In this document: piece after piece, positions 1-64,000 of the stretch
How the letters are laid out: every line of letters starts with the position of its first letter
How positions within the stretch are numbered: the stretch's first letter is position 1
NCBI GenBank assembly: GCA_035772785.1
Contig: JAOCPU010000002.1
Location: forward strand, 1-64,000
Source: Phlebiopsis flavidoalba
Lineage: Eukaryota > Basidiomycota > Agaricomycetes > Polyporales > Phanerochaetaceae
DNA length: 64,000 nucleotides
Direction: 5' to 3'
Made by a program: the position numbers and the translations under genes
The notes under the pieces: generated by a model
Seen by the model: the letters and a program-made list of their open reading frames with translations, nothing else
Databases searched by the model: none
Told to the model about the DNA's origin: nothing

Positions 1-539
1 AGGCCTGAAGACGTGAGTGGTGGGTAAAGGTCACTCCGTTGCGAGCTGGTGATCTAGTCTACCTGTCTACTGCGAACTTGAGTCTGCCCTCCGGTCGTGC
101 GCGGAAGCTTGTCCTGAAATATATCGGCCCATACCGCATAGTCAACGGAGACTCGACTACATCCTCGTACACGTTGGACCTCCCGCACTCACTTACGCGA
201 CGCGGAATCTATCCCGATTCCACGTCAGCTTGCTCCGGCGTCATTATGCGAACAACGAAGCACTGTTCCCGCACCGCGATGTCCGGACATTCTATGATAT
301 CAGCGCGAACGACGACTGCGCGGAATGGGTCGTCGATGAGATCAACCGATCATCGCTGGACAGGCACCAACCTCGACTTTCTGGTGAAATGGGTTGTGGG
401 AGAGCCGACCTGGGAGCCGGTGTCTAATTGCGATGAGTTGGAGGCCCTGGACAACTACCTGGACCTCAAGGGTGTCACATTCTGGTCAGATCTACCTCGC
501 GGACCGCTCAAACGGTCGTGCCTCAGCGACCCGCGGTGA
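1..539 (+). pseudogene. Ty3/gypsy chromovirus polyprotein, 3' end (integrase C-terminus plus chromodomain)
   Basis: This is the last part of a retrotransposon pol gene. It opens with the integrase C-terminal motif GDLVYLSTANLSLP followed by GRARKL and KYIGPYRI, which is typical of basidiomycete Ty3/gypsy elements. The frame then shifts near 200-230, where NNEALFPHRDVRTFYDI reads in another frame. It shifts back for LDFLVKWVVGEPTWEP (about 365-425), the aromatic core of a chromodomain that would tether integration to marked chromatin. At least two frameshifts make it non-functional as written. The upstream reverse transcriptase and RNase H lie outside the window. I could not find a 3' LTR immediately downstream. 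Confidence 0.88.
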
Positions 540-1107
540 AGCTCGCGTCGCAGGAGCGGATACCGCCCCCACAGTCGGAGAACCCTCTCGTCACCGCCGT
601 ACTCCGCCGCCAGGGCGCGAGCCGCCTCCGACGGTGGGCGCTCCGAGCCCGGATCCGGGTCTGGTCGACGTTGCTCTCCCCCGTGGCTCGCCCGCGTCGG
701 ACCGTGCACCCGACGTGGAAGCTGCTCGAGCAGTTGACGCCAGAAGATCGCACCGCCGGGCCGGTCCCGCCATGGGCGCCGTTTGTGGCATCACGGCCGT
801 TGCCGTGATGGTACTATACAGTTGTTGCGCACCTGCTGCAGGCGCGCCTATCGTTTTATTATTGCTCAATCTCTCCTCAACATACCCACTCTTTCCCCAT
901 CGAACACCGGCATGGCACCACCAGCGCGCGATTCGTCTCGCACTGGCTCCCGCTCCGACCACGCGGTACCAGCCCGGGCCCCTGGGTCAACGACCCGCTC
1001 TTCGGTCCGCGCCATGCATCCGGCTGCAATGCGTGCACCGAATACGTGGACCACCGCATGCGCAGCGCGGCCGACCCCGTGTACGTGGCGGTTGTCCGCC
1101 ACCTCTA
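540..1107. other. GC-rich stretch after Ty3 pol, no gene recognised
   Basis: Overlapping ORFs rich in Arg, Pro and Ala occur in several frames on both strands, which is what GC-rich non-coding DNA gives by chance. No domain motif is seen. It probably belongs to the untranslated tail of the Ty3 element, but no LTR border is visible. Confidence 0.4.
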
Positions 1108-1225
1108 GGCAACCCAGTAATGCATAACATCCCAGCCTCGTCTGTTCGGCCGTGATGCATTAATCTCCAGGCAGCTTTGATACATCATCTGCTGCTACAC
1201 ACCTGGGAGCTGGGTTTGAATATGT
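1108..1225 (+). repeat. Dispersed repeat, copy 1
   Basis: It resembles 25272-25383. Both begin with CTAGGCAACC, contain ATGCAT near the start, then GATGCATTA followed by TCTCCAG, and end in CTGGGTTTGAAT. The last block resembles a tRNA B-box (GGTTTGAATCC in the other copy). The element boundaries and family are not known. Confidence 0.45.
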
Positions 1226-1898
1226 GATAGCGGCACCAGCCGGCACCGTTTTTTGCTAAAAGCGGTATTTCTTTGATAGTGGCCTGATCACCAGAGCAAG
1301 TAGCCATTTCATAAAACCCTCTGGGCATGGTAGAAACCGTCTTGTGAAACCGCCGGCTGGTTTTCCTCAGCCTCTCGCCCTATATGTGGGTTGCTTTTGC
1401 GAAATGGGGCTGGCGGGTATTTGATGGATCAGTTTTGGCGTCTATGTTCTGATCATCCTCAAATCTAATGCTCAGTGCTTATTGACCTCAAACATAGCCG
1501 TTTTGGTAGTCCAAATAGGTAAGAGGTGGTCGGTGTGGCGGCCTTGTGGCGGCGCCTGGCGCCGTGTCGGGGCTGCTGGCGCTGGGAGGGAGCTACCGGC
1601 GCTATCGGGGGTAGGTGCAGCCGCGCGCGCTTCCATTTTAGGTAGCTGGCCCAAACCAATGATGGCGCATCATTTGACCATTCCTGGCGGCTACCCTGGC
1701 CCACAGCATTGGATTGGGCCTCATTGCAGCTATTGCACAGATATTAGAAGAGCTGTAATTAAATGTAAACTACTACAGCTTTTATATACAGTATAGAGTA
1801 ACAATTATAAGTGGATGAATGTACAGATTAGAGCATGAAAGAGAAAGGAAAGGCTGCATGTGGGCTATACCAGCATAGCACCCCTATGCGCGGGACAA
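1226..1898. other. Non-coding; contains a short block shared with 32105-32175
   Basis: No gene is supported. A block at about 1305-1375 (ATGGTAGAAA, then CTTGTGAAACCGC) is clearly related to 32105-32175 (ATGGTAGAAA, then CTTATGAAACCGC) in the same orientation, so it is part of another old dispersed repeat. Confidence 0.4.
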
Positions 1899-4605
1899 TT
1901 AGAGGACTGTAAGATACATGAGACGGCAGCGGAGAGCATACGACGGTAGTGGGAAGCATATAATGGCGGGGGTATAAACAAAAGCGGCGGCGCGCAAAGA
2001 AGAACAACGGTGGGGTGCGGTGGGGTGAGAAACACGGCACCACCCTATGCACGAGCGCATTTCGTCGGCTTTCCCACGCGAGAGCTTTCCCGTCGCCTTC
2101 TTGCGCTTTCCGGCGGTGACAGGAACGTTTGCTATCGTCGTCACTATTGCCGTCTGGATTGGACGACGCGTCTTGGTCGCTGCGTGTGGGGATCCCGAGG
2201 ACCCACGCGACGTCCTCGACGGCGAGCGTCCACGCAGTTTTTTTTCAGCCACGCGTGTACTGCTCGCCGCCTGCTGACACCTTGCGGCTCCGATCCAGAG
2301 GAGGGCGACAAGCACCAGATAGATGCCGCTTTTCCCAGAAATGCGCAGGCCCTTGAAGGCGGCGGGCGGCGGACACGTTGGCGGGTTTGTTGTAACCGTC
2401 TGCACCGCGGCAGGCAGGTTGAAGTGCGCGCCACCACTTGAAAGTGGCGTTAGCGAAGTCCTCAATGTCCTCGTCGACCTTCTCTCCCAAACATCCGGTC
2501 GTCCAGCCTTGAACCATTCGGGCAGTATCTGTGGACGCAGCGTACTCCGAGGGAGACGTTGACCGTCGCACCAGTTGGCACGACGTTCAGCAACGAGGAA
2601 GCTCTCGATGCAGGTTGACCAGGTAGAACCACCGCTTGTGAAGTCGACCAAGGGCTTGTATGCAGCTTGAAGGTCGGAAGGCGCCTCTTCGAGGATATCC
2701 GTGAGGCGTGAGAGGGAGTCCGTCGGGGAGGTCAACTGGGGCGCGGGCACTGGAACAGAAGCCGGAGGAGACAACACCGGGGCGGAGCAACCGCCGCGTG
2801 AGAGGACGGCAGTTGCAACGGTGCGAGAAGCACCGACAGCGAATTGGTGGGCGGCGCGCAGGCAGCTGTGTCATGGGTGATGTGTCGAGGAGCACGGGAT
2901 CGATTGCGCACGGTGGCTGGGTGGAGGGGACGGGGACGGAGAGCAGAGGAGGCGACGGCGAGGACTGCGCGGTCCCCTCGAACAGGGTTACGTTGGGCTC
3001 TCGATGCGGCGGGAGCATACTGTCGGACGCTGTGGCATCACCCAGAGTGGCTGGCGGCGCTGTGTCGTGTTCAGAGTCCACATGCCGTGAGGAAGAAGAA
3101 GGCGATGTGTTGGTAGCAGACTCCCCAGATGAGGGCTCGAACGGCGCCGGCGCGTCGGCGGCGGAGATTGCGTGGGGAGAGGGGCGAGCGACGGCGCATC
3201 AGCGATGGGTTCGACATGCGAGGGAAACGCGTCGGAGGCCGGCTTATCGACGGCGATGGGCTGCTCGTCATGCGGAGACGGCGCATCCACAGCGCGCTCG
3301 GTGGACGTGGGTACTCGGGCGGCAGTGTCTCAGCAGTGACGTGATCTTCTTGAGAGAGGGCGCAGTAGCGGGCGACATATCCGAGGAGTGCGACGGCGAG
3401 CGCAGCAGGGGTGGCGGGGTCGTTGAAGGTGTCTGCGAGTGCGAGGAAGGCAGGGGGCGCGACGAGCGCATTCTTCTGGGCTGTACACCTCGCGCGCAAA
3501 CTTCGTCATGAGGTTCTGGATGGTCGCGAGGTCCCTAGGCGAATGGGTTGACCATTTCTGTCCATTTGGTGTGGTACCTTCATGCCAGCTACAGAAGGTG
3601 AGTCACTAGACCTGGGAGAGCTAAATGAGACTGACCTCTTCATCTGGATGTCCCCATTCGCGGATGGCATTGGTCCGCAGAGCAACACAGTGCACGCGAG
3701 ACCCGTCATCTCGTGGATTCCCTCGCAAACCGCCTTGAGGATGATTGGAATGTGCTTGAGAGCCCTGTAAAGACAGTCAGGCATGAGTTGCCCGCAATTA
3801 AGATGTAAGGCTTACAGCTCATACTCCTCTGGTGTCTTGGGAAGGGCGTGCTCGTACTTCAGCTTCGCAGAAGCTTTCCGATCAGCGACGTCCGCGTCAA
3901 CCTCGGCCTTGAGCTGTTCGGCATAATCTTCGCCTTGCTTCTTGATGTATGCCTTTGCAACCTTGGTGCGTATCTGGACGAGACAAGGAGCCTTCTTGTC
4001 CTTGCCAGTCTTCCCCTGCTCAACGCGGGTCTCCCAGTCCTTGGTCGCGGCTTTGAAGCGGTCGGCAACGTCGGCGGCGATGGTATCAGGGTACACCTTC
4101 TGCAACCACTGCACGAGAGAATACTTGCGAGTGGTTTCTTCGTTGCCTTTGAAGATAGTGGCGCAGAGTCGTTGCCAATCGGCGCGGAGCCAGTGGTCGG
4201 AGTACTTCTTGAAATGATGGTGGTACCAGTTGACGATTTTCTAGAACGACATCAGTTGAGTTGATTCAATGAAGAGAAGGTAACATACCTTTCTGATGGT
4301 CTTGAACTGTGCGACCTTGATCGCAACCTCAGCTGGATCCAGCCCTTCCAGACCGGGGTATGAGGCTCGCAGCCGGTTCGACGTCCGGGACGTCGTTGTC
4401 GTCCTCCGCGTCTACGGTCACGTCGAGATCGTAACCGTGAATCCGGACTACCCTCGGCGGTGATGCTGTTGTAAAACACGCCCACCGTGCCGTTTTTGGT
4501 CGCCAGCTCCCAGGCGTCCTTCTTGCCGGAAAGCAGGGTAAACAGCGACCCTTGTACCCACGATTTACGCCCGCGGGGTTTGGGTGCAGAGGATTTGGCC
4601 GGCAT
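1899..4605 (-). pseudogene. Conserved Agaricomycete orphan-family protein (N-terminal RGRKSW type), frameshifted
   Basis: This looks like one multi-exon gene on the minus strand. The N-terminus (4605) reads PRGRKSWVQGSLFTLL, then HGYDLDVTVDAEDDNDV and EGLDPAEVAIKVAQF in other frames. Splice-like sites (AGAAAG/GTATGT near 4288) lead to KIVNWYHHHFKKYSD and a Lys-rich segment down to 3812. Next come ALKHIPIILKA and the motif LCGPMPSANGDI (3506-3784). A low-complexity Ser/Pro region follows, then WSTCIESFLVAE, FKWWRALQPACR and GIYLVLVALLWIG (2250-2650). This order is familiar from large hypothetical proteins repeated many times in mushroom genomes, often near transposons. No biochemical role is known to me. 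Several frameshifts break it. The Met at 4605 is the natural start. Confidence 0.6.
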
Positions 4606-4977
4606 AAACGCGATGTAATTAGGAGGAAATTAGATGAGAGTAGAAAAGTAAATGTTTAAGTTTCGAATAGAAAGAGACGGAAACGGGGCGAACGAATTAA
4701 GAAAAAGTCAACGAGCGCAGGAACAAACGAAATCTCGCGGCGGTGGCAACGGAAGCGCCTGGACTGACTGCGCCCGACGGCGGGACAGGCGCAGATGCGC
4801 CTCACGTGGATATTCAATCTCCGCTCGAGGAGGGTTCATCAGCGTTTCGCTTAGCGAGCCAACTTGAACCAATACCCCCACCATCTCCTCTCCCTTGGCT
4901 TCCTGTCCTCGCTGTCGCATTGCTCTCGTTTTGCTCTGTCCGTTCTCTCGTTTTACTCCGCTCGTTCTCTATGCCCT
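4606..4977. promoter_or_regulatory. Divergent intergenic region between two clade-specific genes
   Basis: These 372 bases separate the start of the minus-strand orphan gene (4605) from the plus-strand gene starting at 4978, so they must hold both promoters if the genes are expressed. The sequence just upstream of 4978 is pyrimidine-rich with CTCGTTTT and CTCGTTCTC tracts, common at fungal start sites. No clear TATA box is seen. Confidence 0.35.
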
Positions 4978-7245
4978 ATGCCCACGTCCGACTCCAGCTC
5001 CGCCTCAGATGAGGCTGAGTTCTATGACATCGAACCAGATGTGTCAGATATCCTCTCCGACTTGTCATTCTCTCTCGTTTCCAATGTCCCGGATGGTGAG
5101 TGATTACCCTACAACAGAGCCCGGCTGATCAATCTATAGATATCACTTCGCTAGCCCCGTCTGACTCCTGCTCTACCCGTCTTCAACAGCCTCATTTGTA
5201 CGGTTTCACACTGCGTCCGCCGACACCGCCGCCCTTCAGCCGCACGCACTTTCCATGTTTCGTTGTGCCCGATCCGCTTGCCACGTCATCCCCGGCCACG
5301 CCAATCCGGCCACGTGTCGCTACCTACGCCGAGGCTGCAACTCAAACTCCGACCCCCGCGTCAACAGCGGCGTCCAATCTTCTCCGGTTTTTTCTTCGTC
5401 GTTCCCGTGCTCACCGCTTGTAGCTTCAGAACCCGGCAGATCTTCACCTCCCACTCGCCCTCCAAGCCACCCTCCTCCCAGCCCTCCTCCCGCGGGCGCG
5501 GCGAAGGGCCCCTCGGCCCATCGAGGAAGTTTACCCATTCGCATACGCGTCGTCGCGTAGCACTGTCATCGATTCGGATATCTTTGCATGGCTGAGTGAT
5601 CTCGACAATAGATGGAGAATCGACGACGCTCAGCGGACGGCGCGTCTGAGAACGCATGAATGGGCGACAGCTTCCCCGCAACGCCCAGACGACTCGCTTA
5701 TTGACGAGTCGGTGATATGTTGCTCCCCCGACGGTTGTGGTGAGTCCTTGTACGTAACCCCTCACATACGCGACCTGATTGCGCCCAGCCTTCCACAGCA
5801 TCGCCTTTCGCAAACCCGCTTGTCGTCCGCTCAGGCGAGACTTTGTGTACGTAGCGAAGCTTGGCGTTGAAGCTTCCCACTCACCGCCATTTCAGGGAAG
5901 CTCTGTCTAAACCGACCGCCGTCCCCTCCCCACTCGCGATTGCCGTCTGCCAGCGCACGGCCGCTGCCGCCAACTCCCCAACATTCCTCGCTACCCCAAA
6001 CGCATATAACATCCCAGCCCACGCTATCTCCGAGGCCGTTACCAGCGACGCCCCAGCCCTCTCTCATTCCGCAACCGACGCCAACGCCCGCGTCGACACC
6101 CGTCCCGTCGCAACCGTGCCCGTCGTTGAAGTCGGCAGGGACTTCGAAGTCAACGCCTCGACACTCGTCATCGACGCCCCAAGCACTCGCCGTCGTCGCA
6201 CAAGCTCTTGTCATCGTTGACTAAGCCCTCGCCCTCGCCAAAGAATCCCTCGTCTTCGTCGAGCAAGCCCTCGTCGGAGTCAAGCAAGCCGTCGTCGAAG
6301 TCAGCCAGGTCGCCATCCACTCTGGGTGCATCTCACCAGGTGATGCAAAGAGTGTCGCCAAACCCCGTCCTCAGGTGTTCCATCTCAACCCATTGCCCCC
6401 GCCTGTTGCTCCTGCCTGGTCGCGTTTGCCTGACGATGTTCCGCCGCCACCTGCGACCGCCAGTCATGTAAGGTTGTCAACAATGTATGACCATGTATCA
6501 TCCAGGCCTAGACCTGATGACCCTTTACAGGCCGCAATCACCTCCCTTCAAGGCCGTCATACGCGGCGTGTCCACCGGACGTCTTCAACAATAAGTAAGT
6601 TGCATATACCCAACTCAACATTAGTACTGACGATGTTATGTGTTGCAGGGCTGACGCCCTCGCTGCCCTCTTGTGGCATCAGACAGGGCCATCATACTCT
6701 CGTACGACACACGTGCGCAGGCGGAAGAGGCATACGACCTTGCCCTACAGCGCGGCGTTGTCTGTGAGCTCGATCCCGCCAGTCCGTCGTGGCGGCATAT
6801 AGTCAGGATCATACCACACCTGCCGCCATTGCCATTGGACGACCCTTCATTGTGGTGGTGGTACTCTGATGTACCGCCCACACATGCGAAGTACATTGTC
6901 GTCATTCGGGGCTTCGAAGTCGGCATATTCGAGGGCTGGTAAGTGGTAGTGACTACATCGCCGATGATACTAATGCTCTTCAGGTTGAATGCATTTGAGT
7001 ACTGCGCCTTCGTCAAGGGTGCTCATTATCGCGGCTTCTTCAACAGCTCCGCCGCTGTACACGCGTGGTTAAGTGCGTCGGCGATTCAAGGCTTCGTCTA
7101 TCGCATTCCGTGGCCCGTGCGTTGGGGGCGCAAGTGTTTCCAACACCTATACTCTCTGGGCGTGATGCCATGGCGGGCGCGACTCCGTCGTCGTCGTCGT
7201 CTCCATCGGGGGTCGTCTCCATCGGGCGTGATGCCACCCTCTTAG
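4978..7245 (+). pseudogene. Acidic/Pro-Ser-rich protein with C-terminal RNase H1 N-terminal (viroplasmin-type) domains
   Basis: The start ATG at 4978 gives MPTSDSSSASDEAEFYDIEP, then DVSDILSDLSFS. A GTGAGT..TAG intron follows at about 5097-5140, then a long Pro/Ser-rich low-complexity region with frameshifts (5140-6600). The C-terminal part carries YDTRAQAEEAYDLALQRGVV (6700-6760) and, after a spacer, KYIVVIRGFEVGIFEGW. A clean intron (GTAAGT..CTTCAG) leads to FEYCAFVKGAHYRGFFNS. The pattern 'Y-V-V-RG-x-VG-I-W' then 'F-K-x-F-S-A-x-A' is that of the small RNase H1 N-terminal hybrid-binding fold, also called Cauli_VI or viroplasmin. Similar proteins are multiplied in Agaricomycetes. No RNase H catalytic domain is present. 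The function is unknown. Confidence 0.55.
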
Positions 7246-7610
7246 TCTCTGTCGGGCATGATGCCGTCGTCGTCGTTTCTCTCGGGCGTGATGCCACTGT
7301 TCTCGTCTCTGCCCCTCGGGCATGATGCCGTTGCTGTCATTTCTCTCGTGGCGTGATGCCACCACTCTCGTCTCTGTTGGGCATGATGCTGCCGCCGTCG
7401 TTTCTCTCGCCACCACTCTCGTCTCTGTCGGGCATGATGCCGCCGCCGTCGTTTCTCTGCCTCGGGCCCCCGTGATGCCACCGCTCTCGTCTCTGTCGGG
7501 CATGATGCCGCCGTCGTCGTTTCTATCGGGCGTGATGCCGCTGTTGTCGGTTTCACTCGGCATGGTGCCGCTGTCATCTTCACTGGGCGTGATGCCGCTC
7601 TCGTCGTCTC
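7158..7610 (+). repeat. Minisatellite with GGGCRTGATGCCR core
   Basis: About 13 copies of the core GGGCRTGATGCC recur every 28-35 bases, separated by variable CTCTCGTCTCTGTC and CGTCGTCGTTTCTCTC spacers. It begins at the 3' end of the preceding gene, so it may once have coded for its tail. Unit length and spacer type vary, so it is an imperfect higher-order array. Confidence 0.85.
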
Positions 7611-7619
7611 CCGTGTAGT

Positions 7620-8634
7620 TTGCTCTGTACCCTCGTCATACTGCGATATTTGTGTTTCTGTTTTCTTGAATATCATTTCTTGGATTGCGTCATTGGAGTA
7701 TGTGTGATTTTTTGAGTGAACATTGGCCTAACCCTAACCATAAACTGCCATATATAGGCATGAAAGCTCCAAATGGGGTGTAGAGTTGAGTGTGGCTAGG
7801 TGAGAAAGCTCGTGTGGGTAAGGGCAGTGATAGCGCATTTGCAGCACATACATGTGCTGATGATGAATCTCTTGCAGTTGAGCAAAACGAGTGCTAGCTC
7901 ATACATGTGTGTACTTGCCGGCGCGACTCACGCAATTGTGCACTTACCATCAAGGGCACCTTCGTCACCGGAGGGAATGCCCAGCAAGAGACGCTATGAC
8001 TATGAATTGCAAACGGCCATGTTGACTACACATCGCTCATACTGTCGCGGTGGAAGTTGGAACACAAATCGTTGGCCGCCCGTGTGTTTCTCATTCGACA
8101 ACCTTGACAGTTCTCGACAGTGCGCATGTCCCCTGTTTCAATGTAGCAGCGTGTCAATGAGTATCTACGAGCCAAGATGTTACTCACTGTAGCAAATAGT
8201 ACTCCTTAGATTGCCCCAGCACCATCCGTGCTCTGCCTGAGTCTCGTCCGTGACGCACGAACCAGTGGCCATGACGTCTGATGAGAGAAGCCCAAACTTT
8301 AGTATCGCAGAAGGTAAAGCGTAAAACGTGGGATCACCTCACCTTCGGTCAGCGTCCTAATAGCTCTCTTTGTTCCGAGGTGCATATCTTTCTTCTGAGC
8401 TATGAGTATCCTCATCTCATCCTTCGAGATGCGGCTTGACGGACTCACCAACGTGGTATGTGTAGAGTTGGTGTAGAGCGCTTAGCGCTCGAAACAAACT
8501 CTTCTCCGTCCCCACCACTTGCCACCACTCTCGTTTCCGTTTCTCTGTTTTTCCTCGTCTCTCGTCTCTGTTGTCGCTTCACCCCTTCCGCTCGTCTCAG
8601 TCTCTCAACGTGTCTGCATAACCAGGCGTGAGTG
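7620..8634. other. No gene recognised
   Basis: Short ORFs only, without motifs or plausible intron structure. The stretch 8500-8630 is CT-rich and repeats the CTCGTCTCTG words of the neighbouring minisatellite, so it may be a decayed extension of that array. Confidence 0.35.
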
Positions 8635-11119
8635 TGTAGTCGTTTTACAAAAAAGCCCTGTTATCTCTTGCTGCTTGTATTGTAAAATAGCCAACGTCAA
8701 TCATAGGATTAAGCGCCCGTTGTTTTAAAAAGGGGGGTCCCATTTTTTTCATGTTTGCGTAATGTAGCCCCATCAAAACAAAACATATGTCAGTTAAGCA
8801 CTTTGTCCATATGTTTTGATGGGAAGGAGCTATGTGGCAAAATAGAGTTTTCTAACATAAGCAACCCCATGGAATTTGCGGAAAAAAAGCGCTCAAAAAG
8901 CGCCAGGAACTGGCTCCCATCAAAAAGCTTTGTGGCACTGATGGTGTGCCTGCTTCCAGATAGGATTCTGCTTCCATCAAATTAGATTAGATATTGATGG
9001 GCTAGCTCCTGCCATTTATATTCCGCTTTTTCCTGCCTATTTCTGCTGCTATTCCTGCCCTCCCCTTTCGTTCCCCTCCATTTTTTTGTGTAGGTTACAT
9101 AGATATACATCTGTAGAGCTCAGATCTCAATTTTTGAGAGGTTCCATGATGTGCAGGGCCCACAGTAAAATAAATACCATTATAATTAATAAAAAAACGG
9201 TCAAATGGCACATTGGGGGGTATACCCTGGGGGAATGGGGGCCTACAAATGGGCGGTATGCTTGCCATTGTATAGGGATACATTGGGGAAATACAGAAAT
9301 CAAGTTTGGAGCTATCCAAGCACATGGGAACAATAGGGATATATATTATTCTGGGGAAAAGCGGAAAAATAATATTTGGGCAGGTTCCCTTGGGGGTATT
9401 ATTTGGTCTGAGGGTCGTTGTTAACTATCTAGGATATTCATATAGCATTGGAATAGTGTACATACAACACTGGAACACCAGGGGATCAATACAGCACATG
9501 CTACACCCTGATATATACCCCAAAATGGGGTACCTAGCATATAAAAGCGAAAATGCGCATTTACCCCTGGGCTCTACAGCGGTGGAATACCTTCTGGATG
9601 GTGGTATATATACTCTCTGCATGTAGGGGCATGTGTGGAATTAGTTGTGAAGCTTTAGAACAACTTCCCCAGGTGCTGAAGCCCTTAAACCCAAAAAAAA
9701 AAAGCGCCATTTAGGGTTTAAAAAACCAAAAACATGTGCACCTATTCACACACAGGGCAGTATAATTCAATTCCAGCTGTAGAACACATCCTACATAGTG
9801 CCCACACATGCTACAATTTTAGTTTACATCAATCCCCCAAGTGGGTGGAAAGATGTGCTAGTGTTACAACAGAATGCATGGGTTTAACATGATTCTCTGT
9901 ATAATTACACAACTTCCTGTCTGTTTCTATGCTCTGGCAGGCTGTACATGTCCCCTCCTTTCGCAAATTTGTATATAAGGGTTTTCAGGGGTGTAGAATA
10001 TGATGGAGATATCAGCTAAGCTTCAATTGTACTGGAATACCATGTTTTTCTGGCTTAACCCTAAAAATCCGAAAATAAGCGCCAGGATAATCGACCAAGA
10101 TCTGGAGAATCGCACTAGCTACAGCCATCCCATTGTCTCCACAATTTATGAGCATGTACTAGGTACCCATAGGGTACTTTCTATCCGCTCAGAATAGCAG
10201 ATTATTGATCTGGAGGGTATAGGGGGAGTAGCCATCAATTCCGCAAAAATATGTTCTCAAACATTCATATCATGTTTAAACTCTTTGATCTACATAATGA
10301 GAATACTTCTAAATAGTGTATCTACATGGGGGAAAATGCTCAGAACAATCCCCAATCAATAGGAAGCAATGCCCAGACCCCCAGATTTCGAAAAATACCA
10401 GGAAATTCGAAACAATTCCCAGGATAATGGGAATGTGTCAGATGATGTTCCTATGTTATGGGCATACTCAGGGAACATATAGAAGCTCAAACGAGAAGCA
10501 GCAAGGCCAGGGGAATGCAGGGGAACCCAGGGTACCCTATTGAAAATCGCGAAAAAAGCGAAATAAAATCAAATTATATTGGTAGCACCCCTGACAGGCT
10601 AAATATGGTAATTCTGTTCGGTGAGCATGTTCTAAACATACATAGGTACTCAAACTACAATACAGCGCCCTAAATAAGCAAGGGGGAAGCTGGGGAGCAA
10701 CCCCAAATACAGCCCAAAAGCGGAATTGATGGGAAGCGGATTGCCATCAATTCCCAGCCTAATTGGGCAAGGGGGCGCATTGTGGGTCCACCCACAGGGT
10801 CCAGCCGCCTTCTCGCGCTTTTTGGGCGCTTATTTTGCGTGCAAAAGGTCGTGTTAAAAAAATTGATGGCATCCTAGCTCATTTATTTCTCCACCAAATT
10901 TTGTCATGCTGATATGTTTAGGAAGCCAGAAAGCAGGGCTTCAAAAAAGAAAATTACCATTTTTGGAAGTTGTCAGCCTTTTTGTAAAACACACCCCCAT
11001 TTTAAAAAGGATGTCAGCCTAAGCCTGGGACCCCCCTTTTTAAAAGGCTCCTAAGATGGCCTGTCTATTTTACAATACAGCCAGTTACAGATCTGTGGGT
11101 GTTTTGTAAAAGGACTACA
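8635..11119 (+). mobile_element. 2.49-kb non-autonomous TIR element, copy 1
   Basis: Left end TGTAGTCGTTTTACAAAA (8635) is matched in reverse complement by the right end TTTTGTAAAAGGACTACA (11119). Inner blocks TGTATTGTAAAATAG and TTTAAAAAGGGGGGTCCCA are also inverted at the two ends. The interior is clearly related, in reverse orientation, to 21355-24796. No ORF exceeds about 112 codons and no transposase motif is seen, so it would need a transposase from elsewhere. No convincing target duplication is visible. Confidence 0.82.
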
Positions 11120-11219
11120 TGGTCTGGTGGCATAACGTGAGTCCCCAATTCTACTCCTCTTTCTCTTTTTCGTACGTTGCCCTTGCGACGGCATCTTGAA
11201 GAGTGCGAGCCGTTTCGCT

Positions 11220-11509
11220 GGATCGAACAACGGTCCTACCGAGGGCTGGCGTAGCAAAGAAACACATGCCGATACCGTGAAGAATGCACGCACCGGTGGC
11301 CTGGTGGCTGGGCACACACCTAGGCCTGCTCTCAAATGAATCGAACAACGGTTCTGCTGAGAGGGGGCAGGCATGTGGTTGTGCGAGGCTATTGGACATT
11401 TGGTTGCATTCTGAGGCTTCTGCATCCCGGTGCTCGTTGTCTACAGTCGCTTGGGGGCTCGTCGTTTTACGCTCACCCTCGAACCCAATGAATCGAACAA
11501 CGGTTCTGC
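11220..11509 (+). repeat. Three direct copies of a GAATCGAACAACGGTTCTGC motif upstream of the Tet-like gene
   Basis: The motif AATCGAACAACGGTTCTGC occurs at about 11339-11357 and 11491-11509, with a diverged copy (GATCGAACAACGGTCC) at 11221-11236. All are in the same orientation, 120-155 bases apart, and end about 140 bases before the likely start codon at 11646. They could be regulatory or the remains of a tandem array. Confidence 0.5.
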
Positions 11510-11645
11510 GGACTTTGGGGCCAAAGCTACTCGCAGCCTTCGAGCTTCGACCGACACGTCTCTGGACGCAGTGTACGCCAGATCCTACAACTTTTTATAC
11601 AGTCACTTGTCGTACACATTTGCTAACTACTGCCATCCTCTCTAG

Positions 11646-13317
11646 CATGGTCGCACAACACGCTCGGGCGCGAAGTTTTCGCCATTCGACCTCGCTGTCG
11701 CATTGGAGAAAGCCTCTTCGGACCTCCTCGCTCTCGAACTGAACGGTCTCCCTGGAGACGAAGCAACTCGCATACAGACTAACAAGACATTCAGTGCATT
11801 CATGCAGGAGGCCATACTCACGGAGAGTGAGAGGGAGGAGCTCGCAGACAATTCGGAGGGGCTGCCGTTGGACTACACGCCGACGTCCTCTCTCGGTAGC
11901 TCACCGCTCTCATCCGTCCCTTCTACTCCTGAACCTGAGCTGGCCGTGGCGACCGCAAGAACGGCTCCCTCGAAGTCATCAACCGAGCCGAAAGGTGGCG
12001 CAACTGCTCGTCGGCGACGCAAACGCCAGGCCAAAGCTCTGGAAGTGAAGGACCCTCGCCGCCTCAAGATACGCTCGTCGTACGTCGGTCAAATATCGCG
12101 ACCCACACCGAGAATATCAAGACTTCCTTTAATGTCCACGGTCTAACCCGCGGCCAACGGTGCCTACATTGGCTTACTGCGCACCGATTCTCGCCTGTCA
12201 CATTGCCTCTTGCAAAACTGTTGAACAATGGCTACAAGCTAGTGAGGTGGAACGGACGGTAAGTGCCCTGCAATACGTTACACATCATTCGAGCTGAGGA
12301 CTCCGTCTTCAAGCGAACCCGAAGAACATAATCGACGTTGAAACGCGTTCCTTCGTGCACCTCGCCGGAAGACCTACCAACGATCCCACCTGGGATCGTG
12401 CACTCGCTGGTGCACGAGCTGCCATTGACGACGCCGGGTACGAAGCTAAAATTCGGCAAAAAGCAAGATCGTCGAGGGACGTTCAAGACACATTGCTTAC
12501 GGAATCTCCTTTGGAGGAGGACAAAAGGTACGTGTGTTATTCATTCTTACAGTGTCATGCTGAAGAGGCTGCCTTAGCGTCCAGGCAATTTACGCCAGTC
12601 CAAGCACAACTTACGTATCCTCGAGGAAACTATTCAACAATCCGCACATGAAGAGAATTATGGGCTTTGCAAATAGTTAGTCGATCACCATCTCCTCATG
12701 TCTTACGCTCACAATTTATCTCCCCACTTCGCAGGCGTGGTCGCTTTCCAATTCCCGAAGCTCTATCGGGAATATGCAGACACTGGTCTGGGTGCGCTCC
12801 TCGAGAAACACACCTACCTCAAGCCGATCAACGCCGAGTCCATATATCCGGCATATTGGCCTCAATAAATTTTCGGACGCGTCGTCACTTATGAGCATCG
12901 TGACTTTGGCAACAAGGCCAACGGGATGTTTGTCCGATCTTCTGCTTCGCGACTTCGACCCCACGCGTGGAGGACACCTGATTCTCCGACAGCTCAAGCT
13001 GGTGATCGAGTTTCCCCCTGCGATCCCTAATACTACCATCCCGTCTGCAACGCTCGATCATGGTAATGTTCCTGTTGCTCCGCACGAGAAACGCACGTCT
13101 TTCACGCAGTATGCTGCGGGCGGACTCTTCCGCTGGGTCGCGTATGGGTTCCAGAAGTGGGAGGACTTTTTATCTAGAAATAGAACGGCTTGCCCTTGAG
13201 GAAGAGGCGCGAAGGGCTAGTTACTGGAAGCTGGCAGTGGAGAAGTACTCCAAAGCAGGACACCTTCATGAGGATCGCGTCAAAGCTGGACTCGTTGACC
13301 TCAAGCTAGCTGCATGA
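11646..13317 (+). pseudogene. Tet-like 2OG-Fe(II) dioxygenase (TET/JBP family of basidiomycetes)
   Basis: Members of this family oxidise 5-methylcytosine in DNA, using Fe(II) and 2-oxoglutarate. Exons read from MVAQH, then KFSPFDLAVALEKASSDL, then FNVHGLTRGQRCLHWL, then RSFVHLAGRPTNDPTWDRA and AYGISFGGGQK, then VVAFQFPKLYREYADTGLG. The catalytic core is HRDFGNKANGM (His and Asp of HxD, about 12885-12920), then DFDPTRGGHLILRQLKLVIE, then LDHGN with the distal His, and KRTSFTQYAAGGLFRW, whose Arg would bind 2-oxoglutarate. A coiled tail (LEEEARRASYWKLAVEKYS) ends at 13317. Introns have usual GT..AG ends. Frameshifts occur near 11690, 12470, 12640 and 12930. It lies 250 bases upstream of a co-oriented KDZ transposase, the linkage reported for fungal TET/JBP genes. 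Confidence 0.72.
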
Positions 13318-13568
13318 GCCTTACGTAGATGCGGGTAGAAGTACTTCATTAATTAGTGCACCTGTGTTACATTAATCTTAATGCCGTAATACACTGGCTT
13401 TCATCACATGATCTTGTTTACTGTCGGACTTTGCCGTTCTCATGCTTAACGCGTGAGTAGCTGTTTCACCCTGCAGTTATAAGTCCAGTATGTCCTATCC
13501 CCACAGCTACCCCATTCCCTCGTCTGTGCTCCCCACTCTCTACATACCATCTCTATTCACGCCTCCAA

Positions 13569-15089
13569 TGGTCAAGAAAAAGCGAGCCACCACACCCGTT
13601 CTCAAAAACCACTCATCTGCGGTGGTCTCGGCGTATGAAGTTTGACCTCACAAGCGCAGACGCGTTATCGAGACAACAAGTGAGGTCTTCCTCGAGGATA
13701 TACTTGGCGATTTGGATCCCCTTCCCCCTTGACCCTGCGACCGTCGCTCAGAATGAGCTTGGTGACATTGACTTCAGCACTGGTGAAACGGATAGTCTGG
13801 GTACGGAGAACATATCACGCGACATTTCTGTTCAGGCCATTTCGAAGGCAAAGCGATACGTGAATTCAGTGAGTGATCTCAGCAATAGCTGGCTCTATAC
13901 TTTATTAATCCATGGTCAGGATGTCCCACTCTCTAACCTGGCTTCAATACCGTCCTGAGTACCTCGATGAGCTACTTCGCGTCAAAGGTTGTGCTCACAA
14001 GGCCACCGGCTGTTCAACGTGTATTTCAAGCGACGCTCCGTACCGGTGCATCGATTGCTTTGGTCTCAACTTACTGTGCTACGATTGCTGTCGCCAACAG
14101 CACCACGAAGCAGCCCCTTCATCGCATCGAAGTGAGTGATCTCACATCTTGCATCTGCACGCGTTATTGATACTTTGGACAGCGGTGGATACTCCGGTCG
14201 CCATTTTGCACGTACAACCTTGGCCAACATTGGATTGGGCAGTCCGGTTCGGTCACGACGGCGACGAGGGCCTGCATCTACCCAATCGAAAAAGAAACTC
14301 GTCGTTATCCACGTCAACGGCATGCATCACATCACAGCTATCTTCTGTGGCTGCAACAGCAGCCTTTCCATTCGCCAACAGCTACTGCGAGTGACGTATT
14401 TTTCTGCAACGCCCCTGGACCCCGAAACTTGTGCAACATTTGAACTCATGCGACTGTTTCACGGCCTCAACCTGCAGGGGAACCTCACGGCGTACGACTT
14501 CTTCTATCGCTCATTGGAGATGCTGAGTGATGGCTGGAAAGGGAACAAGCTTCCAGTGCGTACCACCCGTGTTTCTTTGCTCACCAATGCTTGCGCCGCT
14601 CACGCTTTTATCTAGGATCGTCGACAAACGTTCATGGTCATGGTACGGGAATGGCGCAACCTTCAGCTGCTAAAACGGAACGGCTGTGGGACACAACCCC
14701 GATGGCCTCAGTGCTATTGCACCCGGATCACTCGCTGTGCCCTGTAGGGCTTGCCTTCACCCCGGTATCAACCTGCTGATAGATGGGAAGACGTTGCACC
14801 CAATCATTCGTAGGTGTCGTGTTATGTCATTGGTAGATATGATCCTCGACTTACATCTAATAAGTTTCATCTACCAGCAAGTCATCTCTACAGACTGTAA
14901 TTTCCGCGTGAAGAATCGATATCGCTCAACTAAGAAGCCTGACATCTCGTTGTCAAGCGGATGGTCCTATTTTGTCAAATAGGCCAAGTATATTGCACAC
15001 GTCTCACGGTTTGCATCGCAGGAAGAGGTATGCTGTCTCTCTGCAGCGCCTCGTGTACCAGGCTGACTTCAGACTCCTTGTGTCTCAGA
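13569..15089 (+). pseudogene. KDZ transposase, N-terminal part with CxC2 cysteine cluster
   Basis: This is the first part of a Kyakuja-Dileera-Zisupton (KDZ) transposase. The ATG at 13569 gives MVKKKRATTPVLKNHS. IETTSEVFLEDILGDLDP follows in a shifted frame, and an intron at about 13870-13919 is clear. The CxC2 cluster follows: WLQYRPEYLDELL, then CSTCISSDAPYRCIDCFG, LLCYDCC and Q-P-LHRIE. Downstream are RTTLANIGLG, VNGMHHITAIFCGC, TPLDPETCATFELMRLFHGL, VREWRNLQLLKRNG and IAPGSLAVPCRACLHPGINL. Then comes STDCNFRVKNRYRSTKKPDI, which holds the first catalytic Asp of the RNase H-type core, and KYIAHVSRFASQEE. A 61-nt intron (15028-15088) precedes the next exon, which is interrupted after ATGA by the element at 15093. 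Several single-base frameshifts are present. Confidence 0.85.
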
Positions 15090-15092
15090 TGA

Positions 15093-18000
15093 CATCACAA
15101 AACCACTCTATGCTTAATTAATGTTAATTAATGCTGTTTGAGCTGATTGCTAACAAACTAATGGCTGCAAATAATGAAATAACAGAGTAACATTAATTAA
15201 CCTTAATTAAGAACGTCCCTTTTTTAATTGGTCATTATTCAGTTATTTGGGCATTATTTGGACATTATTTGGGCATTATTTCCATTATTTCATTAGTTCA
15301 TTATTCTGTTAATTCTAGGTTCATTGCTCATTCTCAGTCCCAGCAGCAATACAATGAGGTTAGATAATATAGTATGATATTGAAAGACTATGTATCTAAT
15401 TTACATGACAGTAATAGCTATTCTGGATAGGAGTGGGACACTTACAGTGGCCATAGCAAGGTGACAAGTTCTGCTGTTGTGTGTAAGCATCTGTGGTCTG
15501 TGCACAATGGAACATATTGACATACATGGTGCGGCCATTCACCGACAATGCGGCTGCTGTGAGGTGCCACGTCATTGATGTTGGCGAGCCCTCGACGGCC
15601 GTGAGTCTTCAGACGATTTGACACGTCGTCCGTGGTGTGCGTGCTCTCGATGGCTGCGAGTCCTCGACGGCCGCGAGTCTTCCAATATTGCGGCGTGCGT
15701 GGGTACGATAGCGAGCCAGGGAGGTGTCGGCCTCCGTGGGTTAGTGCGCCGGCGGGGCATGCGAGCTCCCGTGCATACAGCGGTCGGGCTGTTTGCTGGA
15801 GTCGAGCTAGCCGCGGTGGTCGCGGACGGACGCACGACGGTGGCGGACGAAGAGGTGGTCGTGGACGGCGCAGTGGTCGTGAACGACGTCGTGTGGGCCG
15901 TGCTGAGTGCGCTGGCTGTTCTGCAGGCCGGAGAGCATGAGTACCATAGCTGACCATGTTTAGGTTGGGCTGGTCATAGGTGTGGTGCTCACAGATGGCG
16001 TGGCGGCCGCCGCAGCTGGCTTGGTGTGGTGCTCGGCGGTGCGAATGTCGCAGGTTCGGCGAGGTGTGTGTTCGTAGTGGCCGCGGGGACGTAGCGGCCA
16101 TGACTGGGGTGGGCTGTCAGCGGTGCTCGCAGACACCGCGGCGGCCGCGCTTGTTCTGTGGTGCTCAGCGACGCGAGTGTCTCCGAGGGCACGATGTTCG
16201 TATTGGCCGCGGACTGCGTCGTGGGCGTGGCTGGTAGCACGGCAGCGGTGGTCTTGCAGAAGGCGCGCACGTGTCGTCGGCCGTGTTGGTTGCAAAACGG
16301 CGCGGTGGCCATAGCCGACGTGGTGACGGCGGTTTCGCATGTCCACGATTGGAGGTGATGGCGGGTGTGGTGGCGCGGTCTGTTCGTGTAGGTCGCGGGC
16401 GCGCTCGCTTAAGGTGACGGCGGTGTAGCCATGGTCAAGGCCGCGGTGGGCCGGATGTTGCAGGGGCGCGTTGGGATCGTGGTAGGTGGGTGTAGCAGCG
16501 TGACGTGCTCCAACACCATTGGTGTCTCGCAGGGGCGTGCAGCAGCACGTCCCCCTGAGGGCCTGTCTAGGATGCTCTTTGTTTTTTTTGGGCATCCCGT
16601 TCCGGTCGTTTGAGGTTGCGGTCGCGGCGGGATCGAGCGAGCGTGCGCGCGCGCACAAGATCGGCTAGCACGCACCTGGTGCCCGCTCAGGGAGCCCAAC
16701 TGGCTCGTTTCATATCCTCCTCCAGCGTTTGACAAGCGTGCAGAGCACACTTGCCCACGCGTTTTCCCTCTGCTCCTAACGGCGTGCGTCTTGTAGTAGG
16801 CCGCCGGTCGTGGGCGCGGTTGCTTTTTGTTGGGTTCGGGCTAGGGGGGGGAGGCGGTTTGGCGGCCGCGCCGCGTTGTTGAGCGGGGTATGGCGCGGTT
16901 AGCGTGCACGGAGGATGTGGGAAAGTGGTTGAGCCATCAAGGGCTCCAATTGGTAGCCCTTGATGTGTGCGTGTGAGAGAGGAGGAGTGGGGTGCCGTTC
17001 GAACGGCGGAGGAGGATGGGTGCGCGACCTCTTCCTGAGAACAAGTCCCGCGGGCGCCTAGACTTGCAACGCGACGCGCGGCCGACCTCCGAGGCTTCTC
17101 CGAGGTCCCTCGGTCACATGCAACTAGGACTTCGTTGCTCATGTCGCGATGCGCCGACTTGGTGAGGTCCACTCCAGTTTCTTCTGCCCACACTGATGAG
17201 GATGACTTTAATCTTCACCTAGCACTTCTGCCTTTTCACAATTGGTTTGTCTGTGAGTATGTTGGTTGTTTATGACATTTGAAAATGCTGTAACTCAGTC
17301 ATATGGACATAATACATTGAAAGAAACTTGATCTGAAAAAGCTACCAGTATCATTGAGTATTAGCAAAACTATTTAGTGCATATAGTGACTCAAAGAGCT
17401 CATATATATATTAAATGAGTAGTAAATAAATATTGAGTAGAAATTGAATGCAGAGACATTGAAAATGTAGGGAAGGATGGTGTAAATATTGTCTAACTCA
17501 AAATCAAACCAGGTAAATATTTTGAATTGCAATTCAATATAAGAGAAATAGTGGATAAATAGTCTTGAAATATAAAAATAGAGAAGACGTCAAAAGTAAA
17601 AGAGTGCAATGGATGTTGAATCAAATGAGTAAATAGTGATATTTCTCTCTACATTGCATAGGTCCACATATTGTAAACTACTCATTGAGCCCAGTACACC
17701 ACAAAAGCTCTAATAGAGGTTTACAATAATTTAAATGTATAGCTGCTTGAAGTATAAGTAAAAAGCCATCAAGCACTGAAATGCATAAAATACTGCTTGG
17801 CATTCACTACACTATTTGAGCTGTAGGTGCAGCAAATTTTGGCTAATCAGTGATATGAAATATTTGGTCATGCAGCAACAGAGGGAGTCGGGGACCTGTG
17901 ATTTAGCACATCATTTGTGAGCTGGTGGTCCTAGATCCTCTGTAACATGTGCCATTTGTTGTATTTAGTAAGGTAAATTAATAAGATAATATATGCTGAA

Positions 18001-18391
18001 GGTTTGAAGCACAATATAACGAGGACTGAATGAGCTTCTAATAGAATAACAAAGTTCTACCATTTAATCATTGGATAATAGTGAATAAACAAGCAAATAA
18101 CAAATTAACAAAATACAATTGGCCGAACTACCAAAGAATGAGTGTATAATGGGTCAATAACAAAGTAACAAAATAACAATGCTTGAACCATAAAACAATG
18201 AGGAATGAATAGCTTGATAACAAAATAACAAAATAACGGCAGAGTAATTGCCAAATAACAGAGATCTAACATCAATAAGAAGATTTAAAACAAAATAACG
18301 GAGCATTAATACATCTTTAAGACCCAGTTAAGACAAAATAATAAATTTCCCTTAAATAATCTTAATTAAGGATTGAGTGGTTTTTGTGATG
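15093..18391. mobile_element. 3.3-kb TIR element inserted in the KDZ gene, 3-bp target duplication TGA
   Basis: The left end CATCACAAAACCACTC is matched in reverse complement by the right end (18376-18391, GAGTGGTTTTTGTGATG). TTAATTAA-rich inner ends continue the inverted repeat for about 40 bases. TGA flanks both sides (15090-15092 and 18392-18394). Removing the element and one TGA restores ATGAGTACATGTGCAGG, the KDZ exon start reading MSTCAGFQALNLANV. Subterminal zones carry many ATTATTTGG-type words on the left and CAAATAAC/AACAAAATAAC words on the right, as in CACTA-like elements with 3-bp duplications. No transposase is recognised inside. The superfamily is uncertain because the ends are not CACTA. 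Confidence 0.85.
15440..17210 (-). repeat. GC-rich, internally repetitive core of the 3.3-kb element
   Basis: This core contrasts sharply with the AT-rich flanks of the same element. Its open minus-strand frames reflect diverged repeats: TAEHHTKPAAAAATPSVSTT and VAEHHRTSAAAAVSAST are copies of one unit, and GHYEHTPRRTCD parallels GQYEHRALGDTR. I regard the ORFs as by-products of a GC-rich repeat rather than as a protein gene, though a repetitive coding gene cannot be excluded. Confidence 0.45.
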
Positions 18392-20162
18392 TGAGTACAT
18401 GTGCAGGTTTTCAAGCCCTCAACTTAGCGAACGTGAAGAAAGCAAAAGGGTTGAGCTCGACGGGCGTTGTTGCATGCTCGTGTAGGCATGAGCTCTTTCG
18501 ACCGAGAGCGGTATCGGCGATCTCCAGCGCGGCGAACGGTTAGTCTTCCCATTGCAACCACGTTTGATATCTTGCTCACAGCTGTGGGATCCCTTTAGCT
18601 TCTGTAACGTCGACTTTGTATTCTCATCTACGGCCGCTGATATCGTGGCAAAACGTCTTGTGGCCACGTACGACATCGCGTGCCAGTACTTCACTAAGTA
18701 CTGGGAACGCATGCTCAAGTTGCCCGCGGAACTCCATCTCAAGATCAGACCCAAGAGATCTCATCGCCAAGGTGCCCAAGGCACATCTAGAGGTCCATCA
18801 AGCTTCCTGTCGCGGAACATACTCGCTGAACTACACGGACGGCGTCGGTCGAACGGACGGCGAAGGCGTCGAGCGACTTTGGGCCTGGCTCAACAAAGCA
18901 GCGCCAAGCGTGAAGGAGATGGGCCCGTCGTCACGTCGCGAGACAGTCGATGACTTTTGTGGCTTTGCCGGCTGGAAGAAGACTCTCAATCTTGGTGAGC
19001 TATCAATACTTGTCACGAGGCTGATGTTGTGCTAACCGCACCGATACGATTTTAGACAACGAGCTCTGCCGCAAGTTACTCGAAGCAATGCGTGAGGCCG
19101 CCATCCATTCTGAAGAGTTTTTCATGCTCGACGCTCGTCTTCGTCACCAGTATCCGGCCCAGGTACAAGAGTGGGAGAGACTTATCTCGGAATGGGTAGC
19201 CGACCCCAGCAAGCCTTGTCCCTATCTATGGGAGGAACACAGTAAGTTTGGATACAATCGTCTAGCACTTTATGCTGATTTTGCTTTATCGCTGCAGGTG
19301 TCACACTTGCTGATGTACGCGACCAATTGGCGGAGCAGGAGGAGCGTGACGCTGGCCCGGTAGATACAACTCGCGCGAGTCCACAAAACGTCAGCCCTAT
19401 CATTTGTGGGACTCGGCCTCGAGATTGAGCGCACGCAGTAAGTTGGACCCTCAGAACACGAGGTACACCCTATCTGACTTGTCGCAGGCGATTGCTCGCC
19501 ATAGACGTACTTGCAAATCCCGTCGTCGTCGTCACAGAGCGTTGTCACACGGAGCAACCGACGAGACCGACGAAGAGCCCTCTGTAAGAAGATCATTGAG
19601 TTTCGACAAGCGCAAGCCATACACATGCCTGGGATTGAGGCACGAATCCAATTCGCAGCAAATGGCTCAGTCGTCGGCGCTGCGGACGAGCCTGAAGATG
19701 TTGCGCTGTACCTTCCGTCTTCGCCCAATCTCTCTTCCGTGCGCTCTAGCATCTGTTCGGAAATCGGCCGCATCTTCTCGGGATCGAAGCTCAGCTGCGC
19801 GAGGCTCAAGCACACAAGGCGTTAGACGACCTCCGTTGAAACCTCCGCCGCACTAGGACATTCGCAAATAAATTTACGAAGACCCACGTCACTGGCCAGA
19901 GAGGCTAAACACCCGGGCGCGGAGTTGGCAGGCTACCATCGATAGAAGGGCTTCAGAGGCCGGCGCGCTGTTTATCGTCTTGCGCGCGATAAGCATGCGG
20001 CTCTTTCTGGAGCTTCGCGGCCCTGGGGGGGCTTGGGAAGACCTGTTTCCCACTCTCAAAGGAGACGACGACATCCGCTCGATCAACGAGCTCGTGCATT
20101 GACGCGCAGAGGAAAAAGAATAACGCGCCGACCTTTACGGAAGGAGGTCGCGCCTTCCAGAG
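18392..20162 (+). pseudogene. KDZ transposase, central catalytic part
   Basis: It continues the KDZ gene after the inserted element: MSTCAGFQALNLANVKKAKG, then TGVVACSCRHELFRP, then the core motif VATYDIACQYFTKYW with a catalytic Asp. A frameshift near 18755 leads to LIAKVPKAHLEVHQ, then NYTDGVGRTDGEGVERLWAW, whose Glu is catalytic, and SSRRETVDDFCGFAGWKKTL. Later exons give REAAIHSEEFF, ISEWVADPSKPCPYLWEEHS, VTLADVRDQLAEQE and KKIIEFRQAQAIHMPGIEAR. Then come ALYLPSSPNLSSV and APTFTEGGRAFQR, which stops at the hAT-like insertion at 20163. The missing C-terminus is at 33128-33754 on the opposite strand. Frame changes and a few stops are present as written. Confidence 0.87.
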
Positions 20163-20906
20163 TAGTGTTTTTTAGGGTCCGGTCCGGTCCCCGGTCCTTT
20201 GACGCCATTTTGCTAAGGCCACCACGGCGGGGGAACCATTTGACCCATTGACTGAGAAGACTAGAGAACCTGCCTTAGGACCGGGACCCAGTATGTCTCA
20301 GGACCGGACCAAGACTGCAGTCCTGGTCTTTATATGGTCCTACAGCAGTCCTGGACTGGTTCAGGTACTGGTCTGGGACTGCTGTCAGTCCAGACCAGTC
20401 TGTGACCGGTTCAGACCAGTCTTTTCTACTACATCTCATTGTTTTACAGGCTAGAACTATGTTTACCCCCAGTAAAATTGCTGTTAGTACATAGATGGAT
20501 ACATGACAATATGACAGCAGTATATAAATCAGTTATGATGACATGCAAAAGTAGCACAGGTATCATATTCTATGCTAGTTAAGGTATGTAGAAGAGTGCC
20601 CAGTGATAATATAGTATCACATTCAAGTTGTAGAAGACTCTAAGTCATCTAAAGAAAGGTCTTTCTAGCTAATAAAGCTGTTAACCCCATGTTATAGCTG
20701 TTCATATGTGGCTAGTTAAGGACCAGTCCTTGACCAGTCTGGGACCAGTCCGACGGTCCTAGGCAATTAGCACATTGGATAGGACCAGGACTTGGGACTG
20801 TGACCGGACCAGCTTGGACCAGGACTGGCAAGCGGTCCTAGGCAGTCCAGTCTCAGTCCAAGTCCCGGTCCCAAGCTGATCCTGGGACTGGACCCTAAAA
20901 ACACTA
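20163..20906 (+). mobile_element. hAT-like non-autonomous element, copy A
   Basis: Ends TAGTGTTTTTTAGGGTCC and GGACCCTAAAAACACTA are inverted repeats, with inner arrays of GGACC/GGTCC and CCAGTC words. It is closely related to 33763-34461 in reverse orientation. It has no ORF. Left flank TTCCAGAG (20155-20162) lies inside KDZ coding sequence; right flank is A then GGGGCGGC (20908-20915). The two flanks differ from each other but match, in reverse complement, the left and right flanks of copy B. A hAT assignment is inferred from the 8-bp duplications. A stretch of roughly 50 bases near 20215-20270 is absent from copy B. Confidence 0.9.
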
Positions 20907-20907
20907 A

Positions 20908-21352
20908 GGGGCGGCCGTCTTGTCCAGCACCGAGTGGCGCAACGCACCGGCCAGGCCGGTGTAGTAGGTGCTGGTGGCCTGCCACCACTTCGACACACCG
21001 GAGACCGGCACCTGCGCATGACGCACGTTGTTGTTCACCACATTGAACTTCTTTTCGTAAAACAAGGCCTTCCGGCCGAGCTTCACCGCCGCGGTGGTCA
21101 GCAGAGTCATCGGACGCCACCGACGACCCCACTATCCGACGCAGCCCAGTTTTTTCGACGTTGTCGTCGTCGTCGTAGTCGTTATGCGCGGGAGAGCCCA
21201 TCGCAGAGGGGCCCTGTCGAGCCGGAGGGGCGGCCACGCGAGCTCGCCGATCTCGTGCGTCGGGGCTGCGGATCCTCGAGGCCAACGGTCAGACTGGGTT
21301 CCGATGAGCAGCCGGGCGCCGGGATGGCGATCGACGACGGGGACCACCAGAG
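20908..21352 (-). pseudogene. Unidentified retrotransposon-like coding fragment
   Basis: The minus strand is open with a biased composition: RITTTTTTTTSKKLGC in one frame, and LLTTAAVKLGRKALFYEKKF, then VSKWWQATSTYYTGLAG and ALRHSVLDKTAAP in another. If the inversion is undone it runs into 34462 onwards, which ends at a polypurine tract and an LTR. I therefore infer that it belonged to an LTR element, perhaps its Gag. No family motif is recognised. Confidence 0.3.
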
Positions 21353-21571
21353 CATGTAGCCGTTATATATAATGGACTATCTTTCTAACAGCCTGCATTG
21401 CATTATCGGGCTTGGGCTCAGTGGCAGCCGTAATGCCCTGTATTCTAGAATGGGGGGGGTCAAAACCAATATTGTAGCCATCACTCAGGGCATCCTAAAC
21501 ATACCAGAATGGTATGTTTTGATGGGGAACTGGAGGAGCTATTCGCAAAATACATTTTCCAGAAATATCCG

Positions 21572-22111
21572 GTTGACTGAACCACGGAACCGTGGGTCCG
21601 ACCCATGGGCCCGACGGTGGGTCCGCTAGCGCCGTGACCGTGATGGTTCCTCAGACGCCTGATGCCCACAAGGGCCACCGTGCCAATATTGTGGACTGTG
21701 GCCAAAGAGAAAATAGTAAATGTGCATGTATTTGCATGACGTATAGCTGCCATTTTATTACTTATACTACTCGAAAGCCTTCAGACACATTGACGTTCAA
21801 CTCTAAGTATTGTTTGTATCTGGCAGTTTATGTGACAGGTGAGGTCGCTGTTACATGCGTGATAGTGACCGGGCACACTGAAGTTCTTCACGCATTAATT
21901 GTACGCTCACATTCCAGTGTTCTCTACAGCTTTATTTACAAAATCGCGCATGGTGTCGAGCACGGTATAAGGTACCTCTCCTCGCGTCGGTGGCGTCAAG
22001 AACACTGTGGACGGGCATTCAAGCGTCTGAGGGCCACGTGCGGCACACAGGCATCACAGGACCCATCGACGGGCCCATGGGTCGGACCCATGGTTCCATC
22101 GTTCAGTCAAC
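21572..22111. mobile_element. 540-bp MITE nested in copy 2, target duplication CCG
   Basis: Ends GTTGACTGAACCACGGAACC and its inverted partner (right end reading inward GTTGACTGAACGATGGAACC) continue through a shared TGGGTCCGACCCATGGGCCC block, giving about 50 bases of inverted repeat. CCG occurs at 21569-21571 and 22112-22114. The interior holds no gene; the 241-codon ORF across it is judged spurious. Confidence 0.85.
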
Positions 22112-24064
22112 CCGACGCTCTCACATTTTTCGGAGCCCGACTCTTTTTTCGTAAAATAAGCGCCCGAATGCGGGAAAGTGCGGCTGGTTCCTGGGCCAGG
22201 CCCAGGGGCTGCCACTTGCCTGATTTTGGCTCAGAATTGATGGCAATCCGCTTCCCATCAATTCCGCTTTTGGGCTGCATTTGGGATTGCTCCCCAGCTT
22301 CCCCCTTGCTTATTTAGGGCGCTGTATTGTATTTTGAGTACCTATGTATGTTTAGAACATGATCACTCGAACAGAATTCCCATATTTGGCCTGTCAGGGG
22401 TGCTACCAATATAATCCGATTTTATTTCGCTTTTTTCGCGATTTTCAATAGGGTACCCTGGGTTCCCCTGCATTCCCCTGGCCCTGCTGCTTCTCGTTTA
22501 AGCTTCTATATGTTCTCTGAGTATGCCCATAACATAGGAACATCATCTGACACATTCCCATTATCCTGGAATTGTTTCGATATTTCCGGGTATTTTCGAA
22601 ATCTGGGGGTCTGGGCATTGCTTCCTATTGATTGGGAATTGTTCTGAGCATTTCCCCCATGTGTAGATACACCATTTAGAAGTATTCCCATCATGTAGAT
22701 CAAAGGATTTAACATGATATGCATGTTTGAGAACATATTTTTTGCGGAAATTGATGGCTACTCCCCCTATACCCTCCAGATAATAATAATCTGCTATTTT
22801 GAGCGGATGGAAAGTGCCCTATAGGTGTCTAGTACATGCAGATAAATTGTGGAAGCAAGGGGATGGCTGTAGCTAGTGTGATTTCCCAGATCTTGGTCGA
22901 TTATCCTGGCGCTTATTTTCGGATTTTAGGGTTAAGCTCAAATCATAGTATTCCAATACAATTGAAGCTTAGCTGATATCTCCATCGTATTCTACACCCC
23001 TGAAAACCCTTATATCCAAATTTGCGAAAGGACAAGATCCTGGGAACATGTACAGGCTGTCAGAGCATAGAAACAGACAGGAAGTTGTATAATTGTACAG
23101 AGATTCATGTTAACCCCATGCATTCTCTTGTAACACTAGCACATCTTTTCACCCACTTGGGGGATTGATGTAAACTAAATTGTAGCATGTGTGGGAGGTA
23201 TGTAGGATGTGTTCTACAGCTGGAATAGAATTATACTGCTCTGTGTGTGAATAGGTGCACATGTTTTCGCTTTTTTTAACCCTAAATGACGCTTTATTTT
23301 GGGTTTAAAGGGCTGCAGCACCTGGGGAGGTTGTTCTAAACCTTCAGAACTAATTCTACACATGTCCCTACATACATGGAGTATATAGACAACATCTAGA
23401 AGGTATCCCACCGCTGTAGAGCCCAGGGGTAAATGCGCATTTTCGCTTTTATGCTGGGTACCCTATTTTGGGGTATATATCAGGGTGTAGCAGCATGTAC
23501 TGTATTGATCCCCTGGTATTCCAGTGTTGTATGTACATTATCCCAATGCTATATGAATATCCTAGATAGTTACAACGACCCCCGAAGACCAATAATACCC
23601 CCAAGGGAACCTGCCCAAATATTATTTTTCCGCTTTTCCCCAGAATAATATATATCCCTATTGTTCCCATGTGCTTGGATAGCTCCCAAACTTGATTTCT
23701 GTAATGCCCCAATGTATGCCTATACAATGGCAAGCATACCGCTCATTTTTAAGCCCCCATTCCCCCAGGGTATACCCCCCAATGTGCCATTTGACCGCTT
23801 TTTTATTAATTATTATAGTATTTATTTTACTGTGGGCCCTGCACATCATGGAACCTCTCAAAAATCAAGATCTGAGCTCCACAGATGTATATCTATGTAA
23901 CCTACATGAAAGAATGGAGGGGGAACGAAGGGGGAGGGCAGGAATAGCAGCAGAAATGGGCAGGAAAAGCGGAATATAATGCCAGGAGCTGGCCCATCAA
24001 GATCTAATCTATTTTGATGGAAGCAAGATCTGGGGAAGCCTATCTGGAAGCAGGCACCATCAGT

Positions 24065-24469
24065 AGAGGTAAGCAATTCTAAACGGGCCCCCCAGCTCGC
24101 ACCGTCGTGAGCGTGGTTGAACCGCTATCCGCTGATGGTGGCTGCGCTGGGCCAATTTCCCGGCGACCTCTCGCACATGGGCGCCCGACCGGCTTTGAAA
24201 TTCAGGTTTCGTTCTGTGGGGCCCTTTGAGTAGTGGAACCCCCAATGTTTTTACATTAAACACAAGTGATACCACTTCTCATTACCATCGTTCAAAAAAT
24301 CATCCTTACACTGCGCTTTGTGCATGCACAACAGGCAGGCCGCCGTAGAACATAACCCTATGCAAAGCTGTGCTAATCCACACGCTCCAGCCGCCACCAT
24401 CAGCGGAGAGCAATTTATCCCACCTCTCGAGAGCTCGGCTGGGGGGGAGGTTTAGAATTGCTTACCTCT
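24065..24469. mobile_element. 405-bp MITE nested in copy 2, target duplication AGT
   Basis: Perfect 20-bp terminal inverted repeats, AGAGGTAAGCAATTCTAAAC at the left and its reverse complement at the right. AGT flanks both sides (24062-24064 and 24470-24472). The empty site is seen in copy 1, where the corresponding sequence reads TTTGTGGCACTGATGGTG without the insertion, which fixes the borders exactly. The interior is non-coding. Confidence 0.93.
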
Positions 24470-24799
24470 AGTGCCACAAAGCTTTTGATGGGAAACCGGT
24501 TCCTGGCGCTTTTTGAGCGCTTTTTTCCGCAATTCCATGAGGTTTGCATATTGTAGAAAACTCTATTTTGCCTCATAGCTCCCTCCCATCAAAACATATG
24601 ACAAAACTGTTTAACTGACATATGGTTTGTTTTGATGGCTCTACCACCCAGAATATTTTCGGTATTTTTCGACATATAGCTATCCCCCATTCTTGAATAT
24701 GGGGGGGATAGTGAAACATACTGCCACTGAGCCCAAGCCCGATAATGCAATGCAGGCAGTTAGGAAAAGATAGTCCCATAATACATAACGGCTACATGC

Positions 24800-25271
24800 A
24801 CGCCTGGGGGGACGAGCGATACCCGAGGGCGGGGGCCTGCCATCCGGCTCCCCGCGGCGGCGAGGCGTCGCCAAACCGACGGCGAGGGCTACGGCTGCGG
24901 GCACGGGACGTGCGACGCCGCTAAAACGTCCTCGAGAGCGCAGCGAAGGCTCTCAATCTCCGCGGTGGCGTTCGTCCAGATCGTACTCCAAGTTGTCCAC
25001 GGCGCGGTTAGCGCGGCGCAACGCCTCCCACCGTGTCTTGCAGTTCGACGTCCCGCGCGCGAAGTTCTCACGCTCAACTCGTCGCGCTCCAACTCGAGGG
25101 CCGCAACCTTGAGCTCGCGCACCGCGGCCGCCTCCTGCAGCGCCTTCCGCTCACCCCGGAGTCGGTCCAGGTCGCGCTGTGCGAGCGGGGGCCGCGGCAG
25201 CAGGCACTGGGTAACAGCGGGCGGCGGGGGCGCCGGCGTACCGAGTGGCCTGGTCGGGCGCGGACAGAGCC
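24800..25271 (-). pseudogene. Coiled-coil protein fragment, possibly Gag of an LTR element
   Basis: The minus strand reads PLAQRDLDRLRGERKALQEA then ELKVAALELERDEL, with heptad-like Leu spacing and alternating charge typical of a coiled coil, after a Pro/Ala-rich lead. Shifted frames continue it (RARDVELQDTVGGV). It lies just beyond copy 2. With the element removed and the inversion undone, it would precede the 21352-20908 fragment and the LTR at 35590 in one reading direction. A Gag-like role is inference only. Confidence 0.35.
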
Positions 25272-25383
25272 CTAGGCAACCAAATGATGCATTAACTACC
25301 TCTAGTTTTGCTGTAGAGCGCGATGCATTATTCTCCAGCAAATTTGTGAGGGGCTCTGTAGAGCTATCTGGGTTTGAATCCAA
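25272..25383 (+). repeat. Dispersed repeat, copy 2
   Basis: Related to 1108-1225 through CTAGGCAACC, ATGCATTAA, GATGCATTA, TCTCCAG and CTGGGTTTGAATCC. The last motif fits a tRNA-type B-box, so a SINE-like origin is possible, but no good A-box is placed correctly. Confidence 0.4.
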
Positions 25384-26474
25384 TTGATGCCATTACTGTT
25401 CTAGGATATTAGATTAGATTGAGCTACATTCTGTCTTATCTATGATCTCTACTGCTATCCCATCACACCCGATGTTGTGCGGGGTGCCAAAAAACGCCGC
25501 CTGCCGGCGCTCAGTGCGCCTACTCTTTGTCCTTGTTTGCGCGCACCAGCATCCTGCCAAATTGGGCACGGTCCCGCCCTGCGCCTTGCAGAGGCCCAGA
25601 ATTTTGATCCCGTCTAGGCCTCCCTTGTGGCAGATGGCCGGTATAGCTCACAGACTCTGAAATGCGACTGTATATAGAGTATTATGGAGGGTAGAATTGA
25701 CAGTAGTGAATGCAGATCATGATTAGCCAGAAATTCGTGCATAAATCATGCAGATATTCATATAACCTGTGCAATGCAACCTACCGTGCTTCTATGGGTT
25801 TGTATACATACAATGCTTCGTTACTAGGTGCTTGGGTGGTATTTCAAAGCAATTTGCGCATTACAACTGTCAACTGTCTGAGGCCCAGTGAAAATGAACG
25901 GAAATTGCTCATAAATACGACTATAAAATGGGAACCAGGATGTAAAACTAACAGAAAGCAATGTACAACAAAACAGAGAAAGTGTATACAAGCATAGCAA
26001 ATAGTCCTAAAACTCTGTGGATGAGGTATAGATTGAGAGGAAACCCCCAGAAGAAGAGTACACATTGCAAAGGGTGTACACTGCTCAGGCCAGGTAAGCA
26101 GTCCATAGAGTCAGTGGTATGTCATTTAGGAGCTATTCAGGGCCATTGTATAACTGATCTATAGCATTCCATTGTGCAGACGTGATGCTACAAGGAATAT
26201 GAACAACCTGAGAAGAGAGTAAGGAAAACGGATAATGAACGCTCGCAGAGCGTCGATATTGATATTGGGAAGTGCCAAGTATGTATACACACTGCTAAAT
26301 ACAGCATAGATACCTGTATAGCTGTATATCACCGCGTCGAAAGCGTACAGGAATAAAACGAGCTTTATCAGAACAGGCGCCCATCCGACCGTCGAAGAGA
26401 AGGAGGATTCATCATTCTCCTTGACCGCTGGTCGAAAGGAAACAAGCCCAAATCGCTCAACGGAGGACGTTAAC
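25384..26474. other. No gene recognised
   Basis: A weak minus-strand reading at 26159-26474 (RFGLVSFRPAVKENDESS, then WAPVLIKLVLFLYAFDAVIY) contains one hydrophobic segment but no known domain. The remaining ORFs are short and without motifs. Confidence 0.25.
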
Positions 26475-26500
26475 ATGCTTCCTAGACATATAGGAAGCAT
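26475..26500. other. Perfect hairpin, 10-bp arms
   Basis: ATGCTTCCTA and TAGGAAGCAT are perfect inverted repeats around the six-base loop GACATA. No tail of T follows in either direction. It could be a small element end or a structural RNA stem; nothing decides. Confidence 0.6.
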
Positions 26501-27397
26501 TTACACGTTATCCGAGAGCGACGTGACCTGTGGAGCAAATGTAGGGTGAGATACTCACTCTCTCCATGGGAAGGAATCTAGGACTCGAGCTCCAGCGTAT
26601 TGAATTGACTTTCCTGGTGTCCTGGGAGCCATCTGTGAATGGGTATGTATGTATATAGAATGATATGGAAAATGTTTTGAACGAAACGGACGTAAGCGTA
26701 GGCAGCGCAATGTGAGCGCGAGACCGCCCAGCTCTTGCCGTGACAGGCCCTGCCAACGCCGAGATGCGCCGTATCCACATACCTAGCGGTTTAAAACACA
26801 AGATGCAAGTCAAATTCGTGTTCCCAAGAGTCAGGATAACGGTTTTACTGACCTTCAGTTGCTCCCATCCGGAAATAGGAGGAACGGGAGCATCAGGAAA
26901 AATCCCGTGATTAAGAAAATGCTTCTATGTTGTTACATTGTTAGTTGCTGTTACTAGTGTTATTTGTGTGTTACCTACACTATTCAAGTATTACCTCCAT
27001 TACCTGCTGATTTCTTGATTCCTTGTATGTTCTTGAGCTGTTTCTGGGTTTCTTCCTGTTTCTTCATTCTTTGTTCATTTCCATGCAGTTCATGTTCCAT
27101 TTTTTTCATTCAGCAGCTATTAACACAGTGTTATGTAGCGAATTCTCATTAGCCAGTTTCTTCATAGTTTACTATCTGTTTCTGTTTGGTTACCTGGTTA
27201 ATTCTTGTTCCTTTATTCTTTCTCTATTTGGCAGCAGTTTCCTCATGGTTTGATTGTTAGCTTTCATTAGTTGGTCTTTAGTGAGTTGTCCTAGTGCCAT
27301 TTGTTCAATGTTGAGTATGCCTGAGACATATGCAGATGATTTACAAAGTCCAGACTGTCTTAGTGTTTGGTGTCCTACTACCAAAGCCCCACCCCAG
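26501..27397. other. No gene recognised; T-rich repeats of TTTCTTCC type
   Basis: From about 26990 to 27250 the plus strand is rich in GTTTCTT and TTCTTGTTCC words, a diverged pyrimidine array. The minus strand 26520-26810 has an open frame without motifs. Confidence 0.25.
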
Positions 27398-27523
27398 AAT
27401 CAAACCTATTTAATAATCCAATCAATCAATTCATACCACTGTAGATGATGCTGTACAATTATTATATGAATTAAAACACATTTTATAATCTCTGGAACAT
27501 TAATCTATAAACCAATTGAGCCA
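27398..27523 (-). other. Possible tRNA-derived sequence with Pol III A-box and B-box
   Basis: On the minus strand TGGCTCAATTGG (complement of 27512-27523) fits the A-box consensus and GGTTTGATTC (complement of 27398-27407) fits a B-box. They are about 105 bases apart, too far for an intronless tRNA. No acceptor stem closes, so this is a SINE-like or decayed tRNA candidate rather than a tRNA gene. Confidence 0.25.
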
Positions 27524-30071
27524 AGGCTATCTATGTCAGGGCAGGTCCTCATCGCAGCTGTCCACGTCATGTTTTTTGTCAGCCTGTCACACTGTTCATG
27601 TCAGACTGTAATTTTCCCCGTCGCGTCATTCTTGTTGCGTGTGCGTCGCAGCCGCTGTCCTCGGTCGCACCGGGGTCATTCACGTCAGGCCATGGCTCTC
27701 CTCATCGTGATTGGCCTCGTTGCGTCAAGGATGACTTTCTTGCGCTGCGTTCAGGCTTACCGCCGGGCCGTCCTCGTCGTGCGATCGTCATCCTGTCGCA
27801 GTTATGCCGTGATCGCTGTTGTCAAAGGTCGCGCGTTATATTTTTTTTCTGTCTTCGTTGTGCCCATCTCGGGATCAGGATATCATGGACCGTTGTGTTG
27901 TGGCGAAACATTTAGCCGTAGTGATACTATTATTGTGTCGGGCAAATACCCGCGTCACGCCGTTCCTATCGCGTTTCGAGCGTCTCGGCCGTTTGTTTCC
28001 TGCGATCTGTCTCTCGTTGTGACTCTATGTCGCACTTGGTCATGTAGCTGGGCCGTCGGGGCTGAGGCCGTCGTGCTGCGGTCATCCTTGTCAAGACGTG
28101 GCTGTAATGTCACGGTTGTAATGCCCCCTTTTCCCTCGCGAATGTGTCCCTGTCGCATTGTAGTGCGCTGCTTGCACGCAAAAGTGCGACCAAACGGTTC
28201 GGTCAGCACTGCGTTATAAACTGAGTGAAATTTGGATAGAAAGGAACCCATCTTGGCTCCCATATGCGTCTTCGGGATTCGGATTCGTTTGTGCGCATGG
28301 GAGGGGTCATCTAAGGATGGGGGAGTGGTGGGTTACAGCTGGGAAGGGGTACGTACCTAGGGCGATCGAAGTGGGAGCTCGCGGACTTGCCGCGACGGGT
28401 ATTGAAATGACGAACATCACTTACATACCTTATCTTCAGAGCCCATATGCTCTTGGAGAGCATGTCGGATGTGGATTTGGTTGAGGGCGCGGTCGCGGGT
28501 GTTCAGTTCAGCGTTCGTGCGCACCAGAGAGCTAGTCACACACCTGGACCGACGAACCCACAGGCTCGTTTTCATTCAGCTGGGGCCAGATGGTAGGCCC
28601 TACGCATATAACCAGCGTCGTTTCGATTTCGGGTGAGAGCCAAGTATCCTCACTTGAGGGGCAGATAGGACCGTTGTGGGCGCAGTCGTTGTACCGTGCG
28701 CGTGCTAAACGGCGCCGAGAGGCGAGGGGAAGAAAAGAAAAAAGGAAAAGAAAGATATCAGAGACCTTGGAAGAGGCCCCTGGACTAAAACGAGAGCGAT
28801 GGAGCCGCCGTTCTCCGTGGAACGACGGTAGAGGAGAGACGGAGTTTGCAGCGGGCGCTCCGGACTTGGAACGCATGTCGAATCCTCGACTTGTGGGCGC
28901 AAGCGCCCCACTGTCCGCGCGTCGACTCGCGTCGCGCAAGCGCCTGGTTTTCGACTTTCGTTCCGCCTCCACTATCGGTCGCCGTTCGTGATAACGGCGA
29001 CCCGACTCCATTCTCTTTTGCACAAGAACCTCCAAAGAGGCTCTGGATGGACCGTCCTTTCCATTTCTTACCGCTCGCTCCCAACACGGCACCGGAACGA
29101 CGGCCCACGACGTGACGTTCTCGCCTACCCGCTGCAAGACTTGACCAGCACCTGCTGTCCACGTGCAGAACCAACGCGGTTACGACACTTGCAAAGTGTC
29201 AAGGACGGCTGGGGAGGTGCGCGGGGCGCACAATGCGGCCTCCGGTGGGACGAACGAGGCCTGCGGGCTCGACGGCACAAAGTGAGTACAACCACTGCTC
29301 CGTCGTCTTTGCATGCTGACTGCCAACCATGCGTACTCGTACCGCACAAACGTGCAACGCATGTGCGCAGTAAGCACATCTCGATTCAGTACGCTCGCTG
29401 GCATGCCCCCGCCAGCCCGGTCCCCATTCTTTTGCGCGGTCACGCCCTCCAAGCCGCGTCCTCGCCTTCGAGCCCTCTGCGCTCGCGCCATACTAAGGTC
29501 CAACCCCCGGCCCGTTTGGCCCCTACCCTCCAGCACCGCGCCCGTTTTCACCAATCTCTTCAGCCCGCCTATGACGCTTGTGCTCGCACCCCTGCGCCCC
29601 TACGCTCAAGCCCAACACATCATCAGCTCCAGCCCTCGTCCCCGCGCCATCCCTCCCCCTGCCCTTTTGTAGCGCGTGCCGATTGGCACTCGCCACCTTC
29701 CTCACACGTGTACTTGGGTCACGACTCACCGACACCGTTCCACGCCACCATCACCGTTACTGTCACCACGGCACCTACGCACTTGAGGAACGAGACATTG
29801 ATAGTTCCTTCAAGAAGGACTAAAAGGACAACAAGAAATACAAGATTAAAAAAGGTAAGCCAAGACAGGCAGGGAAAAGAGGGAGAGAGCTAGCACAAGT
29901 GATGTTAAAAGGATTGATTTCATTTGCATTGAGCTGCTCTTGTATCTGTATGCTACATCCTTGGAATAACAATGCAAGTTTGCATAAATACTGTGGTGAA
30001 ATATGAGTGCATTAAGCTGGTACCCTAAGAAAGAAACTAACTGAATTACAGACAAACTAGAAAACAGTGGA
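27524..30071. other. No gene recognised
   Basis: Long overlapping ORFs in several frames between 28530 and 29890 (up to 301 codons) are rich in Arg, Ser and Pro, lack domain motifs and overlap on both strands. I read them as products of GC-rich composition. The segment 27540-28230 is equally unassigned. Confidence 0.3.
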
Positions 30072-30270
30072 ACAGCCAGGAAATAGCTAGGAAACACTCA
30101 GGAAACACTCAAATCAGAGAACACATTAACACTGAAAACTAGCAAACATATGAAGAAACATAAATAACAGTCAAGAAACCACCAAGAAAAACATCCAGGA
30201 AACACCCAGGAAACACCCAAGAAACACCCAGGAAACACCCAGGAAATACCAGGAAACACCCAGGAAACAA
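30072..30270 (+). repeat. CAGGAAACACC minisatellite
   Basis: Near-perfect 10-11 bp units CCAGGAAACA are tandem at 30195-30270, with degenerate units (CAGGAAATAGCTAGGAAACA, CTCAGGAAACA) back to 30072. The minus-strand ORF reading FLGVSWVFLG is a by-product of the array. Confidence 0.85.
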
Positions 30271-30564
30271 ACTAATATATGACCCTTGCAAAGTTTTTGC
30301 TTCCTAACCATTACTTTCATTAGTTGTGTTTCCTGGGAGTTTTTTTGTTTAAAAATGCTTCTTATTGGCCTGGATTTTCTGCTGATGAGGTGGATACTAA
30401 AGCCGGAACGAGGAGAGAATGCACGGAGAATAAGGTCAATATAATATTTTTCAGAAACGCGTGGGGAAAGACTTACTAGTAGCTTCCCAGAATTCCCCTC
30501 GACCCATCCCGAAGTGATGCGCAAGCCATTCCGAGAACGGATAGAGCGGGAGAGCACCGTTTGA

Positions 30565-31580
30565 GGTCGCCCCGAGGCTGCCCGAGGCGACCCAGAAGTC
30601 GCCCGAGGGCTGAAGCGCTCAAGTGCGCTTGTCCCCGAACCACAACTCACGACCACCGTTCTCGTGAACGGCGGTCTTCTGCCTTTATTACGATGCCCAG
30701 GACTCTTCTATGGGGAGTCCTGGCGTGGTTTCATTCTGTTTTTTTCTCAATTCGGGGTCGGCCGACCGGCGACGCGCGTCGCCCAAACTGTGCGCCGAGC
30801 CACCGTGACCCACGGCGACATCGACGGCGACTCACGACGCCTCAACAGCGTCGGAGGACGCTGGAGCAGTGCACTCGGTGCATGCTCCAACGTCCTGGCA
30901 GTTTTGTGCGCCTGCGGGCCCTCAGGGAAAAGGTGCGCGACTGTCTGTACCAGCCCAACGACCGCGACCGCTGACCGCTCTCGTGCCCGTCACACCGCGT
31001 GGAGAACGATGGCAATCGTTCTCCACATATAAAGGTACATGGCATACCCGTGCGCTTATGTATACTAACCTCTGTTGTACCTTCTAGACGGCCGGCACCA
31101 GCGTCGCCCTTCTCCCACCCTCGTCGGTACAAAACCAACACCAGCACGGTAATAATGCGTCAGAAGCGACGCATTATGGAAGATTATGCATTCGTAGTGC
31201 GTACAGAGATGTACGCGCCTATGTTTGCACCGACCGCGCCGTGCCCCAGTTCCGTTCGTCGGTCGCCCCCCTGCCGATCCCCGCTTGCGTACCACCGCCC
31301 GCCCCGCTGACCCCTGCCCCTATAACCTGCGTCAGAAGCGACGCAGGGCCCGCAGTCCGCGCCACGTCACCAGCCGTTCCATATGGACAACTCAGGAGGG
31401 CTGTCGAAGGCTTCCGCCTACCGGCTTCTGCGCGACCCCCCCGCGCTTCACGAGCCCGTACTCCCCCGCCCCCGCTGCATCATCGGACGATGCACCAACT
31501 GCGCACAGATGAGAGGGAAGACCGCCAATCGAGGTCCGTGCACCACGACGACTATCGTGCACGCACGACAACCGTGTCGT
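30565..31580. other. Cluster of about twelve DNA hairpins and palindromes
   Basis: Inverted repeats sit at 30565-30592, 30613-30630, 30651-30676, 30697-30723 (9-bp arms), 30756-30767, 30768-30783 (GGCGACGCGCGTCGCC), 30856-30895 (stem of about 17 bp with bulges), 30999-31026 (12-bp perfect arms, loop GGCA), 31152-31177 (10-bp arms), 31199-31216, 31326-31347 (8-bp arms), 31476-31494, 31538-31562 and 31565-31580. The stems differ in sequence. The pair at 31152 and 31326 share the stem core TGCGTC and loop AGAAGC. Weak ORFs cross the region but none has a known domain. Confidence 0.75.
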
Positions 31581-32414
31581 CCACCGCCGTACCCCTACGC
31601 CTCGCGCGGCCTCGTGTCCGGTCCAGCGCGCGTACCCTATCGGTCGCCGCGCCTGGGATGCCCAGCCGCCGGCCCACGCGCCCGCGGTCATCGCCGCCGC
31701 CACCGCCCCCGCCCTGCGCCCTGCGCTGCCGCCGCCCGCCGCCCGCCGCACTGTCGCTGCCGCCCGCCCTGCGCCGCCGCCACCCCCCGGCACGCCGCGC
31801 TGCCGCCTCCCCAGCCGCTCGCCTGTCACGTTAAACTAATAGTATACTAGCATCTTGTAGTATAATTGACAATGTATATAGTATTAATAAAGAAAGGGGC
31901 GAAAATGCCCCTAAAAAACCCTAAAATAATCGAGGCGGCCGCGCTGCGCCATATCGAGGCGTCCGTCGGTGATGCGCCACGATCCGCGGGCGGCAGGTAT
32001 GTTATCAAGGCGCGCGCCTTTTTTTTTTTTTGGTAGCGAGATAACAGCCAGATAACAGCAGCGGGCTGCTATCAAGCTATTATCAGGCCAGGCGTGCATG
32101 TAGGGATTTTCAAGAAAACCCCTGGGGATGGTAGAAATTGGCTTATGAAACCGCTGGCAATTTTTTGGCGCTCGCGGGCTTGATTTGTGGGCAGCGCGCC
32201 GTTTGAAACAGTCCCACAGGGCCAACGGGAGCTGCCAGGCAGCTTTCACAAATCATAACCATTTCAAAAATTCTACCTAAGGGCTAAATACTAAGGTACT
32301 GCAGGACAAACGTTTAGTTACACGGGCGGGCGGGAGGCGCGTAGCGGCCGATACGGCATACTCGATGCATACGGCGCGCATTGGGCACGGCCTGCCGGCG
32401 GGGCAGGCTTATCT
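31581..32414. other. No gene; very GC-rich tract then old repeat remnant
   Basis: Bases 31660-31830 are almost only G and C (CCGCCGC words), giving chance ORFs in all frames. A T-run at about 32021 is followed by sequence at 32105-32175 that is related to 1305-1375. Confidence 0.35.
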
Positions 32415-33085
32415 GTGAGCGTCCAGGACGGCGCGCTCGGGGCATAAACTCGGGGCGCGTTGGTGCACTCGGGACGGCGCACTCGGGGCTGGCGGTGCGG
32501 ACGCGGTCTGGGACGGCGCTCTCGGGCTGGGCGCGCGGACGCGTCTGGAACGGCGCGCTGGAGCAGGGCACGTCCGGTGCCGGGCATGCAGGCGCGTCTG
32601 GGACGGCCGCGCTCGGGCGGTAAAAACAAGCCACGTTCTGGGGCGTGGGCGGAAAGACCGGTGCGCGTCTGAGACGGCGCGCTCGGGCTGGGCGTGCGGA
32701 CGCGTCTGGGACGGTGCGCGCTCGGGCTGGGCGGGAGGAACGCTGCGTCTGGGACGGGCGCGCTCAGGGGCTAGGGCGTGCGGACGCGTCTGGGACGGCG
32801 CGCTCGGGCAGGGCGTACGGCGGACGCGTCTGGAACGGCGCGCTGGGGCAGGGCGCTGGGCGGGGGTACGCGGGTGCACACGTTTGGGACGGCGTGCTTG
32901 GGCAGGGCAGGCGGAGCGCGGGCAGATGCACCTGAGACGGCGCGTTGGGCGGGTGTGTGTGGGTATATTTGGGGTGGGGTGCTGGGGCGACGTGGACGGT
33001 GCGTGCGGACGAGACGTGTAGGTACATGCGCTGGGGCAGCGTGCGTAGATGCACGCATTCAGAACGGCGCGCTGGGGCAGGTAGA
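32415..33085 (+). repeat. GC-rich minisatellite, unit about 40-50 bp
   Basis: Variant units of the form GGGACGGCGCGCTCGGGC, GGGCGTGCGGACGCGTCT repeat at least ten times, with spacing changes and partial units. The array stops about 40 bases beyond the KDZ stop codon (33128, minus strand), so it lies just 3' of the transposase gene. ORFs on both strands inside it are repeat artefacts. Confidence 0.85.
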
Positions 33086-33127
33086 TTTAACAAGAGGGCC
33101 AGAAACAGGAGCAATAGATAACGTACC

Positions 33128-33754
33128 TCACAGCTCAGCATCGAGCAGACCTTCCTCTTCGATGCCGTCGAGGTTCTCGTCTTCGTCTTCGTCTTCGTCG
33201 ATAATGACCTCGAGAAATACGGGGGTTCTGATGGGAGGTGGAGGTCTCTGCTCTGTCTGTAGGCCAGCTTTGCCTCGCGTCTGCGCGATCTTGACGAAAT
33301 CTTGTGCAGCCTGCTGTACAGGCCCAAACTTAGCCTTCCATCGGGTCCGCCAGTGCCCGTTCGGCAGCCGCATGCTCTGAAGAGTATGCACTTAATCCCT
33401 CAAGCAACGCCGGCTCCATGCCCGATGCCCGAACGTCGCTGCGCTTGCTCGTCCCACCACTGTGCTCTCCATTCGCAGTACGCGATAGCTCGGCGCATCT
33501 CCTCATCGACGAGGATGATCTCCTCTAGCCATCGCGAGCACTGTGCCTTGGCTTTGGCCCATTCAATACACAAAGCTGAGACATCAAGGTTAGCTGAGAA
33601 GAGTATACTTCTAAGGACTAGCTTACTGGTGTGCATTTGGACATCATCTTCAGCCTCGCTTTTGCCGCTAGGTAATAGCCATATCCATGAAAGCGTGCGA
33701 CGGCCTTCGCCAATCGACACACCTTTCTGGACAGGCATGCCAAAGACTCCCCTC
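33128..33754 (-). pseudogene. KDZ transposase, C-terminal part displaced by inversion
   Basis: The minus strand continues the KDZ protein of 13569-20162. From the hAT-like copy B it reads RGVFGMPVQKGVSIGEGRRT then LSWIWLLPSG. A 50-nt intron (GTAAGC..TCTCAG) and LCIEWAKAKAQCSRWLEEI follow, then DEEMRRAIAYCEWRAQWWDE, the family's usual C-terminal helix. Shifted frames give PALLEGLSAYSSEHAAAERA and RWKAKFGPVQQAAQDFVKIA. The acidic tail IIDEDEDEDENLDGIEEE ends at the stop at 33128. Joined at TTCCAGAG to 20162 the frame runs on (GRAFQ/RRGVFG), which shows these were one gene. Frameshifts lie near 33415 and 33350. Confidence 0.87.
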
Positions 33755-33762
33755 CTCTGGAA

Positions 33763-34461
33763 TAGTGTTTTAGGGTCCAGTCCCAGGACCAGCTTGGGAC
33801 CGGGACTTGGACTGAGACTGGACTGCCTAGGACCGCTTGCCAGTCCTGGTCCAAGCTGGTCCGGTCACAGTCCCAAGTCCTGGTCCTATCCAATGTGCTA
33901 ATTGCCTAGGACCGGTCGGACTGGTCCCAGACTGGTCAAGGACTGGTCCTTAACTAGCCACATATGAACAGCTATAACATGGGGGTTAACAGCTTTATTA
34001 GCTAGAAAGACCTTTCTTTAGATGACTTAGAGTCTTCTACAACTTGAATGTGATACTATATTATCACTGGGCACTCTTCTACATACCTTAACTAGCATAG
34101 AATATGATACCTGTCTACTTTTGCATGTCATCATAACTGATTTATATACTGCTGTCATATTGTCATGTATCCATCTATGTACTAACAGCAATTTTACTGG
34201 GGGTAAACATAGTTCTAGCCTGTAAACAATGAGATGTAGTAGAAAAGACTGGTCTGAACCGGTCACAGACTGGTCTGGACTGACAGCAGTCCCAGACCAG
34301 TCTGAACCAGTCCAGGACTGCTGTAGGAGGACCATATAAAGACCAGGACTGCAGTCTTGGTCCGGTCCTGAGCATACTGGTCCCGGTCCTAAGGCAGTCT
34401 CAGTCCTGGTCCTAGCAAAATGGGTCAAAGGACCGGGACCGGACCGGACCCTAAAACACTA
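33763..34461 (-). mobile_element. hAT-like non-autonomous element, copy B
   Basis: Ends TAGTGTTTTAGGGTCC and GGACCCTAAAACACTA, 699 bases, the reverse complement of copy A (20163-20906) over its whole length apart from a stretch of roughly 50 bases. Left flank CTCTGGAA (33755-33762) is the reverse complement of copy A's left flank. Right flank GCCGCCCC (34462-34469) is the reverse complement of 20908-20915 beside copy A. It has no coding capacity. Confidence 0.92.
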
Positions 34462-35555
34462 GCCGCCCCCGAAGTGGTTCGCTGCCTCACCCGCGGGTCT
34501 GGCCGCCGCCGCCGGCGCGTCCGCAGCCTTCCCTGGCTGAGCGAGTTGCGCCCCGGGCGCGGCGCAAGGGAGGAGGGGTGCCCGCCACATCGGCTCGTGC
34601 TGCCCGCATCCCGCAACTGCTCCCGCCTCCCAAACCCCACCGATTTTTACTGCCGGCCTGGACTTCTTTCGCGTCGACAACATGACATCCGCACTGACGT
34701 CAACGGAGCAGCTACGGTTCCCTCGCACTGTGGACGAAAACGGTGCGGATGATGGCCGAGGCCAGGCGCCGCCCAACCAGTTCGTGGCCCTTCGCTTCTT
34801 CGGGCTCTTTAGTCGCGCAGTGTACTCGAACGAGGATGGGATCGCGACTGAAGCCGCCCGCGGAATTACGCCGATACGCCTGGACACGCCCCACATGGCA
34901 AACGACTCGACTCAGGGATACGGCGGCTCCAGCACGGCACGTCACGGCGGAAAGCGCGTCCAGCGTAACACCCGCGACGGGCAGCTCGGATCCCCCGGCT
35001 GTGGGGATGGAAGTAGACTCCGATCGGACGTGGTGATGAAACCCAAGCGAAGACCCACGGCTGGACCGACCGCCGCGCGGCACCCCAGCGCAATATACCC
35101 GCCTGCTGGGACAGATCCCACCAAGACGAGATCGCCAGGTTCGTTCATGGCTGAAGGCATCGTCCCCGGGGGAATATTCCGTGGCGCCCCTGGACCCGGA
35201 TTCGCAGGTGTCACTCGGGACCAAGATGCGCTCCTCGGACTGCTATATCTCATCGAGTTGGCCGGCCTCAGCCAGAACCCCGCTGAGGCGTTACCAATTC
35301 CTTAAGATTGCACCCCGAGGTGTCGAGTCGACCGGGGTTCACCAAGTTCAAGTGTCGGAGGTTTCTCAGCTGCGTCCGTTGCGCACTGTCGACGATTCAT
35401 CGATCGTCGATTGGCTCAAGGCTCTAGAGCGCGCGCAGCCGGAATACGAGAACGCCCCGGCCATGAAGTCACTCAACCAGTCTCTGTTCGGTATCAATGC
35501 CTGGATGCACAACATTCACATTGAAAGCGTCGACTTCGAGGTCGACAACGCATAG
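34462..35555 (+). pseudogene. Unidentified coding remnant upstream of an LTR
   Basis: Two long frames occur: 34682-35305 (RTVDENGADDGRGQAPPNQF, later GIVPGGIFRGAPGPGF) and 35181-35555 (DDSSIVDWLKALERAQPEYE, then SLFGINAWMHNIHIES). They overlap and look like one protein with a frameshift. The stop at 35553 lies 24 bases before a polypurine tract and LTR, the place of the last ORF in an LTR element. I recognise no protease, polymerase or integrase motif, so it could be a Gag-only non-autonomous element. Confidence 0.4.
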
Positions 35556-35578
35556 TCGCCTCCGCGCCGCTTCGGCTT

Positions 35579-35589
35579 AGGGGGGAGGG
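35579..35589 (+). promoter_or_regulatory. Polypurine tract
   Basis: AGGGGGGAGGG lies directly against the 5' TGT of the LTR at 35590, the position required for priming plus-strand DNA synthesis in LTR retrotransposons. Confidence 0.65.
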
Positions 35590-35826
35590 TGTAAGGCGCG
35601 CAGGGCTGGGCCGGCGCTAGCGCCGCCCCAGACCCTGACACAGCATGCGCCCGCGGCTTGATTTGGTAACTCCGCCTCCTTCCTTTTCCGTCACAAACTA
35701 TACAGTCCATCATTTGTATTTAAGCAGCCGGCCAGCCACTTGGGCTGGCCAGATCTTTTACACGCTGCACTCGATTCGTTGAATACAACGCGGTCAAGTT
35801 CAGCTCGAGAGATCTAAGTTCTTACA
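35590..35826 (+). mobile_element. LTR of an LTR retrotransposon (237 bp)
   Basis: It begins TGTAAG and ends CTTACA, a perfect 6-bp terminal inverted repeat. It contains a TATA-like GTATTTAAG at about 35718 and is preceded by a polypurine tract. I found no second copy in the window, so it is either a 3' LTR whose partner was lost or moved, or a solo LTR. No clear primer-binding site follows. Confidence 0.65.
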
Positions 35827-37366
35827 CATGTGGTACTTGCCTCGGCGCCCTATAAATTGCAGAGCAGGAAGATGCATACTTGGTGCAACTCTCGACAGGT
35901 GCCGCATAAGTGGATAAGTGTCAATGTACATGTGTATGGGCTCAAGGGAACTGTAAATCTGTGGGTCTCTGACTAGGAGCGCAGCAGCCGTCTGTTTGAT
36001 CTGAAATTATAGAAGGCCGCAAGTTCACAGGCTGCTTATCTGAGCCTTATAATTATTTCTATTAATTCGTTTTCACATTCCACTGAATAGCGGGCAATTG
36101 TGCAAATCCGTGCGGAGCATGGGCAAGTGCTAGTATTAGCTATAGTAAAAGTAGTATCTATAGCATAAATAGCTAGAATGTAAATTATCAAATATATTAA
36201 GAATGGTTTGAAAATTATAGAGTTTAGTAAAACCATTGAGAATATATTTCAATGTCTAATGTTGATAGAAATATAGCATTCAAATAGTCAGAAACTTCTT
36301 GCAGCAAATACAGTTATGCTATAAATAATGTTTAATTTCCTCAAGACATATATTTATATTTTTGACTAGTAGTAGTTAGGCAATTTACAAATATAGAAAT
36401 TTTAGAAACTATAATGTTATTAAATATATGATCTATTGGTCAGTAAATTACTTATTACTAATAATATATAATAGCCTAGCCTTAGATATATTCTGTCAAC
36501 CTTAGCTATATATTCAGAATAGACTTTGCAAGTATTAAATAAAAATGCCAATATTAACTTAGTCTCTAGCTTGCTCTTATTCATTATTACTGCTAGTGGT
36601 GTTTTGAATACTTGGTATATAATTTCCATTTATGCAAAATGAAAATATACTAAAATATTTTCATCAACTTATTGCAAGTGTCATATAACTAACTATCTCA
36701 ATAAGATTTTTTGCTAGATTCTGTTGGAATACTGCTAGCCAAGTGGGAAATACTAATTATAGGTGCCTAGTTTGTTTAGTTAGAAAGACAAGATTATTTA
36801 AGTAACATTCAGATTCAACAGATAACTAGCACAATAGTACAGACTGTATAATGAGAGATAACAGTAAATTAGACAAAATAAGAGTAAAAATAGTGAAAAC
36901 AAAAAATGCACATGAATATATAAGTATTTGGGTTTGAATTAGGTAAGACTGTAATTTTGGGCCTAATATAAAAATAAATTAATATTGTAATTATAATCCT
37001 TGAAAATTTGGGTAGTTCTATAATAAACTTGGCTAAATTTCATTATAATTTATCTAATTTAACCAAATACTATACAAAAGATATGGATTAGCTTAAGCTA
37101 TTTTACACATGTATTTTTATGTAAGATCAACAAATTATCATATAATATATAAGTTGGAAATATATAAGCTATAAAAATAATAAACTTAGCAATATATAAC
37201 TGTAGTTAAATATAGCAAATGATATATATATCCATATGACAAATAGTGTATTATATATAAATCAATTTTTTATAATTGATAATGATAATAAATAGATAAT
37301 TTATAATAATTATATATTATAGCTTTTACATATGTAAGCAAAAAATTGAAAATAGATTTTGTTGTA
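35827..37366. other. AT-rich tract, no gene
   Basis: From about 36000 the sequence is strongly AT-rich (ATATAAT, TATTTAT words), with stops in all frames and no ORF above about 70 codons. It contrasts sharply with the GC-rich surroundings. Confidence 0.6.
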
Positions 37367-38059
37367 CAGTATTGGACCGGTCCTTGCATCACCACCGGTC
37401 CTTGCATCAAGCGGCCACAAGTTCCGTTGTCGGCAACATTGAGCCTCCGAAATTATTCCAGTAGTGTATCAGCATGTAAGAAATGTATATAATTTTTTTG
37501 GGAATTCTTGCGCAATGCTATTGAGCATAGTATTTTGTTGAGAGCGCACCAGAAGCCTCTGAAAAATGGACATGCAAGTTGACTCATGCTACTGTGTTCT
37601 TATCATGGAGGTCTGGCACTTGAAAATTATTCTACTGCATTCATACCCTGTCTAGACTCTGTAGAATAATTTGCAGTGCCATGGAGCTGAGGGAAGGAGC
37701 ATAGTATTTACTACAGGCGGGGACAGAGCCCATCAAGCGTGACGAAACAGAGCGCTTATTGCATTGAGCGTGACTAAGAGTCACGTAAAGTGGCCGCTCT
37801 TTGCGGGGATATCACGCATAGTCACACATAGTCACAGCTGATGCAAGGAGTGGTTTGTGTGACAACTATGGGCACTTCGCAAAACAGCACACCATCCATC
37901 CAGCACCCTGTGAAAAATTCCTCAAAATATGGTAGGGTACAGCTAATGTATATAGTAGCTTATGTGCAAGAGGATTTTACCACAGAGCGCGAGCTGAGGC
38001 CCAGGGTGTGGGGTGGTCAAGTACCTGATCGCATGATGCAATGACCGGGTCCAATACTG
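37367..38059. mobile_element. 693-bp MITE with TA target site (Tc1/mariner or pogo type)
   Basis: The left end CAGTATTGGACCGGTCC and the right end (reading inward CAGTATTGGACCCGGTC) both continue into TTGCATCA, about 27 bases of inverted repeat. TA flanks both sides (37365-37366 and 38060-38061). CAGT ends with TA duplication fit Tc1/mariner-pogo elements. A second CCGGTCCTTGCATCA copy lies inside the left end. No transposase is present. Confidence 0.83.
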
Positions 38060-38061
38060 TA

Positions 38062-38545
38062 GTGGCTTTTTTTGCTTTAGACACTTTTTACTTTACATTC
38101 TCTAATTTTAAGGTGTCTATATATTTTAAATACATATTATATATATATACATATCAAGATTCAGTTGACCAAATTCTGAAGCCATTTTATCATGTAATGC
38201 TTTATAAGCCTAGATATTTCTCATCTTTGAATTTTCTTTTTCTTTTAAATCAGTGAAAAGAGCTGCTTATACAATTTTATTAAAGATAATAGAAGCATAA
38301 ATCTCATATTTGGCTTTCAAAATAAACAATTTGATTTGACTGTTCATTAAAAAACCATGCTTTAAACATTTAGTGCAAGTTTAAGCTCAGTACTCTAAAT
38401 GCAACCAAGAACAAGGCAAAGAATGCCCCAGTCAAGCAATTTCAGACCACTTTTGCCAGGATACAATATAATTCAATGTCAGTTCAAGCATGTATTTTGT
38501 AGCAGACAACAAGGCTGTGTATGAGTCCTCTGCTACCAACACATC
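38062..38545. other. AT-rich spacer, no gene
   Basis: AT-rich, with stops in all frames. It forms the 3' flank of the HD-domain gene and the right border of the mobile island. Confidence 0.4.
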
Positions 38546-39579
38546 TCACAAGCTGTCATACTTGTTCATGAGATCATTCTTCCTCACATCTGTTGCAAAG
38601 TTGCTCTGGCACCCCAACCTCCCAGCGAGGGGCCTCAAAGGTGGATGTGTGGCACAAACCACGGCTTGAGCGCCAACTCCTTCTCAATCGTTTCCTGCGA
38701 AACAGCTCGCCCACTCGAGACGCGGGAATGCCTTCACACTTTCTTCAATGAGAGCTGTGCTGATCAGGTTCGCGCGTAGGCCAACATTATCTGTCGGGTA
38801 GGTTGGTCAGCTGAGGACATGAATGTATAAAACAAGCATACCGATGATGGTAGCAAGTTGAAGGACTTGTCCTACAGCGGTGATGTTTCCGCCCTTGACA
38901 AAAATGTCCTGGTGGCGGATGACAGCCTATAGTTGCGATAAGACTCAGCTTCGAGCTACACGTCCTAGACAAATAACGACACACCTCACACACGGCCATC
39001 CGCCAGGTCTCTCTTCGCCGCCCTCCTTGAGAATGAACTCACGTGCAACGATGCCGCCCTTGAACTCGAACGACATCTTCGTTGTTGCGAGATACGCGTC
39101 TGCCGTGCCAATGTCGTGGAAGAGGCAGCTCAGGTAGTACGCCTCGTCGTCGTACGCCCACTCCGGGAAGTGCTTGCGCACGAGCGCAGTGCCTGTCACG
39201 GCGTTAGGAGGGTGTCCTCTCGCGCCATAGGAGCAGCAGATGACGCACCGTAGATGTACTAACGCGGTGCGAGTGGTTGAACGTTGGTATGTTCAATGCC
39301 TTCTCGACGAAAGCCTTGCTTCGGCGAAACGAGCTCGCTATCGGGGAACACGATCTCGGAGAGCTTGTAGTCCGCTTGTTGTGGGCTTGACCCGCCAGCG
39401 GTCGGATGTCCCGCGAGCAGCACGTCGGGATCGCGGGGCACGGGGAAGTAGCCGTACTTCTGGATGTTTTTCGAGGCGTTCCATGAGGCTTCTCGGTGGT
39501 TGAGGGGTGGGAGGAGGCGATGAGAGGTGAAGGTGGAGGTGGGTGGGCCCTCGTTATTATACCCCTCCGCGATTCTCAT
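38546..39579 (-). CDS. HD-domain protein, cyanamide hydratase (urea hydro-lyase) family
   Basis: Family members convert cyanamide to urea, or act on related nitriles, with a metal held by an HD domain. The start region reads YGYFPVPRDPDVLLAG then YKLSEIVFPDSELV. FNHSHRVYIYG gives the first metal-binding His. An intron (GTGCGT..TGACAG) is followed by TALVRKHFPEWAYDDEAYYL, then LFHDIGTADAYLATTKMSFE, which holds the His-Asp pair, and FKGGIVAREFIL. Further exons read AVIRHQDIFVKGGNITAVGQ, LQLATII, DNVGLRANLISTALIEESV and AFPRLEWASCF. The tail KNDLMNKYDSL stops at 38546. Small frameshifts occur near 39290 and 38660. The enzyme is probably cytosolic. The substrate cannot be told from sequence. Confidence 0.75.
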
Positions 39580-41338
39580 GACAGGATTCTCCGGTCCAGA
39601 CGGCCGGAGAGCGCGAGAAGTGGACCAAAGGGGCTAGAGATGGTTCACGTGCGACTCCTTTCGAGACGCGTTCTTGGCGTCGAATCCGGTTGCATCGGCG
39701 GATGGGGGTAGCCCTGGTGGGGTGTCGAGGGGCACTATTCCGGCTGTGAACAGTGTTTTAGCATTGAAACGAGGCATTGGGTGACGATGCTTACAATGCA
39801 GAGGTCCACGATGGTATTACCGGCTGAGTGATGCTTGGGGAAAACTTGACTAAGTCAAAGCTTTAGACGCGGCGATGTTTGGGATGAGCACTCCCCGTAA
39901 TGCGACGCAAAAGCAGCCTTTCTGGGAGGCGGGGCTCAACAGTGGCACGTTTCGTTGCCGTGATCACATAAGGGACGCTACTATCACCGGGAATCGCGTG
40001 CAGAGTACCATGAGCAAGCAAATGGCGAGAGGATCGCCCTCTGCATGGTTCGTCCCCATGTATGAGCTTTCTTTCCCCCGCACTCCGTTTGAAAAACAAA
40101 TTGCCTGCTGAAGCCGATGGACACAACGGAGTGGGGTTTGGGTGGGACGAGTGCGGGGTGACGTGTGGCGTATCGCGCGCATACAAGTGACTGTACCATC
40201 GATGAGCATTCCCGATGCTGGTGGAATGGATGTGTACAACTCCAACGGTCGTCAAAGGGATGGGATAATCATGATTTTCATATAGGCTTTTCAAGAGAGT
40301 AATCTACAACGTTCTTGTGGTACACATTGATGAGCATCATCAGAGTTCGGTAGCGACTGCAGACGTACGAATTGACCTATTCCCGTATATATTTTATAAT
40401 CCCGCTCGTATGTACCGCTCTACCCTCTGAACATGTGTCTCGTCCCCAGTCATTCGAGTGCTCCGATAGCTGCGATGATGCGAGGCCCAATTTTCGGACG
40501 TTGGATTCGGCCCGAGCTCGTCTTGCGGACGACATAACTTGCCTTGGAACAGCCTCTTACTCTTTCATCTAACTATGCCTTAGCTACCTCTCTAACAGCC
40601 CATCTATCACTCGTTGCGGACGGCCTCGGTGGAAGCCTCCTTAACAGCGTGCGCGCGCGCGTCGCTTGTCGCGTCGGCCGCGGTCGACAGATCTCCAGGG
40701 CGAGGACAAGCGGCACCTAATTCGACATTCGACAGGGGGGTAGTACTGTGGGATTCCAGTAGCTATGAGGGTTGTATTACGGAGTCGATGCGAAATACGT
40801 CGATTCGGGAGGGCGACAGAGGTGAGCAAGGCATTCCGCTGGAGACACGTGGCTGAGGGTCGATGAAGAGAGGCGAGACGAGGCGAGTGCGCCGCCGAGA
40901 ACGACGAGGGGGGCAACGAAGAGTGATGTGGGCTGATGGGCCAGATGCGAGGATGAGGTTGTGGTGGTGAGAGGAGAGGATCAAGCTGTGAGCGTCATCT
41001 CCATGGCAGTGCCGGGCTTGGGTCTGCCGCGCGCGGGCGGACGGGCGGACAGTAGCTGCTTGAAACGGGCCCTCATCCTCTTTTCCTCCTGCTCTCTTCT
41101 TTCACCTTTCGCCATTTCGACAGGACTTTCCCCCCCGATACATCCTGTCGATTCGAATTCTACCGCACGCATCCGCCCGTCTGGTCACTGGGTTTTGTAT
41201 CACCATCACCCGTACTCGCTCGCTCCACAATCAAACCTCTGCTCACGACTCACGACCACCAATAACGACCGCGGCTCTGCCGCAATCTGTACCACTACCC
41301 CCTGACATCGCTAGGCTTTCGCGCTCGTACCGACGACC
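39580..41338. other. Intergenic, no gene recognised
   Basis: Only overlapping ORFs without motifs are seen. The part 41000-41330 is pyrimidine-rich and ends at the start of the NIPA gene, so it should contain that promoter and 5' UTR. Confidence 0.35.
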
Positions 41339-44300
41339 ATGTCCTCGTCAATATCATCAACAACGGCCACTATCACCACCTCGGCCGCCGCATCTGTGAG
41401 CACCACCGCCGCTGCGACACTCAAAGCACCCGGTAACCTCAAGGTGCGAAAACTTTTCATCGTTTATTGGCGTTGATCAGAGGCGAGTCGAGCCCGGCCG
41501 CTTGCTCGCCTCGCGCAGCCTGGCGCCACACACGGCTTGCCGCATACTCGGACTGGTGATGGATATGTCGGACGCGTCCTAGGGCGACAGAGAGAAACGA
41601 CGCTGGGCTTTATGTGTCCCCCGGCATTGGGAGCAGACATCCCCCATGCTCGTCTGCAGACAGGCTGCATTGTAGCGACGGGTCCGAGCACCACAATAGC
41701 ACTGGGCGCCAGTGGTCGTTCGCCTCACGCTGCCGGCGGTGACGACCAGTGGTCATGGGTTATCACTGATGTTAAGGCGAGTAAATGGTCGCGCGATACA
41801 CTTGGTGCTTTTGCTTGGTGAGTGTTGCTTCCTTCTGCGGATGTCTTCAGTCGCTCATTTGAATCCAGCTCGTGAAGTCTCCCGGGCCGTAGGCACAACC
41901 ATGTCACGAGCCCCACTCTCTTTGCTCGCCTCTGTCCCTTGTTCAGATTTCTAAAATCATTCAATTTGCGTTAGGTCGTCGGTACTTCATTCTTTGCGCA
42001 TTGCCTTCTGGCGTACCTGATCGGAAGCAGCTTCGTCTTCAAGAAGAAAGGCCTTCTCATGTCACAAGCTGGAGGAGTTGCTGGAGAAGGCGTAGGATAT
42101 CTCAAATCTCCGCTATGGTGGACGGGCATGATCAGTATGTGCCCCCCCCATATACCTTCACACTCCATCGCTGAACGTCTGTAGTGATGATTCTCGGCGA
42201 GCTCTGCAATTTTGCTGCGGTATGTTGGAATTTCTACTTCATTTTATCTCACATAGCTTAATTCTTATCTAGCATATGCATTTGTCGAGGCCATTGTCGT
42301 CACCCCAATGGGCGCACTTTCCGTCGTCATTAGCGCAATTCTATCATCTTTGTTCCTCAAAGAGAAACTCAGTCTTTTCGGCTGGCTCGGGGTGCCCAGC
42401 CTTTGCATCGTACGTTCGTTTCTGCGATTTGTTCCCCGTAGTTCTCTGCCGCTGCACCACAGCTTTTCTTCTGCCAGCTCGGCTCGGTCGTCATTGCCCT
42501 CAACGGACACCTCCGAACAGTCCGTCGGCCAAATCACTGAATTCCAAAAGCTCTTCCTTGCCCCAGGCTTCCTCGTTTACGGCTCGCTACTAATCGCCGC
42601 GTCTCTCGTCATCATCTTTTACTTCGCGCCCCCCCGGTACGCACCGCCAGCCCCGTTCCAAATAGGTACACCTCCGTACTCACGCCCAGCTCGGCCTAGG
42701 TACGGCAAGAAGAGCATGCTGTGGTACATCATGGTTTGCAGCATGATTGGGCGGCATCTCAGTATCGGTCACAACGGGCTTGGGCTCTGCCATCGTCACT
42801 ACAGCCATGGGCGATAACCAGGGCGAGTCTTCTCCACTTGGTGCTGCCCGCGATCACTCACCTCCCGCTTCTGACAGTTCAAACACTGGTTCATCTATTT
42901 TCTGATTGTGTTTATTGCTGTAACTCTTGGTGCGTATTGTCCAACTCCTTTGGGGGTGCTGTTCGTGACGCGCGTGTAGTCACCGAGGTCGATTACTTGA
43001 ACGTGGCGCTGGCGCTGTTCACACACCGGTACGTGTCTCATCAACTGTTTTCGGAGGTGTCCACTGATTCACTTGCTCCCGCAGCAATGGGTAAGCCGAG
43101 TCCCGCGGTCTCGAGAGGACTCAGCGTCATACTGACATGTCGTGTGCAGTAACACCGACGTACTATAGTCGTCATTTGTAAGTCGCCCGCTGCTGTTCGC
43201 GCTGGCCGCGCTCACTCACGAAGCCGCCGCAGTCACCTTTCTTCTCCATCATCACCACCATTGTCCTCTGTCAAGGGTCTATCTGCGCCTCCCGCACAGA
43301 TTATCACATTGGTCATGGGCTTCCTTGTCATTTGCGTCGGCATTACTATTCCTCCAGCCTCTCGAATGATCGATCACAACACAGTCAAGGTTTCATACCG
43401 TGCCTCGATCAGCCGCTCGACGATTGCTCTTGCAGGCTGACACGAAGCAACCGGCAACACGAAGGTGGTCCCTGACGAAACAAGAATTGGCCGCCCAATG
43501 GTAAGACACAGGAATCTAAAAGGGCATACTTCTCCGAGGCAGATTCGGCCACAGTTGTGCAGTATCATTCGTACGCGGCCGCATTGCCCCGTCGCCTGCG
43601 AGTATGGCCAGTACGAACGCGTCCGTCCGCATATCGTCACGGACATGGATTCGGGCACGAGACGAGCGATATGCCGCACTATAAATGCGATGGGCGGAGA
43701 TCGTCTCGCATGGCACATGAAACGCCATCAGCTCTACGATCCACCAGTGACCACCGACAGGGCACCGCAGACGAGATTTTCGCTCGCCAGCGCGACCGTG
43801 TCACCGCGCAAGCAAGACGATCAAGTTTGACAGCGAAGCAAATCGTGCACTTCATATCCCGTCCCCTGGACGGGACGGCAACAAGACTGGCATGCGACTC
43901 ATGAGCACGGAGCGCGTTATGGAGTGGCATTGGCTGATCGCATTCCTCAGGTGCGTCTCAGCTGTGTTTGTTCTTGACAGCCGTGCTAACCGTATGCGTT
44001 CTCAGCTGCTGCCGGAACCCGCCCCGTCCGACTCTAAACTCGGACTGGTGCTCGTTTTTGCTTGATTTTTGTAACCGAGGAGCTGGACGCCAGCAGCCTG
44101 CGGTCAGCCCCACCAACCGTGTACGCCGACCCCTTCAACACAACGAACGGACCCTTCGCCAAATCGCCGTCAACGGCCACCCTCCCACCCTCGGGTCCCC
44201 TTCGCGTCCTCCTTCACTACATCCGGCAGCTCGACCGCGTCGACGGTCGGCACCGTCATGCCCGACGACGACCGCAGCTCGCCATAAACACCACCACCGC

Positions 44301-44446
44301 TTTTTCGCGCGTTCGACGAGCGGGCATTAGAAGGCACTACCCGCGAAGGGGACAGCTCGACGACCGGAGGAGAGCGAGAGTCTGGTGCGGCGTCACAAAG
44401 GAGACGTCGCCGCGACTGTGTGAACGCGGGAATGAACACATGACTT
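41339..44446 (+). CDS. NIPA-family Mg2+ transporter
   Basis: It is a multipass membrane protein of the DMT superfamily that imports Mg2+. The ATG at 41339 gives a Ser/Thr/Ala-rich leader and APGNLK. After a long intron comes VVGTSFFAHCLLAYLIGSSF, then VFKKKGLLMSQAGGVAGEG (the NIPA signature). Next are KSPLWWTGMIMMILGELCNF, EAIVVTPMGALSVVISAILS, LFLKEKLSLFGWLG and FQKLFLAPGFLVYGSLLIAA. Then follow KSMLWYIMVCSMIG, QFKHWFIYFLIVFIAVT, TEVDYLNVALALF, VTPTYY, SPFFSIITTIVLCQG and IITLVMGFLVICVGITI, so seven to nine membrane helices. The C-terminal tail (RWSLTKQELAAQ, later VYADPFNTTNGPFAKSP) is soluble. Single-base frameshifts lie near 42520 and 42750. Confidence 0.83.
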
Positions 44447-45110
44447 AGGGCCGCCAGAGGGGAGAACAATAAGACTCGTTCCCTCGAGACAGCAGTAGGT
44501 GTCTTGTAGGACGTTGACGGCTTGTTGATCCTATCTTGCGTGGTAGGATTCTTTTCTTTTTCTACCACGGGACTTTTCACTTTCACCACAACTTGTAGAG
44601 TTAGGACGTGTAATGCTTTCGACGGACAATTTTGCACACCTCTGTTTGATTGCCCATCGAACACGCAGGCATGAGTATGATTATTTTATCTCATCTCTAC
44701 AACGACACAAGTGCTTCCATCCCTAGAAACAGTAAACTGTCGTACTCAAGACGAGAAGCATTATTTATCGCGTTAGTATCGTCAACATGGTTGACCAGAC
44801 GCACACGCTCGTGTGAACCAGGTCTTCACAAGACCCCTTCAACGGTGCAACCTAGGGAGTGACATGCTCCCCTCCCACATGTTTATTACAATTTGTCATC
44901 TTTATTATCGACTATCTGATATCCAGTTAACACAATAAAGCAATCATAGGCTAGGAAATAGGACAACAGCGTAATGGTGTCAAAAGCGTCTATGGAACGT
45001 CTGAGAGTACGGAGGAACTGACGATGTACGTTCATCACAATAAAATGAAGAATTATATCATATGTGGAAAAGAGAGATCCATGGAAACCTGCAGCCGCTA
45101 CAGAACGGCC
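44447..45110. other. Intergenic between tail-to-tail genes, no gene
   Basis: The 3' flanks of the NIPA transporter (plus) and the glycosyltransferase-like gene (minus). No terminator-like signal or ORF with motifs is seen. Confidence 0.4.
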
Positions 45111-46725
45111 TCAAAAAACGAGTTGACCGCGCTTGTTCCACACCCGCGCGCCGTGCTCCTTGTCGACGTAGAGCACTTCGTCGTCGGCCAATGCACGGTC
45201 GGGCAGACCGGGGATTTTCCACCACTCTGGATCGCAGAACACCAGTCAACTATACGATGCAAGACGCGAAGCGTGACAAGCGCACCTGAGTATTTTTCGG
45301 TCTGGAAGTGGTTGTAAAGCATGTCGTGTGCGTGCATCGGGTGGGTTACTTCGAGCGAATACTGGTCCGTGTATGCCTCTGGCGGGAGAACGAACCAGTC
45401 ATCGGCATACATTGGCTCGGTGCGATATACGACTGGCCCGCCGCGTTCTCGGCGGATCAAATACCTGCATAACTCAGTTAGCTCCGTTGATCACAGGAAC
45501 TGAGCCTGTAAGAGTACTGACTTGCGCGTCTGCCACCATTCGGATGTAACGAGTTCATGAGGAACGGCAAAGTCGACTGCGAACTGTTGAGGGAACCACA
45601 GGAAGCCCTGTGCTGTACCCGAGCGCAGCTCCACGGTACGCTCCTGGCCATTGCCGCTGAACAGTGCCTTGCGCTCCTTCCGGGCTTGCTGCTTCATCGC
45701 CCAGAAGAGTGCCGCGCGGAGGCGGTTGTTCGCGGGGTCGGAGATGTGGTTCATTGCGGACCAGTAGCCGGCGTTGTCGATGGAGAATACGCCCTGCGGA
45801 GGGCGAAGAGAGGTGGTACTGGCCGGAGACGAGGCCTGGGAAGCGGAGGAAGGTGAGGGAGGTTTGGGTGAAAGCCCAGTGGGACCATTCCGCTTCGTCT
45901 ACAAACACGTCAGACATTGGGAGGGATAAGAGGGTCGTAGACGTACCAGGTGCGCCAGAGTTCATCCATGGTTCACTCAAAAATCCCTCCAGGGAGCTCA
46001 CGTCTGGGTTCTTCATAAATTCGTCTGTTACGTATTCTGAGTTTTTGAAGAATGCAAGGTGGCCGGGTATGTAGAGCAGGATGTCGTCAGTGTTGTCCAT
46101 CGGATTTGAAGGCAAGAGGAAGTCGTATTTTGAGGCTTCGTCCCAAGGGAAGGGCGCGCTCAAAGTTGCCGAGCATGATGTCCATATCGCACACGCCCCA
46201 GATTGGCGTCGTCTCTGGATTCAGCCAACGGCGAAAGACTTCGTGGCGAAAGGTCGGAAGTATGCATGCACCTGCGGATTCTGTTCAGACCGGCGGAGGA
46301 ACGATAGAGATAGAGACGCACCCTGTCACCCCATCGCCGCTCGTACATCTTGCTCACCACCGTCTCCCGCTCCAACTCGCTGCAACCTCACCACCGCTCG
46401 CATAGGAACTTTGCATGCAACCCCCAATATTCCTCCGACGATAGACATACTTCGCGCAACGTTCGACACGCCGGGCGAGCGAGTGGTTCTGAACAGCCGA
46501 CTCGATCGTCTGTCTGTCGTCTTTGATGAAGAGAACGTCGAGTGTGGGATTCCCAGCGACGGACGCAAAGAAGTTGGGAAAGGTAGAGAGGAGAGGAGGA
46601 GGAGGGGTTCCAAATGGCAATGATGGTGAGCCGAGGCGCGGGTGTTGGATATTCTGGGTCAGGTGGGTGCGTTCCAAGCACACTGGCGAGTCGGGCAGAT
46701 GGTAGTTGGCATCAACGATCGCCAA
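45111..46725 (-). CDS. DUF6625-like, glycosyltransferase-type protein
   Basis: A fungal family resembling glycosyltransferases. It begins with APRLTIIAIWNPSSSSPLYL and NFFASVAGNPTLDVLFIKDD, a beta-alpha start, then LREVCLSSEEYWGLHAKFLC. After a 50-nt intron comes VHAYFRPFRHEVFRRWLNPE, then TPIWGVCDMDIMLGNF, whose DMD resembles the DxD metal motif. Then follow KYDFLLPSNPMDNTDDILLY, PGHLAFFKNSEYVTDEFM, DEAEWSHWAFTQTSLTFLRF, GYWSAMNH, QGFLWFPQQFAVDFAVPHEL and YLIRRERGGPVVYRTEPMYA. The last exon, after a clear intron, reads EWWKIPGLPDRALADDEVLY and VDKEHGARVWNKRGQLVF, stop at 45111. Frameshifts are seen near 46155 and 45800. The start is uncertain. No signal anchor is recognised. Confidence 0.65.
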
Positions 46726-48206
46726 GGCCTACTCAGATTTAAGCTTTCCTGGAAACACGTACCCTCGTCGAGGTGAGACTTATAGTCATCACTCGAGCTC
46801 GGGAGTGCATATGGTGCGGCCCGTTGGTCTGTAGCGGTAAATTGTATGAGCGCATATCAAGAGTGCGCTTGATGGCGCGATGGCGACCGTCGCTGTGTAT
46901 CTTTGCGACCACCTTCCCATAGTTTGTTGTCTCGCGCGGTGCTCGTTTTTGGTTGAGGGCCTTTTTTGCTGCAAAGTAGGGTCGTGGTGGAGTGGGTGGG
47001 TTACGGGGTCGCAAGGCGATGGCAAGTCGGCGTGGTCGGACAACCACACACCCCTGCTTTAGTCTGACAGATAAACGCTCAGTGCGGCCATCATCATCCG
47101 CGGATTGCTCTCCAGATATGTTTGTGCCGGTCATTTGGTGCTTTTGTCAAAGTGGGTCTCGACAAAAGGATCGGAGAGGTCGGCGGGAAGCCAGACTTTG
47201 AGTAGACCTTCAGAATATTTTCACAATAGAATCTCCCCGTTTTGTGCGGGGCGATCAAACCGGCCCCTAGACTTCTTGTGTTTGTTCTGGCTTCATGTCA
47301 AAATTTGAGGTGCAAGGGCGACCCCGGCGGGACCAGCATACATTCGCACAAAGGCCAAGATACATACCGTCTGAATATCTCTTGTCATTTTTATGCCCAG
47401 CTATCAAAACCGCTCTACCACTCTCTACGTTTCCGTGGGTCCTTCCTAGGGGCCTGAAAGTTGAGTACGCCACGGCGGCCAGTCCTCTTACGTGTGGTGG
47501 GGACCCGAACTCGGACTGATTGGGTTTTGCCGAACACATAATTCGGTCGATCCGCCGCTCTCCCGATAGGAGGTCAAGCAATCGCTCAGAGACAAGAGTA
47601 CAGTCCCGTTCGAGCACAAGCTGATTTTAAGGAGTACTATAGTAGTTGAACCGGTAACAGTGGATGTGGATACGAGATGGATCGACAGGTAACGACAACA
47701 TCTAAGTAATGTAGCGCAAAGATCTCGGTACGAGCACCGGGTAGAGCCTCGTCCACGTGGCGCGCCCACAACGCTTCCGGTTAATCAAGTGGTGCCGGTT
47801 TGCACCGGTCGCACCGGCCAGCGGCCCGGCGCCAGCATCTCATCGTCGAGGGCAACGGTCAAGTACCTACCAGCCCGAAAACAAAACGTTGAAGTCCGAC
47901 CTTTGACATCAAGAAGCTCAATGTACTACAAAGTTTTATCCATGCATTAATGAAGGAGAACGTGGGTCAGGACTCAGTGAGTCCTCGAGAACTCGACTCC
48001 GATCACGATGATGATAATATTTGGGGGTGGTATTATAAAATGCGGAGGATGTCCGTATGTATATGATGTAGATGAGAGCAGATCCAATGAGAGGCGTGCT
48101 GGTGTTATACAGATGCTGTCAGAATCAAAAAGATTAATCTTGTTGCTAGTATGTCCTTTATATCTCCTAGCAAGGTCCGATGGGGGGCTCCAATCAAAGC
48201 TATTAG
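46726..48206. other. Intergenic, no gene recognised
   Basis: It should include the 5' end of the DUF6625-like gene and the 3' flank of the methyltransferase-like gene. An ORF at 46739-47134 (minus) may hold N-terminal residues of the former but shows no motif. Confidence 0.35.
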
Positions 48207-49187
48207 TTAACGAGAGGGTGGTCTCTGCCCGCGGATGTTCATGAAAGAGTACTGGAAAACCACACAATTTGAGAAAGGGAGTGTATGTTGTGCTAATGTG
48301 AAAACATACCTCTGCAAGGTCCGTCCTCGCACCTCTTACAAGGGTTCACATACACCAGGTTCGGCTCGGTATAGAAAGGGCGCAGCCACCGCATTCTCTC
48401 GAGGCGCATCCCCACCAGTGCCTGAACTTCTTGAAACGATCGATCTACCGGTTGTGTTGCCCCAGGCGTGTATCTCGGGGAGTTGCAGCTGGCCTACAGG
48501 GAGGACATCTTCCTCTTGGGCGTTTTCGCATGAGGATGGCGAGCGCCGTAAGACGGGTCGGGGATGTACGCAAGCGTCGATAAACGAATCCAGCGAGTCG
48601 AACGGCACCCTCATGTCGATCTTGAGGATATCAATGAAGCTGTGGCCGTTGGACTCCATGAGTGGTCTCGGAGGGTGAACAATCGGAGAGGGTCCGCGTG
48701 TGGAGTGGTCCTCTGAAGAGCACCGAGGGGCAACAGTGGCAAAGTGCGAGCGGGCAGACAGGGGGGGAAGTGACGTTGTGAAATTTCAGGATCGAAGCCG
48801 TTGACCACTGAAGTCGTAATCCCGTACACTTGCGTGCAATGCGGCAGTCGTTCGAGCAGCGCGGCTCCTCGAAGGAGGTACTCGACAGTTGATGCCAAAG
48901 GAGTAGATTGTGCCAGGTGGCTGGTCTGGGAAACGTAGCGAAGTTCGCGCAGAGCCCGGCGACACCTGCCATTATTGCGCTGCCGCGTCACCGCGCAGAG
49001 TTGAGTCCGCGGACGCGTTCGTACGCCGGTTGGTCGGGCAGCGGAATTGCCGGGTATTGAAGAAGTCCCCTGGGGTCGGACATGGAGCCATCTGACGATC
49101 AGTGTGTAATGGAAGCATTGACGAGCACCGTACATAGCGTATAGAAGTCGCGCCTTCTACTCCTCCGGGAAACACTGTATTGGCCAT
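48207..49187 (-). CDS. Methyltransferase-like protein (fungal Methyltransf_22-type)
   Basis: The family has an N-terminal SAM-binding half and a conserved C-terminus. Seen here: TIYSFGIN, then a disrupted SSFEE.LLERLPHC and NGFDPEI (48780-48900), equivalent to the glycine-motif strand 'VYSFG-xx-xSSFE'. Next GHSFIDILKIDMRVPFDSLD (48570-48650) is the 'ILKIDIEGxEFxxL' motif, with Arg in place of the usual Glu-Gly. GQLQL and EIHAWG follow, then RFKKFRHWW and RPFYTEPNLVYVNPCKRCED. After an intron (GTATGT..TTCCAG) comes YSFMNIRG with a stop at 48207. Several frameshifts interrupt it. The substrate is unknown; it may be a protein or a sugar. Confidence 0.55.
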
Positions 49188-50291
49188 GTAAAGTCTGATT
49201 TAATGCACGTCCGAGCGCCAGCACTCACACACACACGCACCGATCTGCCGCATCCTGTCGGGCCGCCATTTTCCGCACAAAGCTCTTCTCTTTCCCCAGG
49301 AGCGTTGTCCGCGATAGCGCATGTCGCCCCACCGTCGTGAGATGATTACGACGCGGAGCCCGGTTTGGCCTGAGTTTTTCAGATGGTCGGCGTGAGGGTT
49401 GGTCGGCGTGGGCGTAGCAGACAGCAGAAATGGTGCCGAGGAGAAATGACAGAATAGAGAAAAGAATGGTTCGTAGCGTGGGTGGCGAGTAAAGTACAGA
49501 CAGTTGCTCGTGTGTCGTAGTAGGGAGAACGTTAGACCGGAGATTCGCAAAGGACAGGACGAGACTGCAGTCTGATACAGGTTTTATGCGAAGGACGTTG
49601 AGGGGAGGCCCCTCCGTTTCTGACGGGCGCATTATCACTATAATCGTTTCTCGTAATGAACACATTACCCGATGTTCCGTATAAGTGCGACTAACGAGAC
49701 TACTATTTAAACACGCCGATATTATCAAATCAAGGAAATGCGCACTTTACAAAGAGATTAATCTCAAAAAAGAAAAATAAACCTATTGTACATTGCGCGC
49801 TTTGCCGACTTCACCTTTATCTCCTTTTGATTGACCACCAATTTTTGCGAACGAATTGCAGCCTGAAGCGCGAGGCTTCTCGATTTCATAATTTTTATCC
49901 GATTGCTTTTTTCCCGCACACTTACCCGTATCAAGAAAAAAACTAACCACTAGACGGTAGACATGGGGACCTTCATCTGGATGTCTGCCATCCAGTATCC
50001 CTACGATCCACCCACTAATCAATTCGATCAAGCGCTCATGATCATCATGCTCACGGGTGAGGTGGGATGGCGGGGGGCGAACCACGAGCCCGACTCGGAT
50101 ACACGGTTACAGATTATCGGAGGATCAGTTACAGGTCATGGATTCTTCCGAATGGCTTCTACCTAGTCTGTATTGCAAAGGTCACCAGTGGTCTAAAAAT
50201 ACCCGTCGTCGAACATGTTTAAGGGGGTTCTAGACTCAGACAGCGTGTTTATCCTGCATTACGAGGAGCGTATAGAAGAAGCCAAACATCA
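49188..50291. other. Intergenic, no gene recognised
   Basis: ORFs lack motifs and compete on both strands. A minus-strand frame at 49783-50085 is rich in Lys and Gly near its end but has no relatives I recognise. Confidence 0.3.
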
Positions 50292-50936
50292 TTAAGGATA
50301 GACAGTCATTCTTGCCTCACATCTCGGTCTTGGGCTGGACAGGCTCCCTTGATCCCGCCTCGGAGCCGCCTGAGTACCAAGTCGCGCCTCGCGTGCCGCT
50401 CGCAGCGCTTCCTGCTTGTACTGGCGCGGAATGAGCAGGAGGCCAGAGAAGTAGAACGTTGGGATGAGCTGAAGAAGGCTCGTGAGCGACGACGGAGCTA
50501 ATGGTGAGAGAGTAGCTTGGTACGTACGACGAGCCAAACGATCCAAGTGATGTTCGCGCCGTTTCCCGACCTTGAGGCCGGTTGTATAGAGGCCATTCGA
50601 CCCTAAAGCCTGTTCGCACATGTCCACATCCGAATATTGAGATCCTCTGTCCTGATGTACATGAGTTTCCACGAACCATTGATAGAAGTGGCAGATTCGA
50701 TCAAGAAGATACGAAGATTTCGTGGATGGAAGTAGTGTTTTGTGAGACGGACGCGATGGCGGATGGACCAGGCCCTGGGGGTCTTGACGAAGTGAAATGA
50801 AGCCACCGAGAGCACGCAACCTTGGAAGAGATATGGAGCACGAAGATGCGATGTCGCCCACCACTGTCTTTGATGTGTGTCGTCGTTTACACACCGATTT
50901 CTGTCGTTCTTTCTGTAACACTGACCCGCCGTACAA
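50292..50936 (-). CDS. Unidentified protein with a possible C-terminal membrane segment
   Basis: A 214-codon frame (minus) reads LLDRICHFYQWFVETHVHQD in its middle and ends with LLQLIPTFYFSGLLLIPRQY, then KQEALRAAREARLGTQAAP. That is one hydrophobic stretch followed by a basic helix. Alternative frames show splice-like GTACGT near 50525. No known domain is identified and the whole frame may be chance, but the hydrophobic-basic end is more gene-like than its surroundings. Confidence 0.3.
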   Translation of the reverse strand: MYGGSVLQKERQKSVCKRRHTSKTVVGDIASSCSISLPRLRALGGFISLRQDPQGLVHPPSRPSHKTLLPSTKSSYLLDRICHFYQWFVETHVHQDRGSQYSDVDMCEQALGSNGLYTTGLKVGKRREHHLDRLARRTYQATLSPLAPSSLTSLLQLIPTFYFSGLLLIPRQYKQEALRAAREARLGTQAAPRRDQGSLSSPRPRCEARMTVYP

Positions 50937-53900
50937 GGCCGGCGCGCAAAGCCGGTTACAATGAGTTGGTTAATAGCTGCGGCTATGGATAGAGGAAGAC
51001 ATTAGTGGGAGGGCCGTAGAATTGTAGGAAAAAATGCGTTACCTAGACCGAACTGTATGAACCCAATGCAGTTTTGAACCAGAAGCGGTTGGCGTTATGA
51101 CTCCGTCACGCATCCAACGAGGCGACAAGGCGCACCCATGGGTAGGAAGAAATAGGAACCTGATGATCATCATAATCGCATGCGCGATGATGCTACTTCT
51201 CGAACGGGAATAGCAGAGGTGAGCTACTCCATGCTGGCTTCTACCGGTGTTTACAGCTGGACTTTGGCTTATGGGCTGTTTTGAGGGAGAGGTAGTAGAG
51301 GTTAAGGGGTCTGGTCGTGAAGTGGGCGTCTTTGCTTGATTGAATTGGGTTCGCGTCCCCAGGTGTGCTGAGACACGATTGTGTATTATAAGACCAACTC
51401 CGCGCCGTTTCACGACCATCCCAACTCGCGTCAGCCGATTCTCCGATTAGTGTAGACCAGATGCACAGAATCGAATTGCGGGGAACCACGTTGAGTGTGG
51501 CGGGGGCCTTCGCACCTGGAAGTCCGCCGATGGGCCACACCCTAGCCGAGGCCAGATGGTGCTCTGAGCCCGTGGCTGCCTCGAATCGTCTCTGGTAGAT
51601 ATTTGCCTATTCCACTGCTATCTGTGGATTAGTGCCAGAACAGAAACGTGGGAACTAATCCGACTAGCGGTGAATAAGGAGGCGCAACAGCATGCGCCAT
51701 GACGTAGGAGCTTGTATCACATGCAGAGCAGTAGGGCCCATATAAAGCGGCTATGTGCATGCAGCATGATCAGGGGGAACTGTGCGGGTGACAGATTAGT
51801 CTGAGGAAAGTACTAGCCCCGTCGTAGACATACCTATCACAGATACAATTCCGGGGGTTACTGCCAACCCGCTTCAGTTTCCCAAGGCCAAAACCCAAGA
51901 CCCTGGGGTATTTGCACAAGTGCCCCCTTGTTGGATGGGTGGTTGTGTGGGATCTCTCTTGTGTCGGAAAGCACGCCCGCTCTGGGTTTACGTTATTCAG
52001 TTAAAGTAGGATGACACGAACTGCCCGAGCCTTCGCAACGAGGTCGGGACATGTTGAGTACTGCTACCGATCATCCATATCTAGGCGTTGCGAGAGGCGG
52101 TGTAGACGTGACGACCGCGCACTCAATGTAGCCTTGCGGTGGCGAATTCCTGGGTCTACAAGGCACTGCCGTGGTCTGACCGTGGGAAAAGTGCAGGCTG
52201 TCTCAGCGTGTCGGATAAAGGCGTCTATGACGTGGGGAAGATCGGTGTTGTACGTACTGCCCGGCGCGCTCCGCGTGGGCGCACGTTGGATGTGTGGCCA
52301 GTCCGCACACCAACCGGTCTCGCCACATAGAAAAAATGCATCACTGACCATGTGTGGCGTGACCTCCCATAAGATAAAACACTTCAGACATGGAGCCGGG
52401 GTCGATGGTCTGTGGTGGCCTCATGACAGTCTACAATGTTTCAACTACGGCACTAGCGGCTCTCCACAAGGGTGACCGTTGTTTGCGTGGCGTTCACCTC
52501 GTAGGCGCGGTCACCTCAGATTGATGGGCCGCCCTCGAGGCTTCACCTTGGGTAGGGGTGTCGGTGGCATAGAGGGAACAGGGAAATGGTCACGGTCCAC
52601 TTCAAGGACCTTATCGACAACCTACGGTATCATTATTCCACCGTAATTATTTGATGCCAGTATGCTAGAAGATATGGTAACGGGGGCCACCATAGTACAC
52701 AACGCACACAAACAGCAAGCGTCGCAGCATGGTTACGATCTCGGTAAAGATAGGACGTGAAACGTTAGCTAGCATTTGTAAACTGACCACTGTGACGTGC
52801 CGTTGCTGAGCAATCGAAAAACGCGACTGACAAAAAGAAACAAACATGCAAACCGTACATAATCGCAGGGATGTGTCGTAGGCCCTTCACATGATGACAC
52901 GCCCGCCAGGTGAGTTGAACCTTTTGCGCAAGGCTAGCTTACAAACGGTCAAAAAAAGTGGCACCTTATCAGCAGGATCATGAGGCGTTGGGAAATGCTA
53001 CAAAGAGCATCACCAATATGTTATGTTACAATGCGAGGGGTATACGCTATGTGCGAGTTATGCAAAGAAGAATAAGAAGAAGGGGTTTTCGCAAGGGGAT
53101 TGCATCTACAAACATAGGGAGTGAGGAATCATCGGTATGGCCTATTTCTTCCGAGGGCCGGATCCACAGTCGGTCAAGTATGAAGGGGATTTCGCACCCA
53201 AAACAACAAATAAAGAGAGATATAGTACCAAGCCCTACCCGATCCGCGCATCATCAATGTCGTTGCAATGTCCCGGCTTTTCCGCTTCGCCTTCTACGTG
53301 CGGTCGCAGCTTGCGCTCTTTGTATTGATGCGCGAATATTTGGATGTGCGCGTTCTCTCGCCGTCCGCGTAGACGGCGCCGCACGTGCAGAGGTTATTGT
53401 CCCGGTGGACTTGCTTGTCGTGGTACCCCCCTGCCAGGCATTCGCAGCATTGAGACGACGGCCATCGCGCGCAGCGTCTGTGTACTCTTACGAGCAAGCC
53501 GTGCGGAGGGTCCCTTGCCCGCGGCGCCGCTGTCTGCTTGCAGCGCGAACGTTGTGAAGGGGCTGAAGCGGTCACGCGCCATGCGGTCGCGGTCTGTCTT
53601 CTTTCAGGAAAGGGCTCGGGTAAGTTATTGTCCTCGTCCGACATGTCGTATTCCTTCATCTGGCGGGCGAGCGACGTGGGCACAGAAGCCGGACGCGGAC
53701 GCTGTCCGCTTTGTGCGGATGGTGGTCGCACTTTTCGCTCTGGTACGCCAGGGCGGGAGCGCCAGTGTCCAGGTGGCAGTTGATCGTGATCTTGTTATGG
53801 TATGGTGGATGTGCTGGTGCTTGGTACTTATGGCTGTGGTACTCAAGGGCACCCGGTGCTCTCGAGCGATTGTCTTGACGGAATAGACGCGCGTATCGAC

Positions 53901-55477
53901 GGTCGTCGCAGTCCGGTCGGTCGTGTGGTGACACTGGATCTCGTAGCTTGTGCTTGCTTCGTGGCGGTACTCTCCGGATCGTCTTCATCCTCGTGATCTT
54001 CATCGTCTAGATTCGGTGAACTTAGTACTGTTCGTTCACGCTTCCTGCGAGCCACGCAGCTGTACGCAGGACGTAACAGCATGGAAGGTTGACGCGTGAA
54101 TCGGTCTCGTAGCCATCCTCGTCGTCCATATGAGATAAAGCTTTCCGTCTCGGATTCAAAGTCCAAAATATTTGTTGGTCAAAGTTCAAGCGAACCTTCG
54201 GAGTCTACCATGAAGAGTGCCTGGCGAACTCGGCTGGCGATGGTGTTGCACAACTTCTTGCCTCAGCGTCCGAGTCTCGCCCGTCGAGGTGAGAACGACA
54301 ACAGAGTAACACGACCTTTCATCGCCGACCGGAGTCGGCACATCTCCCCCCCCTGCGCCGCTCTCCTCTAATCTAGTCACACCTTCGAGGTGCACCTGCC
54401 ACGAGCCTTGTTTTCATGGAACATGGGGCGTGTCTCGAACACAGGGGGGGTTTCGCACAAGCGTTCCTGAGGCGTAACCGGGTTGTTCCTGCAGAATGGT
54501 ATTTCGGCCTTCCTCCCAAAGTATGGCTGGCGCATGAGGGGTTCTTGACGTTCTCGAGAGGAGTCTTAGTCTTCCCTGAAACCATGGCTTTGGCTCTCGG
54601 CTCTGGCTCCTGACTTTGACTTTGACTGTGACTATGTGATGACCGGTCGCTCGCCGCGAGCTCCGTTCTATCCAGCCTGCTCGCACCGGAAACGACGGCT
54701 CGAGTTCTCCCTGCACACCGAGCAAACGATTCACGTTCGCGCTCGAGCTGTCCTCTTGCACGCTCCGCTGAAACCCACGACGCCATGCGTTCCTCAACTG
54801 CACGCGCCATGCCCCCTCCTCTCCCGCGCTCTCCTCGCGCATCCCAATCCGCCACACAGCGTGCGATGTCCTCCTCACGCTTTTCGCACAGCCTCCATGA
54901 TCTCCCTCCTCTCTCGCGCGGCATGCCCATACACAGCGCTGCCGGCAGACAGTCAGGCCCTTATCTGCGTATTGAGAGCAATGCCCATCGCTCGACAGCT
55001 CCTTTCTTTCTCGCCTTGAGCAACACGCTTTCGCGAAACCATTCGGTTTGGTGCTTCATCCTCCGCGGTCGCGAGCAGCGCATACGTACTGTGAGTAAGA
55101 GCCTCAGAGTCTTTCTGCACGAAGGGATCGCGGTGCAGCTGTGTCTCCTTCTCCACACGACAGACAGGCCTCCCGCGCCAGGGGACGTGTCGTTCTGACG
55201 CGTGCTGATGACGATGGATTTGTGGACCTTGAGACTTGGTCCTTCTGTCATGCAGTCAGTCTATCTGCTCTCCATCCACCCCTCGAGAGGACTCACAGAT
55301 TCTTGTGCCTCGGCCCATCTTCATCGCCAGTTCGAGACGTTCATGCTGCTAGGGCAGGCCTGCGCGCAGCCGCACAGGTCCGCAGGGCCGGTAGATTTAT
55401 TTAGAGTGAGTGCATGGGTACGTTATAAGTACGCCGACTAAACGGATGGAGCTTATAGCTCCTTGTCGGTAACGGTT
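50937..55477. other. No gene recognised with confidence
   Basis: Several 100-200 codon ORFs overlap on both strands. At 53290-54400 minus-strand frames show an acidic run (DDEDHEDEDDPEST) and MKEYDMSDEDNNLPEPF, which could be parts of one frameshifted gene without a known domain. At 54373-54930 an Arg/Glu-rich frame could form a coiled coil. None is strong enough to call. Confidence 0.25.
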
Positions 55478-55555
55478 CCTGGGGTGGGTGGGGGGACTGG
55501 CCGAGGGGGTGGGGGTGGTGTAGGGGGGAGAGGGCGCAGTGGTGGGGGGTGGTGG
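55478..55555 (+). other. G-rich tract with G-quadruplex potential
   Basis: At least six runs of three or more G within 78 bases (GGGGTGGGTGGGGGG, later GAGGGGGTGGGGGTGG and GGGGGGAGAGGG), with short loops, fit the usual G-quadruplex pattern on the plus strand. Confidence 0.7.
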
Positions 55556-56189
55556 CGATGCGACCGTCGGTTCGCGGCAGTGTGGAATTGACGGGATGCT
55601 ACGAGCGTCGGCGCCTGTTGCGGTACGTTCGCTTCAACTGGAGCACGGCCGCGGCGTCAAGGACACAATAGACGTTCGACAGCGATGAACGTTCACCCGA
55701 CTGGACCAGCATGTTCTTACTTCGAGTTCGGTACAACGGCTTTTTCGTAAGCAGTTGCATCAAATCTACCAGGAGGCACATGTATATAACGGCCTTATAT
55801 CGGGCACGACTGTAGCGAATCGGAACGAGGGGATTGCTACTGACGAAGCCGGGCAAGTCATAGCATATGGACAAGAAACTGCCACGCCCGACAATTAGGT
55901 CCTGTGCAGACAAAACGGCCTATGGGGATTCGGGACTGAGACGGCTTTAGAGAGATACCAAATTAGTTCGCACCTAGCTTAACCACCGTTGTTCTCCGGC
56001 CAGAATATTACTTGGCAAATCCGATTTATCCTCAGGCATAAACAAGAGCACACGATTGCCGGTCACAATTATGGAACATACCATTCTGTCAGGTTTGAGA
56101 CCCGGTTTGTAATATTCCTGCGGAGGCTTCACCTTCTGTACGTACCGACGCTTTCCACGGACTGCGACCGCCGCTACTTAGCCCGCTCC
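55556..56189. other. Intergenic, no gene
   Basis: Where the rest of the kinase gene should continue (minus strand, below 56190) no kinase motif is found in any frame. Confidence 0.4.
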
Positions 56190-56721
56190 CTAGTGCATGT
56201 GCGGAGGAGGATGGTGGCAGTAGTTCAGCGCACAAGCAAAAGTTGGAGCATGAAGTAGCTCATCCATATAGTGTGCTTCGCGGGATCTGGCGGCCCATGT
56301 CGCTGTGCTTTTGTTTGATGATGCTTGCGGAGGTCGCCATACCACCGCAATACTCACCATGAGAATGTACAGGATGCCAGCCTCCCGTGTCGACCATATA
56401 TCGGTCGTGGTATCGCACAAATATGATCATGGTGAAGATCCAAATTCAGAATGTTTCTAAAGGGGCTTTGAGGATGACATGCCATAAAAAGAGGAGATCA
56501 TGGACACTCACACCTCTGCCACGATCTGCTTCCGGTCCCGCTCCGACATGCGCTCAAAGTTGAGCTCTTTCCTCGCCAAGATCTAGGCCACATTCGTGAG
56601 TTAAGTTGAAACAAAGGACAACTTTTGAACAAAAACTCACAAACACCATCAGGCTTTCCGTCTGATCTTTGCGAATAATGCCGAAGGAACCATTGCCGAT
56701 AATATCCAGGCGGCTGCGTAG
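56190..56721 (-). pseudogene. NIMA/Nek2-family protein kinase, N-terminal lobe only
   Basis: Nek2/NIMA kinases drive mitotic entry and septum formation. The exon after an acceptor at 56719 reads RLDIIGNGSFGIIRK, the glycine loop. The next exon reads ILARKELNFERMSERDRKQI with the catalytic Lys, then VAEV and a donor. Further on are LHHDHI, then RYHDRYMVDT and EAGILYILM, then DLASIIKQKHSDMGRQIPRS, MLQLLLALNYCHHPPPHMH. These match the N-lobe and hinge of Nek2, with several frameshifts. The sequence stops before the catalytic HRD loop, activation segment and C-terminal coiled coil, so about 150 of some 600 residues remain. It may be a truncated duplicate. Confidence 0.75.
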
Positions 56722-57592
56722 GAGGAAAGAGGGGAGGAACATCTCCACCTTAGCGATGGTAGGGATCCCAGGTAGAGGCCAGAATGATTTGGTCCGGTGA
56801 GGCTGCCCCCAGTCTGACCTTTTCACCGGCGTCGTCGTCGTCGATGGACAGAGAAACGGGCTGCTCTGTGCGCGAATCCCCCAGAGTCCAACCTAGACGC
56901 CTGGCCTCAGCACGCGTGCCAAATAATGCATCACGTGTGGCGCGTGCTCACAGACGCTCAGTGTTTAGCGCTGGTGCAAGTCGCGCGTTTGACCCTGCGG
57001 CCAGCGCAGCATGCTCCTTCCACTCCGACACCACAACGGTTGCACGTGGAATCTTTTGTCACCCTGGACTTTCCCAAGTAGACATCGAAAGGTAAAAACT
57101 GATTTGAATTCTTCATCTCCGTGGCTGCGTTCGCGTCCACATTTTCACCTCTCCGGCATCAGGCCCGAGTTCTCTCCGCGAGCCGTCACAGATTAATTGC
57201 TCTCCATTTTTACCACACATTCCTTTCATTTACTTTGCTTTTTCCATGTATTACTTGAACGTATCACACGCCACTTGTCTGCGTTCTCGTGAATATTTCT
57301 CATGAATCTCTTTCCTTTAGTTCTCGTTATCCCTTCGTCGTTGAGCACAGGCACGGGACTGGGCCGTATCAAGGCAGCCATGCGTCGCCTGAGCTTCGAG
57401 CGCTGGTGCGAGGAAGGAGCACGTTGGTTATGAGGCTCTACAAGGCTGCAATCCCGATAGTCTTCGATAGGTCGGGGGATAATCGGATGATATAGACTGG
57501 ACCGGACGTCCCTATTGCCTTGGTCTAACCACACCCCCACCCCCTCACTCTCCCCCATTGACCTCCTCCTAACAGCAAAACAGCCACTCACC
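56722..57592. other. Intergenic region, divergent promoters
   Basis: It lies between the kinase fragment (minus) and the deaminase gene (plus). It may contain the first kinase exon, which I cannot identify. CCACACCCCCACCCCCTC just before 57590 is a pyrimidine-rich stretch near the deaminase start. Confidence 0.35.
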
Positions 57593-58848
57593 ATGCGTAT
57601 GCTCTTCTCAACCGCTAACGGGGACACGTACTGAAGCGGTTGTTTTACAGGTCTCATCATCCGCGACGATGCTGCAGCAGTCGGCGAGTATATTGGCGAC
57701 TATATCGCGAACGCGGTACGCTTGTCTGTCAGCACGTTCTCGTATCCTCAGAGCTCATGTTCATTTAGAATCAACGATTTTGCCCCTACGGCAGAAAAAA
57801 AACCATTCGTTCCCTCGGGCTTGCCGACTGGCTCGTCGCCCATACCGACCTACAAGCACCTCATCAAGCTCGTCAAGGCGGGCAAAACTCTCCTTCAAAC
57901 AACACGTCGTCGGGGGGGGAGGGTGGTGACGTTCATACATGGACGAGTACGTGCAGCCCTGCCCGAAGACCACCCCCGAGTCATACCACACCTTCATGTT
58001 CCGCGAGGCGAGTTCTTCTCGCACGTCGACATCCCACCTTCGCAGGTGAACATCCTCAATGGAAACGCCAAGGACCTGATCGGGGAGTGCAATGCATACG
58101 AGGCAAAAATCAAGGCGCACGGTGGCGTTGAGCTCTTCCTCGGTTGGTATCGGCGAGGACGGGCACATCGCATTCAATGAACCGGGCTCGTCGCTCTCCT
58201 CGCGCACGCGTATCAAGACTCTCGCGTACGGACACCATTCTCGCCAATGCACGCTTCTTCGGAAACGACATGTCAGCAAGGTGCCCCGCATGGCGCTCTC
58301 ACCGTTGGTGTCCAGACCGTGCTCGACAGTCGTGAGGTCGTCGTCGTTGTCACCCTACCGGCCAAAGAAAGGCACTTGCGCTGAGCCAGGCCATCGAGAA
58401 TGGTGTGAACCACCTGGTATGATGTTGTCGTTTGATGATTCAGTTGATTACTCACCTGTCTCCCCAGTGGACTCTCTCTCTGCACTCCAAACACACCCGT
58501 GGGCACTGATCGTCGCCGACGAGGACGCCACAGCAGGTGCGCTCCCTACGCCTGTAACATGGATTGCGTCCAAGCTGACCTATCTTGCAGAGCTGAAGGT
58601 CAAGACTGTCAAGTATTTTCAAGTCTATCGAGCGCGTGCAGGAGGAAGTCGAGACGATGCATGCCAAGCTGAAAGACGACCCCTCGGAGCCCCGAGCAGG
58701 TCGGCAGTATGGAGTAGATAGTCTGCACGCCCAATCATCAACAAACATGTACAACAACAGAGCTCTTCGCACTCTTCGCTTTGGGCGGTGTCCTGAGGGT
58801 TATCCAGAATGTTCGTGGCCCAGCAGGAGGATTGGTGAGAACTTGTAA
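57593..58848 (+). CDS. NAG1: Glucosamine-6-phosphate deaminase/isomerase
   Basis: It converts glucosamine-6-phosphate to fructose-6-phosphate and ammonia, the last step of GlcNAc catabolism in the cytosol. ATG C, an intron (GTATGC..TTACAG), then GTCTCATC gives MRLIIRDDAAAVGEYIGDYI. After intron two come INDFAPTAEKKPFV, GLPTGSSPIPTYKHLIKLVK, MDEYV, EDHP-ESYHTFMFRE and EFFSHVDIPPSQVNILNGNA. Then KDLIGECNAYEAKIKAHGGV, ELFLGGIGEDGHIAFNEPGS (catalytic Asp, His and Glu), SLSSRTRIKTLAY, ILANARFFGNDMS and KVPRMALTVGVQTVL. Two short introns flank SALQTHPWALIVADEDATA. The end is ELKVKTVKYF and EEVETMHAKLKDDPSEP. At least six single-base frameshifts occur, yet the motifs are intact. It is convergent with RPS0. 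Confidence 0.9.
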
Positions 58849-59132
58849 GCCCGTAGAAAGATAAGTATACAAATGTCGTACAACAACCTTTGCCTGCTGC
58901 AGCTGCCCCCTGCTCGCACCAAAAGAAACCGCATCTCCAGAAACGCTCCGCGAGAGGAGCTCTCGCCGTCAAGCTGTCGTGTTCGTGGCATACGTCGCAC
59001 ATACTCGCAGGAGACATTTTGAGATCAACAAAGAGGCATGCAGAGGGACGTGAACGAGCAAAGAACATAACAATATCGACGAAGCATGTGTCAGTGGTCG
59101 TGTAGTAGCCCTCAGCCGCGCACTCGCTCGCA

Positions 59133-60306
59133 TTATTCCCAGCCAGAGTTGCCAGCGGGGGCATCTGCCCAGGCTAGCGGTGGCGGGCTCAGCTGCCGTG
59201 ACCAGTCGGGATTTGTGCCAGCGGTAGGGGGCGGCATCCGTGCAGACCAGTCAAGACCTGCACAGTAGTTAATACGGGCTAATTTGAAGGGCGTGCATTG
59301 TCACTTGTACCTTACCCACCCCCGGTGGCTGGCCCTACGGTGGCGAGTGTTTGTTGGGTCCAATGCCGAGCCAGCACGATTGGGGCAGCGGTCAGCGCCC
59401 CAGCTCTCGGCAACGGGCTCCTCAGCAACGGCCTGGGGCCTTGGCCTGGAGCCTCCTCCTGCTGCTGCTTCTCAACCTCCTCAGGGTCACGGTAGAAGAA
59501 CATGTCGACCATGACGTTCCAGCCGTCGGGCGTGCGGGGATGATGGTGGCCAGACCGCGGAGGGCGGAAGAACCGTCACGCGGGCAAGTGGAGCCATCCA
59601 CATGAGAGCCATGCACCGATTTCGAAAGTGACGGGAACTGGTGTTGTTGGTGGGTGAGATAGCAATCCGTCGACGAACCTCAGCGCGCGCATCGCTCGTG
59701 GTTTGTCGCAGTAGACTAAAGCGATAACCGGGATGTTATAACGCTACGACGCCTCACGGATGCGCTTGCAGGTGCCGCTCGACACGTCAGGGGTCTAGGT
59801 AACGATGATGAGACGGGGCTGTCTATGCCCTTATGAACGATGGCGACTCGGCGTGATGTAGTTGGTGAAGCTTACCGGGGTTGAAGCGGCCAGCGATGGC
59901 CTGGGCACCAGTGTTGGCGGTGCGTACTTGAGGACCGCGCGGGGTGACCGTACGGGCGGGCGAAGAAGGATGTCATCGGGTTTATTACTTCCTTTGACAC
60001 TTTTTTTTTTTGCCTCTTTAGAAACGTCGTTCGGGCTTCTCGATAGCAGCAATGATACGGGCAGCGAAAACGAGCTTCTCCCAGGTCTTTCCAATGTTGA
60101 TGACGTGGATACCTGTATAACGGGTCTAGGAAAGCGCAGACAACGCTCTGTGGGCTCCTGCACGCCACCATCGGACCTCCTCTTCCAGACGTAAGGCTCC
60201 ATCTGCTTGTCGCAGTCTCTTCGTGCCGATGTGGGCCTGGGCGGCGAGGAGGACAGCTGAATCTCCTCATCGGTGGCGCGAGAACGGAGGGGAGTTTTGA
60301 CGACAT
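59133..60306 (-). CDS. RPS0: 40S ribosomal protein SA (uS2)
   Basis: It is a structural protein of the small subunit needed for 40S maturation. The start at 60306 gives [11 protein letters not shown], then [18 protein letters not shown] and [16 protein letters not shown], an intron, and [20 protein letters not shown] then IAAIEKP. After a further intron come ARPYGH, RAVLKYA and SFTNYIT. Then follow RLIIVTDPR, NIPVIAL, LRFVDVAIPTNN-like sequence and [20 protein letters not shown]. The tail is Gln/Glu- and Ala/Pro-rich and ends in the family's Trp-Asp motifs ([19 protein letters not shown]), stop at 59133. Single-base indels at about 60275, 60257 and 60215 shift the frame though the residues are near-identical to other fungi. 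I therefore suspect the assembly, not decay. Confidence 0.92.
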
Positions 60307-63288
60307 GCTGGGCGACCTGGCACAGAGGAAGGCGTATCATCAACATCCAGTCCACCAACGACGCGCATCCATTGCAAACGGCGCAGTTCGAATTTGGCCG
60401 TTCTTGCGCAGACGAGCCAGAGTAAGCAGCATAGGTACGCACCGCTGGGTTTCTTTTGAGGGAGACGTCGCAGCTGGACGGACGTTGGATCGGACGATCT
60501 CGGCGCGACGAGTATCGGCAACTCTGCACTACACTAAGTCCCGCCATGCGTGACTGGGACGGGGCGCTTTTGCTGCCACCTGCCCCACAGCCCGCTTTCA
60601 TTAACGCTCACACGCAAAGAGCGCAGCGCTTCACGACATTACGATCTTGTTTCTGGCTCGCTCCACCCTCCCGACTCAGCATACCATCTCGTGGCTTCTT
60701 GCTGCCAATATGGTAACAAATACCGAGCTGAGGACATTCTATAGAACTGTGCACTCTTCGTAAAGGGGGCTGCATGCTTGGGCTCTGTCCGGCTCCATAT
60801 GGAAACAGCCGGCCATTATGGCGCCGTTCATTGTCCAATTGCTGAACAGATTCACCTGCTCAAAGTATTCATCGTGGTAAAACTCTCAACTGGAAATACG
60901 CGGAAACAAATATAATGTCCTCGCCAACAGGTCTCCGTCTACGGTGCAAATTGCCTTCAAGAGACACACCTGGTTAGGGAACAGTCCTACTTATCCGTCG
61001 TCGATGTTACGTGACAGTCCCATAGCATCGTGTCGCCCCTCCCCTCACAACCTCGAGCGGTGAGGTCTATACTTTCACCAGCAAACACCCATATCTGAAG
61101 AATTCTTTACATCTGAACTAGCAGACAATCACTCATTTTGAGTTCATTTCAATAAAGAAAAACATTCGCCCCGAACACTCCAGCAACTAGGAAGATAACG
61201 CCACACCCAGGCCATACAGCCTCACTTTTCCGATCTGACATACTGCCGACTCGCGTGGCTTCAGCGCGTGCTGCGGCTAACCCAAGAGCATCCGCAACTC
61301 ACTCCCGCTCGCGTTACTCATGTCCTCTTATACACTCCGTCCATTCCGATCGGCCCGAATGGGACGGCCTTCCTACCTTTATCAATCTAGTTTTTCCCCA
61401 CAGGATCACTATGGGCATTAACCGTGCAATCAACGTACTGCATTCAAAAGGACTTTCTCTAGGACCTACACGTTTGTCTGTTCTCATGTTCTCCTATCCA
61501 TTCCTAAGACTACTCTCCATAATACGTGCCAGGCCGAAAGCGTCAAACGACCCCAGTCGTGCTCCGCTGCTAACACGCGACTCTACGCACTGGCAGGAGC
61601 GCTACTCATGCGCTAACTCTTAACGTCTACACATAATCATACCCAGGATTTGCAGCTCGTGCAACCCGCGCTATAGTCGGACATTGTTGGCAGTTATTGA
61701 TACCTCGTCATGCACTATCCTAGCTTCTAGACACAGTGCGCAACACAGGAGGCTGTGGCCTCAAATATTACCGTGGGGACGACACATGGCGCTAGACACA
61801 AATTTTGTGATTGAACAATCATTATAACTACACGAATACGCGAACCTTCTCGCGGACCGCCACACAGATGATACGGCAATATGGTCGCGAATCCTGAATC
61901 AAGTAGACTCCCGTGACCTGATTAATTTGCTGGTGTCCGTGATTCGACTATCTGACCTAGAACACAAAGCTTTCCACCATTGGCGACAGATTCTACTACC
62001 TGTGGTCAGAATTTCATTCATTCACCACTGCCTTTCAACTGCCCACTAACACGCGCATTGGACCGACTCTGGCGCACTCGGACCCGACGGCGGCAAGTGG
62101 GTCTGCGGCGTTGACCGACTCGCAGTGCAGCACTACACAAACCATGTATACGTGATATAACTCATTCGGAGATCAACAAAGACTCGTCCATTCGATGCGC
62201 TCGCGCTTCTGCTAGCAGTGCAAGACAAAATCTGCGAAGTCTGGCGCTACCGACTTTTCAGCGCATGAGACCATCTTCGGTCCAGAACAGATTCAAAACA
62301 ATCCCGTCCTGAGCCCCAAGACGCACTGTTTTCCATACATGCTAGGAAAGGACGTCATAGACCGAAAGTTAAAGGGAGGAATAGGGGTGAGAATGTGAAG
62401 GAAAGAAAGACCGAGATGAAAATGGAAAAGAAAACGAGGGGAAAGGAAAGGAAACACGCGTCACTCACGGGAGCCCGACGCCATTCCACCCGAGTTCACG
62501 ATCAACAGGAGCTCATGACAAGCGAAAATGGACATCGGAATCATCGTGATCGTCCCTCAATCGTTCGACTATCGAAATGGGCAGGAAGCACGAGTTTTGA
62601 CACGTCGCGACTCGTACGTGGTCGGGTCTTTATGAAGCCAAGGTTTGGTACAGGTAAAGCCCATATCTGTGAGCCCGGTTGACTAATCTATCGTGTATCT
62701 GGACACAAAGCTCGCCTAGCAGAGAGAAGCTTCGACAGCGAATCCGTCGCTGGCGTGAAACAACAACAAACAATGGCAGGAGAGGCGGTACGATAAATAA
62801 CGACAGAAAAACCGTTCTTAACAAAAAACGTGACTGTGTGCGTTTGTAGCTTATTGATAAAGCACGGCACTGAACCTTTTCTTCAACGGAGGCCTAACAT
62901 TGTGACACGTCAAGCCAACTGCGGAACCGACTGAATGGTCCGTTGAAGTGGATTGGTCAATTTAGTTTATGCTCCCGACGATATTCACTGAGCTGATATC
63001 ATGCTCTACAGTACTCGTTGTGCTGAATGTTCCATGGTAAATCATCGTACTCATCGACAACAGACTACTGATATGAGTTGTTTGATGATCAACTCAAGTG
63101 TGTGGCGCGGGACGCTTAGTCTGAAGGACACAAATTAATGTACATGACATATATCTAGCAATAATACATCCAAGATGGTTTATAGTGTGATAAAAAGGCG
63201 ATTACGCACACGGAATAAGAGCATCTAAATTACGCATCTACTGAGTACTCGATTGCCGAGGATAGCAACGTAATTATCGCCTGAGACG
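60307..63288. other. Intergenic, no gene recognised
   Basis: It begins with the RPS0 promoter and 5' UTR. A plus-strand ORF at 61255-61623 has no motif. The remainder is mixed-composition sequence without ORFs or repeats I can support. Confidence 0.35.
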
Positions 63289-64000
63289 TCAATGTGAGTT
63301 TCGTGGAAATCTGAATGAGAAGAGGACGTACCGTTTTTTACCCTGCGCGGACACCTTTCCGTGACCCTCTGGCATCGTCCCAGACCTTGACCTCCCATCC
63401 AACTCCGTGCATTTGTCCAGAAGAGCCTTAATGGTCCAATCGTTCGCCCTCCCTAGGCCACCAACCCAATCGACCTTGCGCAATCTCGGGTGCGCACAGA
63501 AGTCTAACTCCGATTTTTGTGAGTTCTTCCATCAGGCGTGGCTTTCCATCCACTAATGTTGAGGCTTTGAAGCATTTTCTCCCGAGTGGACGAGCAACGC
63601 CGCGAGTGCTTTCCCGCTCAACTCGGTATTCGCGGCACCATTTGGTGCCTTCGATCGAGGCAAGCGCGGGGCGTTCGGCTCATCACGAAGCGGCCTCGCC
63701 ACCAGGTTGAGAAAAAACTCCGCCACACCAGCATCCGTGAGGTCGGGCGTATCGCGAAGGACTAGCGAGCGCAATGCTTGAACGTGGGGCTTGAGGCCCT
63801 CAAAAGAGAAAAGGCGTCGCCGAGCGAGCGCGTTACCGGACAGGTCGAGATTGGTAGATGTGCCCCAGCGGGCGGCCATGAGTTCTGTCAGCGCGCCGTT
63901 TGAAAGGTGCCTCAGAAATCGCCAGGGTAGCTAATGTCGAGATAAGGTGAGTTGGACCCCAAACTTGGCGACGGTGCGGTAAGAAGGCGTCGTCCATCTG
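63289..64000 (-). CDS. Rad7-like leucine-rich-repeat DNA repair protein, 3' part
   Basis: Rad7 works with Rad16 in global nucleotide-excision repair. The minus strand shows successive LRR units: ELMAARWGTSTNLDLSGNAL, then FSFEGLKPHVQALRSLVLRD and TPDLTDAGVAEFFLN, then ELSGKALAALLVHSG. Then come LQSLNISGWK, RANDWTIKALLDKCTELD and EVKVWDDARGSRKG next to a donor site. The repeats use the Rad7 phrases 'LTNLDLSGN' and 'LKLRDTPDLTDAGVAEFF'. The gene starts beyond the right edge of the window. The last exon may lie below 63330 and is not resolved. Frameshifts occur near 63690 and 63400. Another RNI-like LRR protein is the alternative. Confidence 0.62.

What the first reader, a model, noticed from the sequence alone, without database searches (positions are those of the whole stretch)
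20155..34469. 12.9-kb inversion between two hAT-like copies, proved by swapped target duplications and a split transposase frame
Seen: copy A (20163-20906) and copy B (33763-34461) are inverted repeats. The left flank of A is TTCCAGAG and the left flank of B is CTCTGGAA, its reverse complement. The right flank of B is GCCGCCCC and 20908-20915 beside A is GGGGCGGC, again its reverse complement (one extra A intervenes). Each copy lacks a matching duplication of its own. That is the outcome expected when recombination between two inverted copies flips the DNA between them. Independently, joining 20162 to the reverse complement of 33754 keeps the KDZ transposase frame open (GRAFQ/RRGVFG..GEGRRTLSWIW). 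Inference: copy A first inserted in the KDZ gene, then 20907-33762 inverted.
Basis: partly seen in the sequence, partly recalled or inferred. Interest (0 to 1): 0.9.

Follow-up and report, generated by a model that had tools for sequence, protein, structure and literature searches.

The report
Jumping-gene-flanked DNA flip, probably fungal
A 12.9-kb piece of a probably fungal chromosome appears to have been flipped between two near-identical copies of a small jumping gene that swapped their insertion scars; this is a known way for chromosomes to rearrange, seen here unusually clearly, though an assembly error is not ruled out.

Summary
The flank pattern is exact: two inverted ~700-bp hAT-type elements (A 20163-20906, B 33763-34461) carry exchanged 8-bp target duplications. 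Of 13 family copies with both ends defined, 10 have their own perfect duplication; among 728 pairs of end readings only A and B match across copies. Contig C40, a 69% paralogue, runs through the left site without an element or duplication. Contig C72 gives moderate support for the un-flipped order on the right, with one small block out of place. The interrupted locus has a KDZ domain; two long elements with the same ends have hAT dimerisation domains. An inversion of 20907-33762 is well supported, its mechanism is not. Outside a block private to A, A and B differ at 2 of 670 sites, against at least 20 in 45 of 45 other pairs, so one-step hybrid-element insertion fits about as well as recombination between copies. 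An insertion-rich stretch adjoins the left junction, and an assembly flip would give the same signs. Verdict: a clear new example of a known kind of rearrangement.

The parts
20155..20162 (+). TTCCAGAG, left half of target duplication 1 (partner at 33755-33762)
   Evidence: in paralogue C40 the site is present once, undivided, with 7 of 8 letters the same
20163..20906 (+). hAT-type short element copy A; ends TAGTGT...ACACTA
20907..20907 (.). extra A between copy A and the flank; 1-bp insertion or sequencing error (inference)
20908..20915 (+). GGGGCGGC, inverted half of target duplication 2 (partner 34462-34469)
20907..33762 (.). inverted segment, 12,856 bp
   Evidence: exchanged duplications; un-flipped order in C40 and, more weakly, C72
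33755..33762 (-). CTCTGGAA, inverted half of target duplication 1
33763..34461 (-). hAT-type short element copy B, reverse orientation to A
34462..34469 (+). GCCGCCCC, right half of target duplication 2
18408..20162 (+). upstream part of the interrupted KDZ gene region; KDZ domain at 18745-18963, weaker pieces 18304-18498 (two stops inside) and 18600-18728 (below the cut-off)
   Evidence: C40 match, 68.6%; PF18758 hits
33168..33762 (-). downstream part of the same gene region, moved and inverted
   Evidence: continues the C40 alignment (C40:307581-308164) directly after 20162
25071..25192 (-). block found elsewhere only in C72 in that search, there (4007-4130) in un-flipped orientation directly beside the homologue of 34542-35826
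34542..35826 (+). block right of the inversion, 94% to C72:4120-5391
19761..20162 (.). insertion-rich stretch against C40 beside the left junction; may be raw-read-like quality or real decay
   Evidence: 13 insertions and 0 deletions in 19732-20162, stretch chosen after seeing the list

Best explanation
A short hAT element inserted in a KDZ transposase gene region, duplicating TTCCAGAG. A near-identical copy lay about 12.9 kb away in inverse orientation, flanked by GCCGCCCC, probably after a local hop. Crossing-over between the two inverted copies flipped 20907-33762, so each copy now holds one half of each duplication and the gene region is split over both ends. Shown: exchanged duplications, element family, split gene region, un-flipped order at the left site in a paralogue. 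Inferred: that the flip is real in the organism, and that homologous recombination rather than transposase joined the ends.
For: Exchanged 8-bp duplications at A and B only: no other cross-copy match at one mismatch or fewer among 728 pairs of end readings (26 ends, right ends read at two offsets), and 10 of 13 copies have intact own duplications. Joined DNA 18400-20162 + rc(33100-33754) aligns to C40 as one match of 2434 columns, 68.9%, straight across the join; the two separate flank searches meet in C40 in the register of the 8-bp duplication. C40 follows, in blocks over about 15 kb, window 1288-20165 and then, reversed, 33760-33168 and 32269-32087. C72 has 25192-25071(-) directly beside 34542-35826(+), the un-flipped arrangement, and the first of these was found only in C2 and C72. 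hAT dimerisation domain inside both long elements with the same ends (C12). 275,713 bases of window and (overlapping) loci hold no N, which suggests gapless contigs.
Against: No chimerism is visible: outside alignment columns 66-130, 2 of 670 sites differ, 0 of 248 in the middle third. Delprat et al. give identical copies as the mark of hybrid-element insertion. C72 is not fully collinear: a piece of 25266-25187 sits at C72:1131-1203, between the homologues of 2-1099 and 1100-1247. An insertion-rich stretch adjoins the left junction. No strain with the un-flipped order could be searched. The pre-insertion site of duplication 2 was not found: the C72 match starts 80 bp right of B.
Confidence: 0.45

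Rival explanations
1. One-step hybrid-element insertion (sister-chromatid transposition). A single element sat in the KDZ gene region. After replication, transposase paired the right end of one sister copy with the left end of the other and inserted both at GCCGCCCC about 12.9 kb away. The product is X-TTCCAGAG-element-inverted segment-element-GCCGCCCC, the observed structure, with two identical copies at the breakpoints.
For: A and B differ at 2 of 670 sites outside a block private to A, while 45 of 45 pairs of ten other copies differ by at least 20. One event explains the second copy, its orientation, closeness and identity, and both duplications (inference). Delprat et al. state that this model gives an outcome strikingly similar to ectopic recombination, except that the copies are identical. 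Related reactions of the hAT element Ac are described in maize (PMC8225341, passages).
Against: A recent local hop plus recombination, or gene conversion between close inverted repeats, also gives identical copies. No intact transposase was shown; in the long elements only the dimerisation region passed its cut-off in the pieces scanned.
Confidence: 0.35
2. Assembly flip: in the organism the segment is in un-flipped order and each copy has its own duplication. The assembler passed wrongly through the ~700-bp inverted repeats.
For: A flip by the assembler predicts the same exchanged duplications and the same un-flipped order in paralogues. Beside the left junction, 19732-20162 has 13 insertions and 0 deletions against C40, against 19 and 33 in the rest of the aligned region (p=2e-5, stretch chosen after seeing the list). 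A has 7 private insertion events, B 1. The window is at the start of its contig.
Against: A contig of 3.28 Mb and no N in 275,713 bases point to long reads, which normally span 700 bp with unique flanks (inference). A's private insertions are not odd by number: C87 has 8 and C23 19, and with all 8 private substitutions of A counted the insertion excess is not significant (p=0.13).
Confidence: 0.15
3. Two unrelated insertions with chance flank matches; no inversion.
For: None found.
Against: Chance of both matches about 3e-9; homology to C40 continues across the join.
Confidence: 0.01

Closest known systems
Galileo-generated inversions of Drosophila buzzatii (Delprat et al. 2009, PMC2775673; passages and section 10 part 1 of 2 read)
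   Same: Two inverted copies of a DNA transposon at both breakpoints, with exchanged target duplications; single target copy in un-inverted sequence.
   Different: P-superfamily element with 7-bp duplications there, hAT with 8 bp here. There the copies are shown to be chimeric; here they are nearly identical and no crossover can be seen. There un-inverted chromosomes of the same species were sequenced; here only paralogues within one assembly.
Ac/fAc inversions by reversed-ends transposition at maize p1/p2 (PMC8225341; passages read)
   Same: hAT superfamily, 8-bp duplications at inversion junctions, an element at each breakpoint.
   Different: There the fragment between two directly oriented elements is lost. 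Here C40 shows no loss at the left site, and both duplication pairs are accounted for.
Hybrid element insertion / sister chromatid transposition (as described in PMC2775673 and PMC8225341)
   Same: Predicts two identical inverted copies with exchanged duplications in one step.
   Different: Not observed in action here; transposase activity untested.
[quoted passage not shown] 2002; only its citation in PMC8225341 seen)
   Same: Rearrangement by non-standard transposition of a DNA transposon in a fungus.
   Different: impala is a Tc1-mariner element; the paper itself was not read.

Membership tests
hAT superfamily (elements A and B) | 8-bp target site duplication | tested here: met
   10 of 13 copies with both ends defined have a perfect own 8-bp duplication; A and B share theirs crosswise; C87 lacks a perfect one
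hAT superfamily (elements A and B) | Short terminal inverted repeats of hAT type (TAGTG...; consensus recalled, from no call) | tested here: met
   TAGTGT...ACACTA at the two ends of the 13 copies, which were chosen by that end
hAT superfamily (elements A and B) | Transposase with hAT dimerisation region in an element with the same ends | tested here: met
   PF05699 in C12 (1.8e-13; 661395-661571) and in C22 (505924-506070), both inside elements with the same ends and perfect 8-bp duplications
hAT superfamily (elements A and B) | Intact RNase H-like catalytic domain in the autonomous partner | not tested
   Only some stop-to-stop pieces were scanned with Pfam (4 of C12, 3 of C22); no catalytic domain matched
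KDZ transposase gene (interrupted locus) | KDZ domain PF18758 | tested here: met
   C2:18745-18963, 2.9e-20; 18304-18498 weaker with two stops; 18600-18728 below the cut-off; C40:306045-306425, 1.4e-18; CxC2 PF18803 in C40, 8.1e-23
Inversion by ectopic recombination between transposon copies | Exchanged target duplications at two inverted copies | tested here: met
Inversion by ectopic recombination between transposon copies | Chimeric copies | tested here: inconclusive
   Copies too alike to show a crossover: 2 of 670 sites differ outside columns 66-130
Inversion by ectopic recombination between transposon copies | Un-inverted parent or relative carrying both copies | not testable with these tools
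   No relatives of this genome are held; only paralogues without the elements were found
Hybrid element insertion | Two identical copies with exchanged duplications | tested here: met
   apart from A's private insertions and block; not exclusive to this model

The most novel reading that the evidence does not exclude
A short hAT element made the whole inversion in a single transposase reaction, by hybrid-element insertion between sister chromatids, leaving two identical copies with exchanged duplications. This would be a natural case, probably fungal, of a reaction described for maize Ac/Ds and Drosophila P elements.
Probability: 0.33. Interest if true: 0.55.

Novelty: new member of a known kind. 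Interest (0 to 1): 0.35.

Why it matters
If real, it is a base-pair-exact record of a small transposon reordering a repeat-rich contig end that is probably fungal, with an in-genome witness of the earlier order, and recent enough that the copies are still almost identical. It offers a direct test between passive recombination and transposase-driven inversion: whether un-flipped relatives carry two copies or one. It is not a new kind of system.

Tried and rejected
Frame argument: rejected. Open frames across the second join were not used, because several frames on both strands are open in this GC-rich DNA. The 67- to 73-aa frame beside the right duplication (minus strand) was searched in the genome (only itself), in the protein collection (no homologue) and in Pfam (none), so it could not serve as a witness for the second site. 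C72 could not give base-level proof of the second site: its match starts at 34542. Reversed-ends transposition proper was rejected because it loses the segment between the elements and does not explain that 20162 and 33754 were neighbours. Chimera test by thirds of the element: no signal. The private block of A matched only itself, apart from stretches of 12-14 bases, in the sequences then held. Left out of the count of 13 copies: C21 (three bases lost at one end, duplication otherwise present), C33 (only one end clear, no duplication found), and C52, C53, C26 and C89 (no second clear end found in the stretch read). Left out of the shared-column count: C33. Left out of the substitution counts: alignment columns 66-130; with them A and B differ by 9 substitutions and 13 indel events. 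Paper searches whose listings showed no fungal hAT inversion with exchanged duplications: (listings cut at the rows asked for; two papers read in passages); the library lacks most subscription journals.
Full report
WHAT IS THERE. The organism was not identified; KDZ and CxC2 domains and the genome size suggest a fungus (inference). Two copies of one short element lie in inverse orientation: A at 20163-20906 and B at 33763-34461. Each left flank is the reverse complement of the other left flank, and the same holds for the right flanks apart from one extra A at 20907. In 400,000 random pairs of window sites 21 showed such a match with an offset of -1 to +1.

THE FAMILY. The genome search gave 29 matching stretches to A, A itself included; the 16-base end pattern without mismatch was found at 20 places. 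For 13 copies both ends could be set, A and B included. Ten of the 13 have a perfect 8-bp duplication of their own; A, B and C87 do not. I compared 728 pairs of end readings (26 ends, right ends read at two offsets). At one mismatch or fewer, the only matches were the ten own duplications and the exchanges between A and B: left with left at no mismatch, right with right at no mismatch when the extra A is skipped, and one shifted reading of the latter. The exchange is thus specific to this pair. Two longer elements with the same ends and perfect 8-bp duplications, C22 (5.9 kb) and C12 (4.9 kb), contain the hAT dimerisation region PF05699. The family is therefore hAT; A and B, at 0.7 kb, are non-autonomous by size (inference).

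THE OLDER ORDER: LEFT SITE. Contig C40 holds a region about 69% identical to the window. It follows window 1288-20165 in several blocks and then jumps to 33760-33168 and 32269-32087 on the reverse strand. Separate searches with the two flanks put window 20162 at C40:307586 and position 3 of the reversed 33762 side at C40:307581. So the two flanks meet there in the register of the 8-bp duplication, with nothing between. A query of 18400-20162 joined to the reverse complement of 33100-33754 aligned to C40 as one match of 2434 columns. This is an empty site in a paralogue. The locus carries the KDZ domain PF18758 at 18745-18963, with a weaker piece at 18304-18498 (two stops) and one below the cut-off at 18600-18728; C40 has it at 306045-306425 and also has CxC2. 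The element lies downstream of the KDZ domain.

THE OLDER ORDER: RIGHT SIDE. Contig C72 has, in order, the homologues of window 2-1099 (+), 25266-25187 (-), 1100-1247 (+), 30892-30407 (-), 25672-25257 (-), 25192-25071 (-) and 34542-35826 (+). Turning 20907-33762 back makes these collinear except for the short 25266-25187 piece, which is out of place. The best witness is 25192-25071: in a search with 24960-25265 it was found only in C2 and C72, and in C72 it lies directly beside the 34542 block in the un-flipped orientation. The blocks 30892-30407 and 25672-25257 belong to a stretch (25266-32090) that matches dispersed repeats in many contigs (40 of 118 candidates scored), so I give them little weight. 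C72 lacks the 4.2 kb next to the right site and the first 80 bp right of B, so it does not show the empty site itself. Taken together the right side is moderately, not strongly, supported.

THE FRAME CLAIM. Not upheld. Read against C40, the window's matching residues change frame three times within about 125 bases around the join.

MECHANISM. Two mechanisms give this structure: recombination between two inverted copies that already had duplications of their own, or hybrid-element insertion, in which ends from two sister copies of one element are inserted together at a new site. Delprat et al. 2009 (PMC2775673; passages; section 10 part 1 of 2) write that the second outcome is strikingly similar to the first, except that the copies are identical rather than chimeric. 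Here, leaving out alignment columns 66-130 (a block private to A), A and B differ at 2 of 670 sites, with 0 of 248 in the middle third; the 45 pairs among ten other copies differ by at least 20. With that block A and B differ by 9 substitutions and 13 indel events. A and B are sisters in the tree (support 0.933) and share 11 columns found in none of nine others, C33 left out. No crossover point can be found. Identity favours the one-step model somewhat, but a recent local hop followed by recombination, or gene conversion, gives the same. I put recombination at 0.45 and one-step insertion at 0.35.

THE CAVEAT. An assembly flip between 700-bp inverted repeats would show all the same signs. In its favour, from 19732 to 20162 there are 13 insertions and no deletions against C40, against 19 and 33 in the rest of the aligned region (p=2e-5; counts). 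I chose that stretch after seeing the list, and C40 is only 69% identical, so the p-value is flattering. A has 7 private insertion events and B 1. Leaving out the substitutions of the private block, A's insertion excess over nine other copies is significant (7:1 against 43:122, p=0.0008); counting them it is not (7:8, p=0.13), and C87 and C23 have 8 and 19 private insertions. So poor sequence at the left junction is suggested, not shown. Against the flip, no N occurs in 275,713 bases held (overlapping loci included) and one contig reaches 3.28 Mb, so long reads are likely (inference). I give the flip artefact 0.15. Only raw reads or PCR can settle it.

NOVELTY. Transposon-flanked inversions with exchanged duplications are known in Drosophila (PMC2775673), and hAT-driven inversions in maize (PMC8225341, passages). 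The latter also cites aberrant transposition of impala in the fungus Fusarium (that paper was not read). My searches of the held library (listings) showed no fungal hAT case with exchanged duplications, but that library is partial. I rate it a new member of a known kind.

Noticed in passing
21564-22122: A ~560-bp element with 57-bp inverted ends (90-98% to copies in C24, C15, C38 and C72) sits inside another repeat (22406-22123 / 21559-21345) whose two parts adjoin in other contigs, such as C22.
   Followed up: partly
8937-10839 and 22150-24064: Inverted 1.9-kb repeats, 90.5% identical, one inside and one outside the inverted segment; before the flip they would have been direct repeats.
   Followed up: no
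25266-32090: Roughly 6.8 kb that matches dispersed repeats on many contigs at about 67-89%; likely another large mobile element.
   Followed up: no
1288-20165 with C40:294256-309425: About 15 kb of paralogous DNA collinear in blocks; the C40 stretch lies within about 26 kb of that contig's end and the window is a contig start, possibly a subtelomeric duplication.
   Followed up: partly
2-1099 with C72:2-1137: Two contigs begin with the same sequence, 91% identical, which may mark a shared chromosome-end repeat or an assembly break at a repeat.
   Followed up: no
25187-25266 with C72:1131-1203: A short piece of the inverted segment lies in C72 between the homologues of window 2-1099 and 1100-1247, out of order; unexplained.
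   Followed up: no
20910-21128 (-): Single-copy open frame of about 67-73 aa ending at the right-hand flank of A, with no homologue found.
   Followed up: yes
32471-32962: GC-rich, imperfect tandem-like repeats in the inverted segment.
   Followed up: no
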